Position numbers and translations under genes: made by a program
Source: Liolophura sinensis
Lineage: Eukaryota; Mollusca; Polyplacophora; Chitonida; Chitonidae
DNA length: 64,000 nt
Direction of reading: 5' to 3'
Assembly: GCF_032854445.1 (NCBI RefSeq)
Contig: NC_088304.1
Location: 32,232,810-32,296,809, forward strand
Notes under the pieces: generated by a model
What the model was told of the DNA's origin: nothing
Databases searched by the model: none
Seen by the model: the letters and a program-made list of their open reading frames with translations, nothing else
In this document: piece by piece, positions 1-64,000 of the stretch
Layout: every line of letters begins with the position of its first letter
Position numbering within the stretch: position 1 is the first letter of the stretch

Positions 1-111
1 TGGAAGACTTTCAAGAATTTTTTCCCCTCTTTTTGTTACATCTGTAAATTGTTTAAATATTACTAGAATATCATGTGACTGACCAAATTTCCTTATCAGA
101 GGACAGATAAT

Positions 112-580
112 TCATGACTCAATATACGATAACGTGACTTGCGCAATGACTCACTTTATGACTTGTTATTTGATAATCTGTGACTCACACAATGACTCAC
201 TACATGATAGTACATCGCTCACAGTATGATCATATGTAATTCACTCTGTGATAAGGTGACTCACTGCATGATAATGTATGCCTCATTATATGTTAAAATG
301 TAACTCAGAGAATTATTCACTACATGATACTATATGACTCACTGAATGACAGTATATGAACCAGTAGATGATTATATATGACTCACTACGTTATAATATG
401 ACTCACTGAATGACAATACATGAACCAGTAGATGATAATATATGACTCACTGAAAAACAGTACACAAACCAGTACATGATTATACATGACTCACTGAATC
501 ACTCACTACATGATAATATATGACTCCTTGAATGACAATACACGAACCAGTAGATGATTCATCACTCATTGGGTGTCCCA
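112..580. repeat. Degenerate tandem repeat, unit about 40-45 bp
   Basis: The phrases TGACTCACTGAATGACA, ATGAACCAGTAGATGAT and ATATATGACTCACT recur with drift about ten times. No gene is visible. The unit is diverged at the left edge and most regular between about 300 and 560. Confidence 0.75.
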
Positions 581-2030
581 ATAATTAGAAGAATTAGAGT
601 ATGTAAACTCAAATCAAATAGTTGCTCCATTTACCATGCACGTTTACTGACTTTTTACCATTAACAACATGAGATAAAACCTACATATATTCCCCGCTAG
701 TTTGTCAGATGTATAGATAGCAACAAAAATTCATTCCGAGACTGCAAACCTCAGCAAGATTCCCTCCCTACAGCCTAAACTGTGAAAATATGCATGTGCA
801 AGCCAGCGATTTATAGGGAGTGACTACCAGATTGAATGACCAACTTTATAACTCCTTACATGCCAGCTGATCTTTCATATGGATAGGTCGTGACCTTCAT
901 CTGTCGTGGTATCACTTATAGGCTCTAACTCTTTTAACACCGTCAAGAATTCGAGTCATCGAGAATGGCTTGAAACACCAACCAATAAGTAAACCTATAC
1001 AGTATTTGATCTAATTATGTGGCCCCAAAATATAACTTCTGATTATAAAATATACATTTTCCAAGTAGGATATCCTCATATCACAAATTAAGCTCAGAAC
1101 ACCTTTCTTAGATCAACTGAACTCTCAGGTAAAATAAAAAAAAAACGTAGTCATGGATAAAAATCTAAGTCAAGTACAGTAAAATAAAACGGTGTGGAAA
1201 CGAGTGGAGTTAAAATGAGGACTGTTAATCTCCAACCTTTTCAATCACTAAAGCTCTTTTATTAATGGAATTTATGCATACATTTCTTATGAAAATGACA
1301 CTAAAAGCAATTTGTTTCTGTCACTTAAGATGCAAACTTCAGAGAACTGTGCAACATATTTCTCTACACCCCATGGTTGTCTCAAACTGACACTGAGGTG
1401 GTTGAAAAGGTTGAAGAATTAGCATACGACTAACTTGTGACAGACAGGCTTTTGATCTACAAAAGTGTGTTAAGGCTTATGCACTGTCTCTTTATTTTAT
1501 GAAGATAGACTAATTGTGTACAATGCAAAAATGTAAAAGACATTTCTAAAACTCTACTAGTCTGCTTCGATTTAATACCTTTCTGAAATGCTACATGTTT
1601 TTCTATTTATATCAAGGGATGTTGAAAAAATGACAGGAATATTTTTTGCCAAACTGTATGTAGGCCCTGCTTGTTTTTTTTTTTCTTGCTGAAATTGATT
1701 TACAAACAAGATTTCTTCTGATGTCAAAATTACATGTACATTGCATAATTGGTGTTAATATCCCTAAAGAAATCTAGATACAATTAAGGTTTTAGTTTAG
1801 TAAACCTTAAGAGAAAACTGTTCATTAGATCAGCGATGTACAGTCTGATTACCTTCCATTATAAGGAAGCCATGGCATACTGCACTGGTATAAACAGTGT
1901 TGAACTTCTTACTTTACGTATGTATACCTGTGTCTCTGTAGAGTGTAAATATATTAATGAGTGAAACAGATAAATAAATGTACTCTTGTGCGCTACTGCA
2001 AGTTAATCGTGTTATTAGTTGTTTGTATCT
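581..2030. other. AT-rich stretch with no recognisable gene
   Basis: No coding exon, RNA gene or known repeat was recognised here. There are short homopolymers (poly-T near 1,674) but no long open frame. Confidence 0.5.
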
Positions 2031-2297
2031 GGGGCCGCCGTGGCTCAGTTGGTTAATGCACTAGTGCAGCATAATGACCCACAAGTCTCTCACCAATGCG
2101 ATCACTGTGAGTTCAAGTCCAGCTCATGCTGGCTTCCTCTCCATTTGTAAGTGGGAAGGTCTTTCAGCAACCTGCGGATGGCTGTGGGTTTTCCCCGGGC
2201 TCTGCCCGGTTTCCTCCCGCCATAATACTGGCCGCCGTTGTGTGAGTGAAATATTCTTAAGTACGGCATAAAAAAACAATCAAATAAATCAGTAAAT
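2031..2297 (+). mobile_element. SINE family A, near full length
   Basis: tRNA-derived head (GCCGTGGCTCAGTTGGTTAA at about 2,036, and an RNA polymerase III B-box-like GTTCAAGTCC at 2,111), then the family body (GGAAGGTCTTTCAGCAACCT, CGGTTTCCTCCCGCCATAAT, AAGTGAAATATTCTTAAGTA) and an A-rich tail with AATCAAATAAATCAGTAAAT. At least a dozen related copies occur in the window, which fixes the boundaries. Any short open frame inside it is accidental. Confidence 0.9.
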
Positions 2298-3067
2298 GTT
2301 TGTATCCCACTTTGATTGAAGCTGATCAAGTCAGCTTTGATTGAAGCTTATTATGATTGTCATCCTGTTTTAAGTGGCATTTATTCAAATAATTATGAAA
2401 ATGACGATAAAATTTATTTGTTTGTGTCACTTAAGATGTAAGCTTCATTATTTCTCTACACCCGATCAGACAGTTTCAAAATATTGGTTGCAGAGGCGAT
2501 TGAAAAGTTTGGAGGATTAGGGCATGTACGTGCATCAATTACCAAAATATCTTGAAAAGTAATTCATGAATCATCATAGAAGTTGTTTGACATATTCACC
2601 TCCAGTACAAATCAAAAAGGAACAATCAGGCTATGTTTTGTCAAACTGTGGCCTACGGTAATTCCTTGTGGTGAGAATTCACATTTGTCTTGACTGAAGT
2701 GGGAACATTAATTGCCTGCTTTTTCTCTACGCTTTCTTTGTTCTTTTCTCTAACACGTTTTCTGTTTTAAAGTGAAGCGGTAGTTCACAAGCTACATGCA
2801 TATATCATATATCCAAAATCATTAATTTATCGAATGTTTGTGTTTAGGTTACACTATTATGAAGAGCTGCAGAGCTGAAGGTCTTCAGTGATCAATTTTA
2901 TACATGAGAATGTGTGGACAAATGCTCTTTAATTAAATTAAATATTTAAGAGAGTAAAATTGCATGCCATACTGGTTGAAGATTCATCAACTGCACCATC
3001 AATCATGTCTTGCCCAAGAACAATGTGACTTAGGCAATGGAAAATTCCTAGTCCAAGACTGGGATTG

Positions 3068-3312
3068 CTTTATAAATTTATTCATTTGATTGGTGTTTTA
3101 CGGCATACTCAAGAATATTTCACTTATATGATGGTGGCCAGCATTATGCAGGGAGGAAACCAAGCAGGGCCTGGGGGAAACACATGATCATCCACAGGTT
3201 GTTGACAGACCTTCCCATGTAAGGCCCAAGAAGAAGCCAGCATGAGCTGCATTGGTGAGAGGCTCCTGGGTCACTGCGCCGCGCTGGCAGACTAACCCAT
3301 TTGGCCACGGAG
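3068..3312 (-). mobile_element. SINE family A, minus strand
   Basis: Reverse complement of the same family: tail side TTTGATTGGTGTTTTACGGC at about 3,087, body AGAATATTTCACTTATATGA, and tRNA-like head ending in GGCCACGGAGGCTCCTGG near 3,312. The TSD was not resolved. Confidence 0.85.
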
Positions 3313-5230
3313 GCTCCTGGGTCTCGGACATCTTCCAGACTTGGATTGAAAATGCACTTGGAGTGTCAGTCATTTGTTGTTCACCTCACCAATGAGCTAC
3401 ATCCTGTTCACCTTACAATCTGCATACCGTCATTTGAGGAATGGGGCTTTGATTGTCTTGAATGCTCAAATGTCACACTGATGGTTAGGTAGTTTGGCCA
3501 GATAAGCAGGAGACCCTGTGAACAACCATGTCAGCATCACTGCCCGGATATGGTTATCAGCGGCCATCAAGCAATGAAGCAGGGGGATGTAAAAATTCCT
3601 CGTCCAAAGCCACTTTTGAAACCACACCTTGTGGCAAAGTACTTGTGGACAGATAAGACTTCCTGTCTAAACAAGTCAAGTGCTTTGATGTGGCAATGGA
3701 AACATTTTCATTAACCCTGGCACAAGTAAAGACACAGAGAAGTCCTCAGTTTGCAATTCCACACTTTCATAAAACATTTGTATGCTATACAATTATCAAC
3801 CTTCACACAATGGCCTAAACACACACTAAATGCTGTACACATTTCACATTTCTCTCTTTGTATCACAGTGTTTAAAAATTTACATTAAGCTCATGACACA
3901 CCTATTTCTTCCCACACGTCTTTTTCAACCTCTCACTCTGAAGGCACTCTGCTCATCAGCCTTCCTTGTCCTTAAATTGTCTCTCTGTTATGCCTGTATT
4001 AAAGCACTAACACTTCGTGTGAATGTTCCTGTGCATGGAAAATGTTGTCTGTCTGTTACAACATATGTACCACACTATATCTTGTAACAATGTATGTACT
4101 GTAACAACTGGTCTTCTGTTATATATAATGTATGTTAACACATTGTGTGTCTGTTACACTGTAAATAGCAAACTGTAAATAAGCTACGATATATGTTGAC
4201 ACATTGTGTCTGTTACACTGTAAACAAGTTACAATGTCTGCATAAACACACCCCATGTCTAATACAATGTCAGCCAATCACTGTACTAAATGTCTGTTCA
4301 AATGATTCATGTTGTATGTCTAATACAATTCCTGTAACACACTGTATGTGTAAAAACCGTATGTGTAAAAAACCGCATGAGGTGGTTACCCAGTACATGT
4401 AACTATCATATTTCCAGTAACACTAAATTCATGACCTGAGAGAGAAAATGGCTTGAACAGAAGTATAAGTATAGAAACAACTGTTGGGCACAAGCCCATT
4501 CCAAATTCAAATACAGAAACATCTATTTTCCTGAGTATCACAGTGGCAATTCTAAATTTTTATCGTCTTGGCCCAGTTGTTAAAAAGTGCATTAGCCGTT
4601 AAAGCATGGTATTAACTTTAGTCTGGACCATGTAGTACAGCACTACACAAAGATGTGTTAGACTTTAAAACATTAACCCACCAACTTACCACATACATCT
4701 CTCAATTAAACAACTTTATCATTAAGTATATCAGATATATGAGGTAAAATATACACAGAGCAAACCTGTCAACTCACAGTTGTGAATGACCCTTAACCAT
4801 GCTGAACTGTTCCGAAATGTCAAAAGCTAACAAAATACGCATAATCTTTATCACACAGGTACTAGTAGTGCATGTATTAGTACTGTTATGGCCATTGTAG
4901 CACACGAACATCAACCTGTAATACTCAGCAGGTGAAGACAGTATTTTGAGGAAGCTGCTTATTCATATGCAGATGTGTACTACATGGTATTTTGTCACAA
5001 CTGTAGGTTACCATATTGTTTGTTCTACATGTGAGAACTTAACACAGTTGACATGTGACATAGTACCTTAACATGAACTAACAGGAAGAAATCTTCACCC
5101 AGATAATTCTGTTTCTTTTCATGGGGTTTAAATGATGGAATAACGTTATGGACCAACCATTTCCTGTGTACTGACATATATATTTACTGAGCTGTAAATA
5201 TATGTATGGGCCATAAAGTGAAATGAAACC
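3313..5230. other. Non-coding stretch, partly TGTAACA-rich
   Basis: No exon recognised. Between about 4,020 and 4,400 the words TGTAACA, CTGTTACA, ACACATTGTGTGTCTG and CTAATACAAT recur irregularly, which looks like a very decayed tandem array. Confidence 0.45.
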
Positions 5231-5316
5231 CACCTTGGATTTCAGATATTTGAATAGGTTTAATTCTGTTCATGAAAAGTTAAAAAAGATATCCAAGTAT
5301 TCAGTGGTATAAAAGA

Positions 5317-5473
5317 TTTGCAATGGCTGCCATCTTTGAGGTCAGTTTGACCACATTTCCCATTGTATACCATTACCAGCCAAGGGCCTCCGCCCAGATT
5401 ATGGCACCACTAACAACAGACGCCCAGCGGGCGATACCCAAACTTGCCTCAAAGATGGCAACCATTGCAAACC
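5317..5473. repeat. Imperfect inverted repeat (fold-back, MITE-like)
   Basis: The left arm 5,317-5,349 (TTTGCAATGGCTGCCATCTT...) is nearly the reverse complement of the right arm 5,439-5,473 (CCTCAAAGATGGCAACCATT...), with about 90 bp between. GTTATGGACCAA also occurs at about 5,149 and 5,602, outside the arms. The short plus-strand frame here follows from the symmetry and is not a gene. Confidence 0.65.
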
Positions 5474-5664
5474 ATCTATACCTGATGACAATGAATTCAA
5501 TGCTGGTATATGAAGGCCTCTTTTGACATATAGATTCAGTTCATAAACCATACTACCTTTTGAACTGAACTACTTTAGCTGGTTTGTGAGATTTGTAATG
5601 TTATGGACCAAAATTTTATGTGCAGCAAAATATACAAAATAAAATACGCCCTATATACCAAACA

Positions 5665-6333
5665 TCACCTGTCACCTTTTGACCGTCTTTCACTGCTTGC
5701 AAATGGCCATAATGCCAGAATGAAACCTATTGAAATACCAAGGATTAGAAAACCCCTTGCTTTATCCCCTTCTGCACTGACTTTCTCAATATTTGCCCTG
5801 CGAAACATTTCCTTGTCATGCTCTTTTTGTTGCATACTTTCTTCATAATGGCGTCTGTAAAATTCATCAAAGTTATAAATGTTAGTTTTGCCCCTTGGGG
5901 GAGTTTTTGTGCGCTCTCGAAATCCATGAACATCTCTAAATGGAGCAGGTCCAGAGCTGTCATCTTTGTAATGCCCTTGGGTGCCAGAAGGGTTGAAAAA
6001 GCCTCGGTCATACAGCTTCCTCTTTTGAACATTACCAAGAGTTTCATACGCCTCGGAAATTGCAGCAAATCTGGTAGATGCCTCCCTTGACTTGTTCACA
6101 TCTGGATGGTACATTTTTGAAAGTTCGTAATATGAAGCTTTGATCTGAGACTGTGTCGCTTTGGGTGTCAACGAAAGAGTGTCGTAGAAATTCTCCCTCT
6201 TTTTGGAGTCTCGGCGACTTGCGAGCCCTCTGGAAGGAAATGTAGCACTTCCCAACAGGTAAGTCGTTTTTGAATTTACTACACTTTGCCCATGCCTACA
6301 GAGGTGAGCAGCTTTCCTATGTATACTTTGCAT
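5665..6333 (-). CDS. DNAJC30: DnaJ homolog subfamily C member 30, mitochondrial
   Basis: A 222-residue, single-exon reading frame. Residues 1-45 are rich in Arg, Lys and Ser and almost free of acidic residues, as in a mitochondrial targeting peptide. Residues 48-111 are a J domain with the Hsp70-stimulating HPD triad at 76-78 and the helix IV end KRKLYDRG. A linker rich in charge follows, then one membrane segment at about 194-210 (FLILGISIGFILALWP) and a basic tail. Human DNAJC30 is also intronless, close to this length, and sits in the inner mitochondrial membrane, where the family is reported to contact ATP synthase and to help turnover of complex I subunits. The start chosen is the first Met of the frame and leaves a sensible transit peptide. 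BUD23 lies head to head 1.6 kb away, as in human. Confidence 0.93.
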   Translation of the reverse strand: MQSIHRKAAHLCRHGQSVVNSKTTYLLGSATFPSRGLASRRDSKKRENFYDTLSLTPKATQSQIKASYYELSKMYHPDVNKSREASTRFAAISEAYETLGNVQKRKLYDRGFFNPSGTQGHYKDDSSGPAPFRDVHGFRERTKTPPRGKTNIYNFDEFYRRHYEESMQQKEHDKEMFRRANIEKVSAEGDKARGFLILGISIGFILALWPFASSERRSKGDR

Positions 6334-6584
6334 CCTGTATAGAATCAGTGTGGATCAGTCGAACAGGGTTACCTAGTGGTAAAAGAAGGAAGAGGACAGT
6401 GAAGTCTCACTTGTAACATGTACAGCATGCAAAGGTAATGGTGTCTATCCCTGCCTCATTCCTGAGGCTACCATGTTGTTGTTGTCACCATGGCCAATCA
6501 AGCCCTGATCAGTGAGGTATCCCAACATTATATCTACTCTCCTCATGCAGAGGCCTGCAGCCTTCTGTCTGCTACCTCCCCTGA

Positions 6585-6695
6585 ACAATTTATTTATTTA
6601 TTTGATTGGTGTTTTATGCCATACTCAAGAATATTTTACTTATTCGACAGCAACCAGAATTATGGTGGGAGGAAACCGGGCTCCCCTGAAGGAGC
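6585..6695 (-). mobile_element. SINE family A fragment (3' part)
   Basis: TTTGATTGGTGTTTTATGCC, CATACTCAAGAATATTTTAC and TATGGTGGGAGGAAACCGGG match the 3' body of SINE family A in reverse. The tRNA-like head is missing. Confidence 0.85.
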
Positions 6696-7038
6696 ATACA
6701 AATCTAATACAAATAGCTAATTAACATAATCAATAATAACCAATGGAAATGGTCATATCATCGTTTAGTTATTTATGTATCTGATTGGTGTTTTACTCAA
6801 ACCATCTTAAGCCACAATATGATGTTGTTTTAGAGTTACTGTGACTGGACAATGCGGCAAGATGTTAGTTGATGGAAGACGGGTTTTCAGTATGGAGGCT
6901 ATTTATGGTATTGCTGAACAGCTGAAGTGAGCCTTTTTTTTCTGTCGGAAATGCAAGACTGAGTAGTCGACATCCTGCCTCTCAGTAAGTTGTGTGAATA
7001 TTAATGACGACACACCTCCACTTCGACCATCGACCATC

Positions 7039-7353
7039 TGTACTCATCTGTGTCAGAATGATGGTAAAGAACATTTACTGCATCTTAACACGTGCATTAA
7101 AATTTCCCTACCGTAAATCAATGTCCACCGAGTGGTCCCCACAATCAACTAACCTGTTTTGAGTCTCGCCAAACCAAAACAATCGATGACAACTGCACAC
7201 ATTCACATTTTCAGATACTAACCCTGTGAGACTGAGAATAGCCTAGCAGACTGTGTACACCACTCGGTTCACATCGACTTATGCTAGGAAAGTTTTAATG
7301 CACGTGTGAAGAAGACGTGCTAAATGTTCCGTACCGTCTTACACATCTGAGAC
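7039..7353. repeat. Fold-back element with about 95-bp arms
   Basis: The left arm, about 7,039-7,134, and the right arm, about 7,259-7,353, are imperfect reverse complements. The best core is ACACGTGCATTAAAA at 7,088 against TTTTAATGCACGTGT at 7,293. Both arms carry the E-box CACGTG (7,089-7,094 and 7,301-7,306). It could be a MITE or an old inverted duplication within the divergent promoter region. Confidence 0.7.
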
Positions 7354-7951
7354 TCCACAACTAACCATGGCATCAACATGAACTTTACAACTCCCCCTAG
7401 TCACAGCTTCGAGCCGCCACTGAGTCCAGATGGAATGCTTGGGACTGGGAGCTAGAAGTCCTAGCAGTGTTTTGGGGCAAAACTCGGAACAATATCCACG
7501 CTAGCTAATCTGCCGACGTTTCAGCTCTTACAATAATGCTAAATGTAGACAACCGTTCGTTCCACAACGCAACATTACGCAGTAGGCCTACGCTACACTC
7601 TATACCGTTACACTTTTACAAATTACAACTACAACAGCCATTTTATTTTATTAGCAGTTACATAAACTGGGTCTGAAATCTTACCAAAGCAACCAGTATC
7701 ACCTAATGCTCATCGCCTGTTGCAGACAAGTCATTGTGTCGGACACTCAATGAAGCGGACATCTCATCAAAACCTGTTGTCGATTAGCGCATTGCTTGTG
7801 ATTTACAAAGTCCCCAACAAGTGAAGGTCGAACCACCAGTACTATCCACCATTACTACTGGTACATTGCCAACGATAAATATACAAGAAGAACAAAGTAC
7901 GAGTCTATAATCATGACAGTATTTACAGCCGAAGTTGCGTACTAATCCAGC

Positions 7952-7993
7952 ATGGCATCAAGTCGACCAGAAAGGCAAGCTCCGCCAGAAATT
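7952..7993 (+). CDS. BUD23: BUD23 coding exon 1
   Basis: Encodes [14 protein letters not shown], matching the start of BUD23 proteins (Pro-Pro-Glu). The donor GTACGT follows at 7,994; phase 0. The ATG is the first in a suitable frame and gives the expected N-terminal length. Confidence 0.88.
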
Positions 7994-10900
7994 GTACGTA
8001 ATATCCGCCAGAAATGCGACAGCATGTCTTTAAAAAGCTGTTGTTCATTTATGCTAACTGTCAAGTAAGCCGTCATTACGATACATTGGGATATATTAGT
8101 CAATTTCCAAGTGAAGTCAGTGACGAAAACTGAGCTTTCATTAGTTCAGACACGTTACAATTGTAAACATATTCATGGTACCTACATGTAGTTCTGTTTC
8201 ATGTGTTTTTGTTTTAATTACAGTATTACAATGAAGAAGAAGCCAAGAAATACACGTCAAAGTAAGTGCTTTAAGACGTATGTAGTGCTCTGTTGTGTTG
8301 AAAATGACAAGACTAATGTTTGTCTAAGTCAAACCACAGGTTGGAAGCTCTCATCTACTCACACCCCAATTAGGTCTCTCAACACTTACTAAATGCCATA
8401 TAGTATGTGTTCAGAGACCTAATTAGAGTACACTTGGATGAGACGTCCTGTTAGTCAATGGGGAACTTAAAAAAATTCTTCCAGCTTGTAACAAGATGGT
8501 CCAAAGTTATAAACTCTTTTGTTCTTTCCTTTATTACGTCACAGTTATCTGTGTATGTGTGCTCATAAAGCACATATGTAGTACACAGGCACTGAAGTGT
8601 CTGAGAACAAGACGATACATTCTACACTCATTTGGACCTTCTGTGTAATTTGGCCGCATGTCTCCTATTATCTCAATTTTGCTGTAGGGGAGTAGTAAAC
8701 TGGGGCTGCTGGGTAGATCATGTGGAAGAGAGTAAGGCATCATTCCATTGAAATGAAGAAACTAAAATTTTACAATGAACATGTAGGAAGTGGGTCTGCG
8801 GAAACAATGGACAACAGTCCATGTAGCCCATAAATCTAGAAGAACTTGGTGTGTTATTTTTAGACAAGTCAATCTAGCTGGACTAATCTTTGCTATAACA
8901 CGTTCTGATGATGGGCCCAATGCCGGGCCTTGGGACAGGGAATTTGTGAATTCCCCAGCTCTCACTGCTCATTTGTGCATCACACATGATAAAATTTGCC
9001 AGTAACTTGCCAAACGTCAGAGGTTTTCAACGGGTACTCTGGTTTCCTCCACTCGTAAAATTTTGGCTTTGTCACTGTTCTATGCTTGCTTTTGACTTGA
9101 CATCCCTTGTGGCACCACCTTACCACTCATTAGAGGTTTTTAAATTTTTATATAATATGATATACCAGCTCATATAATTGCTCATTGAAACTACTCTTAG
9201 CTTGATAACACTTCTTAACACTATACCCCTGTACACTATGACACTGTACCCCACATTACACCATCCGAACATAACACGGTACGGTACCTCACATAACACC
9301 GTACTCCATGTAACACCGTACCCCACATAACACCGTACTCCATATAACACCGTACCCCACATAACACCTTACACCACATAACACCATACCCCACATAACA
9401 CTGTACTCCACATAACACCATACCCCACTAAACACGGTGCCCCACGTAACACTGTACTCCGCCTAACACTGTAAGCCTCATAACACCATACACCACATAA
9501 CACCATACCCCACATAACACTGTACTCCACATAACACCATACCCCACTAAACACGGTGCCCCATGTAACACTGTACTCCGCCTAACACTGTAAGCCTCAT
9601 AACACCATACCCCAAATAACACCGTACTCCACATAAAACCGTACTCCACATAACACTCTACTCCACATAACACTGTATTCTACATAACACCATACCCCAC
9701 ATAACACTGTACTCCGCCTAACACTGTACGCCTCATAACACTGTACCTCGCATAACACCATACCCCACATAACACTGTACCCAACAGGACACTGTACCCC
9801 ACATAACACCGTATGCCACATAACACCGTACCCCACATAACACTGTACCCCACATAACACCATACCCCACATAACACCGTACCCAACAGGACACTGTACC
9901 TCACATAACACCATACCCTACATAACACCGTACCCAACAGGACACTGTACCCCACTTTACACTGTACCCCACATAACGAGGTACCCACATAACACCGTGC
10001 CGTGCATAACACTGTACCTAACATAACACCGTACCCCACATAATACCGTACCCCACATAAGACTGTACCCCACATAACACTGTACCTCACTTAACACTGT
10101 ACTCCACATAACAACATACCCCTACATAACACTGTACCCTATATAACACAGTATCCCCACACAACAAGGTACCCCACATAACACCATGCCCTACATAACA
10201 CTGTACCTCACATAACACCGTACACCACATAACACTGTTCCTCATGTAACACTGTACCCCCACCTAACACTGTACCCCACTTAACACTGTACTCCAAATA
10301 ACACTGTACCCCACGTAACACCATACCCCACATAACACCATACCCCAAATAACACTGTACCATACATAACACCATACCCCATGTAACACCATACCTGACA
10401 TAACACTGTACCTCACTTAACACTGTACTCCACATAACACCGTACCCCTACATAACACCGTACCTCACATAACACTGTACCCTACCTAATACTGTACCTC
10501 ACATAACACTGTACCCCACTTAACACTTTTCTCCACATAACACCGTACCCCACATAACACCATACCCCAAATAACACCTAGGAGTGTACCCCACTTAACA
10601 CTGTACTCCACATAACACCATACCCCACATAACACCGTACCCCACGTTACACCCTACCCCACATAACACTGTACTCCACATAACACCATACCCCACATAA
10701 CACCGTACCCCAAATAACACCCTACCAAACGTTACACCCTACCCCACATAACACCATACCCCACATAACACCGTACCCCACGTTACACCCTACCCCACTT
10801 AACACTGTACTCCACATAACACCATACCCCACATAACACCGTACCCCAAATAACACCCTACCCCACGTTACACCCTACCCCACATAACACTGTACTCCAC

Positions 10901-13900
10901 ATAACACTGTACCTCACTTAACACTGTCCTCCACATAACACCATACCGCTACATAACACCATGCCCTACATAACACCGTACCCCCCATAACACCCTACCC
11001 CATGTTACACCCTACCCCATGTTACACCCTACCCCACATAACACTGTACTCCACATAACACTGTACCTCACTTAACACTGTACTCCACATAACACCATAC
11101 CGCTACATAACACCGTGCCCTACATAACACCGTACCCCCCATAACACCGTACCCCATGTTACACCCTACCCCACATAACACTGTACTCCACATAACACTG
11201 TACCTCACATAACACTGTACCCCACCTAACCTCACATAACACCATACCCTACCTTAACACTGTACCCCACCTAACAATCTACCCCACTTAACAATGTATT
11301 CCACACAACACTACCTCACATAACACTGTACCCCACTTAACACTGTACCCCACCTAACAATCTACCCCACTTAACAATGTATTCCACATAACACTGTACC
11401 TCACATAACACCGTACCCCACTTAACACTGCACCCCACCTAACAATGTACCTCACATAACACCGTACTGTACATGACACTGTACCCCACCTAACAATGTA
11501 CCCTACTTAACACCATACCTCACATAACACCGTACCCTACTTAACATTGTACCCCACCTAACAATGTACCCCACTTAACACTTTACTCCACATAACACCG
11601 TACCCCACATAAGACTGTACCTCTCATATGACCGTACCTCACTTAACACTGTACCCCACCTAACACTGTACTCCACATAACACTGTACCATACCTTATAA
11701 TGTACCCCATTTAACACTGTACTCCACATAACACCATGCCCCACATAACACTGTACCTCACATAATACCGTACCCCACTTAACACTGTACCCCAACTAAT
11801 AATGTACCCTACTTAACACTGTACTCCACATAACACCGTACCCTGCATAACACTGTACCCCATTTAACACTGTACCCCACATAACAACGTACACCCTGCA
11901 TAACACTGTACCCCATTTAACACTGTACTCCACATAACACTGTACCCTACATAATACCGTACCCCACATAACAATATACCACTGAGGAACATATGTACTG
12001 TGTTAAGTGTAACTGGGCCTCTGTGGCCAGGTGGTTAATGTGCTAGGACAGCACAATGACTAAGAAGCCTCTCTTCAGTGCCTGGGCCCTCTGTGGCCAA
12101 GTGAGTTCACGCTGGCTTCCTCTCCGGTCATACGTGACCAGGCCTGTAGATGGTCAGGATTGTTGGAGTTCTAAAATGGCCCTGAATCGGCCAGATATTT
12201 GACACAGAAGCGGACAAAGCATGTTGTCCACATTCAGCACCCAAGTAACCATGGTAACTGAACTATGTATCACCTTTACCACAGAGATTTATTGCAAGGA
12301 ATAATGAAGCCTTGAAATTGGAAAGTAAACGGAATGAAAACACCCTGCTTGTAAGCCATAAATGTCAGTTCCAGCAAGAAAACTTTGTGATATGAGTAAT
12401 AATTTAATCAGAAGCAATTGTGTACCGATATATTAATTAGTACTGTTGAAACTTTAATGATTGTTATACATGTATGATCGCTGATTTATTTTGAGAAAAA
12501 AATAACTCATTGTGTTTAATTTTTTCAGTTCTCGTATGATAGAAATTCAGCAGCAGTTGTCAGAGAGAGCAGTAGAGTTACTGGCCTTGCCCGATGATGT
12601 GCCGTGTTTTATTCTGGATGTCGGGTAAGTGGGTTTGTTATTTTGTCAGTGGTCAAACACATACAGTACTGACCCTTGTAACTTTAATCATAATAATAGT
12701 GATGTCGAGGCGTCACCACATAAATACAAAAGCTTTCACAAGCTTTGGTGATGAATCAGCTTCATTATTATTATTATTTTTGCCCCGTATGACTATGTCT
12801 CTAAAGCATTACATAGTTTATTCATGTTACTTTGACTAACGTGTATGCCCACTGAAAGACTACCATTCAAAGTATCTTAAACTGACATCAAATATATTTT
12901 TTTCAACCCATTAAACGTTTAGTGAAACTTTGTGTTGACACAGCTTCAGCGTGTGTCCATTATTCACAGCAAGGTGACATCGCAATTACTCTAGCTCTTA
13001 AACATCAAAGGTGTTTTCTGTATAATAGTCAAAGCCGTAGCCTATATATTTCCTAGATATTTGTTTCACTATTTGAACTGTTGATACAGTAAGACTGCTA
13101 TATCATTTACAGTTAAAGTGGCCTGCAGATGCATGGCCAAGGTATTCCTGGTTCAGGTCCTAGCCTCCGAAAGGGTTGTGCTGACGATTTTGACCCCCTG
13201 TTAAATGTTTACAAAATTACAAAAAGATTGTTGTACAGCTAGATTCATGCTCAGTTCTGAAACAAATGGTAATAAATCTAAGCACCACTGATCAAGGTGT
13301 TCAACTGTCGCAGAACTTTAAGCTTCAGTTTTGTGTTGGTGGCTTCAAAGATGAGAGCAGTGCTGACCTAGTTATCACAGATGTCAGAGAAAGCTCCTCA
13401 GCTTGAACACAGCGTTTCAATAATTTTACTGTATTTTATAAAAGAAAACAGGGAAAAAAGGTATCCCTTGAGTGCAAGAAAGACAAAGGGGCAAACTTTA
13501 AATTCTACAATTCTAATAAATTTAGAGGAAAAAATTAATTAATATTAAGCATTGTCCGGTGAGGTGCCGGCTTCTCATTCCCATTAACTTTCGACATCTG
13601 TAATGAATCTTTCACTGACTCACTGACATTTGTTATTTAGGGTCTGCTGACTAAAAGCTAAAATGAAGGACAAAAAATGTATTTGTATAATTTTAACAGT
13701 GTGTCTAAGTAGGCTGAAGGTCTATTGGGGAGATGAATGCGGTTTTGGCAGAAATGGTATGCTACCGTCTGAAATAATTTGTGATTCTGCCGTTGAATAT
13801 TACACGGCATGTAAATCAACTAATTTTACATCTGTTGTGATACATAAATGACACAGACCTGTCCCACAACACTGTATGAAATGGCCCTTCAGCTACACGT

Positions 13901-16900
13901 AACTAAATCATTGTAAATGTTCTCAAAATGATTTCTCATGCGGTAGCTCTGTGTTACTTCTTATAGTGAATGATTAAAGGCTATGTCACTGCTTAGGTTG
14001 CACAATCAGATAGTAACCTGTTTGACTGGATAAAATTCTCAAGGTGTCTACCTTGATTCACACCAGCCATTTGTGCAGTATTGTCATTTTGTTCTTTATG
14101 TTATTCAGTGAAATCTCATTAAAATAATAAAGTATGATACTTTTAGAAAGCTTGAGAATCCCGCTTCCCGTTTCCCACTTCCGTGTGTCAGTCGAGTGCT
14201 GACTTGTCTTTTAAACATGTGACTAAATTCTTAAATACGAATCAGGAACCCCAGTGATAAAAAATAAAAATAAACTACGTCCACTGTAAATCTGCAACCT
14301 TTTCAACTGCTGGAGCACTTTTGGGTTGCAGAAAGGTTGGAAAGGTTGAAGAGTTTGGGTAGGCCTAAGGCAGCAACATGTTTCGGTACTTGACATAAGG
14401 TTCATAAATTCATTTTGCTGTGGTTTTTTCTTCTGTCCTGTAAGATGTGGATCAGGGTTAAGTGGAGAATGTCTTACTGAGCAAGGCCATACCTGGGTAG
14501 GAGTGGACATCAGTAGACCAATGTTAGGTGAGTCAGATATCAGTAGACCAATGTCAGGTGAGTCAGATACCAGGAGACCAATTTTAGGTGAGTCATATAT
14601 CAGTAGACCAATGTTAGGTGAGTCAGATGTCTGTTGACCAATGTTAGGTGGATCAGATATTAGTAGACCAATGTCAGGTGAGTCAGATATCAGTAGGCCA
14701 ATGTTAGGTGAGCCAGATATTAGTAGACCAATGTTAGGTAGTCCGATATCAGTAGGCCAATGTCAGGTGAGTCAGATACCAGGAGACCAATTTTAGGTGA
14801 GTCAGATATCAGTAGACCAATGTTAGGTGAGTCAGATGTCTGTTGACCAATGTTAGGTGGATCAGATATTAGTAGACCAATGTCAGGTGAGTCAGATATC
14901 AGTAGGCCAATGTTAGGTGAGCCAGATATTAGTAGACCAATGTTAGGTGAGTCCGATATCAGTAGACCAATGTTAGATGAGTCAGATATCAGTAGACCAA
15001 TGTCTGGGGTGTCAGATATCAGTAGGCCAGTGTTAGATGAGTCAGACATCTGTTTACCAATGTTAGGTGAGTCAGATATTAGTCGACCAATGTTAGGTGA
15101 GTCGGATATCAGTAGGCCAATGTTGAGTGAGTCTGATATCAGTGGACCAATGTTAGATGAGTCAGATTTTAGCAGACCAATGTTAAGAGTGTCAGATATC
15201 AGTAGACCCATGTTAGGGGAGTCCAATATCAGTGGACCAGTGTTAAGTGACAGATATAAGTAGACCAGTGTTTGGGGTGTCAGATATCACTAGACCAATG
15301 TTAGGTGAATCAGATATCATTAGACTAATGTTAGGTATGTCAGATATCTGTACACCAATGTTAGTTGAGTCAGATATCGGTAGACCAATGTTAGGTGAGA
15401 TGTTTTACCCTCTTGTAAACTTTTAAATTTTTCTTATCCCTTTTCTCAGGGACAAATAAAAACACCCAATTCTGCAGACAGGTACAGATCTTACTAATAA
15501 ACTGTATCGAATTTCCTCCTTTCTTTCCTTGTGTGCTTTGCTTGTAAATCTGCCCACCAGTGTATAAGTTAGACCCCAATGAATCCATTCAAATAAAGAA
15601 GTAAATATTTTCTGACGGTTGGATTTTTGCTGTTGTGCAGATGTAGCGGTGGAGAGATCAGCAGAGGGTGACCTAATCCATGAGGATATGGGCTATGGTA
15701 TACCCTTCAGACCCGGTACATTTGATGGAGTTATCAGGTACATATTGTGTACAAGTTTGCCAGCACATGGATGCACAAAGTGTCTTAAAATGTCGGAAAG
15801 CTACTTATGGTTCACTTGGGGGCAATTAGTGATGCCAGGTGTTGCTGAAGTAGATTTTATTACATTTGAAATGCAAGAGTTTATTATAGACACCCTGTCT
15901 GTGTATTGGTAGGGGCCTCTGTGGCCGAGATGGTTAGTGTGCCAGCACAGAACAGTGACTGAGTGACCCCTCACATGTAAAGGTCTGCCAGCATCCTGTA
16001 GCTGCCCTTGCACTCTGCCCCTGCCTTCTGCCCACTGTTTTCCCGCCAGAATGCTGGCTGCTGTTGTATAAGTGAAACATTCCTGAGGACAGCATAAAAC
16101 ACCAATCAGATAAATACATAAATCTGTGTATCGAGTAATGTGAATATCAGTGAAGACACACCTGCACTTCTACCAATGAAGACACACCTGCACTTCTACC
16201 AATGAAGACACACCTGCACTTCTACCAATGAATACACACCTCCACTTCCACCAATGAAGACATACCTGCACTTCTACCAATGAATACACACCTGCACTTC
16301 TACCAATGAAGACACACCTGCACTTTTACCAATGAAGACACACCTCCACTTCTACCAATGAAGACACACCTGCACTTCTACCAATGAATACACACCTCCA
16401 CTTCTACCAATGAATACACACCTCCACTTCTACCAATGAAGACACACCTCCACTTTTACCAATGAAGACACACCTCCACTTCTACCAATGAAGACACACC
16501 TCCACTTCTACCAATGAAGACACACCTGCACTTCTACCAATGAAGACATACCTGCACTTCTACCAATGAAGACACACCTGCACTTCTACCAATGAAGACA
16601 CACCTGCACTTCTACCAATGAATACACACCTCCACTTCTACCAATGAATACACACCTCCACTTCTACCAATGAAGACACACCTCCACTTTTACCAATGAA
16701 GACACACCTCCACTTCCACCAATGAAGACACACCTCCACTTCCACCAATGAAGACACACCAGCACTTCTACCAATGAATACACACCTGCACTTCTACCAA
16801 TGAAGACACACCAGCACTTCTACCAATGAATACACACCTGCACTTCTACCAATGAATACACACCTCCACTTCTACCAATGAATACACACCTCCACTTCTA

Positions 16901-19900
16901 CCAATGAATACACACCTCCACTTCTACCAATGAAGACACACCTCCACTTTTACCAATGAAGACACACCTCCACTTCCACCAATGAAGACACACCTCCACT
17001 TCCACCAATGAAGACACACCAGCACTTCTACCAATGAATACACACCTGCACTTCTACCAATGAAGACACACCAGCACTTCTACTCATGAAGACACACCTG
17101 CACTTCTACCAATGAAGACACACCTGCACTTCTACCAATGAAGACACACCTGCACTTCTACCAATGAAGACACACCTGCACTTCTACCAATGAAGACACA
17201 CCAGCACTTCTACCAATGAATACACACCTCCACTTTTACCAATGAAGACACACCTCCACTTCCACCAATGAAGACACACCTCCACTTCCACCAATGAAGA
17301 CATACCTGTACTTCTACCAATGAATACACACCTCCACTTCTACCAATGATGACACACCTCCACTTTTACCAATGAAGACATACCTGCACTTCTACCAATG
17401 AAGACACACCTGCACTTCGACCAATGAGGACACACTTTCACTTCGACCAGTGAAGACACACCCCCACTTTAAACAATGAATACACACCTCCACTTCCACC
17501 AATGAAGACACACCTCCACCTCGACCAGTGAAGACACACCTCCACTTCGACCAATGAACACACTCTTCTACTTCAACCAAAGAAGACACACCTCCACTTC
17601 TACCAATGAAGACACACCTCCACCTCGACCAATGAAGACACACTTCCACCTCGACCAATGAAAACACACCTGCACCTCGACCAATGAAGACACACCTCCA
17701 CCTCGGCCAATGAAGACACACCTCCACTTCGACAAATGAAGACACACTTCCACTTCAAACAGGAAAGGCACACTTCCACTTTAAACAATGAAGACACACC
17801 TGCACTTCGACCAATTGGGACACATCCGGAACTTCGACCAATGAAGAGGAACCTCCACTTGGACCAATGAAAACACACTTTGGCTTCAACCAATGAAGAC
17901 ACATCTCCACTTTGACCAATGAAGACACACTTCCACCTCGACCAATGAAGACGCACCTCCACTTTGACCAATGAAGACACATTTCCACCTCAACCAATGA
18001 GGACACACCTCCACTTTGACCAATGAAAATTGGTACTTGTTTGCCAAGGCATTTTAGTCCAACTGGTAATGTTAAGTGGATGAAACAGATTACGTTGCTT
18101 TTCAATCATCAATATTTCAGTACAAAATCAGGATGTTTGACTTTTAATTTTAATCATTAAATTTGGTATGTTCCTTTCTGTTGTTTTAGCTGAAATGTGT
18201 TCCATAGTAACTTATGCAGTATTTACATTGTCAAGCAACATTTTCGACCTTCTTACATCAAAAACAACAATTCTAATGTGGTTTGAAATTTTGACTTCAG
18301 TCTAAGATCACTTTGTGATCCTGGGGTGTCTTGACATAGCCTAGAATGGATAGATTTGATTGATCTGTTGTGGAGAGAGTGATTTACATGGTCTTACATG
18401 AAGTTACATAGATTAAATTGTTACGTAGATTACATTGTTATATAGATTACATTGTTTTCCACCAGCGCCGAGGGCACAGTTGGTAGAGCTTCAGGAGCAT
18501 TAGATCCTGGGTCGGATCACAATTAAGACTTTAAAAGAGGAAGTTGTAGCTTCCTTGCTCAGCGTTCAGCATTAAGTGCTATGGCTGGTTGACAGATATC
18601 GTTATAATGGCTCTGGCGGCGCGGCTTACTTGCCTTCGGTAAAGCGTCTCAGTGATGCTGCACTAGATAAAAGAACGGTGGAAATCCATCCTGCAACAAG
18701 AGGCACATTACATGCACACTATAAAGGACTCCTTTCATCGTCATATGACTGAAAAATTGTTAAGTACGACGTTAAACACCGAGCACTCACTCACTCGTAC
18801 ATGTAATGTTCAGTGGATAACACAGATTACATGACTTTTCACTCTTATCAGAAAATCAGATGCGTTGCCCCAGGATCACGAAGCAATCTTAGACTTAAGT
18901 CAAAATTTTAATCATTAAATTTGGTTTGTTGCTTTTCGTTGTTTAAGCTGAAATTTATTGCATAGTAACTTACCCAGAATTTGTGTTGTCACGCAATATT
19001 TGACTTTGTTACATTAATAATGACAATTTTAAAGTGATTTGAAATTTTGACCAAAGTCTAAGATCGCTTAGCGAGCATAGAATCAATAGATTTGAATGTC
19101 ATGGAGAGAGTAATTGAGATGGTCTTACATGAAGTTTCTCATACATTGCTTGTTTCCCACCAGTATGTCTGGCATTTTGGCGTAGTGATATCTTCTTAAG
19201 TCTAAATTCTTAGCCACAGGAACCAATTTGTCCTGTTTAAGTCTAAATTCTTAGCCACAGGAACCAATTTGTCCTGTTTAAGTCTAAATTCTTAGCCACA
19301 GGAACGAATTTGTCCTGTTTAAGTCTAATACCTTGGCCACAGGAACCAATTTGTCCTGTTTAAGTCTAAATTCTTAGCCACAGGAACCAATTTGTCCTGT
19401 TTAAGTCTAAATTCTTAGCCACAGGAACGAATTTGTCCTGTTTAAGTCTAATACCTTGGCCACAGGAACCAATTTGTCCTGTTTAAGTCTAAATTCTTAG
19501 CCACAGGAACGAATTTGTCCTGTTTAAGTCTAAATTCTTAGCCACAGGAACGAATTTGTCCTGTTTAAGTCTAATACCTTGGCCACAGGAACGAATTTGT
19601 CCTGTTTAAGTCTAATACCTTGGCCACAGGAACCAGTTTGTGCTGCTCTCTTTCAGTATCTCAGCTCTGCAGTGGTTGTGCAATGCAGACAAGAAGTTCC
19701 ACAATCCTCCTAAAAGGTTACACAAGTTTTTCAGCACATTATACGCTTCCATGGTAAGCCATTGTTTTCATCAAGATTACTTTTAAATATAAGTATAAGG
19801 TTTATTTAGATTTTTTAAAAAATCAGAAATCCCAGATAGAATTTCATCTGTAACAGATCCTGTTCTTTTTTATCTATTTGAAGTGCAGCAGATGTTTCCT

Positions 19901-22900
19901 TCTGTGATCAGTCATTTGTTTACTTTCTTTTGTTTTTACATCTAGTTTTCAATAAAATGATCTTCATATTACCTTTCTACAATCCAAGAAAAAGCAATTG
20001 TATTGCCATTTCTGACCATGGTCTTGCTTTTAAAGGGACATAAGCCTCCATGTGGCATCTTTCTTTCTTCCCACAAGATACATGTAATTACTTCCCAGGT
20101 GTCAAATCTCTTGTTCATTATGGTGAGAAGCATGTATACATTTAACTATTTGAATCACCTGGCTGAGATTTTCTGTGACATTTGACATATGCGCATATAT
20201 AAAACTGTGTGTGTTTTGACCAATTTGTTTCCTATTTTGTGTCTTCTCTGAAAGGCGCGTGGATCTCGTGCAGTCTTTCAGCTTTACCCAGAGAACAGCA
20301 GACAGGTAAGTAATGTTAAAGTCTTCCCTGTAATGTGCATTTATCTAGATTGTTGTGTTTCCCAGTCCCAGGGCAAGGGAATATAATATAATATATTAAT
20401 TGACTTACAGAGATTAAAACCAGAGCAGCAATAACATTGTGAAAAACTGGCATCTTGTCAATTTACCTCGGTTAGGGTGTTATTCTAATTTGTTCATTTA
20501 AATGCTTAGTTAGTTACATGCCTAATTACCTGCCCCCTAGCACCATTGCTTAAACAGATTTAGGTAATACAAAAATGCAGTGATGTAAATGGAAATATAT
20601 TAGACCTTACTGGTTTATGCAAAGTTTTATAAACCTTAACAGAGAGAGAAGTAGATCAGGTCCCATGATCAGGAGACTTAAATCAGACTTAGTCGTAAAT
20701 CAGACTTAGACTTAAGTTAGAATTAGCCTTAACTTGTAGTATTATTCCTGAACTTAGATTTAAACTTAAATTCTAATTTCAAATTTATCTTGAAAGAGTA
20801 ACAGAGCTGTAAGTATTAAAGTCAAAAAAAAAAGGTATGTCACAATTTCCCTTTAGTGTATTGATACAAGTGTGGACTCCAAACCCAGAGATTGCTGGTT
20901 CAAATCCCCAGCTGCCTAAGTCCTGTCACATGCAGCAATCTATTTTAAGGCTAATACCAAGTTTGAACCTAAGGTAGCTCCGTGAACCTGGGCCCAGGGG
21001 TAGGTTGCACCACTTTATACTATGAGGTTCAGATTCAGCCTAGGCCCATGACTGAAAATATGTTCGGTCATTATATATGTGGTGTGGTTTCTTTGTTTGT
21101 TTGTTTATTTATTCACCAGTGTAATATACAAAACGTAAGATTCATGTAAACATACAGAAACATACTGGCGGGAATAAAGCTCCATGGAGCTTGCTCTGTC
21201 CCATTAACATACAATTTGTATATAATACAGGCATGTGAACTGTGGTGGTTATAAACATGGTGATAATCTGTTCCTGTGAAAAAAAGTAAATAAATAAATA
21301 ATATATACAGGTGCTTATGGTAACGACTATCAAGTATATTATAGTGCGTTAGACTAAACGGAGAATAAGTGCTGCAGCATATACGATTTCAGTTTAGATT
21401 TGAATAAGGAAATTGACTGAATATTGTGCAAGTATGAAGGGAGTTTGTTCCATTCCCGAGGGCCAGCTACTTTAAGTTAACGATAGGACAGATTACTTTT
21501 AAAGGGTGTTCGATACAGGTCTGATGGCCGACGTGTTGTGCCATAGTGACGTATGTCAATGTTTTTGATAATGTAATTATTAAAACTAGGTGGTAATACT
21601 TTGGGGTGATGCAATAATTTATGCAATATCATATTAGTAGAAAAAATGTTCGATTCAGATAAGGGCAGAATTTGAAGAGAGTGTTCTAGGGACCTAGACA
21701 TAGTCACAATTCGAATAGCGCGTTTTTGCAATATTTGCAGAGGTTGCAAGTGAGACTTTTACGTGGTTGCCCACAAAATATTCCCTTATGAAAAATAAGG
21801 GTAGATCAAAGAATAATAAAGGATAAAAAGTGTTTTTTTTATTCACCAAATCCTTAATGTTGTTTAATATACCTAGATTCCTCGAGACCTTTTTACGAAT
21901 ACAATTTATGTGTGACGTCCAATTTAGCTTTTCGTTGAACATAAAACCAAGAAATTTGAACTCCTTGACTTGTTTAACCTCTGTCCCAGAAACAGTCAAG
22001 GGAACAGTGATTTGTGGTCTATGTCTACTCGCGGGCGAGATTAACATATACTTTGTTTTGTTAACATTTAGTGATAGGCGGTTTGCACAGAACCAAGTGT
22101 TCAGCTTCGCTAGCTTGAAAAATGAAGTCATGAAAGCCTAATCGACATTTTCACAGGAATAAGCTGTGCTCGTATCATCCGCAAAGAATATGATATTTAG
22201 GACGTTTGTTACTTTCGATATGTCATTTATGTATAATAGGAATAGTATTGGTCCCATGTTCGACCCTTGAGGCACACAACAACAATATGTGACAGTATTA
22301 AACAGTCATTCGGGGGCCTATTGTTGTTTGTACAGTCTTAATACATTGATTATAAACCTCTTTGCTTCCACCTGTACTATATACAAGTCTGTGTGTGACA
22401 GTTCAGCAGTATTTTGCCAAAGGTCATTGGTTTATTCCAGGCACTCAGACGTCCTTCACCCGTGAAACTAACTGCCATCGTACAGTGAAAAATGTTTTAG
22501 TAATACGTTGAAAACAACAGTTAAGTAAGTTAAATAATTAATTTGTGAGTAGAGGCAACGAAAATTAGGTGCACAAAATCAAAATTGTGGTGTACATGAT
22601 TGAATTCTGGACCGGAAGGAATTTCACTACTGGGTGACTATCTGTGTGCGTGTTTTGTCTGTTTCAGTTAGAACTGATCACCCAGCAGTCCATGAAGGCC
22701 GGCTTCACGGGGGGACTGGTGGTGGACTACCCCAATAGTACTAAGGCTAAAAAGTCAGTTATTATTCATGCATTTTATCACCGCAAATTGTTCAGCTCTA
22801 TCAGAATAAGTTGTACAATTATGCTGATTAAGGCTATGTGCTTAGATTTCTTTTTTTGAATGATAGCGAATTTACATCGTGTTGAAGGAACTTCAGAAAG

Positions 22901-25900
22901 AGTTTCTTCCATTTCCACATTCATATGATATGGTGCCACAGCCACAAATGACACTGTTCTTACACTACTGACACCATTTGAGCCTTTACAGGTTATATCA
23001 GTTGGTCTTCCATTACTTGGGTTCTCTTCCTCTCTGGCTGTACGTTGGAAGGTGTGTCAGCAACCTGCGCATGGTCGTGGGTTTCCCTTACAATCTGCCC
23101 AGTTTCCGCCCACCGTAATGCTGGTCGCCATTGTATAAGTGAAATATTCTTGAGTACGGCTTAAAAAACACCAATCAAATAAATCAATCAAATCTATTTC
23201 CACATTCGTTTGATATGGTGTCACAGCCACAAATGACACTGTTTTTACACTGCTGACACCATTTGAGCCTTCACAGGTTATATCATTCATTGATCTTCCA
23301 TTAATTGGGCTCTCTTCTTCTCTGGTCGTATATGGGAAGGTCTGTCAGCAACCTGTGGATGGTCGTGGGTTTCCCCCGGGCTTTGCCCGGTTTCCTCCCA
23401 CCATGACGCTGGCCGCCATCATATAAGTGAAATATTCATGATTACAATGTAAAACACCAATTAAAAAAATAAATAAAAAAATTAATTGGGTTTTCCGTTC
23501 CTGTTTAAGCAGAATTTACCTATTTTATAAACTCCAGTCCAGTTTCACGCAGTCTAAACCAAGTGAACATGTCCGTTAACGTGCATACAGCTGTACATCT
23601 TGTATACAGGATATATCTCTGTTTATTTGCTGGATGTATCTGTGATTATTTGCTGGATGTATCTGTGTTTAATACAGGATATATCTGTGTTTATTTGCTG
23701 GATGTATCAGTGTTTATTACAGGATGTATCTGTGTTTATTTGCTGGATGTATCTGTGATTATTTGCTGAATCTATCTGTGTTTATTTGCTGGATGTATCT
23801 GTGATTATTTGCTGAATCTATCTGTGTTTATTTGCTGGATGTATCTGTGATTATTTGCTGAATCTATCTGTGTTTATTTGCTGGATGTATCTGTGATTAT
23901 TTGCTGAATCTATCTGTGTTTATTTGCTGGATGTATCTGTGATTATTTGCTGAATCTATCTGTGTTTATTTGCTGGATGTATCTGTGATTATTTGCTGAA
24001 TCTATCTGTGTTTATTTGCTGGATGTATCTGTGATTATTTGCTGGATGTGTCTGTTTATTTGCTGGATGTATCTCTGATAATTTGCTGAATGTGTCTGTG
24101 ATTATTTTCTGGATGTATCTGTGTTTATTACAGGATGTATCTGTGCTTATTTAGAGGATGTATCTGTGCTTATTTGCTGGATGTATCTGTGTATATTTTC
24201 TGGATGTATCTGTTTTTATTTGCTGAATGTATCAGTGTTTATTTTCTGGATGTATCTGTGCATATTTGCTGAATGTATCGGTATTTATTTTCTGGATGTA
24301 TCTGTGCATATTTGCTGGATATATCTGTTTGTATTTACAGGATGTATCTGTGTTTATTACAGGATGTAGCTGTGTTTATATAGAAGATGTATCTGTGCTT
24401 ATTTGTTGGATGTTTCTGTGTTTATTACAGGATATATCTTCTCATTTTCTGGATATATCTGTGTTTATTTGCTGGATGCACCTGTGTTTATTTGCTGGAT
24501 GCACCTGTGTTTATTACAGATGTATTTGTGTTTAAGTAGAGGATATATCTGTGTTTATTTGTTGGATGTATCTGTGCTTATTTAGAGGATGTATCTGTGT
24601 TTATTACAGGATATATCTGTGTTTATTTGTTGGATGTATCTGTGTTTATTTAAATGATGCATCTGTGTATTTACAGGACGTATCTGTGTTTTTTGCTGGC
24701 TGTATCTGTGTTTATTTGCTGGGTGTATCTGTGTTTATTTAAAGGATGTATCTGTGTATTTACGGGATGTATCTGTGTATCTACAGGATGTACCTGTGTT
24801 TGTTTACGGGGGGAGCACCTCAGCAGTTGCCACAGGCTCTTGGCACAGGGACAGAGAGAAACGAAAATCAGATTGCATTCAGTGATAAACGGTGAGTTTT
24901 TATCTAGCAGATAGCATTCAGTGATAAACGGTGAGTTTTTATCTAGCAGATAGCATTCAGTGATAAACGGTGAGTTTTTATCTAGCAGATAGCATTCAGT
25001 GATAAACGGTGAGTTTTTATCTAGCAGATAGCATTCAGTGATGAAAGGTGAGTTTTCATACATAGCAGATAACGTTCAGTGATAAACTGTGAGTTTCAGC
25101 TAGCATATAGCCATACAGCAGGCAGCATTCAGTGATTAGCATTGAGTTGTCGTACATTGCAGGCAGCAATCAGTGATAAACGATGAGGTATGATGAGGTA
25201 TGTTATAGCAGGCATTTAGTGGTAAACTAGGTTTTATATAGTAGAAAGCATTAGGTGATAAACAATGAGGTATGGTATAGCTGGCATTCAGTGGTAAATT
25301 AGGTTATATATAGTAGAAGGTATTGGGCAATAAACGATGAGGTACGTTATAGCAGGCATTCAGTGGTAAACTAGGTTATATATAGTAGAAGGTATTGGTC
25401 AATAAACGATGAGGTACGTTATAGCAGGCATTCAGTGGTAAACTAGGTTATATATGGTAGAAGGTATTGGGCGATAAATGATGAGGTACATTATAGCAGG
25501 CATTCAGTGGTAAACTAGGTTATATATAGTAGAAGGTATTGGGCGATAAACTGTGAGGTATGTTATATAGGCATTCAGTGGTAAACTAGGTTATATATAG
25601 TAGAAGGTATTGGGCGATGAACGATGAGGTATGTTAAAGCAGGCATTCAGTGGTAAACTAGATTTTATATAGTAGAAGGCATTGGGCGATAAACGATGAG
25701 GTACATTATAGCAGGCATTCAGTGGTAAATCAGGTTTTATATAGTAGAAGGTATTGGGCGATAAACGATGAGGTACGTCATAGCAGGCATTCAGTGGTAA
25801 ACTAGGTTTTATATAGTAGAAGGTATTGGGCGATGAACGATGAGGTATGTTATAGCAGGCATTCAGTGGTAAACTAGGTTATATATAGTAGAAGGTATTG

Positions 25901-28278
25901 GGCGATGAACGATGAGGTATGTTATAGCAGGCATTCAGTGGTAAACTAGATTTTATATAGTAGAAGGTATTGGATGATAAACGATGAGGTACGTTATAGC
26001 AGGCATTCAGTGGTAAACTAGGTTTTATATAGTAGAAGGTATTGGGTGATAAATGATGAGGTATGGTATAGCAGGCATTCAGTGGTAAACTAGGTTTTAT
26101 ATAGTAGAAGGTATTGGGCGATGAACGATGAGGTATGTTATAGCAGGCATTCAGTGGTAAACTAGGTTTTATATAGTAGAAGGTATTGGATGATAAACGA
26201 TGAGGTATGTTATAGCAGGCATTCAGTGGTAAACTAGGTTTTATATAGTAGAAGGTATTAGGCGATAAACAATGAGGTACGGTATAGCAGGCATTCAGTG
26301 GTAAACTAGGTTATATATAGTAGAAGGTATTGGGTGATAAACGATGAGGTATGTTATAGCAGGCATTCAGTGGTAAACTAGGTTTTATATAGTAAAAGGT
26401 ATTGGGCGATAAACAATGAGGTACGTCATAGCAGGCATTCAGTGGTAAACTAGGTTTTATATAGTAGAAGGTATTGGGCGATAAACGATGAGGTACGTCA
26501 TAGCAGGCATTCAGTGGTAAACTAGGTTTTATATAGTAGAAGGTATTGGGCGATAAACGATGAGGTACGTTATAGCAGGCATTCAGTGGTAAACTAGGTT
26601 ATATATAGTAGAAGGTATTGGGCGATAAATGATGAGGTATGTTATGGCAGGCATTCAGTGGTAAACTAGATTTTATATAGTAGAAGGTATTGGGTGATAA
26701 ACGATGAGGTACAGTATAGCTGGCAATTAGTGGTAAACTAGGTTTTATATAGTAGAAGGCATTAGGCGATAAACAATGAGGTACGTCCTAGCAGGCATTC
26801 AGTGGTAAACTAGGTTTTATATAGTAGGATAAACGATGAGGTACGGTATAGCTGGCATTTAGTGGTAAACTAGGTTTTATATAGTAGAAGGCATTGGGTG
26901 ATAAAAGATGAGGTTTTTTGTAGCAAGTGACATTCAGTGATATGATGAGATAACTTGTGAGTTATTAGGTGTTACAATGTTTATAACCCCTCTTGAGCAA
27001 GATAGTTTGGTCATTGAGACCATCAGTGCAGTTACAGTCTTAAATACTTGACACATGGATTTAATTGTTCTTCTCCTTTGTGCACAGTTACGTGGGAAGG
27101 GCTCTGCCCAATTTCCTCTCTCTATAGTGCAAGCTGCGATGGTATAAGTGAAATATTCTTGAGTACTGTAAAACACCAATCAAGTGAAAAAATGTAAAAA
27201 AATCATATGCGCATAGCATTTTGAAAATCATAGTATACGCAAGTACATGCTTCATAGTTAGGCAAGTTTTGAAGAATTTGTACTTCCATTGATATGTATG
27301 TGGTGTCCATATAAAAATATTTAGAGCAATTATTTGTCATCACTTTAATTGGTGTTTATAGGCTCGTAGTATTTATCAGATGACCTTATGACATGTATAT
27401 GGTTGAACTATCCTTGGTTCTAATGTAGGGAGAGGTTGCGTAATGCCAGAGGCAAATCACTCAAGAGGAGTCGAGACTGGATCATAGAAAAGAAAGAGAG
27501 GAGACGACGACAGGGAAAGTAAGTCATTGTCATTGTGACATTAAAACCAAAGTTTTACGACATGTTCAGACCATTATAAATGAGTGGCATGTCCAAATCA
27601 CTGTGACCAAGTGGTTAAATGTGTTCAGACAGGAGACTATAGAAAATGATCTCCATCACAGAAGAGGAAAATTCTCTAGTGTGGTATTAACTAACAAAAT
27701 AAACTAATGGTGAGAGCGTCTACCTAGAAGTCGGGAGGTCAAACTAAAGACTTAAAAAAATGGTACTCGCTGGTGCCTCACTTGACGCTCAGCACTGAGA
27801 GATTAGAGCAAGGAATCGTGACTGGTTGGCTGGATGTCAGTATAATGTGACTGGGCGGGATGTCATGCCCGGTGTCTTTGACATGATACTTCAGTGGAGG
27901 TGGCGCTTTGGTGGCATGGACTTGCCCTGCCACAAGAAGACACAGTATATGTACACGCGCATAATGACTCCTTGTTGTCATGACTGAAAAATTAAGTACG
28001 ACATTAAACCCCAAGCATACATACATATTTATATATACATGCATGCCAACAAATAATCATTGTGGGGCAGGAAATCTAAGTAACTGTGCTCTGGGATATT
28101 GGTGGCAATAAGTTCAGTGTTGTAGTGTCATCTTGCATGGAGTTTGGACATCTTCCACTTCGCTCAAGTGTGAACACTATGACAAAGATTATCAGTTAAT
28201 TTGCGAATTTACTTTGTTTTCAGGCAAGTGAGAGCAGATACAAAGTACACCGGAAGAAAAAGAGGGCCCAAATTTTAA
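7952..28278 (+). CDS. BUD23: BUD23, 18S rRNA (guanine-N7) methyltransferase, 11 coding exons
   Basis: Exons 7952-7993, 8224-8261, 12529-12624, 14445-14527, 15641-15737, 19657-19753, 20255-20305, 22668-22753, 24787-24891, 27429-27518 and 28224-28278 join in phase at GT-AG sites to 840 nt, 279 residues plus stop (human 281). The enzyme uses S-adenosylmethionine to methylate a guanine of 18S rRNA during 40S maturation, with TRMT112 as partner. Seen here: SAM motif I DVGCGSG at 57-63, the acidic residue ending strand beta-2 (VGVDIS, D80), the motif [11 protein letters not shown] at 106-116, [12 protein letters not shown] at 121-132, [12 protein letters not shown] at 154-165, [12 protein letters not shown] ending at 197, YLCLF at 199-203, and a basic nuclear tail ending [10 protein letters not shown]. 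The introns carry six minisatellite arrays, three of them made from the gene's own splice junctions. All key motifs are intact, so the gene looks functional. Confidence 0.95.
8224..8261 (+). CDS. BUD23: BUD23 coding exon 2
   Basis: Acceptor TAATTACAG, donor GTAAGTGC. Encodes [12 protein letters not shown], equal to the FYDETEARKYVRNS region of the human protein, and ends in a split Asn codon. Confidence 0.9.
8348..8445. repeat. Short near-perfect hairpin in BUD23 intron 2
   Basis: Arms 8,348-8,395 and 8,398-8,445 are reverse complements with scattered mismatches and almost no loop. The best run is AATTAGGTCTCT against AGAGACCTAATT. The size, about 98 bp, fits a small MITE or a precursor-microRNA-like fold. 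Expression cannot be judged. Confidence 0.7.
9226..11985. repeat. Minisatellite in BUD23 intron 2, unit about 18 bp
   Basis: About 150 variable copies of CATAACACCGTACCCCA (variants CACTGTACTCCA, CACCATACCCCA) fill 2.75 kb. Long open frames on the minus strand (Val-Leu-Cys-Gly-Val patterns) are by-products of the periodicity. No likeness to any BUD23 exon was seen. Confidence 0.95.
12012..12150 (+). mobile_element. SINE family A fragment (5' part)
   Basis: GGGCCTCTGTGGCCAGGTGG and TCACGCTGGCTTCCTCTCCG match the head and middle of SINE family A. A piece of the head (GGGCCCTCTGTGGCCAAGTG) is repeated inside it at about 12,086. The 3' half is lost. Confidence 0.75.
12529..12624 (+). CDS. BUD23: BUD23 coding exon 3
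   Basis: Acceptor TTTTTTCAG, donor GTAAGTGG. Encodes [20 protein letters not shown] and on to FILDV plus a split Gly: the first half of SAM motif I (human LLDIGCGTG). Confidence 0.93.
14445..14527 (+). CDS. BUD23: BUD23 coding exon 4 (source of the adjacent minisatellite)
   Basis: Acceptor TCCTGTAAG, donor GTGAGT at 14,528. Encodes [19 protein letters not shown] and then VDISRPML (human VGLDISPAML), ending in the first base of an Asp codon completed by exon 5. The last 22 exon bases and the donor are the first unit of the 30-bp array that follows. I chose the first donor because it joins to exon 5 without adding residues relative to the family. Donors in copies 2-4 would add 10, 20 or 30 residues in frame. 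Confidence 0.88.
14504..15393 (+). repeat. 30-bp minisatellite made from the BUD23 exon 4 donor junction
   Basis: About 30 tandem copies of the unit GATATCAGTAGACCAATGTT followed by AGGTGAGTCA. The first copy lies in coding sequence (DISRPML). Because that peptide is conserved in human BUD23, the exon is the parent and the array the offspring. About 14 copies keep an intact GTGAGT donor, and four have CAG before it (copies 2, 6, 9 and 13, counting from 14,521). Copies 2-7 recur as copies 9-14, a higher-order block of about 210 bp. The exon frame stays open until TGA at 14,635-14,637. The right-hand copies are more diverged. Confidence 0.95.
15641..15737 (+). CDS. BUD23: BUD23 coding exon 5
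   Basis: Acceptor TTGTGCAG, donor GTACAT. Encodes [19 protein letters not shown] and then [12 protein letters not shown], aligned with human EAVDREIEGDLLLGDMGQG and its sequel, and ends in a split Ser codon. Confidence 0.95.
15912..16125 (+). mobile_element. SINE family A copy with internal loss
   Basis: Head GGGGCCTCTGTGGCCGAGAT, body TGTATAAGTGAAACATTCCT, tail AACACCAATCAGATAAATAC. The region around the B box is shortened compared with other copies. It ends about 25 bp before the intron 5 minisatellite. Confidence 0.85.
16152..18029. repeat. 26-bp minisatellite in BUD23 intron 5
   Basis: About 72 copies of AAGACACACCTGCACTTCTA plus CCAATG. Left and centre copies are uniform (CTTCTACC). 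Those from about 17,400 rightward are diverged and read CTTCGACC, the form also found once upstream of BUD23 at about 7,007. Minus-strand open frames with repeated Cys-Val-Phe-Ile-Gly are artefacts of the array. Confidence 0.95.
18060..19140 (+). repeat. Diverged tandem duplication, about 400 bp, flanking a SINE
   Basis: The segment at about 18,060-18,450 resembles about 18,803-19,140: both contain ATTTTAATCATTAAATTTGG, TAGTAACTTA, TTTGAAATTTTGAC and TGGTCTTACATGAAGTT in the same order. SINE family B (18,465-18,795) lies between the two halves. Confidence 0.75.
18465..18795 (+). mobile_element. SINE family B, near full length
   Basis: tRNA-like head (GGGCACAGTTGGTAGAGCTT, GATCCTGGGTCGGATCAC), body (GGCTTACTTGCCTTCGGTAA, CATCCTGCAACAAGAGGCAC) and 3' end GTTAAGTACGACGTTAAACA followed by short CACT repeats. 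Other copies are at 42,822, 43,707 and 56,040. Confidence 0.9.
19199..19644 (+). repeat. 41-bp minisatellite abutting the exon 6 acceptor
   Basis: Eleven copies of AAGTCTAAATTCTTAGCCAC plus AGGAACCAATTTGTCCTGTTT, with a variant AATACCTTGGCC. The last partial copy (GGAACCAGTTTGTGCTG) runs into the pyrimidine tract, only about 12 bp before exon 6, so the array supplies the branch-point region of this intron. Confidence 0.95.
19657..19753 (+). CDS. BUD23: BUD23 coding exon 6
   Basis: Acceptor GCTCTCTTTCAG, donor GTAAGCC after ATG. Encodes [14 protein letters not shown] and then [19 protein letters not shown], matching human SAVQWLCNANKK and onward. Phase 0 at its 3' end. Confidence 0.95.
20255..20305 (+). 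CDS. BUD23: BUD23 coding exon 7
   Basis: Acceptor TCTCTGAAAG, donor GTAAGTAA. Encodes [17 protein letters not shown], close to human VRGSRAVLQLYPENSEQ. Phase 0 at both ends. Confidence 0.95.
21100..22290 (-). mobile_element. 5'-truncated non-LTR retrotransposon (LINE) fragment
   Basis: On the minus strand, interrupted frames encode the C-terminal part of a reverse transcriptase. Near 22,265-22,285 is the [17 protein letters not shown] motif, near 22,171-22,188 the catalytic FADDT, then [11 protein letters not shown] and FKFLGF near 21,940-22,060, and a thumb/C-terminal piece at 21,477-21,749 ([12 protein letters not shown]). This is the layout of jockey/CR1-type elements. Frameshifts and stops separate the parts, so it is dead. 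It lies antisense in BUD23 intron 7. Confidence 0.85.
22668..22753 (+). CDS. BUD23: BUD23 coding exon 8
   Basis: Acceptor GTCTGTTTCAG, donor GTCAGT (weaker than the others). Encodes [16 protein letters not shown] and [12 protein letters not shown] plus a split Lys, aligned with human LELITTQATKAGFSGG. Confidence 0.95.
22909..23490 (+). repeat. Tandem duplication of about 290 bp including a SINE A fragment
   Basis: The block at about 22,909-23,190 recurs at about 23,199-23,490. Both contain GCCACAAATGACACTGTT, CTGACACCATTTGAGCCTT and GGTTATATCA, then the 3' two thirds of SINE family A (GTCAGCAACCTG through AAGTGAAATATTC) and an A-rich end. The copies differ by many substitutions. Confidence 0.8.
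23575..24786 (+). repeat. Minisatellite (21-23 bp unit) made from the BUD23 exon 9 acceptor junction
   Basis: Over 50 copies of GGATGTATCTGTGTTTATTT plus GCT or ACA. The unit matches the true junction CTACAG/GATGTACCTGTGTTTG at 24,781-24,800, where exon 9 encodes MYLCLF (human FYLCLF), so the exon start is the parent. Around ten copies keep ACAG before GATGT or GATAT, hence potential 3' splice sites. The last two units (from 24,745 and 24,766) are 21 bp and in frame with exon 9. The block 23,740-24,040 is homogenised as a 46-bp dimer. Confidence 0.92.
24787..24891 (+). CDS. BUD23: BUD23 coding exon 9 (both splice junctions copied into arrays)
   Basis: Acceptor TATCTACAG, donor GTGAGTTTTT. 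Encodes [35 protein letters not shown] and a split Arg. YLCLF and the following Gly match human; the middle is the variable linker. Upstream copies of the exon start and downstream copies of the exon end sit on either side. Confidence 0.88.
24875..26930 (+). repeat. Minisatellite made from the BUD23 exon 9 donor junction
   Basis: The last 17 exon bases plus donor, GCATTCAGTGATAAACGGTG and AGTTTTTATCTAGCAGATA, form a 39-bp unit starting at 24,875, 24,914, 24,953 and 24,992 with almost no change. Copies at about 25,031-25,180 are diverged. From about 25,200 the array is a uniform unit of about 74 bp, a dimer of two derived halves (GCATTCAGTGGTAAACTAGG and GGGCGATAAACGATGAGGTA), repeated some 23 times. 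The series shows direct descent from the coding junction. Confidence 0.92.
27085..27190 (+). mobile_element. SINE family A fragment (3' part)
   Basis: CTCTGCCCAATTTCCTC, GGTATAAGTGAAATATTCTT and AAAACACCAATCAAGTG match the family's 3' body; the head is missing. Confidence 0.8.
27429..27518 (+). CDS. BUD23: BUD23 coding exon 10
   Basis: Acceptor TTCTAATGTAG, donor GTAAGTCA. Encodes [17 protein letters not shown] and then [12 protein letters not shown], aligned with human KSRAWVLEKKERHRRQG. Strongly basic, as in the RNA-binding C-terminal domain of the family. Confidence 0.93.
27735..28025 (+). mobile_element. SINE family C copy in BUD23 intron 10
   Basis: CCTCACTTGACGCTCAGCAC, GGTGTCTTTGACATGATACT, GGCATGGACTTGCCCTGCCA and GACTGAAAAATTAAGTACGA. 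The 3' end is shared with family B but the middle differs. The same middle occurs at about 44,080-44,250. Confidence 0.75.
28224..28278 (+). CDS. BUD23: BUD23 coding exon 11 (terminal)
   Basis: Acceptor TTTGTTTTCAG. Encodes [17 protein letters not shown] and stop TAA at 28,276-28,278 (human VRPDTQYTGRKRKPRF), an essentially invariant C-terminus. Confidence 0.96.
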
Positions 28279-28287
28279 CAAAGGAAA

Positions 28288-28293
28288 AATAAA
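28288..28293 (+). terminator. Candidate polyadenylation signal of BUD23
   Basis: AATAAA ten bases after the stop codon. A second AT-rich run (AAATTAAATT) follows. The 3' UTR would be very short. Confidence 0.5.
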
Positions 28294-30263
28294 TTAAATT
28301 TGAGAAAAATCAGTGTGCGAGTCTTATATCTTTGGCACCAGAGAGGATACAATCTTATATTTTTGGTACTACAGGGGCTGAAGTCTTATAGTTTTGACAT
28401 CACAGTGGGTAGCCTTATATTTCAATAAATATTTTGTCCATATGATCTTCAAGAACCACTACAGTGTGAAGACTTTGAATGTCTTAAAAGCAAGGTTAAA
28501 TGATAATGATCGAGATCGTATGAATTTCTTTCCTAAATTGAACAAAAACTGCAATGTATTAAACCACGGTCATTAGTTTCTGAGGATGACACGAACACAA
28601 AAGCTTTTTGTCGTTTGCAATTTTGCCTTGTGTGATGTCATACTAGAACACTTGGCATCACCCATGGCTGACAAATAGCAACAAATGATGTACTCGCGAA
28701 CTGATCATCACTGAATAGGATACCTGCAGAAGTCCAAAGTGGGACGCATTCCATCAGTTCAGGGACACTGGACATTCCACTGCAGCCTCAACTTCGCAAC
28801 ATCAGAGCAAGTGAAGCCGCAGAACGCAACGTTTTGTGTCGCACAACTAAAGACTTGTGCCGTGAAGTCCTAATTCACAGTAGCGCCACCTTTGGTTAAA
28901 GGCAAATCTGCATTTTTCACATTAGTTGAAGTCTGTGCAGCTACCATCGCACCAAGCAAGCACTGCCATCATGGAGGTTGGTGTACCAATGTTATGACCA
29001 GGTAATAACTCCCCACTAATGTGCCTAATATCTTGAATGAATACAAGAAAACTAAATTCTTCAGGGACAGGGAAAGTTACCCTGTGTCAGTAAGTGTCTT
29101 GTGTGGTCGTGCATGAACTTCGCTACAAACCAATATATAAAAAGCATGCTTTGGTTTCACTTCTCACAAATTTACTTTGAGTCTTAATGAATCAGTTTAA
29201 TCTACTGAACAGCGTGTGCTTTTCCTCACTGGTAAGTGGACTCAAGTTCAATGGTGGAGAAAACCCTGTACATCCTTCCAGTCTCCAGGCTGAAGGTCAC
29301 ACCCAAATCAGATCTGGAATCAACCAGTGATTCATTCACCAGTTTCCCCACCACTCCTAGAATTTATGCTCATTTGATTTTATTTACTTGGTGTTTTACG
29401 ACATACTCAAGAATATTTCATTTATACAATGGCAGCTGGCTTTTAAGTGAAAAGAGGGAAAAGCCAGGGCCAAACCCACAACCATCCACAATGCTGTGCT
29501 CATTTGAATCTTTAATGATATATCAATGAAGTCAACAGGCTGTGCAGGAAAAAAAAAAAAAAAAAAAAGCAAAACACACAACCTTTGGCAAACAGTTTGA
29601 CCCAAAAAAATTTTAATATAGTTGACAATAGTTACATTTGCAATGTTAATCACAAGTATAGATAGTAAACGATACACCCACAAGTAACTGAACTGTCCAG
29701 CTGTTTATAAATATCCAGATCATACCACTAGGCTGTGCTTCCAAGCGAGAGAGAAAAAAAATCAAGGGAATGGAGTGATAAAGATTCCTGCGGGAAAATA
29801 TTCCTTCTGAGAATTGACTGTCAATATCCTCTGGCCTTCTTTGCAAGTGTAACCAGTCCGCATTCTCCTGAATGTGGTTGTGCCACTGAGGTGAAAGAAC
29901 TGAATAACTTAGTCAATGGGGATGCACGGTCCATGAAACTGTCATTAAAAACTACAGCAGAGAGCCACAGAAACTTAAGAGAAGGCAGCACAACAGTGAA
30001 CAGTGTCACATCTACGTCGTTCCACAGGAAAATGATCTTGTGAGTGATCGTCTGTTACAGCAATATAAGCCAGTGGTGTTTCCAGCAGTTTTCGCATCAG
30101 CCATGCTGGGGACAATTAGAGTATATACCACACTAGACCACAAGAATACCGATGACAAGTTCTTCGAACCCAGAATCTTCTCAAAGCTCTGCTGTTGCGT
30201 ACAAAATTAATTTATAAAAATTGTGTACAGTCTCTGGTAGAGCAAATTTACAGGCTATTCTTC
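28294..30263. other. Convergent intergenic region BUD23 / RAN
   Basis: No exon seen. Around 28,320-28,430 the words CTTATATTT and TTTGGYACYA recur as a decayed repeat. A SINE A fragment lies at 29,366-29,490, and a 19-base A run at about 29,550 marks the left edge of the likely RAN 3' UTR (about 29,550-30,263). An ATTAAA on the minus strand (29,612-29,617) may be the RAN polyadenylation signal. Confidence 0.5.
29366..29490 (-). mobile_element. SINE family A fragment, minus strand
   Basis: TTACTTGGTGTTTTACGACA, TACTCAAGAATATTTCATTT and AACCCACAACCATCCACA are the 3' body of the family in reverse. The head is missing. Confidence 0.75.
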
Positions 30264-30314
30264 TTACAAATCGTCATCTGCGTCTTCATCTGGAAGAGCC
30301 ACGTCCTGTGCTTT
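30264..30314 (-). CDS. RAN: RAN terminal coding exon
   Basis: Acceptor GGTTAACAG on the minus strand. Encodes [16 protein letters not shown] and stop TAA at 30,264-30,266, the Ran acidic tail. Confidence 0.95.
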   Translation of the reverse strand, partial: KAQDVALPDEDADDDL

Positions 30315-33300
30315 CTGTTAACCAAATACAATAGTCAAGAATTAAAAATACAGCAAAACTGTAGTGAAAAAGACGCAATCAAGATCATGGACTTTACTGA
30401 TGCACCTCTTGCACGAAATACCTTTTGTAAAACAGGCAGGTTTTACACAGCCATTTCTGACTAAATTTGAAGCACAATCTGAAAACTTCTTTGGGGGTTT
30501 TAGAAACTGAAATTTTGTCCGCATCAATTCAAGTCATTCAGGACAAAATGTCTCAAAACTCCAACATCCAGTTCCAAAAACTAAGCATCATACAAAAGTT
30601 TTTAAAATCAGGAATGGTTTTATGGCATCGGCTCCTGTTTTTATCGAGAATTCTGGATGTACATTAAAACATACCTTTCCAGAATTTTCATTTTTTAACA
30701 TTATGAAACTGTATCAAAACAAAATCCCCCAATCACAATCACAAATTCACAACAGCTTTGATTTTTTTGTCACAAATCAAATGTCACACCTGCCACACCA
30801 GCATGTATGTACCTTTAATTCTTCTTCATATTCCTTGGCGAGATCTGGGTCCATATGTACTTCAGGAGGCAACATGGCTGGGCTAGCAACAAACTCCAGG
30901 TTGGGGTCTCCGATCAACTTACGGGCCAACCACAGAAACGGCTTCTCGAAGTTGTAGTTACTTTTAGCACTGATATCGTAGTACTGCAATACAGATTGAT
31001 GGTCTCAGAGCAAAAGCTGATAACGTCAACTTTTATATCCTCTAATAATAACATGTCACTATTACAGACCATAAAGCACCACCGGGAATACATAAGGTAT
31101 GCTAATAAAATAAAAGTCTGGCAAAATCAATGGCCAAGTAAGCCTCAGAGAGGACATTCTGCTAGTAAGTGATAAATGGGAGACTGATTAGATACAACTT
31201 TCTGAAAACTATACGAGTGAGTCTCTGGCATAAAGCCTACATAAAGCCTACATAAGTTTAATCCCTTGAAAAAGTACCCTGTCTCTTACCTGCAAATTTT
31301 TCTTTCGGTGGAAGGTGATGGCTTTGGCTTTGACTTTCCTATCCTTGATGTCCACTTTGTTTCCACATAAAACAATGGGTATGCTTTCACAGACTCTTAC
31401 CAAATCTCGATGCCAGCTGGGAACACTTTTGTACGTTACTCTTGAGGTTACATCAAACATGATGATGGCACACTGACCTGCAAAAACAACAAAATAGAAC
31501 ATGCAAGTCCTCACTTTTTTGCAGTTCAATTTAAACAAGCAAACTGAGAAGGAAAGCATTTCAGCCTCAGATTAGAGGGACACGTGTTTCGTCAGACATC
31601 AGCATCCGTGCAATCATCCCTGGCAAATCATGCAATATTCATAAAAAGCCCACTATCAGAAATTATGTCTGGCTTGGGTCACGTAATACATCCAGCATAT
31701 CATCACCGTAACTCCAATTCCTAGAGAAGACCAGCCCCCAATCCCACATGTATATTTTGTGCTGCTTCACTGCAATGACATGTCGAAGTGCCCAGAGAAC
31801 AGCCAAAACTGCCTATTTTAATGAGGACTGAATGCTCCCATTTAGAGTAACCACTGCCTACATATACTGATCCACTGATAGAAGAGGCAGCATTACCACT
31901 TAGGACATAGTCTGTTAAAGATCAAGAACTTACCCTGAATGTAATATCCATCTCTCAAGCCCCCAAATTTCTCCTGTCCAGCCGTATCCCACACGTTATA
32001 CCTGATAGGGCCTCTGTTAGTGTAGAAGAGCAGGGGATGTACCTCCACTCCCAGTGTGGCTGAACAACAGAAAATGTTAACATTAACAACATAAGAGATA
32101 ATTCCAATAAACAAATCTCATTCATTGATCTAAACATTTCCTACCAACTTTTCTATGTAGTGAAGATGTAGCAAGATATTTTGGCACAAAGAGCCATACT
32201 CAAATTACGTTCTCGGAAGTTCCCCAAGTCACATACTGTCAAGGATTTAGCCAGCCATACGTCTCCCCGTCCGTGCAACAGGCAAACCAGGCGTGCGATA
32301 ATGAGACGGGCAGAGCGGATTTGAGACGGGAGCCAAATTATTTTCCAGCTAAATAGGTATATGTTGAGATGGTCTACAAATCAGTAAAACATGAGATGTC
32401 CACACCTTGTTATTCTGTCTTTATTCCCTGTCAGGCGAAATTTTAAAATCAATTAGCTGAACACTACCACAGTTTAAGAAAGCCTACCGAGCCGAAATGT
32501 TTTAAAATCCACCCTTCGATCAACGTGACCTAGTTATCCAACCAGAGCTGGTATTAGCCGGACAAGGAGTTGTCTCCCTTCGCTAAAGTACAAAGTGCGG
32601 CGAAATTGTCTTAAATCTCATTCCCTGGATAAAAGATTATTTCCGTAAACTTTTGGCATATTAAAATATATTTTAAATCTACCAAAAGATTTAATACTTT
32701 TGGAATTTCTCATCATTAGTACATTCAAGACCCGATCCACGCATGCAGTACGTATAGGAAACATCGAACCACTTGGAGTCGGCCTAATTATATAAGCGCT
32801 GAAATTGGAAGATGTCAAAACGTGGCTCTGAAAAATCTAGCAAGATAATGTCTTTCTTCAACAAAGCTTCAACTCCTGCTAGTGTACACTCAGACAACGA
32901 AGAGGATTCTGATCTGGAGCTTGATGTTGAACTCCAGGCACACGCTGGTGCTGACATTGACAGCGATGACTTCATCGGACGTGTTGGAAGTGGACCGCCG
33001 AGTCAATGTAGGTAACGGCCCAAAGTGACGAAAAAAAAAAGGTGTACCGAAACAAAAACGTTTTCTGCAGGTTGAACGAAAACATTTGCGTGGCTAAGTT
33101 ACTGTCAGGCTTACAACATACTGAAATTGAAAGTATGCAGTCAGAGTGGACGAGTGGTTTGAGGGCACGAGAAATTTCAGGTCTGGTTTACTTTCAGTTT
33201 TGTTGATGTCGGGCCCCCTGTATAAATTCCACGTAAGTATGATTGGCAGTGGCCAGTGCAACCAAAAATCACGTCCAACTTAAAGTCACCGTATTTGTTT

Positions 33301-35100
33301 AGTGTAATTCCTTTTTATTTAAACCATCAATCTATCAGGCTCCATGATCATGCTAAAAAGTACATGTACTAAGCCACTGATGCAGAGGCCAAGAAGGCTT
33401 TAATGACATTCGCCTGTTGTGCAAAGACAACTTTCATACTACATATATCTGTAATAAAAGAACCCTAGTCACATGAACATGTAAAATCTTCAGAGGAAAT
33501 AACAAAAATGATGACAACATGAAGAACAGTGGTTTGACTAAATTTTGTCCACTAAAGACCTCTGAACGCCTCTAGATTGCATCTCCGGCCCCTCTACCCC
33601 ATCCTATTGGTCCTGGGTCACTCAAGTGAGACACCCTCACCTAACACCCTGGCTAAACCCCTGCATACTGTGGAATACAAATGTTGCTAGTGTGATAAAA
33701 TCTTTTCAGCATCGTCAGCCATGGATATATTTATATTACCTTTACATAGATTTATGGTTCATTAGTACTTACCAATGTATTTCTTTTCGAATTCTCCAGT
33801 CATGTGACGTTTTACAAATGTTGTTTTGCCAACACCCCCATCTCCTACCAGCACCATCTGCAATTAATGAAAACAGATGAACGTAACCAAACACAAAGAA
33901 CCAGTGAACAGATCTACATTCATACACCATTATTTCAGGCATGTGTTATTAACCAACCTAGAGAGTGTTTCTAGAGTCAAGATATGTGAAAGTGTGATAG
34001 CTGCCTCAAATCCAGTGGCCTGAGGTGTGCCAAACATTGAACTTTCATAATACTAACATCACAACATGAATTTCAGATCCATGTTGTATCACAGTCATTG
34101 CTAATATGTCAACCTATCAATCTGGTACCCAGTATGAGTATAGAAGCTATCTGCACTTGACCCTGGCTAGTACATGCACATTGTAAATTACTTTGCACTC
34201 AAAATTTTTGACAGGTACTAGATCACGAAATTTATGAAATTTTATATATAGGGCTTCACTGATCACAAACATAGTATGCTAAAAATATACATAATTTTAC
34301 CCATTCAGCAACCTGAGGAAGTTTCGTGACCTGTGTGGAACCACTGATCAGCTGCAGCATAATGGTTGTGGAAGTATTCTATCACTTTACTATGCTCATG
34401 TTCTAGGCTAAAAACAGCACTCCATGTACCTAACAGTATTATTGCTACAGAAGCTGTAGGTTATACAAGCACCAGTAAATGTTAATTTGGTGACAATCTT
34501 ATGTTCAGGTTGGTTCATTAAAATGTTTGCATAACTCACTCTATTTAAGAAGTTCTTCCTTACACACAGTAAGGTCTCCCGAACAAGTTAAGTAACAATG
34601 AATTTATTGAAATTTGGGACTTCAATGAAGAGAAAAGTTAATAGGTAAATTCTTTGGAAACTAAGTCAAGGTAAAAGTCAAGACTTGTTGCATTATTTCT
34701 CCACAAAGATTGGAACTTAAATCCTATTTTTCAATTATCAATTTATGTTATGCAAGTCTACAATATCTCTAATTATCAAAATAGAACTGTCCACGGTAAA
34801 CCACGATTTAAGCTCAATAAACCAGTTTGAAAGCTAAAATGATATCTGACTAAAGTCCAAGACAGCTTTGAAATCCTACATATAGATCATTTTATCAAAA
34901 ATTCTACGCAAGAAACCTAAACGACAAATTCAACACCTGCCTGAAAAACTTGAAAATTTTAATTGGCGTGGTCATCAAATTTCTAGATTAGCAACAGTTA
35001 CAGTGCAAGGCCGGGTTTACTTCTGGAAATTCTATATAAATATGCTTACCTTAAATGTTGGTGCTTGTTCCTTGTCTGTTTGGGATGTAACGTTTGACAT
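30264..35100 (-). CDS. RAN: GTP-binding nuclear protein Ran, six coding exons
   Basis: Coding exons 35050-35100, 33773-33857, 31934-32059, 31290-31477, 30813-30983 and 30264-30314 join in phase to 672 nt: 223 residues (human 216). Ran is the small GTPase whose RanGTP/RanGDP gradient drives importin- and exportin-based nuclear transport and spindle assembly. Seen here: P-loop GDGGVGKT at 22-29, switch [10 protein letters not shown] with Thr47 (human Thr42), switch [21 protein letters not shown] with Gln74 (human Gln69), NKVD at 127-130, [19 protein letters not shown] from 154, and the acidic C-terminus DEDADDDL diagnostic of Ran. As usual for Ran there is no prenylation Cys. The N-terminus ([17 protein letters not shown]) is about five residues longer than in human and less conserved. 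BUD23 is convergent on the left. Confidence 0.97.
30813..30983 (-). CDS. RAN: RAN coding exon (residues 151-207)
   Basis: Encodes [20 protein letters not shown] and onward to EYEEELK; phase 0 at both ends. Contains the SAK guanine-specificity motif. Donor GTACAT. Confidence 0.97.
31290..31477 (-). CDS. RAN: RAN coding exon (residues 88-150)
   Basis: Encodes [20 protein letters not shown] to FHRKKNLQ, including the NKVD motif. Acceptor TTTTTGCAG, donor GTAAGAGA. Confidence 0.97.
31934..32059 (-). CDS. RAN: RAN coding exon (switch I and II)
   Basis: Encodes [20 protein letters not shown] to GYYIQ, with Thr47 and the DTAGQEK motif. Acceptor TTGTTCAG, donor GTAAGTTC. Confidence 0.97.
32812..33015 (+). 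pseudogene. Possible N-terminal remnant of a hAT/ZMYM1-type transposase
   Basis: A 67-residue frame antisense in RAN intron 3: [20 protein letters not shown], then an acidic stretch ([13 protein letters not shown]) and [15 protein letters not shown] basic start, an SFF motif, acidic spacer and G-P-x-Q box are typical of the region ahead of the TTF-type zinc finger in such transposases, but no zinc finger or catalytic region follows. TATATAA lies just upstream at about 32,790. It could also be a chance frame. No terminal inverted repeats were found. Confidence 0.35.
33773..33857 (-). CDS. RAN: RAN coding exon (P-loop)
   Basis: Encodes [18 protein letters not shown] and then [10 protein letters not shown]. 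The Met replaces the Leu of human KLVLVGDGG. Acceptor ATTGCAG, donor GTAAGTAC. Confidence 0.96.
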
Positions 35101-35119
35101 TTTGATTGATTCAACAATA
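35050..35119 (-). CDS. RAN: RAN first coding exon with 19 nt of 5' UTR
   Basis: Acceptor CTCCACAG on the minus strand, 19 nt of leader, then ATG at 35,098-35,100 and [17 protein letters not shown]. Donor GTAAGCATA. An upstream non-coding exon is therefore expected. Confidence 0.9.
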
Positions 35120-36181
35120 CTGTGGAGAGAGTAAGACGACATACCATTTATTATCAACAAGCATCCTGATAGTATTGCAAAAATAATACATGTAATCTAC
35201 AGGGCTACCAACAGAATAAAAGATATGTACAAATCCACAACAGAACAAAATCATCATTTTACTGAAAACTGACAAAACAACCAGACACTCAAACATGGCC
35301 TTTAATGCCTTCTGGTATAAAGCTATGTATAAAGTTTCAATTCAATACAACCCTTTCAAAAAACAAAAGGAAAAAGTCTGACCATTCTGAGAAAAGTTTG
35401 GACAACTAATGTGAGTTAAACTGACACAAACTGGCCAGGTCATAAGCTCGGCATACACGAGAGCATAATACCAAACTCAACTGCTGCTGTTGGTCTAAGT
35501 GGTCGTGTATGTCAAATAACGACGAGACTCAAGTGGAATTGTCACAATGTCATTACATGTATCCCGGTTCAATCCAAAGCAAATTTTGTACTACCCGTAT
35601 TTTTTTTTTTTTTAATCTCTCCACTGAATTTTATCTGTATAATACCAGCCTTCATTGTTTGTACACAAGTAAATTTAATGTATAAATCAGAACTGAATTG
35701 GTGCTATTTGATACAACAATCTTTATATTTTATTACATTAGAATCTCTCGTTTCTATGTAACACAAACTGGGCCCTCAACAATTAAACACTTGAAGACGG
35801 ACTTTGTTGAGTTGGAAGTAAACATTCGTGAGCAATATTATGATAATTTCTTGCAAAACAGTGATAGAATAAATGAATGAATGATTATGGCTTACATCCG
35901 AAGTATTTCAGCCATATCGTGGCAAGAACATATTTAAGACAGTGATAGAATGGTTTAGTAGGCATAACTGCAAAATATCTAAATCCTCCTCTTTGTGCCC
36001 AGATTTAGTTCCTACCGTTTCTTCCCTTGTTGGAACATGTAGTGTGGCCTGTGTATGGCCCATGAACTCAAAAGTTTATGCAATAAACACCAAAGAATCA
36101 CTATACACACACGGACTTCCAAAGCTGTTGAACTATGGAACCCTTCCCTTAGGAAGTAAACTGTCAAAATGTAGTGTAAAG

Positions 36182-36452
36182 ATTTATTTATTTATTTCAT
36201 TGGTGTTTTACGCCGTACTCAAGAATATTTCACTTATACGACGGCTGCCAGCATTATGGTGGGTGGAAACCGGGCACAGCCCAGGGGAAACCCACGACCA
36301 TCCGCAGGTTGCTGAAAGACCTTCCCACGTACGACCGGAGAGGAAGCCAGCTTGAGCTGGACTTGAAACTCACAGCGACCACATTGGTTAACAGACTCCT
36401 GGGTCATTACGCTGCGCTAGTGCGCTAACCAACTGAGCCACGGAGGCCCCTA
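36182..36452 (-). mobile_element. SINE family A, full length, in RAN intron 1
   Basis: Complete copy in reverse: TTTATTTATTTCATTGGTGT at the tail, AAACCGGGCACAGCCCAGGG in the body, and the tRNA-like head ending AACTGAGCCACGGAGGCCCC. It is the cleanest copy in the window, so probably young. The likely direct repeat is CTAGTGTAAAGA on the right against TGTAGTGTAAAGA on the left (about 36,170). Confidence 0.92.
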
Positions 36453-37462
36453 GTGTAAAGAGACACCTATTTCCTGATTTGTGCAGAAAACAAAGGGGCA
36501 TAATCGAAATAAAAAAATCAATTGAGGAACCATGCATAATTCACCAAAAATACAATAATCTCCCTTACACTTATAGCTGTAAAATAAAGACCAACAGGGG
36601 TAAGAATATATGATCCCTAGAATAGCTTGCCATCTTTGATTCTGGCATACTCTCATCAATTTTTCTAAACAAAGAGGCAGAGAAGACAAAATGGGGTAAG
36701 ACAGTTCTTATAATGTCAAATTTCATTCTATTTTCACATATCCTTATTGCTGCAAAAAATGTACATAAAAATGTTTCACATGAAATTCCGTATCTTTATG
36801 CATAGGTAAAGGCTCTCAACTTTCCATCTGAGACTTAAGATTTAAGTATCATAAGCATTCATTCTGACATTCAACGATGTGTAGTAAGGATCTTTAATGC
36901 CTACCACTGGTTGTAATAACCAAAGGAACTTTTCCAGCCTTTGCTGTGTCTACTTCGGTGCAAAAAAACAATATGTAAGCTTTATATGTTTTTAGTACGC
37001 ACAACAATGAGAAAATCAGAAAATACAGTTTTCAGTATAATTTGCATTGAGCTTTTCTGAAAAAAAACTCTTCAGTTGTTCAAAAGTGTATTAAATTTAT
37101 GCCAGACTTATATTTGTGCCAGCTGTGGTCTAGACTAAAGTTGAAAGACTAAGTTTTATACAGTTTTGAACAACTGGGCCTATTTGTTTTAAGAGCGGCC
37201 TTCGTTGACGTCCTCTGTGTTTTGAAATGACGCTCAGAACTGTTTCTACAGGATATTTACAACACCTACTGAACCGAAATTAAGATCGCAATTTGTACCA
37301 ACAACAACAACACAGGAGCTACGGCACAACTAACAACCTTTGTATAAGTACCGATCAGATCAAGTGATTGCATCTTCGGAGGAAAAAAAACCGGAGATCG
37401 AACATGACAAAATTTTAAAATATAAATTCTGGCCGATCTCATGTGACGTGAACTTCATTCAT

Positions 37463-37470
37463 TGACGTCA
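37463..37470. promoter_or_regulatory. CRE consensus TGACGTCA
   Basis: Perfect palindromic cAMP-response element in RAN intron 1, about 430 bp from the presumed first exon. GTTGACGTCC occurs near 37,204. Function is inferred from the motif only. Confidence 0.35.
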
Positions 37471-37901
37471 TTTCATTCACTTGACTCAGATGGAAAATTC
37501 CACTGAGGGGTTATCCCACAACGCCGGTATGAAACGGCAATCAACACCAAGGCAGCACACCAAAACTGGACGAATAATATTTAACTGAATAACCATTTTT
37601 CGTAAACATTTATCATTCATATCAGCTGAGCTGTTTTAATGATTTCATTATTGTTAGTGTACATTCTTTAAAACGGATGTACGTGTATGTATGTGTACGC
37701 ATTGCCCGGGAAGTCATGGTGTACTCTTTGTTGACTACGATATCCACACACGCACACACTACATCGATTTACATAAATGAGACTCATCAAAATAATGAAA
37801 TCCACAAAGATTAAATAAACCGTAATCTTAAAATAACGTGATATCAAGACATAAATTAGTGATTGTAACGATAGATGGTGGATTACATGAACGATACTCA
37901 C

Positions 37902-38030
37902 CACGGATGTTGACTACTCTGTCGAATGGCGCAGTACAACGCGAGACTGCAATTTTCCCGGGAACCGGTTCAAACCAGAATTGGCGGGATTTGTTCTCAG
38001 TCGCAGAAGCGACGTCATCGTTACAAATTT
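37902..38030 (-). promoter_or_regulatory. RAN: Probable RAN 5' UTR exon 1 and core promoter
   Basis: On the minus strand ACATCCGTG/GTGAGTATCG gives a strong donor, placing the end of a non-coding exon at 37,902 and leaving an intron of about 2.8 kb to the acceptor at 35,120. Just upstream are an E2F-like TTGGCGGGA (about 37,981) and GACGTCA (about 38,011), plausible for a growth-related promoter. The right-hand limit is arbitrary because the transcription start is unknown. Confidence 0.55.
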
Positions 38031-38223
38031 AGAACCTGTAGCACTGTGCGGAGAGGCAGACAAGATATTTATTCGTACATGACAATTCAAAACGTAAAAA
38101 AAGATCTCGCCACAAAACATAATGAACCCAAAAGTGTACATCAGTAAATTAAATACGCACAACTATCTCGAACTAGTCAAATTTTTCCCAGTGTAGTCTC
38201 GCGTACCAGACTGTTTGTCGGAG

Positions 38224-39592
38224 GTAAGCCAACTTCTCAAGGGCCGCAACGATGCAGTGTTAAAATGTCATAGGCTAATGAAGCTGGAATAAATGACGCA
38301 TGGTGTAGCATTCACCTCAGCTTGTTCACATATTAACAAAACCTGAAGGTGATTCAACCTGGAAAACGAGTTAATAATTATAATTTGGATCCTGCTATTG
38401 AAATTGAAAAGCGTTAAGGACTCGCTCTATCGTGGATTAATGAATGTCTGCGGGCCGATAGGCCTATATCTATATATATTATAATAGAAATAATTTTACA
38501 GGCCTATTTGGCTTTTTTATTAATGATTTATAATGTTGGACATCGCTTCTGCCATATCCCACCCTAAGAGAATCACTGTCCAGTTTCGCTTGGGTTACCG
38601 AAGAGCAATCATTAGAATCATTTTAACATCACTTATAGCACCTGAGCTATCCTTGGAGAGGACATTTCATGTGACTAGCGAATGGGTATTTTTGGCCAAC
38701 ATAGCCTCTTTAAGGGCAAAATTGCCATTTATGAGCACAAAATTTTTATGGATGCGAAACCACATATTTTGTAAGCAAAGTTAAGACAACTTCTTTAAAT
38801 TTTGTATGGTGTCGATTTGGATCATGGACAGGATAGGCCTGCATTTTTTTTTTAAACTGCCCATTCTGCAGAGTATTCTCCCTTGGTCTGTGTAGGACCT
38901 AACATGTAGGAACTTGTAAGCCAATGCGTTAATTAAGTTAACTGTTGCGGAGGCATACGCCTAGATATCTAGGAGTTAAAAATACATGTTGTCATCATGG
39001 TATGGCAATAAAATCAACATTTACAGGATATACCACAGCCCGGGCAATAACATTTGTCGTATATACATGTATGTCGGTATTAGACTGGTGTTACTCAACT
39101 ATATTTCACCTATACGACAGCGTAACATGTAATTCGGGCGGGAAATGCATGTCGTTTATTGTATGCCCTATAATTTGCTATACCATCAGAAAGCTTAATT
39201 ATTAATTAACACGATGGCGGAAGTTTTGGTGAAATGAGTTAATTTTCACGGAAGCAGGAAACCGATAAAGGCGGGTGATGTCGGTGAAGTGGCAGTCCCG
39301 ACCTTCCTAGGATTTTCCAAACCGATATAAACTTACATATGTAGAAAATAACATTTTTCTGTGTTTGTGGCACGAAAACAGAATTTTTTAACATGACAAA
39401 AGCCATGATTTGTCCTTACCCAACAAGGATAATCTATGAACAGTCTACGCACCCTTTTTCTACACACTCACATATGCAAGATTATATATGATAATCACAT
39501 TACACTGGAACGATTTTTGCAATTGTTTATTTTCTCTCTGCTTTTTGCCAAATTGTTTCATTTTTCCATTGTTGTTTCTTATCACCTTACAG
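38224..39592. other. Region right of RAN, no firm gene
   Basis: Holds a donor-like CGGAG/GTAAGCC at 38,224 that could end a plus-strand non-coding exon divergent from RAN, a fragment of SINE A at about 39,080-39,140, and ATGGCGGAAGTTTTG at 39,214-39,228 followed by GTGAAA, which could be a tiny first coding exon. Confidence 0.35.
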
Positions 39593-39657
39593 GACATTCC
39601 AGATGAAGATGAGAAAAGACGTTCCATGACAGTGAAATATGCTCCTCCCCAAATAAG
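39593..39657 (+). CDS. Candidate orphan coding exon, gene not recognised
   Basis: Acceptor ATCACCTTACAG and donor GTTAGT bound 65 nt that are open in only one frame, encoding DIPDEDEKRRSMTVKYAPPQ, then Ile-Arg. The composition (acidic start, basic middle, Pro-Pro) looks coding and the splice sites are good. A phase-compatible terminal exon with a polyadenylation signal is at 54,450. I do not recognise the protein. Neighbouring RAN is divergent, so a shared promoter near 38,030-38,223 is possible. Confidence 0.4.
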
Positions 39658-41150
39658 GTTAGTCTAGACAAATGGAAAATTGATCTGTGTATTTGTTGTA
39701 TGTGTTTGCATAATGTGCAACGAACCATCATACTTGTGGTTCTTTTGGAATATTATATATTCGATCTGGAATAGTTCATAAAATTTATAACTTTAAACTT
39801 TCAATTATAGATCAAATAAAAGTCTGATATTTTCTGAAAGACAGTAATTTCAACTATTCTTGGTGAATATGGGGAAAAAAAACAGTTTGCCATTCTGGTG
39901 TAGCCACTTTGAATTTATTAGCTTCAATTGCTAAAGAATGCTGCACTTTTTTGTACTTACCTGACATGTTAAGCTTTAGTGCCCTCTCTCTAGTCCTCTA
40001 CAGGTATGTTGATTAAGTCATCAAAGATTTAAGTATATTAAGAACTGTCGATGGGATGGCTGTGATTGCACGTGCAAAGGTGTTTGGAAATACTCTTATA
40101 CTGATTTAGCCTGAGTAGAAATTGAATAAATATGTTCAGATTTCTGTCATTTGTAATTATGCTGCTTTATCGTTTTTGAAATTCTGTTGCTTTTTTAGAT
40201 CTATTTCATACAGACATGAAAATATTTGAACTACTGATACTGATTTTACTATTTAGAATCATTGACTAAATTTTTTCTTTTCATTGGATATGAACAGAAA
40301 AACAAAAAAGAAAACACTCTGCAAAGTGTTTGAATCCGTGACTGGCTGGAAAAAAGAAAAATTTACTCAAATTCATTGTTATATACAAATTTCCCACCTG
40401 TTGGATGCTTATACTCACAGCTGGCTTACTGAGTTATAGGTAGTAAATGGTTCGTTTTGATTTTGTTCCTAGAATCTGACATTTGTCACAACAGTGAGAA
40501 AGTTAGCCGCTTTCTTCACAAAGGCGAGTGGTTTACTCCAGGCACTTCAGATTTCGATACCTATGAAAATGACCACGAGCGTGTAAGTGAAAAGGGCTTC
40601 AGTTTGGTGTTCCAACAACAGTCAGGTACATAAATAGTCTGGCTGTTATTCGGTGAAGAGTGTTGAACGGCTTGTCCTACTTTGTATCAACCTTTGTTTT
40701 AGCAACATTTGTTTGGCATTGAAGAGCTGAATCTCATGAATGCGTATTTTGTCAACGGACTCTTGATTTGATTCATTAACATATCTGAGCATGTACATGA
40801 CATGAAGTATGTTATAAACATCATGTTTAGATTATACCAAAATAAAGACTTTCCATGTGTATTAAATGTGTTATACAATAAGCAGATGGAAGTGTTTAAG
40901 ATAAAAACACTTCAGGATGTTTAATTATACTAAATACTATGGTTAAATTTAAGCGTTATGTTAATCAACTAAAGATCTCCATAAGTTCACACGCAAAAAA
41001 GCTTTGGGTTTAAAGGAATAAACACCATGTCAGTAAAGTAAACGCAAAAAACTTTGGGTTTAAAGGAATAAACACCATGTCAATAAAGTAAACACATAAC
41101 TAAACATACCGAAAATTAAAATCTGTTATAGTTATGTGTTTAGTGATACG
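39658..41150. other. AT-rich non-coding stretch with a 50-bp duplication
   Basis: No exon recognised. At 40,992-41,095 a unit of about 50 bp (TTTGGGTTTAAAGGAATAAA, CACCATGTCA, AAAGTAAACG) is present twice with few differences. CGAGTGGTTTACTCCAGGCA at about 40,525 resembles 22,430 and is probably a dispersed repeat. Confidence 0.5.
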
Positions 41151-41159
41151 TTCATTCCC

Positions 41160-41330
41160 TAAGCGCTTGGTTTTACAGTGCAGTCCTGTTTCAGTGCTCT
41201 AACTTATCAGTGCTGAGCGCCAAGCGAGGCAGAAATAAGTGCCATTTTTAAAGTCTTTGCATGGTATGACAAGACCCGGGATCAACCCGGATCTCCCGAC
41301 TTCGTATATGAATGATACATATATATCATG
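41160..41330 (-). mobile_element. SINE B/C head fragment, minus strand
   Basis: GTGCTGAGCGCCAAGCGAGG and GACCCGGGATCAACCCGGAT match the tRNA-related head of the family B/C elements in reverse. The rest is missing. Confidence 0.5.
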
Positions 41331-42198
41331 ACGTATATATATATCCAAGCCATGATTCCATTTTCTGCAGTTGGTGCTTGCTCATAGGAGCTATAGAAAC
41401 AGGTGAACGGAATTGGGAGGAATTTAAGCCTTCTAAATAGTCCTTTAGCGCATAGAAGAGCGCATATTTATACAATAGTCTAAAGTACGCCTTCTCAACT
41501 TCGACACAAATACGAATTTTAAACTTGCAAAAAAGTGACAAACCTGGTCGCATTATAAACTTGGAAATTATAAACTATGAATTATAAACTCGCATTATAA
41601 ACTATGGAAATATTTTCCATAGGCATATGCATGCAAACGATAACCAAAAGGGAACTTTGACAACACATGCTTCATAATCGCAGCAAAAATATTTTTCTTG
41701 CTAACGGCGATCTTCATATGGTAAATTGGAAACATGTAGTGCCTTAATGCAACCACTAATTAGCATTTTTGATAGAGAATGCCTTTTTGGCGTGTTATGA
41801 CTGAACACCTTTTAATTGACCAAGGTTTACACTTGTGATTCAGGAATATACAGAATTGTGCTGGGGTTTTGCAATTTGCACTTTCCATTTTTCCCGTTCC
41901 CCAAAACTGCCAAAATGTTGGATTCATTTTTATTTTAAAAAGTTTTGAAAAATAACATTTCAGTTTTAAGACAGCACCTAGTCCCCTCCCACCCCCATAT
42001 GTAACCACCTCATCATTGAGAGAGAGTTGCATAATTGCATACGTTTCATCGAACAAGTCTTCGCCAATGTTATAACAAAAGAATTTTTAGAATTCGCTAG
42101 TGGAAACACCTCACGTTGTATTTGGGGTTGTATCTTTATTGAATTGTTTCGTGTTAAACCTCACTTTAAAAGCCTTATACTGGCTATATAAACTCTTG

Positions 42199-42504
42199 TT
42201 GCATTTAACTCTGTAAAGATCACGAGGAGTGACTGCACTTATAATAGTCATCTGACCACTTTTATACAGTATTAATGTTTTAATATACTCTTCAAACTCC
42301 ATTAAAGGTTGGTTAATAAGCACCTTAAACCAGCACTTGAAACAAATCTAGAGATAAAGAAAAGTTGACACTTTTAATGCAGTTGGAATATGAACACCAT
42401 TGAAGAGTGTTGAAACATTCAACACTTTATAAAACCCCTCAGATATACACAGGTAAACTCTTATGTGCAGTCACTCCTTGTGATCTTTACAGCGTTAAAT
42501 GTAA
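42199..42504. repeat. Inverted repeat with 44-bp arms
   Basis: 42,199-42,242 (GCATTTAACTCTGTAAAGAT, CACGAGGAGTGACTGCAC) is reverse complementary to 42,461-42,504 (GTGCAGTCACTCCTTGTGAT, CTTTACAGCGTTAAATG). About 220 bp lie between. Probably a MITE or inverted SINE-like fragments. Confidence 0.75.
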
Positions 42505-42821
42505 CAATTTTTCAAAGTGTTCATTTACCTTTTTGCTCGACCCACGGGCTTTTTCAACGCTCTAAGCGGCCTGGTAATCTTTAATTCGATTGCTTTACAA
42601 CTTAGTACTGTTTAGCGTGAAATTTTGACTTCCCATTAACAGATGTAGAGGTCCTATCACGTATAATAGGCTGTATACACCTATCCTCGGCCAGTTGCAA
42701 TACCAAGCCTATATACATCTAGTTACAGAATACACTTAAATAAAGACACAAAACAAAAACAATACGCCAAGATAAACAAACCATGTTTGGTTCTAACATT
42801 GCCAGATTTTTTTTTACCATA

Positions 42822-43156
42822 AAAGTGAGTGAATGAGTACTCGGGGTTGAACGTCGTACGTAACAATTTATCAGTCATATGACGACGAGGAGTCCTGAGA
42901 GAGCATGTAATGTGCCTCTTTGTTGCAGAACGAATTCCCAACGCTTTCTTATCTAGTGCTGCTTCACTGAGACGATTAACAGAAGGCAAGCTGATACGGG
43001 TCAACCAGTCGTTGCACTATCCCCTCAATGCTGAACGCCAAAGAAGGAAGCTATAACTTATATCTTTTAAGGTCTTAGGTGTGACCCGACCTAGGCTTGA
43101 ACCTGGATCTACCGCCCTCGAATTGGACGCTCTACGAACTGAGTCATCGGGACCGA
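42822..43156 (-). mobile_element. SINE family B, near full length, minus strand
   Basis: 3' end first: GTGAGTGAATGAGTACTCGG, GTTGAACGTCGTACGTAACA, body GATACGGGTCAACCAGTCGT, and the tRNA-like head ending AACTGAGTCATCGGGACCG. The duplicated site was not resolved. Confidence 0.9.
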
Positions 43157-43168
43157 TTATCATTAAAG

Positions 43169-43202
43169 ACTGAATGAATGAATGAATGAATGAATGAATG
43201 AT
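43169..43202. repeat. (TGAA)n simple repeat
   Basis: About seven TGAA units following the SINE head; a further AT tract lies at about 43,376-43,408 (TTTATTTATTTATT). Confidence 0.9.
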
Positions 43203-43639
43203 TATAGCTTAACGCCACATCGTCATAAAAGAAAGACTACTTCTTAATTGTCACGTTTGACGATATACATTGAACATTGGGTGCTTGCAGTGTTTGGGAA
43301 GCACTTGATGAGGTTTTCTGAATAAATTAAAGATTGCCATAACCGGTGATTACTTGATGAATTGGTTGACATTTATCTGTTTATTTATCTATTTATTTAT
43401 TTATTTGGTTGGCAAGTTACTGGCGAAATTTCCCACATGTGACGTACCGGTATGTACAAATATGAACATCACATTGGTGGAAGACAATGACACGAAAGAC
43501 AGCGAAAACGGCGACGCAACCATTGTCAATCACTTCCTGCTACAAAGGTCTCTCAGTCAGTTAGAGCGGAGTAATGGTGAGATGGTTTTAAAAAACGGCT
43601 CTCAATGATATGACTTAAATATCACCTGGGATCAAACTG

Positions 43640-44255
43640 ATCATACCAAAGGCTAAAATGATGCTTGTTGCTACCCTGTTTGACGCTCAGATCTGAGAGG
43701 TTAGAGCGAGTGAGTGAGTGCTTGGGGTTTAACGTCGTACTCAACAATTTTTCTGTCATATGATGACGAAGGAATCCTAAGGGTGCATGTACGTGTAATG
43801 TGCCTCCTTGTTGCAGGACGGATTTCCACCGCGCTTTTATTTAGTGCTGCTTCACTGAGACGACTTACCGAAGGCAAGTAAGCCGCCCCGCCCGAGCCAT
43901 TATACTGATACGGGTCAACCAGTCGTTGCACTAACCTCTTCATGCTGAACGCCAATCGAGGAAGTTACAACTTCCTCTTTTAAAGTCTTAGGTGTGACCC
44001 GATCAAGGATTGATCCTGGATCTACTGGTCCCGAAGCGGACGCTCTACCAGAGAGGTTAGAGAAAGGAGACAGGACTCACTGACCCGGTGTCATTATAAT
44101 GTGAATGGTGGGGAGTCATATCTGGTGTCTGTGGCATATGTGGCGGCAGCACTTCGGCGGCATGGACTCGCCCTGCCACAATAAGATACAGTATATGTAT
44201 CCCATAATGACTCCTCGTTGTCATTATGACTGAAAAATTGTGTGACGTAAGATGC
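43640..44255 (+). mobile_element. SINE family C, interrupted by a SINE B insertion
   Basis: Left part TTGTTGCTACCCTGTTTGAC through GAGAGGTTAGAG (43,695-43,706); right part from GAGAGGTTAGAG (44,051-44,062) on through TGACCCGGTGTCATTATAAT, GGCATGGACTCGCCCTGCCA and GACTGAAAAATTGT. The 12-bp direct repeat is the target-site duplication of the inserted element. Confidence 0.85.
43707..44050 (-). mobile_element. SINE family B nested in SINE C
   Basis: Complete reverse copy (GTGAGTGAGTGCTTGGGGTT at its 3' side, tRNA-like head near GGTCCCGAAGCGGACGCTCT) flanked by the perfect 12-bp repeat GAGAGGTTAGAG. It shows that family B was active after this family C copy landed. Confidence 0.93.
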
Positions 44256-45450
44256 CTTAAAAGTAAGCTTGATAATTCTTCAAAACACTTTCCCAAAACT
44301 CTGTAAATTAAAGGAGGAGAAAATTTAAATATCAGTCAAATACCATTGAAAAGAGTATGCACTTTCACACAGGTGCATGCCATAATAAATTTTAATATGT
44401 ACCTCAAGTTGATAAATTATAAATAAAGTCAGCACCAAAATCCGCTGTGGGCGACTCCATTTTGCATAAGAACTAGTCCTGAAGTCTTCTGTGTTAGGAG
44501 GAGAATTGCTGTCGGAAACCGCCTAAGTGCAGTTCGTACAGTTCGTTTTCCGTTTGACGATCGGGAAACCGGAAAGTTGATCGTAGGTTCCGAGTTTACA
44601 CGAACAAGCCGGCAGTTTTAACCACTCTCATTGGTTGAGAGGCAACTCAGCGATGTATGCCAGCTTTGCTGTTTTCAGGCTTTACGTGTATGGCGAGGGA
44701 AAATGGCAAAATTATGCAACAGGCACCACCAGATATAAAAAAAATGTGCTCTTTTCAGCCTATAGTGTCATGTTTCTAAATTTTCTTCTTTAAATTTTTC
44801 GTAACGTTTTTTCAAAATGAAATTGCCTGGGTTATACTGCCACGACGCGCCAAAACTGTGGAGAAAAGTTACGAAAAATTGACTGTGAAACTGGACCCAA
44901 ATCGACAGCAAGAAACTTTGAGTTCAGTGATATACTTTGAAAAGCACACAGAAGATCTCAAATACTATCATATAGTTAAAGACGTACAGCGCAGAGACGT
45001 ACAGCACAGAGACATACTCCCGACCACGAGACACACGAAGTTCCGCTTTCATTGTTCCTGAGGTCAGCTTGGTGAAAATAGCTGGTCGACAACACTCGTT
45101 AGTCCCTTTATTACATTCTTAGTTGAGGAAGTGTTGCTATAAGTCTGTAAGATACTCAAAGGTCGGTTTGTCAGCTTACCATTTTTTTTGGCATATATGG
45201 TTTAGTTTGAGTGCTCTGGTTTCCTCCATCAATAAAATTGCACGTATTTACACGTATCGCCACTAAATGAAAGAAAAAATTAAGTCAGTATGGCTTAAAT
45301 AATATTAAAATGACTAATTTTTCTAAAAATATGTTTTCATTTTCTATAATCAAAGAATCTGGTTACACAAATTCTTCTCTAAATCTAGTCTTGTGTTATC
45401 GAGGCATGCATTTATAATCCAGAAAACCGTGGTTAATCACTGGAAATCAA
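44256..45450. other. Non-coding stretch, nothing firmly assignable
   Basis: No exon recognised. A reversed CCAAT box (CTCATTGGTTGAG, about 44,627) and GC-richer sequence at 44,500-44,720 could mark an old promoter, but no transcript model follows. Confidence 0.35.
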
Positions 45451-45454
45451 CGTT

Positions 45455-45600
45455 CTTAGCCAAGGTCAGCAACCTGCCTGGCATTGGGGTTTCCTCGGGA
45501 TCTGTCCGGTTTTCTCCCACCATGATGCTGGCCGCCGACGTATAAGTGAAATATTCTTGAGTACGGCGTAAACACCGATAAAATAAGTAAATAAATCTTA
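45455..45600 (+). mobile_element. SINE family A fragment (3' part)
   Basis: GGTCAGCAACCTGCCTGGCA, CCGGTTTTCTCCCACCATGA and GTATAAGTGAAATATTCTTG with the AAATAAGTAAATAAAT tail. The head is missing. Confidence 0.85.
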
Positions 45601-45624
45601 GGCAAGATCCGCAATCAGACATTC

Positions 45625-46129
45625 GCGACGTCTTGTTCTGTCAGGCAAGATCGACATTGTATTGTGACGGGAAGAGGGATGGTTGACAGCACCATTCTGG
45701 TTCTGACAGACAAAACCGACTTTGTGTTGTAGTCGGAAGAAGGATGGCCGATAGCACGTACTAGTCTCATTCCGTCAGATAGGACGGGTATTGAGTGTGT
45801 CTTGGGAAGAAGGATGGTTAACAGCACTACTCTCCTTCTGTCACGCAGACAAGACTGCCATTGTGTTGTCGTGGGGAAAAGGATGGTTGACAGCACCGCT
45901 CTCGTTCCGTCAGACAAGACTGACATTGTGCTGTCTTGGGAAGAAGGATAGTTGACACCACGGCTCTCGTTCCGTCAGACAAGACTGACATTGTGTTGTC
46001 TTGGGAAGAAGGATAGTTGACAGCACCGCTCTCGTTCCATCAGACAAGACTGACATTGTGCTGTCTTGGGAAGAAGGATGGTTGACAGCACCATTCTCGT
46101 TCTGTCAGACAAGATTGCCATTGTGCTGT
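45625..46129. repeat. Minisatellite, left part, unit about 60-65 bp
   Basis: About eight diverged copies of GTCAGACAAGACTGACATTG, TGTTGTCTTGGGAAGAAGG and ATGGTTGACAGCACCACTCT. The same array continues at 51,298 on the far side of the LTR element. Minus-strand frames are artefacts. Confidence 0.92.
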
Positions 46130-46323
46130 TGTAACAGACTGTTCATATTCCTATGTATGTGACAGGGTAATATTATTCTTCGTGAACACTGCCATGCTGT
46201 ATACATGTATCTTTTTTTCATTTTTCAAAGAATTGTTACCGGAGAAAGTGCGATTTTCGTATTTTGGGTGACTATCATGTAGCTTGAGCGGGTTATGTTT
46301 TGACAGCCAAAACACGTGTGTCC
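46130..46323 (+). repeat. 5' LTR remnant
   Basis: Starts TGTAACAGACTGTTCATATT and shares CAGGGTAATATTATTCTTC, CTATCATGTAGCTTGAGCGG and ACACGTGTGTCC with the 3' LTR, after which the homology stops abruptly. It has about 38 bp near 46,195 that the 3' LTR lacks. Confidence 0.85.
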
Positions 46324-49300
46324 AACCTAAACAGTTGATTTCTGTATCATGTAATGTATTCGCTGATTCATGTACACCTGGTACTTGTACATTGTTTGAA
46401 CCAGATTTGGAATCTCAACTCCCATGTGGAATAGATGTTATAGAAACGGTTGTAGAAAACAAGGTTAATCTGTTTTTACGAAATAACACTAATCATGTTA
46501 TTACTGTGAGAGGGAGAACACGTCTAGGAACGCCTTTTCCAAATGATTACTTATCCCCTGTTTGTAATAATTCATCAGAATGCAATGCGAATGTATCAGG
46601 GATAAATGTAAATTGAACATGAGCAACGCGAACAGTTTGACTTGGACAACTGTGACTTGTCCAATGAATCGAGAGAAATCATTCAGGACATGTTTCGTAA
46701 TGAAATAGGGGCTTTTGCAAAGGATGATACTGACATTGGTTGTGTGAAGGACCTTCAAATGGAGATTAATCGCACAGACCAAATCCCTCTGAAAAAGACA
46801 TACTGATCTATTCCTTGTCCTTTATATCAAGAAGTGAAAGACTATATCCTGAATATGTTCCAGAAATGATGGGTGGCTAGAAGTAAGTCATCATATTCAT
46901 TTCCTCTTGTGTGTGTTCGCAAAAAGTGTAGAGCTTTGAGACTTTGCGTGGACTACCGTCAACTAAACGCCAAGCCGATTAGAGACAGACAGCCTCTTCC
47001 TCGGATTCAAGAATCGCTGGACTCCCTTGGAGGCAATGCATGGTTCACAGTTTTGGACCAACGGAAGGCTTACCATTCATCAAAGAGGGCGATCGTAACA
47101 AGACAGCTTTCGTCACTCTATGGGGACTTTATGGATGGATCCGCATACCGTTTGGCCTCAGTAACGCCCCTGCCGTGTTCCAACGACATATGAACGAGTG
47201 CCTCGTAGACCTCCGAAGTAAATGCTGTTTGCCGTACATCGATGACGTGTTAGTCTTCAGTGCTACATTCGAACAACATGTCAAGGATGTTCAGACAGTA
47301 ATAAAACGGCTTACGAAAGCGGGGATCAAGCTGAAAAATCAAAGTGCCACTTCTTCCAGAACCAAATACGTTACCTCGGCCATGTGGTCTCTAAGGATGG
47401 GTATAAGCCACATCCCGAAGATGTAAAAGTCGTTCAGTGCCACAGAATGTCGGTGATGTCAGACGCCTGATGGGATTCATAGGTTATTACAGGAAATACA
47501 TCCCGGATTTCTCACACAAGGCCAAGCCTATCTATGACGTAATGAAAGCTCCCAGTACTTCACCTGATGTCGATCGTCCAAAGACGCACAAATCATGAGA
47601 AAGAAAGAGTTGTAAGAAAACTTCATCCAAAAGACAAGCTCCATCATGTACATCAATTCAATGTACTCCCGCACATCAGAGCATACTCTGCCACATCATT
47701 GACTTGCTGAGGAGAGCCCCAGTTATGGCATATCCGGACTTCAATAAGCCTTTCATCTTACGTACAGATGCACCAAATCATGGCCATGGTGCAGTTTTGT
47801 ACCAGAAACAGGATAATGACGTACTGCGAGTCACTGGGTACGGACCGCGGACGTTTTAACACCAGCAGAGAAGAATTATTTTTTGCACTCCGGCAAACTT
47901 GAATTTCTTGCTCTGAAGTGGGCTACTGTCGACCGATTCAGGGACAATTTGTTCTACGCCCCCTCATTCGTCGTATACAGCGAAAACAACCCTCTTGCAT
48001 ACATGATGACTTAAGCCAGGTTAGACGCTACTAAAATGTGATGGGTCTCAGAATTAGCGGAGTACAACTTCACACTGAAATATCGTCCAGGGAAAGCAAA
48101 TGGTGATGCAGATTGATTGTCCCGCATGCCAGTTCCTATTAAATCCTTGATGAATGACTGAATGACTGCACAGAAGAGAGTACCAAAGACATATTCGGAG
48201 CTGTTTTGAATGGGCTCCAGGTTGGGACCTGTAGTACTGCTGCAACATGTCTGAGTAAAGGAGATATTGATGCACATGTCATGAGTACTACCTTACAGTC
48301 CCTGGACAAGAAAGAAATTGCATCCGCTCAGAGGGATGATCCTGCTCTTAAAGAATTTATTCAACAGTTGGAGCATCCGTCAAAGAGAATGCCAAGAGGT
48401 GATAAGTGGCAACTCTCGCAAGCCATATAAAGAAACTGAAACTTTTGGATGGGGTCCTCTACAGGGTGACTACTTGCTTTGATGGGTCAACACGTCAGCA
48501 GTTAGTTCTTCTGGACAAGTACAAGAAGATTGTGTGTGATGAACGTCATGTTAACATGGGAGGTACTGGTTCAGAGCGAACACTGAGCCTGATCAGAGAT
48601 CGATTTTATTGGCCAGGTCTTCAGGAGGATGTGGAAGAATTCATCAACAAGGTTTGCTCCTGTAAGCGAAGTAAGCATCCTGCTCGCAACACAAGAGCCT
48701 CTTTACAGCACTTCAACGCAACCATGCCGTTTGAAACTGTATCCATTGATTTCCTTGATCTAAGGAGAAGTAAGGCTGGTCATGAGTACATCCTTATTGT
48801 GATGGACCACCTCACAAGATTTGTTCAGGCATATCCAACCATGAACAAAAGTTGTAAAACAGTAGCGGACAGAATCTTTAATGATTACATCATGAGATTT
48901 GGATTCCCAGGTCGGATTCACCACGATCAAGGAGGCGAGTTCGAAAATAACCTCTTCAAGCGCCTGCATGAGGTCTCTCAGGTATTCAGATCAATATGAG
49001 CGTCATGTCCGACAATCGTATACCACTCTTAGTCCATAAAGGGCGTTCCAAGTCGATAATCGCAAGATCCATTGCCAAAATAACGTTTAACACTAGCTCC
49101 CAAAGACAAAGGTATGTAAGAAATTATACAAATAGGAAATAAAGCCGGTAACACACAAGAGAGAAGCGGTCATTAGTTTTCAATGGCGCCGGGCAGACAT
49201 TGGATATCCCAGGCATGAAGAACCACCCCATACCATTCTCAAGGAAACGGGCAGGTAGAGCGTTATTACAGAACCCACTTGAATATGCTCAGCACGCTCC

Positions 49301-50078
49301 CAGAGGTTCACAAATCCAACTTGGACATCCATCTCAGCAAGATGACCCATGCGTACAACTGTACTAAACATGAAACCACCGGATACACGCCCTTCTTCCT
49401 AGACCACCACGTCTCCCAGTGGATGTTCTCTTTGGCGTACAGCAGGACGCTGTACCTTGGAGAATCAAGTTATGTTGACGACTGGAAAATTGGTTTACGT
49501 AAAGCAGTTGAGACTGCATCTGAGAATGCCAAACGGGCAATGGAACATTCTAAGAAGAATTACGACAAGAAGGTATACAGCACTGTTCTCTTACCTGGTG
49601 ATAGAGTACTGGTTCGAAATTTAACCCCTAGAGGCTTAGAAACCCTAGAAAGCTTAAAAATTACTGGGAGGATAATGTATACCTTGTGGAGAAGCGCATC
49701 CAGAATGACAGTCCTGTATACTCTGTTCGACCTGAGAAGGGAAATGGACCTTGCAGAGTCATACACAGGAATTTAATGTCGCTTTGTGATTCTCTCCCTT
49801 TGGAATGTGACGTGGACAGAAAATCTAATACTAGCCCACCAATGAGAAAGGCAAAACGGTCAACACCTCGAATACCGCCTGTGGAACAGACATCGGAGGA
49901 TGAAAGTTCTGAAGAAGAGAAAGGACGTTTCGTCACTTCTAGACTTAATCCTCATGCAGAACCGTGGCCACCTTATGTTCAGTTACGTCGCTCAACTCGT
50001 GAGAGAAGACCTCCAATGCGGTTGACTTACGATTATGGTGGCAACTTCAGTGAATACCCAGAGGGACGGATGATGTAA
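46324..50078 (+). pseudogene. pol remnant: RT, RNase H and integrase, frameshifted
   Basis: 46,324-46,620: protease-RT linker. 46,640-47,440: reverse transcriptase with LRLCVDYRQLN, a frame change near 47,070, then [12 protein letters not shown] and the catalytic YIDD box near 47,235. 47,450-48,130: RNase H region with several stops. 48,206-49,000: integrase with zinc-binding H-H-C-C elements, SIDFLDL and the second acidic residue in HDQGGEF. The stretch with the third acidic residue (about 49,000-49,280) is rearranged or frameshifted. 49,279-50,078: integrase C-terminal part in two frames. The order RT-RNase H-integrase is that of Ty3/gypsy elements. No complete domain set is readable. Confidence 0.88.
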
Positions 50079-50408
50079 GCAACATTAATGGGGAAATACT
50101 AAATATCTCCTCTGTGGATGGAAATCTGCTTGCAAAACTGTTACAGATACACCGTTTCAACAATAGTATTTGATCACCTTGTTAACTGGTTTGTAGGAAA
50201 AGTTGACATATTTCTTAGCGTACTAATGTACATGGTTGTGTGACTTGATTGGCCACCAAGCCTTAAGCAGTCGTTAGAATGAGGTTTAGATTTTTTACCG
50301 TTACTCGTGTAGTTACAAACTTTGTTCGAACTATGTTTCTGACAATCGTAGAAATGATAAGGTTTCGAAGTTAATTTTGGGGACGACATTCAAATTAAAG
50401 GGGCATTG

Positions 50409-51297
50409 TGTAACAGACTGTTGATATTCCTATGTGTGTGACAGGGTAATATTATTCTTCTTGAACATTGCTAATCGGCGAAAGTCCGATTTTCGTACTT
50501 TGGCCGACTATCATGTAGCTTGAGCGGGTTAGTGTTTTGACTTTAACCAATACACGTGTGTCCTAGAAGGACGTTTCACCCGCTGGGTTAATTCTATAAA
50601 TAAACCTTTTTGCATGTATGTTGATGTCATGAAATGTGTTTCACAACTTTGATAATAGTTGGTCGAATTAAGGCGAGAATAACGAACAGTGTTTTACTGT
50701 TGTATCTTGACTAATCCCGTTAAACATGTTTTGCTGTGTAGCGACGCCAAGTCTATAATGTTAAAGTTTCTGTCGCGAACTATTCAGTTGCGATGCGCAC
50801 ACCAGTAATGCAATGTGTGGAATAGTTGTTTGAATAGTTCGTAATAGTGTTTGTATGTAAGCCAAGTGAAAATTAGGATCATGTTACTTTAACGGTTCAA
50901 ATGATTCCACTGACATAAATATCTTCACGTCTTCAATATGAGGGAAATTAACTTTCTAGTAGGCCTAAACACAACGAGAAGTCCACGTCATATATGATCA
51001 GGATCCGAATGTTAATAAATGTATTTTCCCTTGACAGTGATTGTACATCGGTTACCCAGTTCAAATTGTGGTTTAATAAGGTTAAACTTTCGTGTAACTG
51101 TTCATTGATGTTCAAACCATGCAAATCTATGTAATGTAATGTAACTGTGAATTTGAAGTCCTCTGACTTTAACCAAAACACGTGCGTCCGAGACGGATGA
51201 CGTTGTTTCACCCGCAGGGTTTATCTATTAATAAACCTTTTTTTAGGACTCTGGGGTCCCGTCGTGTGTGTCACCAGCAATTTAAGGAGAGGTAAAC
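50409..51297 (+). repeat. 3' LTR with internal duplication
   Basis: Starts TGTAACAGACTGTTGATATT. The phrase GACTTTAACCAA, ACACGTG, GTTTCACCCGC, AATAAACCTTTTT occurs at about 50,540-50,612 and again at about 51,168-51,240, each with a polyadenylation signal (AATAAA). Either the LTR holds a duplicated R/U5 region or two LTR ends are fused. The right end is set by the CTGT repeat. Confidence 0.65.
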
Positions 51298-53640
51298 CTG
51301 TCTTGGGAAGAATGATGATTTACAGCATCACTCTCATTTCGTCTAAGAAGACTTCCTTTGTGTTGTCTTGTAAAAAAGGGATAGCTGACAGCACCACCCT
51401 CCTTCTCTCACGCAGACAAGACTGCCATTGTGTTGTTTTGGGAAAAAGAATAGTTGACAGCACCACTCTTGTTTCGTCAGATAAGACTAACGTGTTGTAT
51501 TGGGAAAAAAAGATGGTTGACAGCACCATTCTTGTTCCGTCAGACAATGTGTTGTAGTGGGAAGAAGGGTGGTTGATAGCACCACTCTCGTTCTGTCAGA
51601 CATTGCTGACATTGTGTTGTGTTGGGAAGAAAGATGGTTGATAGCACCAGACAAGATCACATTGTGTATTGTGAGGAACGATGGTTGATAGCACCACTCT
51701 TGTCCCGCCAGACAAGACCACATTGTGTATTGTGAGAAACGATGGTTGATAGCACCACTCTCGTTCCGTCAAACAAGACCACATTGTGTATTGTGAGGAA
51801 CGATGGTTGATAGCACCGCTCTCGTTCCGTCAGACAACATCACGTTGTGTATTGTGAGGAACGATGGTTGATAGCACCGCTCTCGATCTGTCAGACAAGA
51901 CCACATTGTGTATTGTGCGGAACGATGGTTGATAGCACCGCTCTCGTTCCGTCAAACAAGACCACATTGTGTATTGTGAGGAACGATGGTTGACAGCACC
52001 ACTCTCGTTCTCGTTCAGACAAGATCACGTTGTGTATTGGGAATAACGATGGTTGACAGCACCACTCTCGTTCTGTCAGACAAGACCACATTGTGTATTG
52101 GGAATAATAATGGTTGACAGCACCACTCTCGTTCTGTCAGACAAGACCACATTGTGTATTGTGAGGAACGATGGTTGACAGCACCACTCTCGTTCTGTCA
52201 AACAAGACCACATTGTGTATTGGGAATAATGATGGTTGACAGCACCACTCTCGTTCTGTCAGACAAGACCACATTGTGTATTGTGAGGAACGATGGTTGA
52301 CAGCACCACTCTCGTTCTCGTTCAGACAAGACCACATTGTGTATTGGGAATAATGATGGTTGACAGCACCACTCTCGTTCTGTCAGACAAGACCACATTG
52401 TTATTGGGAATAATGATGGTTGACAGCACCACTCTCGTTCTGTCAGACAAGACCACATTGTGTATTGTGAGGAACGATGGTTGACAGCACCACTCTCGTT
52501 CTGTCAGACAAGACCACATTGTGTATTGGGAATAATGATGGTTGACAGCACCACTCTCGTTCTGTCAGACAAGACCACATTGTGTATTGGGAATAATGAT
52601 GGTTGACAGCACCACTCTCGTTCTGTCAGACAAGACCACATTGTGTATTGTGAGGAACGATGGTTGACAGCACCACTCTCGTTCTGTCAGACAAGACCAC
52701 ATTGTGTATTGTGAGGAACGATGGTTGACAGCACCACTCTCGTTCTGTCAGACAAGACCACATTGTGTATTGTGAGGAACGATGGTTGACAGCACCACTC
52801 TCGTTCTGTCAGACAAGACCACATTGTGTATTGGGAATAATGATGGTTGACAGCACCACTCTCGTTCTGTCAGACAAGACAACATTGAGTATTGTGAGGA
52901 ACGATGGTTGACAGCACCACTCTCGTTCTGTCAGACAAGACCACATTGTTATTGGGAATAATGATGGTTGACAGCACCACTCTCGTTCTGTCAGACAAGA
53001 CCACATTGTGTATTGTGAGGAACGATGGTTGACAGCACCACTCTCGTTCTCGTTCAGACAAGACCACATTGTGTATTGGGAATAATGATGGTTGACAGCA
53101 CCACTCTCGTTCTGTCAGACAAGACCACATTGTGTATTGTGAGGAACGATGGTTGACAGCACCACTCTCGTTCTGTCAGACAAGACCACATTGTTATTGG
53201 GAATAATGATGGTTGACAGCACCACTCTCGTTCTGTCAGACAAGACCACATTGTTATTGGGAATAATGATGGTTGACAGCACCACTCTCGTTCTGTCAGA
53301 CAAGACCACATTGTGTATTGTGAGGAACGATGGTTGACAGCACCACTCTCGTTCTGTCAAACAAGACCACATTGTGTATTGGGAATAATGATGGTTGAAA
53401 GCACTACTTTCATTCTGTCAGACAAGACCACATTGTGTATCGTGAGGAACGATGGTTGACAGCACCACTCTCGTTCTGTCAGACAAGACCACATTGTGTA
53501 TTGGGAATAATGATGGTTGACAGCACTACTTTCATTCTGTCAGACAAGACTGACATGTACTGTATTGGGAATAATGATGGTTGACAACACTACTTTCATT
53601 CTGTCAGACAAGACTGACATGTACTGTATTGGGAAGACGA
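51298..53640. repeat. Minisatellite, right part, unit about 60 bp
   Basis: About 38 copies of ATGGTTGACAGCACCACTCT, CGTTCTGTCAGACAAGACCA, CATTGTGTATTGGGAATA, with a second type ending GTGAGGAACG. Copies near 51,300-51,600 are diverged and like the left part; 52,000-53,500 is strongly homogenised. Open frames on both strands are artefacts. Confidence 0.95.
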
Positions 53641-53667
53641 ATGCTAGCACCCGTTTGTGCTAGCATT
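53640..53667. repeat. Perfect 11-bp hairpin at the minisatellite edge
   Basis: AATGCTAGCAC, loop CCGTTT, GTGCTAGCATT. It marks the exact point where the array ends and SINE-tail-like sequence begins. Confidence 0.8.
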
Positions 53668-53671
53668 TGTG

Positions 53672-53740
53672 AGCCGTCGTACCAGAAGCATGTTAATTAT
53701 TAAGTAGGACCCGAAACACCAATCAAATAAATAAATAATG
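53672..53740 (+). mobile_element. SINE family A tail remnant
   Basis: GAGCCGTCGTACCAGAAGCA then ACACCAATCAAATAAATAAA. Only the 3' end is recognisable. Confidence 0.5.
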
Positions 53741-56035
53741 ACACCATTATGCAATCGATTTATAGGGCAGGACAGCGTGTACACGCGGAAAGCTCATGAA
53801 TAATTAGAACGCGACAATTTGGCTTTGTAGACGTATATATAGAGGGTGCTGAAGTTGGGCATTTTAATGACATTTTTTAAATATACATGTATTTACAAAG
53901 ACATGTCCAAGAGCATAAATGGTTATTCCAGCTTGAACTTCACACGGTCGAGTTTATTCATTGGGGTATTTCATTGGAGCAGAGCAAGGATTTACAAATG
54001 TATATATTATGTCCGAAATTCAAAGCAATGAATGGGCTTTAAAATTGGCTGTCTTGGTAATACTTGACGATCTCTGTCGGTCAGCATAGAACTGTATCCG
54101 GGTGGCATCCACGGCATGCCAGTCTCCCAGAGAGAAAGCACTTAATTATATCTATACTGAAACATTTCAAAATATGCTATGTATGTATACTTGGTGTTTT
54201 AAGTGGTGTCTGAAGCATTTTAAAATGTTAAGAGAAGACAGCCATGCATGATAACGTGACAATGTTGATTAACTGATTAACTGATTACATATGAGAAAGG
54301 ACTAGAACTACATTATACTATTTTATCCTGGCAATCATTTTTTTATTCTGAGCGATGTTTTTTGTTTTGGTCCGTTTATTGGGCTTAGGAAAACTTGTCT
54401 GTGTTTTACAGTTTTTGTGTGTTTGATTGTTCATTATGTTTTGTTTCAGGCAAAATAAATTGCGAGATTTGTGTACCTGTTTTTAATAAAAATGAATGGA
54501 GGGCTTTTGCAAGGGGTCATTCTGGATTAAACTGCAGTATACTTTCAGAATGCTTGTTGGATTGATTGATCATCATATTACGAATTGATCTCTTGTGACC
54601 TTTGAAAGTCATGATTCATTGATTTTTTTAATAGTACAAATTGTAAGCAGTTCTTATTCTATATACATTATACATGAAGATTTATCTCTTGTTTGACTTG
54701 TTGTAGTGAATATTGACAAGCAAATCATGACAACTAAACTTTCTTGAAAAAGAAAAATATCATTTTAACGGGGAACCAATCCCGTTTAAAAGAACTCTGT
54801 CCAAGCAATGTAATGCGTTAGCATTTCTGTATACTTACGCTCGGACGGAAAGAAAAATAATAAGCATGCACACTGATAATGTAAATTAGAATACAATGTT
54901 AAAGAGGCTATACCAGAAATGTTCCACAAAAAATCCATATCCGCTAGTCAGGCAAATCTAATTCTGTTACCATAACATGATACTGTGTCATATCCAACAC
55001 AACAACCTATTAGTTTAACAAAATCTATATGCTGAATTAACATGCTGAATTATGTGTGTTATATTGAACAGAATACTCTGCTGCTATAGCAGGATTCATT
55101 CTAGAATCACTCAGACAACAGACTTTCTGTTAAAATTAATAAGATTATTTTTTTAGCGTAAATATCAGATTCTTGTATACCTGTCATGCTATTTACAGAG
55201 TTAAAATTATTCTAATGTTTGAACAATTTATTACGCGACACTTTTTTATATAACGTTTAGGTATATTTTAATGTCGATTTTGAACGGTGGCGCGTGCACA
55301 GTTAATGCTGATATTTGTGAAAAATCCCCAGCACAGCCTCTTTAATTCTTTGCTTTCAATATATCAACATATGTATCACAATAACCCACCCAGACAACGA
55401 AATTCGAAAGGGGGTCTAAATTGTTCACAAAGGCTGTAGACCTACAAATGCTCTTTTTCGATCGGATAATAATTAATACAAAGTCAGTACTTCACAGGTT
55501 GGGAATACATATACGTAGTGCTAAGAGATATGTATATAATTCTTCAGCAAGTTCATGGCCAAACCTAGATATCATCTATGCATGTATTGATTTCTGAAGT
55601 AAATCTTTCATCACTTTTGACCTTCACGGTATAGCCAATATAAAAGCTAGCAGCATAACCCTGTGCCTACACCAGCACATAGAGACTGATAAGGATTTCA
55701 TTTAACAGTTAACGAACACATGCCCTCTCCCACTCGCGCTAAATTAAAAAGATGCACGTCGCAGGCATAGCTATATAGGTGCATCACATGCGTGTAGGCC
55801 TATGTATGTCATATGCGTTTCTACCATGTATATAGGCCTGCATACAGTACATATACATGCACTTGGGAAGTAAAGTTTGCTCGTGATATAAGGAAGGTGA
55901 CCATGTGTATACAAGAATTGCGAGTTTCTAGGCATACATGTTTAACAAAGGTGTAATTGTCACGTATATACCGATATAGATTCACTTTCAGTGTGATAAT
56001 GATTTGCATTAATGGAATGAAGGTAGACAAGTATG
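53741..56035. other. AT-rich intergenic stretch; one possible terminal exon
   Basis: No conserved gene seen. At 54,450 the acceptor TTTTGTTTCAG opens a short frame (QNKLRDLCTCF, stop at 54,484-54,486) overlapping AATAAA at 54,485-54,490; it is phase-compatible with the orphan exon at 39,593. Otherwise nothing was recognised. Confidence 0.35.
54450..54486 (+). CDS. Possible terminal exon of the orphan gene
   Basis: Good acceptor (pyrimidine-rich, TTTCAG), eleven codons after the split codon, stop TAA, and an AATAAA signal on top of the stop. It would complete the split AG-G (Arg) codon of the exon at 39,593-39,657 across a 14.8-kb intron that holds the LTR element. The link rests on phase alone and could be chance. 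Confidence 0.22.
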
Positions 56036-56039
56036 TATT

Positions 56040-56394
56040 GGATAGCACAGTTGGTAAAGCGTCCAGTTCGGGGGCGGTAGATCCAGGGTCATTTCTGGGT
56101 CGGGTCACTCCTAAGACCTTACGAAAGAAGAAAGTATAACTTCCTCGTTTGGCGTTCAGCATTAAGGGGATAGCGCAGCGACTGGTTGACCCGTATCAGT
56201 ATAATGGCGCGAGCGGGGCTGCTTACTTGCCTGCGGTAAGTCGTCTTACTGAAGCAGCACTCGATAAAAGAGCGGCGGAAATCCGTCCTGCAACAAGGAG
56301 GAACATTACACACATTCTAAGGACTCCTTCGTCGCCATATGGCTGAAAAATTGTTAAGTACGACGTTAAACCCCAAGCACTCACTCACTCACTA
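56040..56394 (+). mobile_element. SINE family B, full length
   Basis: Head GATAGCACAGTTGGTAAAGC and GGTAGATCCAGGGTC, body TTGACCCGTATCAGTATAAT, GCTTACTTGCCTGCGGTAAG, GAAATCCGTCCTGCAACAAG, 3' end GTACGACGTTAAACCCCAAG with ACTCACTCACTCAC. The best preserved plus-strand copy. Its internal open frames are accidental. Confidence 0.95.
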
Positions 56395-57188
56395 CATCGG
56401 TACATATATTTGGTCCCGTAACGCGGAATACGTACATACATACATAGCACACGAGTTATGTTTGTTTCCAGGCTGTAAACAATCAAGTCTTCATCCGCAT
56501 TCTTGAACTACTGATATATTAATTATAAATGCCAAATGTAAATGATACGCTCTTTACCTTAAGATGACATACATGTAGATCGGTATTTAGCACAATATCT
56601 GGTGACTAGGGGAAAAATATAATCCTAAATAGAGTAATAAAACAGTAACAAATTTGAAAGTGCATGCCAGAAATGTACAGTGTACATAATGACATAGTGA
56701 AATAGTGACATGTCAGATATAGTGATATAGTGAAATAGTGACATGTCATATCTACTGACATCAAGCCCTGGGATGCGGTGTCCAGACCTTCGTGTGTCTG
56801 GTTGATACATTGTAGTAGCATATTTGTGAATCCATTAGGCAAAAGTACATGTAGCGCTAATTTAAAGAGACTGTAAAGGAAATTTTGGGCAAACATTCGG
56901 ACAGCGAAAATCCAATCGAGATTTTGCTGTGCTATATTAGAATTGGCCAAGTATAATTACCATTCACAAAATATCAACCTGAAGGCTACCTGCTTCTAAT
57001 ACATTATAGAGACAAGATTATATAGGCCTAAAGTTGTAGGCCTAATGTTCAACACAAAAGTTACCCCATGTATTTATATTCTTTAAACAAAAGTTTTGCT
57101 ATTCCAGAATTCACCGAAGTTGGGGGGTGGTGATGGTGGTGGGGGTGGGGTAATACTGATGTCACCCTGTATGTAAGCCTACGCACGG
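56395..57188. other. Non-coding stretch with a small internal duplication
   Basis: Around 56,690-56,760 the phrase AGTGAAATAGTGACATGTCA is present twice in tandem. Nothing else was recognised. Confidence 0.5.
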
Positions 57189-57213
57189 CCTGTCTGTCTG
57201 TCTGTCTGTCTGT
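57189..57213. repeat. (TGTC)n microsatellite
   Basis: GCCTGTCTGTCTGTCTGTCT and onward, about six units; a G-rich tract (GGTGGTGATGGTGGTGGGGG) precedes it at about 57,126. Confidence 0.9.
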
Positions 57214-57439
57214 ATATGGATACGATTTTGTCCATGCATCTTTTCCCAAACGACTTTGACGGCTTATCATACATCTTGCCTATCATCTGAATTTGTGCAT
57301 GCGTAACTTAATTGCAATAAGGTAGTTATTTTCATAATTACCCCCACTTTAGGACATTGCGTAATAAAGGATTTTTTCATTTTTATTTTTGGAAATGTTG
57401 GGGTATGTATATTTCGAACATCTGCATGGATTCTTATTT

Positions 57440-57600
57440 GATTTATTTATTTTATTGATTTTTACGCCGTATTCAAGAATATTTAACTTATACCAACGCG
57501 GTTGACTTTATGGTGGGAGGAGTCCAGGGGATACCCACGACCATCCGCAGGTTGTTGCAAGACCTTCACACGTACGGCCGGAGCATCCGGGTTCTGGTTT
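57440..57600 (-). mobile_element. SINE family A fragment, minus strand
   Basis: TTTATTGATTTTTACGCCGT, TTCAAGAATATTTAACTTAT, ACCCACGACCATCCGCAGGT and CACACGTACGGCCGGAGCAT, in reverse order of the family. The tRNA-like head is missing. Confidence 0.88.
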
Positions 57601-58199
57601 TGTACCGGTAAATCGAAATCTTTTCGAGGGCTATTAAGCCTGTTCTGTTACAGATTTAAATAATATATCTGGCTTTGTCTTTTGTTTCAAAAGATAATGT
57701 TTTATATTATTATCCCGGAGGCTAGGCTATGCAAAATGGGCTAGGCCATACATCATCAGCTACAATAGGCATCATACATGTACACATATGCATTCCTGGG
57801 CTAACCTGGTTTAATCGTAATTAATGAACCACGGGGCTGATATACTAAGAGCAATGCACCGCGTATTAAGCTCTTGGCAGAGTAACTGAAAGCCGCATCG
57901 AGAATCAAGGACAACTGATTCATATTTTCGTTTGAGCGACAACAGTTAGCCAAGCCGATAGCCGCCCTATGTCCCTGTAAATAGCCAACCGGTCGGTATG
58001 CCTATTGTGCTACAGGGCCTACAGTTGTCCTATATATCATTAGCCTGTCCCCTTGTGTCATAATAAGATATTACACAAATAAACCAAGCACAAAAATCAA
58101 CATTAGGCTTGAGCTTTTTATTTATTTTTTAATTATGGTTTTTCTTTGAAACCAGTTATAGGACGTCGAAGGCCTTAGGCACCTAGGGGTAGGGCCTAC

Positions 58200-58632
58200 A
58201 TGAACGTATTTTGGAACACTGGGCGGTGTGTCCGGCCGGCTTTGTAAAGACGTAAAAGGTCACCACCTACGCGCAGAGATTTATCATTTACTTTGCATAA
58301 CTTGACATGTCCCTGACGAGTAGTATGCAATAGTGGCCAGTGTACTCGCGGAAGTTACAGTAACTTCGAGTGTCTCAGAGCACCACCCCGAGTCGGGTAC
58401 TGCCAACAGTTTGTGTAACGTGTGCGTCTCCCGTGGGGAGCAGCCATTGATTACCGGAAGTGGGAAGCTCCTCGCGAGCATGCGTGTTGCTGCCATGGAG
58501 GTCGAAAATATTAAAATAGTATTGATTAGTGGGTTGTGTGGGCTTCTCTTGGAGTTTATATGACGAACAGAGGGACAATTTCAATTTTAATACACAGGCT
58601 GTGGAATTTATTTGTTATTTAGTGGAACAGCG
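58200..58632 (+). promoter_or_regulatory. STX1A: STX1 promoter / 5' UTR region
   Basis: GC-richer than its surroundings. It contains the perfect palindrome GAAGTTAC-A-GTAACTTC (58,351-58,367) and an ETS-type ACCGGAAGTG (58,453-58,462), within 300 bp of the start codon. A 76-codon upstream frame (58,333-58,563) ends before the STX1 ATG and would be a long uORF if transcription starts left of it. The transcription start is not known. Confidence 0.45.
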
Positions 58633-58665
58633 ATGACGAAGGACCGTTTGGCCGCTTTGAAGGCG
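58633..58665 (+). CDS. STX1A: Syntaxin-1, first coding exon (gene continues past the window)
   Basis: ATG in GCGATGACG opens MTKDRLAALKA, followed directly by the donor GTAAGTTG in phase 0. Drosophila Syx1A begins MTKDRLAALHA, and its next residues start a new acidic segment, so both the peptide and the exon end fit syntaxin-1. Syntaxin-1 is the plasma-membrane Qa-SNARE of neurotransmitter release, with an N-terminal Habc domain and a C-terminal SNARE motif plus membrane anchor; none of these lies in the window. I found no second exon before 64,000, so intron 1 exceeds 5.3 kb. RAN is head to head on the left, as RAN and STX2 are in human. The identification rests on 11 residues, the splice site and the linkage. 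Confidence 0.8.
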
Positions 58666-60273
58666 GTAAGTTGAGCAGGATAGAGCGGCTGGACCGCTTA
58701 GCTTTATGTCGGACTGTCGACTCGGCCCGGCTGCCAAAATAGAAATATTTGTAGTAGGCGATAGTGCCGGCTAAATCCTACCCACTCTATACCTTATATA
58801 CACTGACCGCTATGGCAAGCTCACATCTGATTCGATCCATTTACCAATAACCTGTGCAACACCATTTGCATGCACGAAACGTTGTTCAACATAATAATGT
58901 TGGGTGAGAATTGCATTTTTTTGCAAAGTATAGAATACTGTGAAGTGCCCCATAGACAAATCCAAGCAGCATTTCCGAATGTAGACACACTGATGCACAG
59001 TGTTCTGGTGGCAATACCACTGTGGGTGTCAGCAGGATCCTCACAATCTCACATAATTTGCCTAGATAACACAGTTTTATGCCACGGTAGTGTTTTTGTT
59101 TTGTGGAAGGGTACTTGCAGGTTGTACCAAATCATTTGACCTCGAATAGGCTGCATGCTAATAGTGCATATAGTTGCTTATGGTATCATTGCATGCAGTT
59201 TTTACTATATTTCTGACACGTTTGTCCATAGGCTGTCTTAAACTTCATCTTCCGGATAAATGTAGACGAATAGATATCCTCAGTGTACATATGTGCATGA
59301 TACTCCGTTTCTTTGGCAGTGTATTGGTACAGGTTTAGGGTAGCCCTGTGCAAATAGTGTACACATTGCTTTTTGTATTATCTTGCAGAGAAAAATATGG
59401 CTCCTGTCAGTTGATGTACACCGCAAATTAGTACGAACATCAGTGCCAATATATGATCATCGTTGCCTAAATATGTTGTCATGTTTTGTATCAAAATATA
59501 TATACAGTTCAGTTCTGTACTGTATTGGCGCTGTCAAAGATGCTATGTGCATGGCATTTGACAAATTTGTGCCATAATGGCTTAAAGAATGGGATTGCTT
59601 TGAATAATAACATGTTTGTACTGAAGCAGGACAAGTGGTTTAAATATGACATGTACATGTGTAGTCCTCTCATCAGCCAGTACATGTTGATATCACTAAA
59701 CATAATACTAATGGTAGTATCTCAGCTACATAGTGTCCAGTCATAGTTTACTGACTATACATTGGCTGTTGTTATGAGTTTGCAATACCAGATCTTGTTG
59801 AAGGCAAAGCTGGAGTACGTGCAGTGGAACTGTTCAAAACAGATCATGTTCACTAGTAAAAGTTCACAAACTGTTAGTCTGCACGCAAGTTCACTCAAAG
59901 TTACAGGTTACAGAACCTCACTCAAATGGTGCACTGCTCAGCAAATCCAGTGGAATTAATTAAGATTATAGTCAACTTAATTTGCCTCTTAATCTCTAGA
60001 AGGTGCGGGTACAATCCCAGCCTTGTACAGGTTGGACAGTAAATTTGTAGATTGCACTGCTCCTGGGTGACAATAAGTGATAAACAATGGGGCATCTCAA
60101 GAGACACTGAGACACTCCCCTGGCTAAACTTATGTATTAAAGATCCCTTGTCTGCACCAATTTGGTATGCATATCTAGATGTCACGTGGAAAAGTTTGTG
60201 AGTAAAAAGTCACTAGAACTGCAGTTTCCTTAAGCTGTTATTTAGGTGTCAGTGAAAAATCTTGGAGTACAAC

Positions 60274-60291
60274 ATGGCGCCTGCTGAACAG
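60274..60291 (+). CDS. Possible alternative STX1 first exon
   Basis: ATGGCGCCTGCTGAACAG/GTAAATAC encodes MAPAEQ and ends in phase 0 like the regular first exon, inside STX1 intron 1. Invertebrate syntaxin isoforms with other starts are conceivable, but this peptide is not one I know. It may be chance. Confidence 0.22.
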
Positions 60292-60904
60292 GTAAATACG
60301 CCGTACATGTATTTATTTGAATGTTGTTTAATGCCATACTGGTAATCTTTCACTTCTTCAATTGCTTATTTTTATGGGTGAAGGAAACTGGAGTGTCTAA
60401 AGGAAATCACCCACATTTGTAAGTTACTGACAAACTTTCCTGTATTTGACATAAAGATCTATTTAGGTATGCTCCTTCACGCCATATTGGTGGCAGGCAT
60501 GCAGCCATCAACATAGTTTAAACAGCATAAATGTCCCTACAAGTGTTGTCACCCGCTTATTGTCACCAACATCCCATGAAGGCTTAGAGAAAGGGAATGT
60601 ACAAAGTGCCCGCCCAGTGTGTGGGTTGCATGTTGTGTGTTCAGGCAATTGAAAGGCACCTTAAGCACGGCCCACTCCCAATTAAAGTTGGTGACGAATT
60701 ATGTGTTTGTTCCAATAGATATGATATTAATAATGTTAGTTAGATGTGTGGTTTAAATACAGTATACCTGGGATATATGAACCCAGTTGTTTCAAAGTGC
60801 ATTAGCTTTTAAGCACGGACCAAGTCTGGACCAAAGTCCCATTAGTTATGCATTGAGATTTAAACCTGGATTATCTTTTAATACACCCTTTGAACAATCC
60901 TGAC

Positions 60905-61165
60905 CCTAGACCCACTTAGCAGAATGGTGAAGAACTGTAACAAGCCTGGAGGCTCTCACCTGTGGAGTGGCTGTGAGTTCAAGCCCAGCTCATGCTGGCT
61001 CCTTCTCCGGCCGTATGCTGGAAGGTCTGACAGCAACGTGGGGATAGTCATGAGTCACCCTAGGATTCTGTTAGGTTTCCTCCCTCCATAATGTTGGGCA
61101 TTGTGGTATAAGTGAAATATTTTTGAGTCCAGCATGAAATACCAAACCAATAAATAAAATAGGAC
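60905..61165 (+). mobile_element. SINE family A, diverged, in STX1 intron 1
   Basis: GTGAGTTCAAGCCCAGCTCA, GGCTCCTTCTCCGGCCGTAT, TAGGTTTCCTCCCTCCATAA and GGTATAAGTGAAATATTTTT, ending ACCAATAAATAAAAT. The tRNA-like head is present but degraded. Confidence 0.88.
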
Positions 61166-63164
61166 TGTAATATGTTTGCTGATCTGTTTTTTTCTGGTTG
61201 TTATACTGAGGACTGTCTTTCATCTATTTACATACATGTAGTGTAGCTGTCCCAAGCAAATGTAGTTGTGATTCCTGTTTTTGAGGGTTTTTTTGGTTTT
61301 TTTGTTCTCTGGGCTTCCAGAGATCTTTACCAAACTCATTGTCTTTCATAATTAGGTCAACATACTCTAGGACCCTCAGTGGTTATGATATGTTGAATTC
61401 TGTCTTCAAAAATTAGGTCAACTTAGGGCCTTGAATGTTGGGAATACTGTATTTTGGATTCTATGTTTCTTTTGAGGTTTTGTACTGACCACATTACATC
61501 AAATGCATCTTCAGTAATTACTTAGTTATTGCATACAGGTATATCTAACAGTCTCCATTGATTAGATCAGCTGAGAGCCTTAAATGCTTTGACTACCAAT
61601 GTCTTGAATTGTGGGCTTTCAAGATCCTATAATGTATACTGACATCGAATATACTTTGTGGATTCAATAACTGGATCAGCATGCATCCATGTAGAGTTTT
61701 GAATGCTCAGACTACGTATGTTTTGGATTCTGGATTTTCAAGGTTGTACATGCAAATTGACCTCCTTACATATGTCATGTCATGTCATGTCGGTATAGAA
61801 CCTGCAAGTACAAGTAGAACAATAGTATAAGAGTCAAGAATGTATACATATGGTTTTTGTACTTGTTGGTGTTATTCTCATTGTGATTGGGAAACAACTC
61901 AGTGCTAAATGTGCAGACTGGATTACATGTGTCTTCAATAATAAGGTCAGCAAGGAACATATATACATGTTTATTGAAAGATAATACAAGTTAGGTTTTT
62001 GGTGGAACTTGAAGCTCAACCACCTGTTTTTCAATTGCACTTGTCAGAGAAAACAGGATACAATTATAATATACACACATACATGCAGGGTTAAACACAA
62101 AGATATTTTGATAACCCTTGGAGGTGCCCAAATTACAGCATACTCGAAAAAAAAAACCCAAATTATGGCGCATATTGCCCAATCAATTTAACTTTAGTGG
62201 TGGAGAAAAAATCTCTTTATTCCTGAGTCCTTACTGTGCAAATATTTCTAAGTACATATATTTTTTTACACTATTATAACCTCGTACTTCTTATTATTTT
62301 ACCTTAGGTTAGCCAACAAAATGTTTGCCCAGATTACTAGAAAACTTTATTTCCTTGACATGTATGTACAAGTGTTTGGTTAACATGTGCATGTGTACAG
62401 TATGTTTCTGTATACATGGTCACTGCAAAGTGTACCAGTTTTTTGTGACAATTTACATGCATGCATGACTTATGTGTTTGTATGCTAGACAATGTTTTGA
62501 AAAGTTTAGGTCTAAATCCCCCCAGCAGTTTGGTGCAGGTTTAAAAACAGTCCTACTGTGCCATGTGACTTGTGAAAAATGTTAGGCAACCTTTGTTGAC
62601 ATTAATTTACTGATGACCTGTCTCACCCTTTTCCAGTGGCACAAATGACATTTCTTTCCTTAAGAAACTTTTCCAGTTCACAATCCTTGAGATTCTCAGT
62701 TTTCTCCATCATTCACCTACTCTAGATTACTTTTTAGGACACTCTTTCCATTATAGTGAATGTGATCAAAAGTAGTTGCCTAACATTTTTGACAGGTCAC
62801 GTAACGCAGTTGGACTTTTTCTGCTTTCATTGAGAAAAGGGTTCCAACTCGGAACTCCCCTATTTGAAATGGTTGCCTGAGTTTAATTCTGCTGGTTCTG
62901 CATGTAGTTGACTCTGCTAAAAGTGAACACCGGTTGGTCTGCTGGTTCTAGGTGAATGGAATTTAGTGCCAGTAGAGTTAAACATGCCCTGGCCCAACTG
63001 CCCTCTGATTATCAACATCTGATTCATTTACCAGTAACGTTACCTGCATCTGTAAACAAGCATGCAATAATATAAAAAGATGGCTTCTGCTACCTGTTCA
63101 TGGAGGTGCAATACATTTACATGTAGATGAAAGTAAATCATAGAATAAAAAGCACCAATGCAGT

Positions 63165-63318
63165 TATGGGAAGGTCTGCCAGCAACCTGTGGATGGTCAT
63201 GGATTTTCCCTGGCGTCTGCCCGGTTTCCTACCACAATAATGCTGCCCGTTGTCGTATAAATGAAATACATCTATTCTTGAGTCTGGCATAAAACACCAA
63301 TCAAAAAAAATAAATAGA
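63165..63318 (+). mobile_element. SINE family A fragment (3' part)
   Basis: GGGAAGGTCTGCCAGCAACC, CTGCCCGGTTTCCTACCACA, TCGTATAAATGAAATACATC and AAAACACCAATCAAAAAAAA. The head is missing. Confidence 0.88.
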
Positions 63319-64000
63319 TTGAACGGCTTGATCGTGTTTTCCTTAATTTAACTAAATGACCTGCTAGAATTGAGAAGTATCAGTAGATCTCTTATTGACC
63401 AGTGACAGTTTCAGTTAATTTTAACTTCATACTCAACACATGGTGTAACCCATAAAGTTTTGCATTTTGTTAAAAAAAAATATTTTTATATAATATTTTT
63501 TATATAAGTTTGTTTTGCGTAAGCATGTGTATACAGTGTAAAGATAACCAACCACTGAAAAGGGCCTTAATCAGCTTTTTTTTTCTTGAGAAAATCTTAC
63601 TTATTTTGTTCACTTGTTGTGTAGTTTGCTTTTAAGTGGAAAATTTTTGTGAAAAAGTTTCTTTGATGGCATATGGTTACGTGAAACAAGAATTTTAGTA
63701 AGGATGGCCTAATCTGGCTTTCTAACACAGGGATCCAAAACACAATTTCATATGCACATGTATCAGTACATACACTGTACAGGATTAGTTAAGTAACCTG
63801 AATCTAGTGTATTACCTCTTCTGAATGTGCAGTTTGAAGGTGTTTTTGTGTGAGGACTTTGTGACGATAGTGTGACGATATCCACCAGTTTGTCAAGCGT
63901 CACGCCCACATAGTATCGTGAACAGCTGGCCTGCTGTAATCAATGGCAGATATATCCTCTTATACAGGGGCAGTCTTTTGTTATATATCCACCTCTGTGT

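Follow-up and report, generated by a model that had tools for sequence, protein, structure and literature searches.

A Mirage Minisatellite of Tandem Splice-Donor Copies at Exon 4 of BUD23 in the Chiton Liolophura sinensis

The BUD23 locus and its exon 4 donor array

The window analyzed here (64,000 nucleotides of Liolophura sinensis; RefSeq assembly GCF_032854445.1, contig NC_088304.1, positions 32,232,810 to 32,296,809, forward strand) holds a BUD23 gene with an intact frame of 11 exons on the forward strand, spanning 7952 to 28278 and coding for 279 amino acids. In our exon table, exons 1 to 3 lie at 7952-7993, 8224-8261, and 12529-12624; exon 4 lies at 14445-14527 (also supported by the human match), exons 5 to 8 at 15641-15737, 19657-19753, 20255-20305, and 22668-22753, exon 9 at 24787-24891, and exons 10 and 11 at 27429-27518 and 28224-28278. 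The gene is BUD23, as the original prediction had named it; the protein aligns with human BUD23 (6g4w) from residue 4 to the end (E value, 9.6e-112) and matches Pfam WBS_methylT (1.8e-21). BUD23, an essential rRNA methyltransferase, has an acidic residue that binds SAM where strand 2 ends. A protein search of the genome with exons 3 to 5 returned only the three exons at this locus and no second BUD23 copy, so the gene is seen as a single copy. A spliced retrocopy, which could have revealed the donor used, was sought in the same search with exons 3 to 5, and none was found in the genome.

Other features of the window include a RAN GTPase gene of at least five exons (30276-33860, minus strand) and, by eye, a frame resembling a DnaJ-domain protein (5690-6330, minus strand). 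Frames like a Ty3/gypsy-type reverse transcriptase and integrase (46870-50075, by eye) lie between 45631-46129 and 51429-53614, with arrays of a similar 61- to 65-bp unit on both sides, as if in the element's ends.

Intron 4 of BUD23 contains about 30 tandem copies of a unit that has a splice donor within it (14506-15400, forward strand; 22 exon plus 8 intron bases per unit). Walked unit by unit, the array comprises 30 units of 28 to 30 bp over 14506-15400, and Tandem Repeats Finder (TRF) reports a 30-bp unit in 29.8 copies at 14509-15399; both agree with the roughly 30 copies of a 30-bp unit, made of the last 22 coding bases of exon 4 and its donor, that had been described beforehand. Within the 279-amino-acid frame, the end of exon 4 reads ATGTTAG/GTGAGT. 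A probe of this border (18 + 6 bases) found 29 extra copies at 17 or more matches out of 24, with the best of 20 shuffled probes reaching 16/24. Copies 9 to 15 are nearly identical to copies 2 to 8 and form a second copy of this 7-unit block.

The motif DISxxML occurs in all five BUD23-type chains aligned, human included, with the spelling DISRPM at the end of exon 4 in the chiton, DISPAM in human, and DISPSM in yeast. Because the motif is present in human and other BUD23-type chains, the coding end of exon 4 is, on this conservation, the parent of the array, as had been proposed. Most array copies carry the chiton spelling DISRPM, which suggests that the array probably arose after that substitution. 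The exon origin was also checked genome-wide against an array far from BUD23; the unit has only two isolated 3-mismatch matches elsewhere, and a 197-base piece of the array matched the genome at the BUD23 locus only.

The donor GT is present in 22 of the 30 copies (copy 1 counted), namely in all of copies 1 to 15 and in 7 of copies 16 to 30. AG/GTGAG occurs in 15/30 copies, in line with the expectation of at least 14 consensus donors, and AG/GTGAGT occurs in 12; four copies (2, 6, 9, and 13) have CAG/GTGAGT, the number given earlier. With a score matrix built from 68 donors of the chiton genome, the donors of copies 1 to 4 (intron starts 14528, 14558, 14588, and 14618, forward strand, all in frame) scored 10.3, 11.9, 10.3, and 10.3 bits, equal to the 69th to 94th percentiles of those 68 donors, so that good donors follow one another; the four CAG/GTGAGT copies each scored 11.9 bits versus 10.3 bits for the first donor. 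Use of the donor of copy 2, 3, or 4 would give a predicted protein of 289, 299, or 309 amino acids, which reproduces, as computed frames, the foreseen additions of 10, 20, or 30 residues. The first in-frame stop on read-through is the TGA at 14635-14637 (forward strand), and the donor of any copy from 5 onward leads to a stop after 122 amino acids (by script), as the prediction of premature stops past this codon had it; copies 9 to 25 are also frame-shifted because copy 8 is 29 bp long, a point that the original prediction missed.

Changes are unevenly placed along the array. In its distal half, the GT columns are changed in 8/26 cells versus 47/364 cells of the other columns (P = 0.019, a value that is too small because the copies are related and not independent), and in its proximal half, the counts are 0/26 and 43/364 (30-bp copies only, with the 28- and 29-bp copies excluded; the distal set is 13 of 15 copies). 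GT columns that are overly changed in one half and never in the other hint at less than full neutrality of the donors.

Copied borders at exon 9 and in other genes

When all 20 BUD23 borders were probed (18 + 6 bases), copies were found at 3, namely the exon 4 donor (29 copies), the exon 9 donor (29 copies, a count that takes in degenerate 72-bp units), and the exon 9 acceptor (43 copies); the other 17 gave no copy at 17/24, and of 20 shuffled probes tried for each border, the best reached 13 to 17. The acceptor-side array lies upstream of exon 9 (23609-24805, forward strand; 23-bp unit), with 43 copies at 17/24 and 49 at 16/24, of which 12/49 have AG at the splice position. If the exon began at one of the AG-bearing copies (start 24745, after the weak site TTAAAG), it would be longer by 42 bases, in frame and free of stops. 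AG is lost in 37/49 of these copies (23604-24783), a larger share than the GT lost in 8/29 exon 4 copies beyond the exon's own.

The donor-side array (24869-25111, forward strand; 39-bp unit) lies downstream and consists of the exon copy plus five copies with GT; read-through of the exon 9 donor meets an immediate stop (CGG TGA). A 72-bp array further downstream (25192-26914, forward strand) retains the core GCATTCAGTGRTAAAC from the end of exon 9, with the donor GT lost in the three copies inspected. Near its start, exon 9 codes for YLCLFTGG, the human equivalent being YLCLFSG; since this stretch is conserved in human, exon 9, too, is the parent of its copies.

Tandem arrays cover 48% (47.8%) of sampled BUD23 intron positions. 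Introns 2 and 5 contain large minisatellites at 9284-11973, 16151-18027, and 19196-19645 (17 bp × 158, 26 bp × 72, and 41 bp × 11), for which no exon parent was seen. A single unit resembling the 26-bp unit lies upstream of BUD23, near 7005-7040 (by eye).

Outside BUD23, border arrays were found at 5/184 borders (donors, 4/91; acceptors, 1/93), for a total with BUD23 of 8/204. Chaperonin exons (30 of 50 PF00118 matches, borders placed by eye) have tandem copies at 3/27 donors and 0/28 acceptors, the positives being loci L049 (66-bp unit), L057 (about 60 bp), and L060 (109 bp); shuffled probes gave two or more matches in 0/275 cases. Excluded from these counts were L043 (uninterrupted), the upstream end of L044, and the downstream ends of L064 and L068; by eye, L044 and L051 belong to Pfam family PF00118 but are not CCT subunits. 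Kinesin exons (60 of 132 matches, taken in E-value order from those that contain no stop and fall short of the profile ends, with one eligible match skipped) have copies at 1/60 donors (L111, 63-bp spacing) and 1/60 acceptors (L076); their borders were chosen by script, so that some negative picks may be off, whereas both positives were read, and long units could be missed because the flanks are only 450 bp. The RAN GTPase borders in the window have tandem copies at 0/9.

A first, cruder screen of 60 loci had flagged five (L049, L056, L057, L058, and L060), of which L056 and L058 showed no copies of their borders by the border-probe criterion. None of 30 RRM loci was flagged in that screen; since many of them are single long frames without interruption, they do not enter the border counts. 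At L058 (about 605-2426), a chaperonin exon has arrays on both sides (27-bp and 41-bp units) that start near its borders without copying them by the border-probe criterion. At L111, the exon donor is GTAAGA, and the copies have a weaker-looking GTAATG; a G at +3 in every mirage donor (5/5 across BUD23 and the chaperonins) was dropped as a shared feature on account of this GTAAGA. The idea that the exon 4 array is a special case was likewise dropped, given two further arrays at exon 9 and five at the 184 borders of other genes.

Array density around exon borders

Tandem arrays occupy 13.1% of positions in chaperonin flanks, 8.0% in kinesin flanks, 3.7% in RRM flanks, and 7.9% in the rest of the window (for the flank rates, overlapping loci are counted more than once and some neighboring exons are included). 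For another chiton, a tandem repeat content of 9.21% by TRF is reported (PMC11545220). For a point placed at random, the chance of having an array edge no more than 60 bp away is 0.98% for chaperonins, 1.12% for kinesins, 0.81% for the rest of the window, and 2.27% for BUD23. Set against such rates for 60-bp and 100-bp edges, the eight border-spanning arrays compare with 2.4 to 3.5 expected (RAN entered the expectations as 8 borders, with 9 examined). Measured by where array edges fall, border-spanning arrays are thus not avoided, and they are mildly favored at most.

Exon borders might instead be preferred birth places of minisatellites, for example, through splice-site motifs or transcription-linked breaks, a reading that we consider unlikely. 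It draws on the excess at a 60-bp edge, where 5 arrays were seen versus 1.95 expected outside BUD23 (P = 0.048) and 3 versus 0.45 in BUD23 (P = 0.011). With a looser edge of 100 bp, however, the excess outside BUD23 fades (5 versus 2.86, P = 0.16), that in BUD23 is 3 versus 0.64 (P = 0.028), and BUD23 was selected because one array had already been seen there; a strong enrichment was therefore not upheld, the signal being suggestive and varying with the definition of the edge. Compared with random positions in flanks or introns, borders are also less often found inside arrays (kinesins, P = 0.006; BUD23, P = 0.003; chaperonins, P = 0.11), which speaks against preferential seeding and, as a sign that some selection acts, against full neutrality.

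Interpretation and known systems

We infer, with a probability of about 0.75, that the exon 4 array is an expanded, border-straddling mirage minisatellite that is close to neutral and whose exon-proximal donor is nearly always used. A short tandem duplication would by chance have straddled the border of exon 4 and intron 4 and would have grown to 30 copies via the usual slippage and unequal exchange, with one 7-unit block duplicated whole. With the first copy still attached to the exon and the last one leading into the original intron, the reading frame would be preserved and the additional copies would be intronic. Most likely, the spliceosome would pick the exon-proximal donor nearly always, removing the copies with the intron, which would leave them close to neutral. 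Minisatellites abound in this genome, both close to genes and within them, and a small share of these arrays extends over an exon border, be it donor or acceptor; as border-spanning arrays are no rarer than array edges predict, they are most likely a tolerated by-product, with the exon-proximal donor used. The 279-amino-acid frame, which stays intact if the first donor is used or if copies 2 to 4 are in-frame insertions, fits this reading, and the four copies that score above the first donor count against first-donor use. In classical in vitro work, splicing between two equal donors favored the one further downstream.

Tandem repeats spanning exon-intron borders were named mirages in the amphioxus globin and Adh3 genes, where they are length-unstable and splicing is reported to be undisturbed (PMC3087553); they were extended to TnC, with similar repeats in PGBD5 (PMC3902484). 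The amphioxus mirage genes described in these sources are Adh3, TnC, and the globins BflGb6 and BflGb9, with units from 10 to 72 bp (Adh3) to 160 bp (globins) (PMC3087553, PMC3902484). As described there, amphioxus mirages resemble the exon 4 array in spanning a border, in having many AG/GT signals, and in having a parent copy in a working gene, and they resemble the chiton arrays in lying at 5′ or 3′ borders. In the chiton, likewise, the unit spans a border, the parent is a true exon border in a gene whose frame is intact, and AG or GT is found in many but not all repeats (GT in 22/30 at exon 4; AG in 12/49 at exon 9), at both 5′ and 3′ borders (acceptor and donor of exon 9; kinesin acceptor at L076 and donor at L111). 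Past length change in the exon 4 array is seen as the duplication of block 2 to 8, at one place in the assembly. Unlike the amphioxus cases, the chiton arrays are in a mollusc, comprise 30 donor copies at one border and copies on both sides of exon 9, and occur at 8/204 borders, in BUD23, chaperonin, and kinesin genes. No mirages in molluscs were found in the literature searched, where they are known from lancelets and human genes only. The exon 4 array is thus a mirage minisatellite, a known kind that is new in molluscs within that literature, and mirages are apparently frequent in the chiton genome.

Quite unlikely, in our judgment, is a useful role for the donors of copies 2 to 4, which would insert 10, 20, or 30 residues after the end of the SAM-binding strand while distal donors lead to a stop and copy number tunes output. 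In the human IFI6 (G1P3, 6-16) minisatellite, two downstream repeat units act as donors, giving three mRNAs (Turri et al. 1995, as cited in PMC4526556). As far as this source describes it, IFI6 resembles the exon 4 array in that several donors follow one another where an exon ends in tandem repeats; it differs in that its two downstream donors are used, whereas those of the exon 4 copies are predicted donors. Copies 2 to 4 are in frame and have strong donors, copy 2 exceeding copy 1; GT is kept throughout copies 1 to 15, with the GT columns of the 30-bp copies 2 to 15 unchanged, although the duplication of block 2 to 8 accounts for part of this retention in copies 9 to 15. The IFI6 unit is shorter than the 30-bp unit of exon 4. 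Against a useful role, an insert would land in the conserved methyltransferase core, and the exon 9 donor array, of a like kind, has no in-frame option, so a coding benefit cannot be the general reason for such arrays. The undisturbed splicing reported for amphioxus also speaks against it, and we count it for the neutral reading of the exon 4 array; with the downstream donors used in IFI6, both outcomes have precedent.

Among human duplicated genes, variable internal tandem repeats at exon-intron borders underlie 27 intron modifications (De Grassi and Ciccarelli 2009; PMC2812944). These repeats share their place at exon-intron borders with the exon 4 array; as presented in that source, they alter introns between recent paralogs, whereas chiton BUD23 is seen as one copy.

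An assembly artifact is very improbable; tandem arrays are difficult to assemble and HiFi coverage is reported as 14-fold, but the reads average 8.3 kb versus an array of 0.9 kb (PMC11068029), and the exon 4 copies differ from one another. A foreign or intronic satellite that predates the end of exon 4 and supplied the sequence for it would fit a unit present 30 times but in coding DNA once. This order of events is dismissed as extremely improbable, being contradicted by DISxxML in the five aligned chains and by the unit having only two isolated 3-mismatch matches elsewhere in the genome.

A wider proposition, which we hold to be rather improbable, is that mirages are frequent at chiton exon borders, possibly as preferred minisatellite birth places, so that thousands of exons would have decoys, some of which, used in frame (in BUD23 included), would yield length-variable proteins.

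If such arrays are as common as in our sample (8/204 borders; 5/184 without BUD23), one genome would offer a natural collection, very large in size, of identical splice sites in competition, adjoining real exons on both the donor and acceptor sides. Existing RNA-seq data could then show which of several equal sites the spliceosome selects in vivo, a point on which exon-proximal choice and the downstream preference known in vitro make opposite predictions. Copied borders also bear on possible routes to new introns, and the mirage phenomenon is extended to molluscs.
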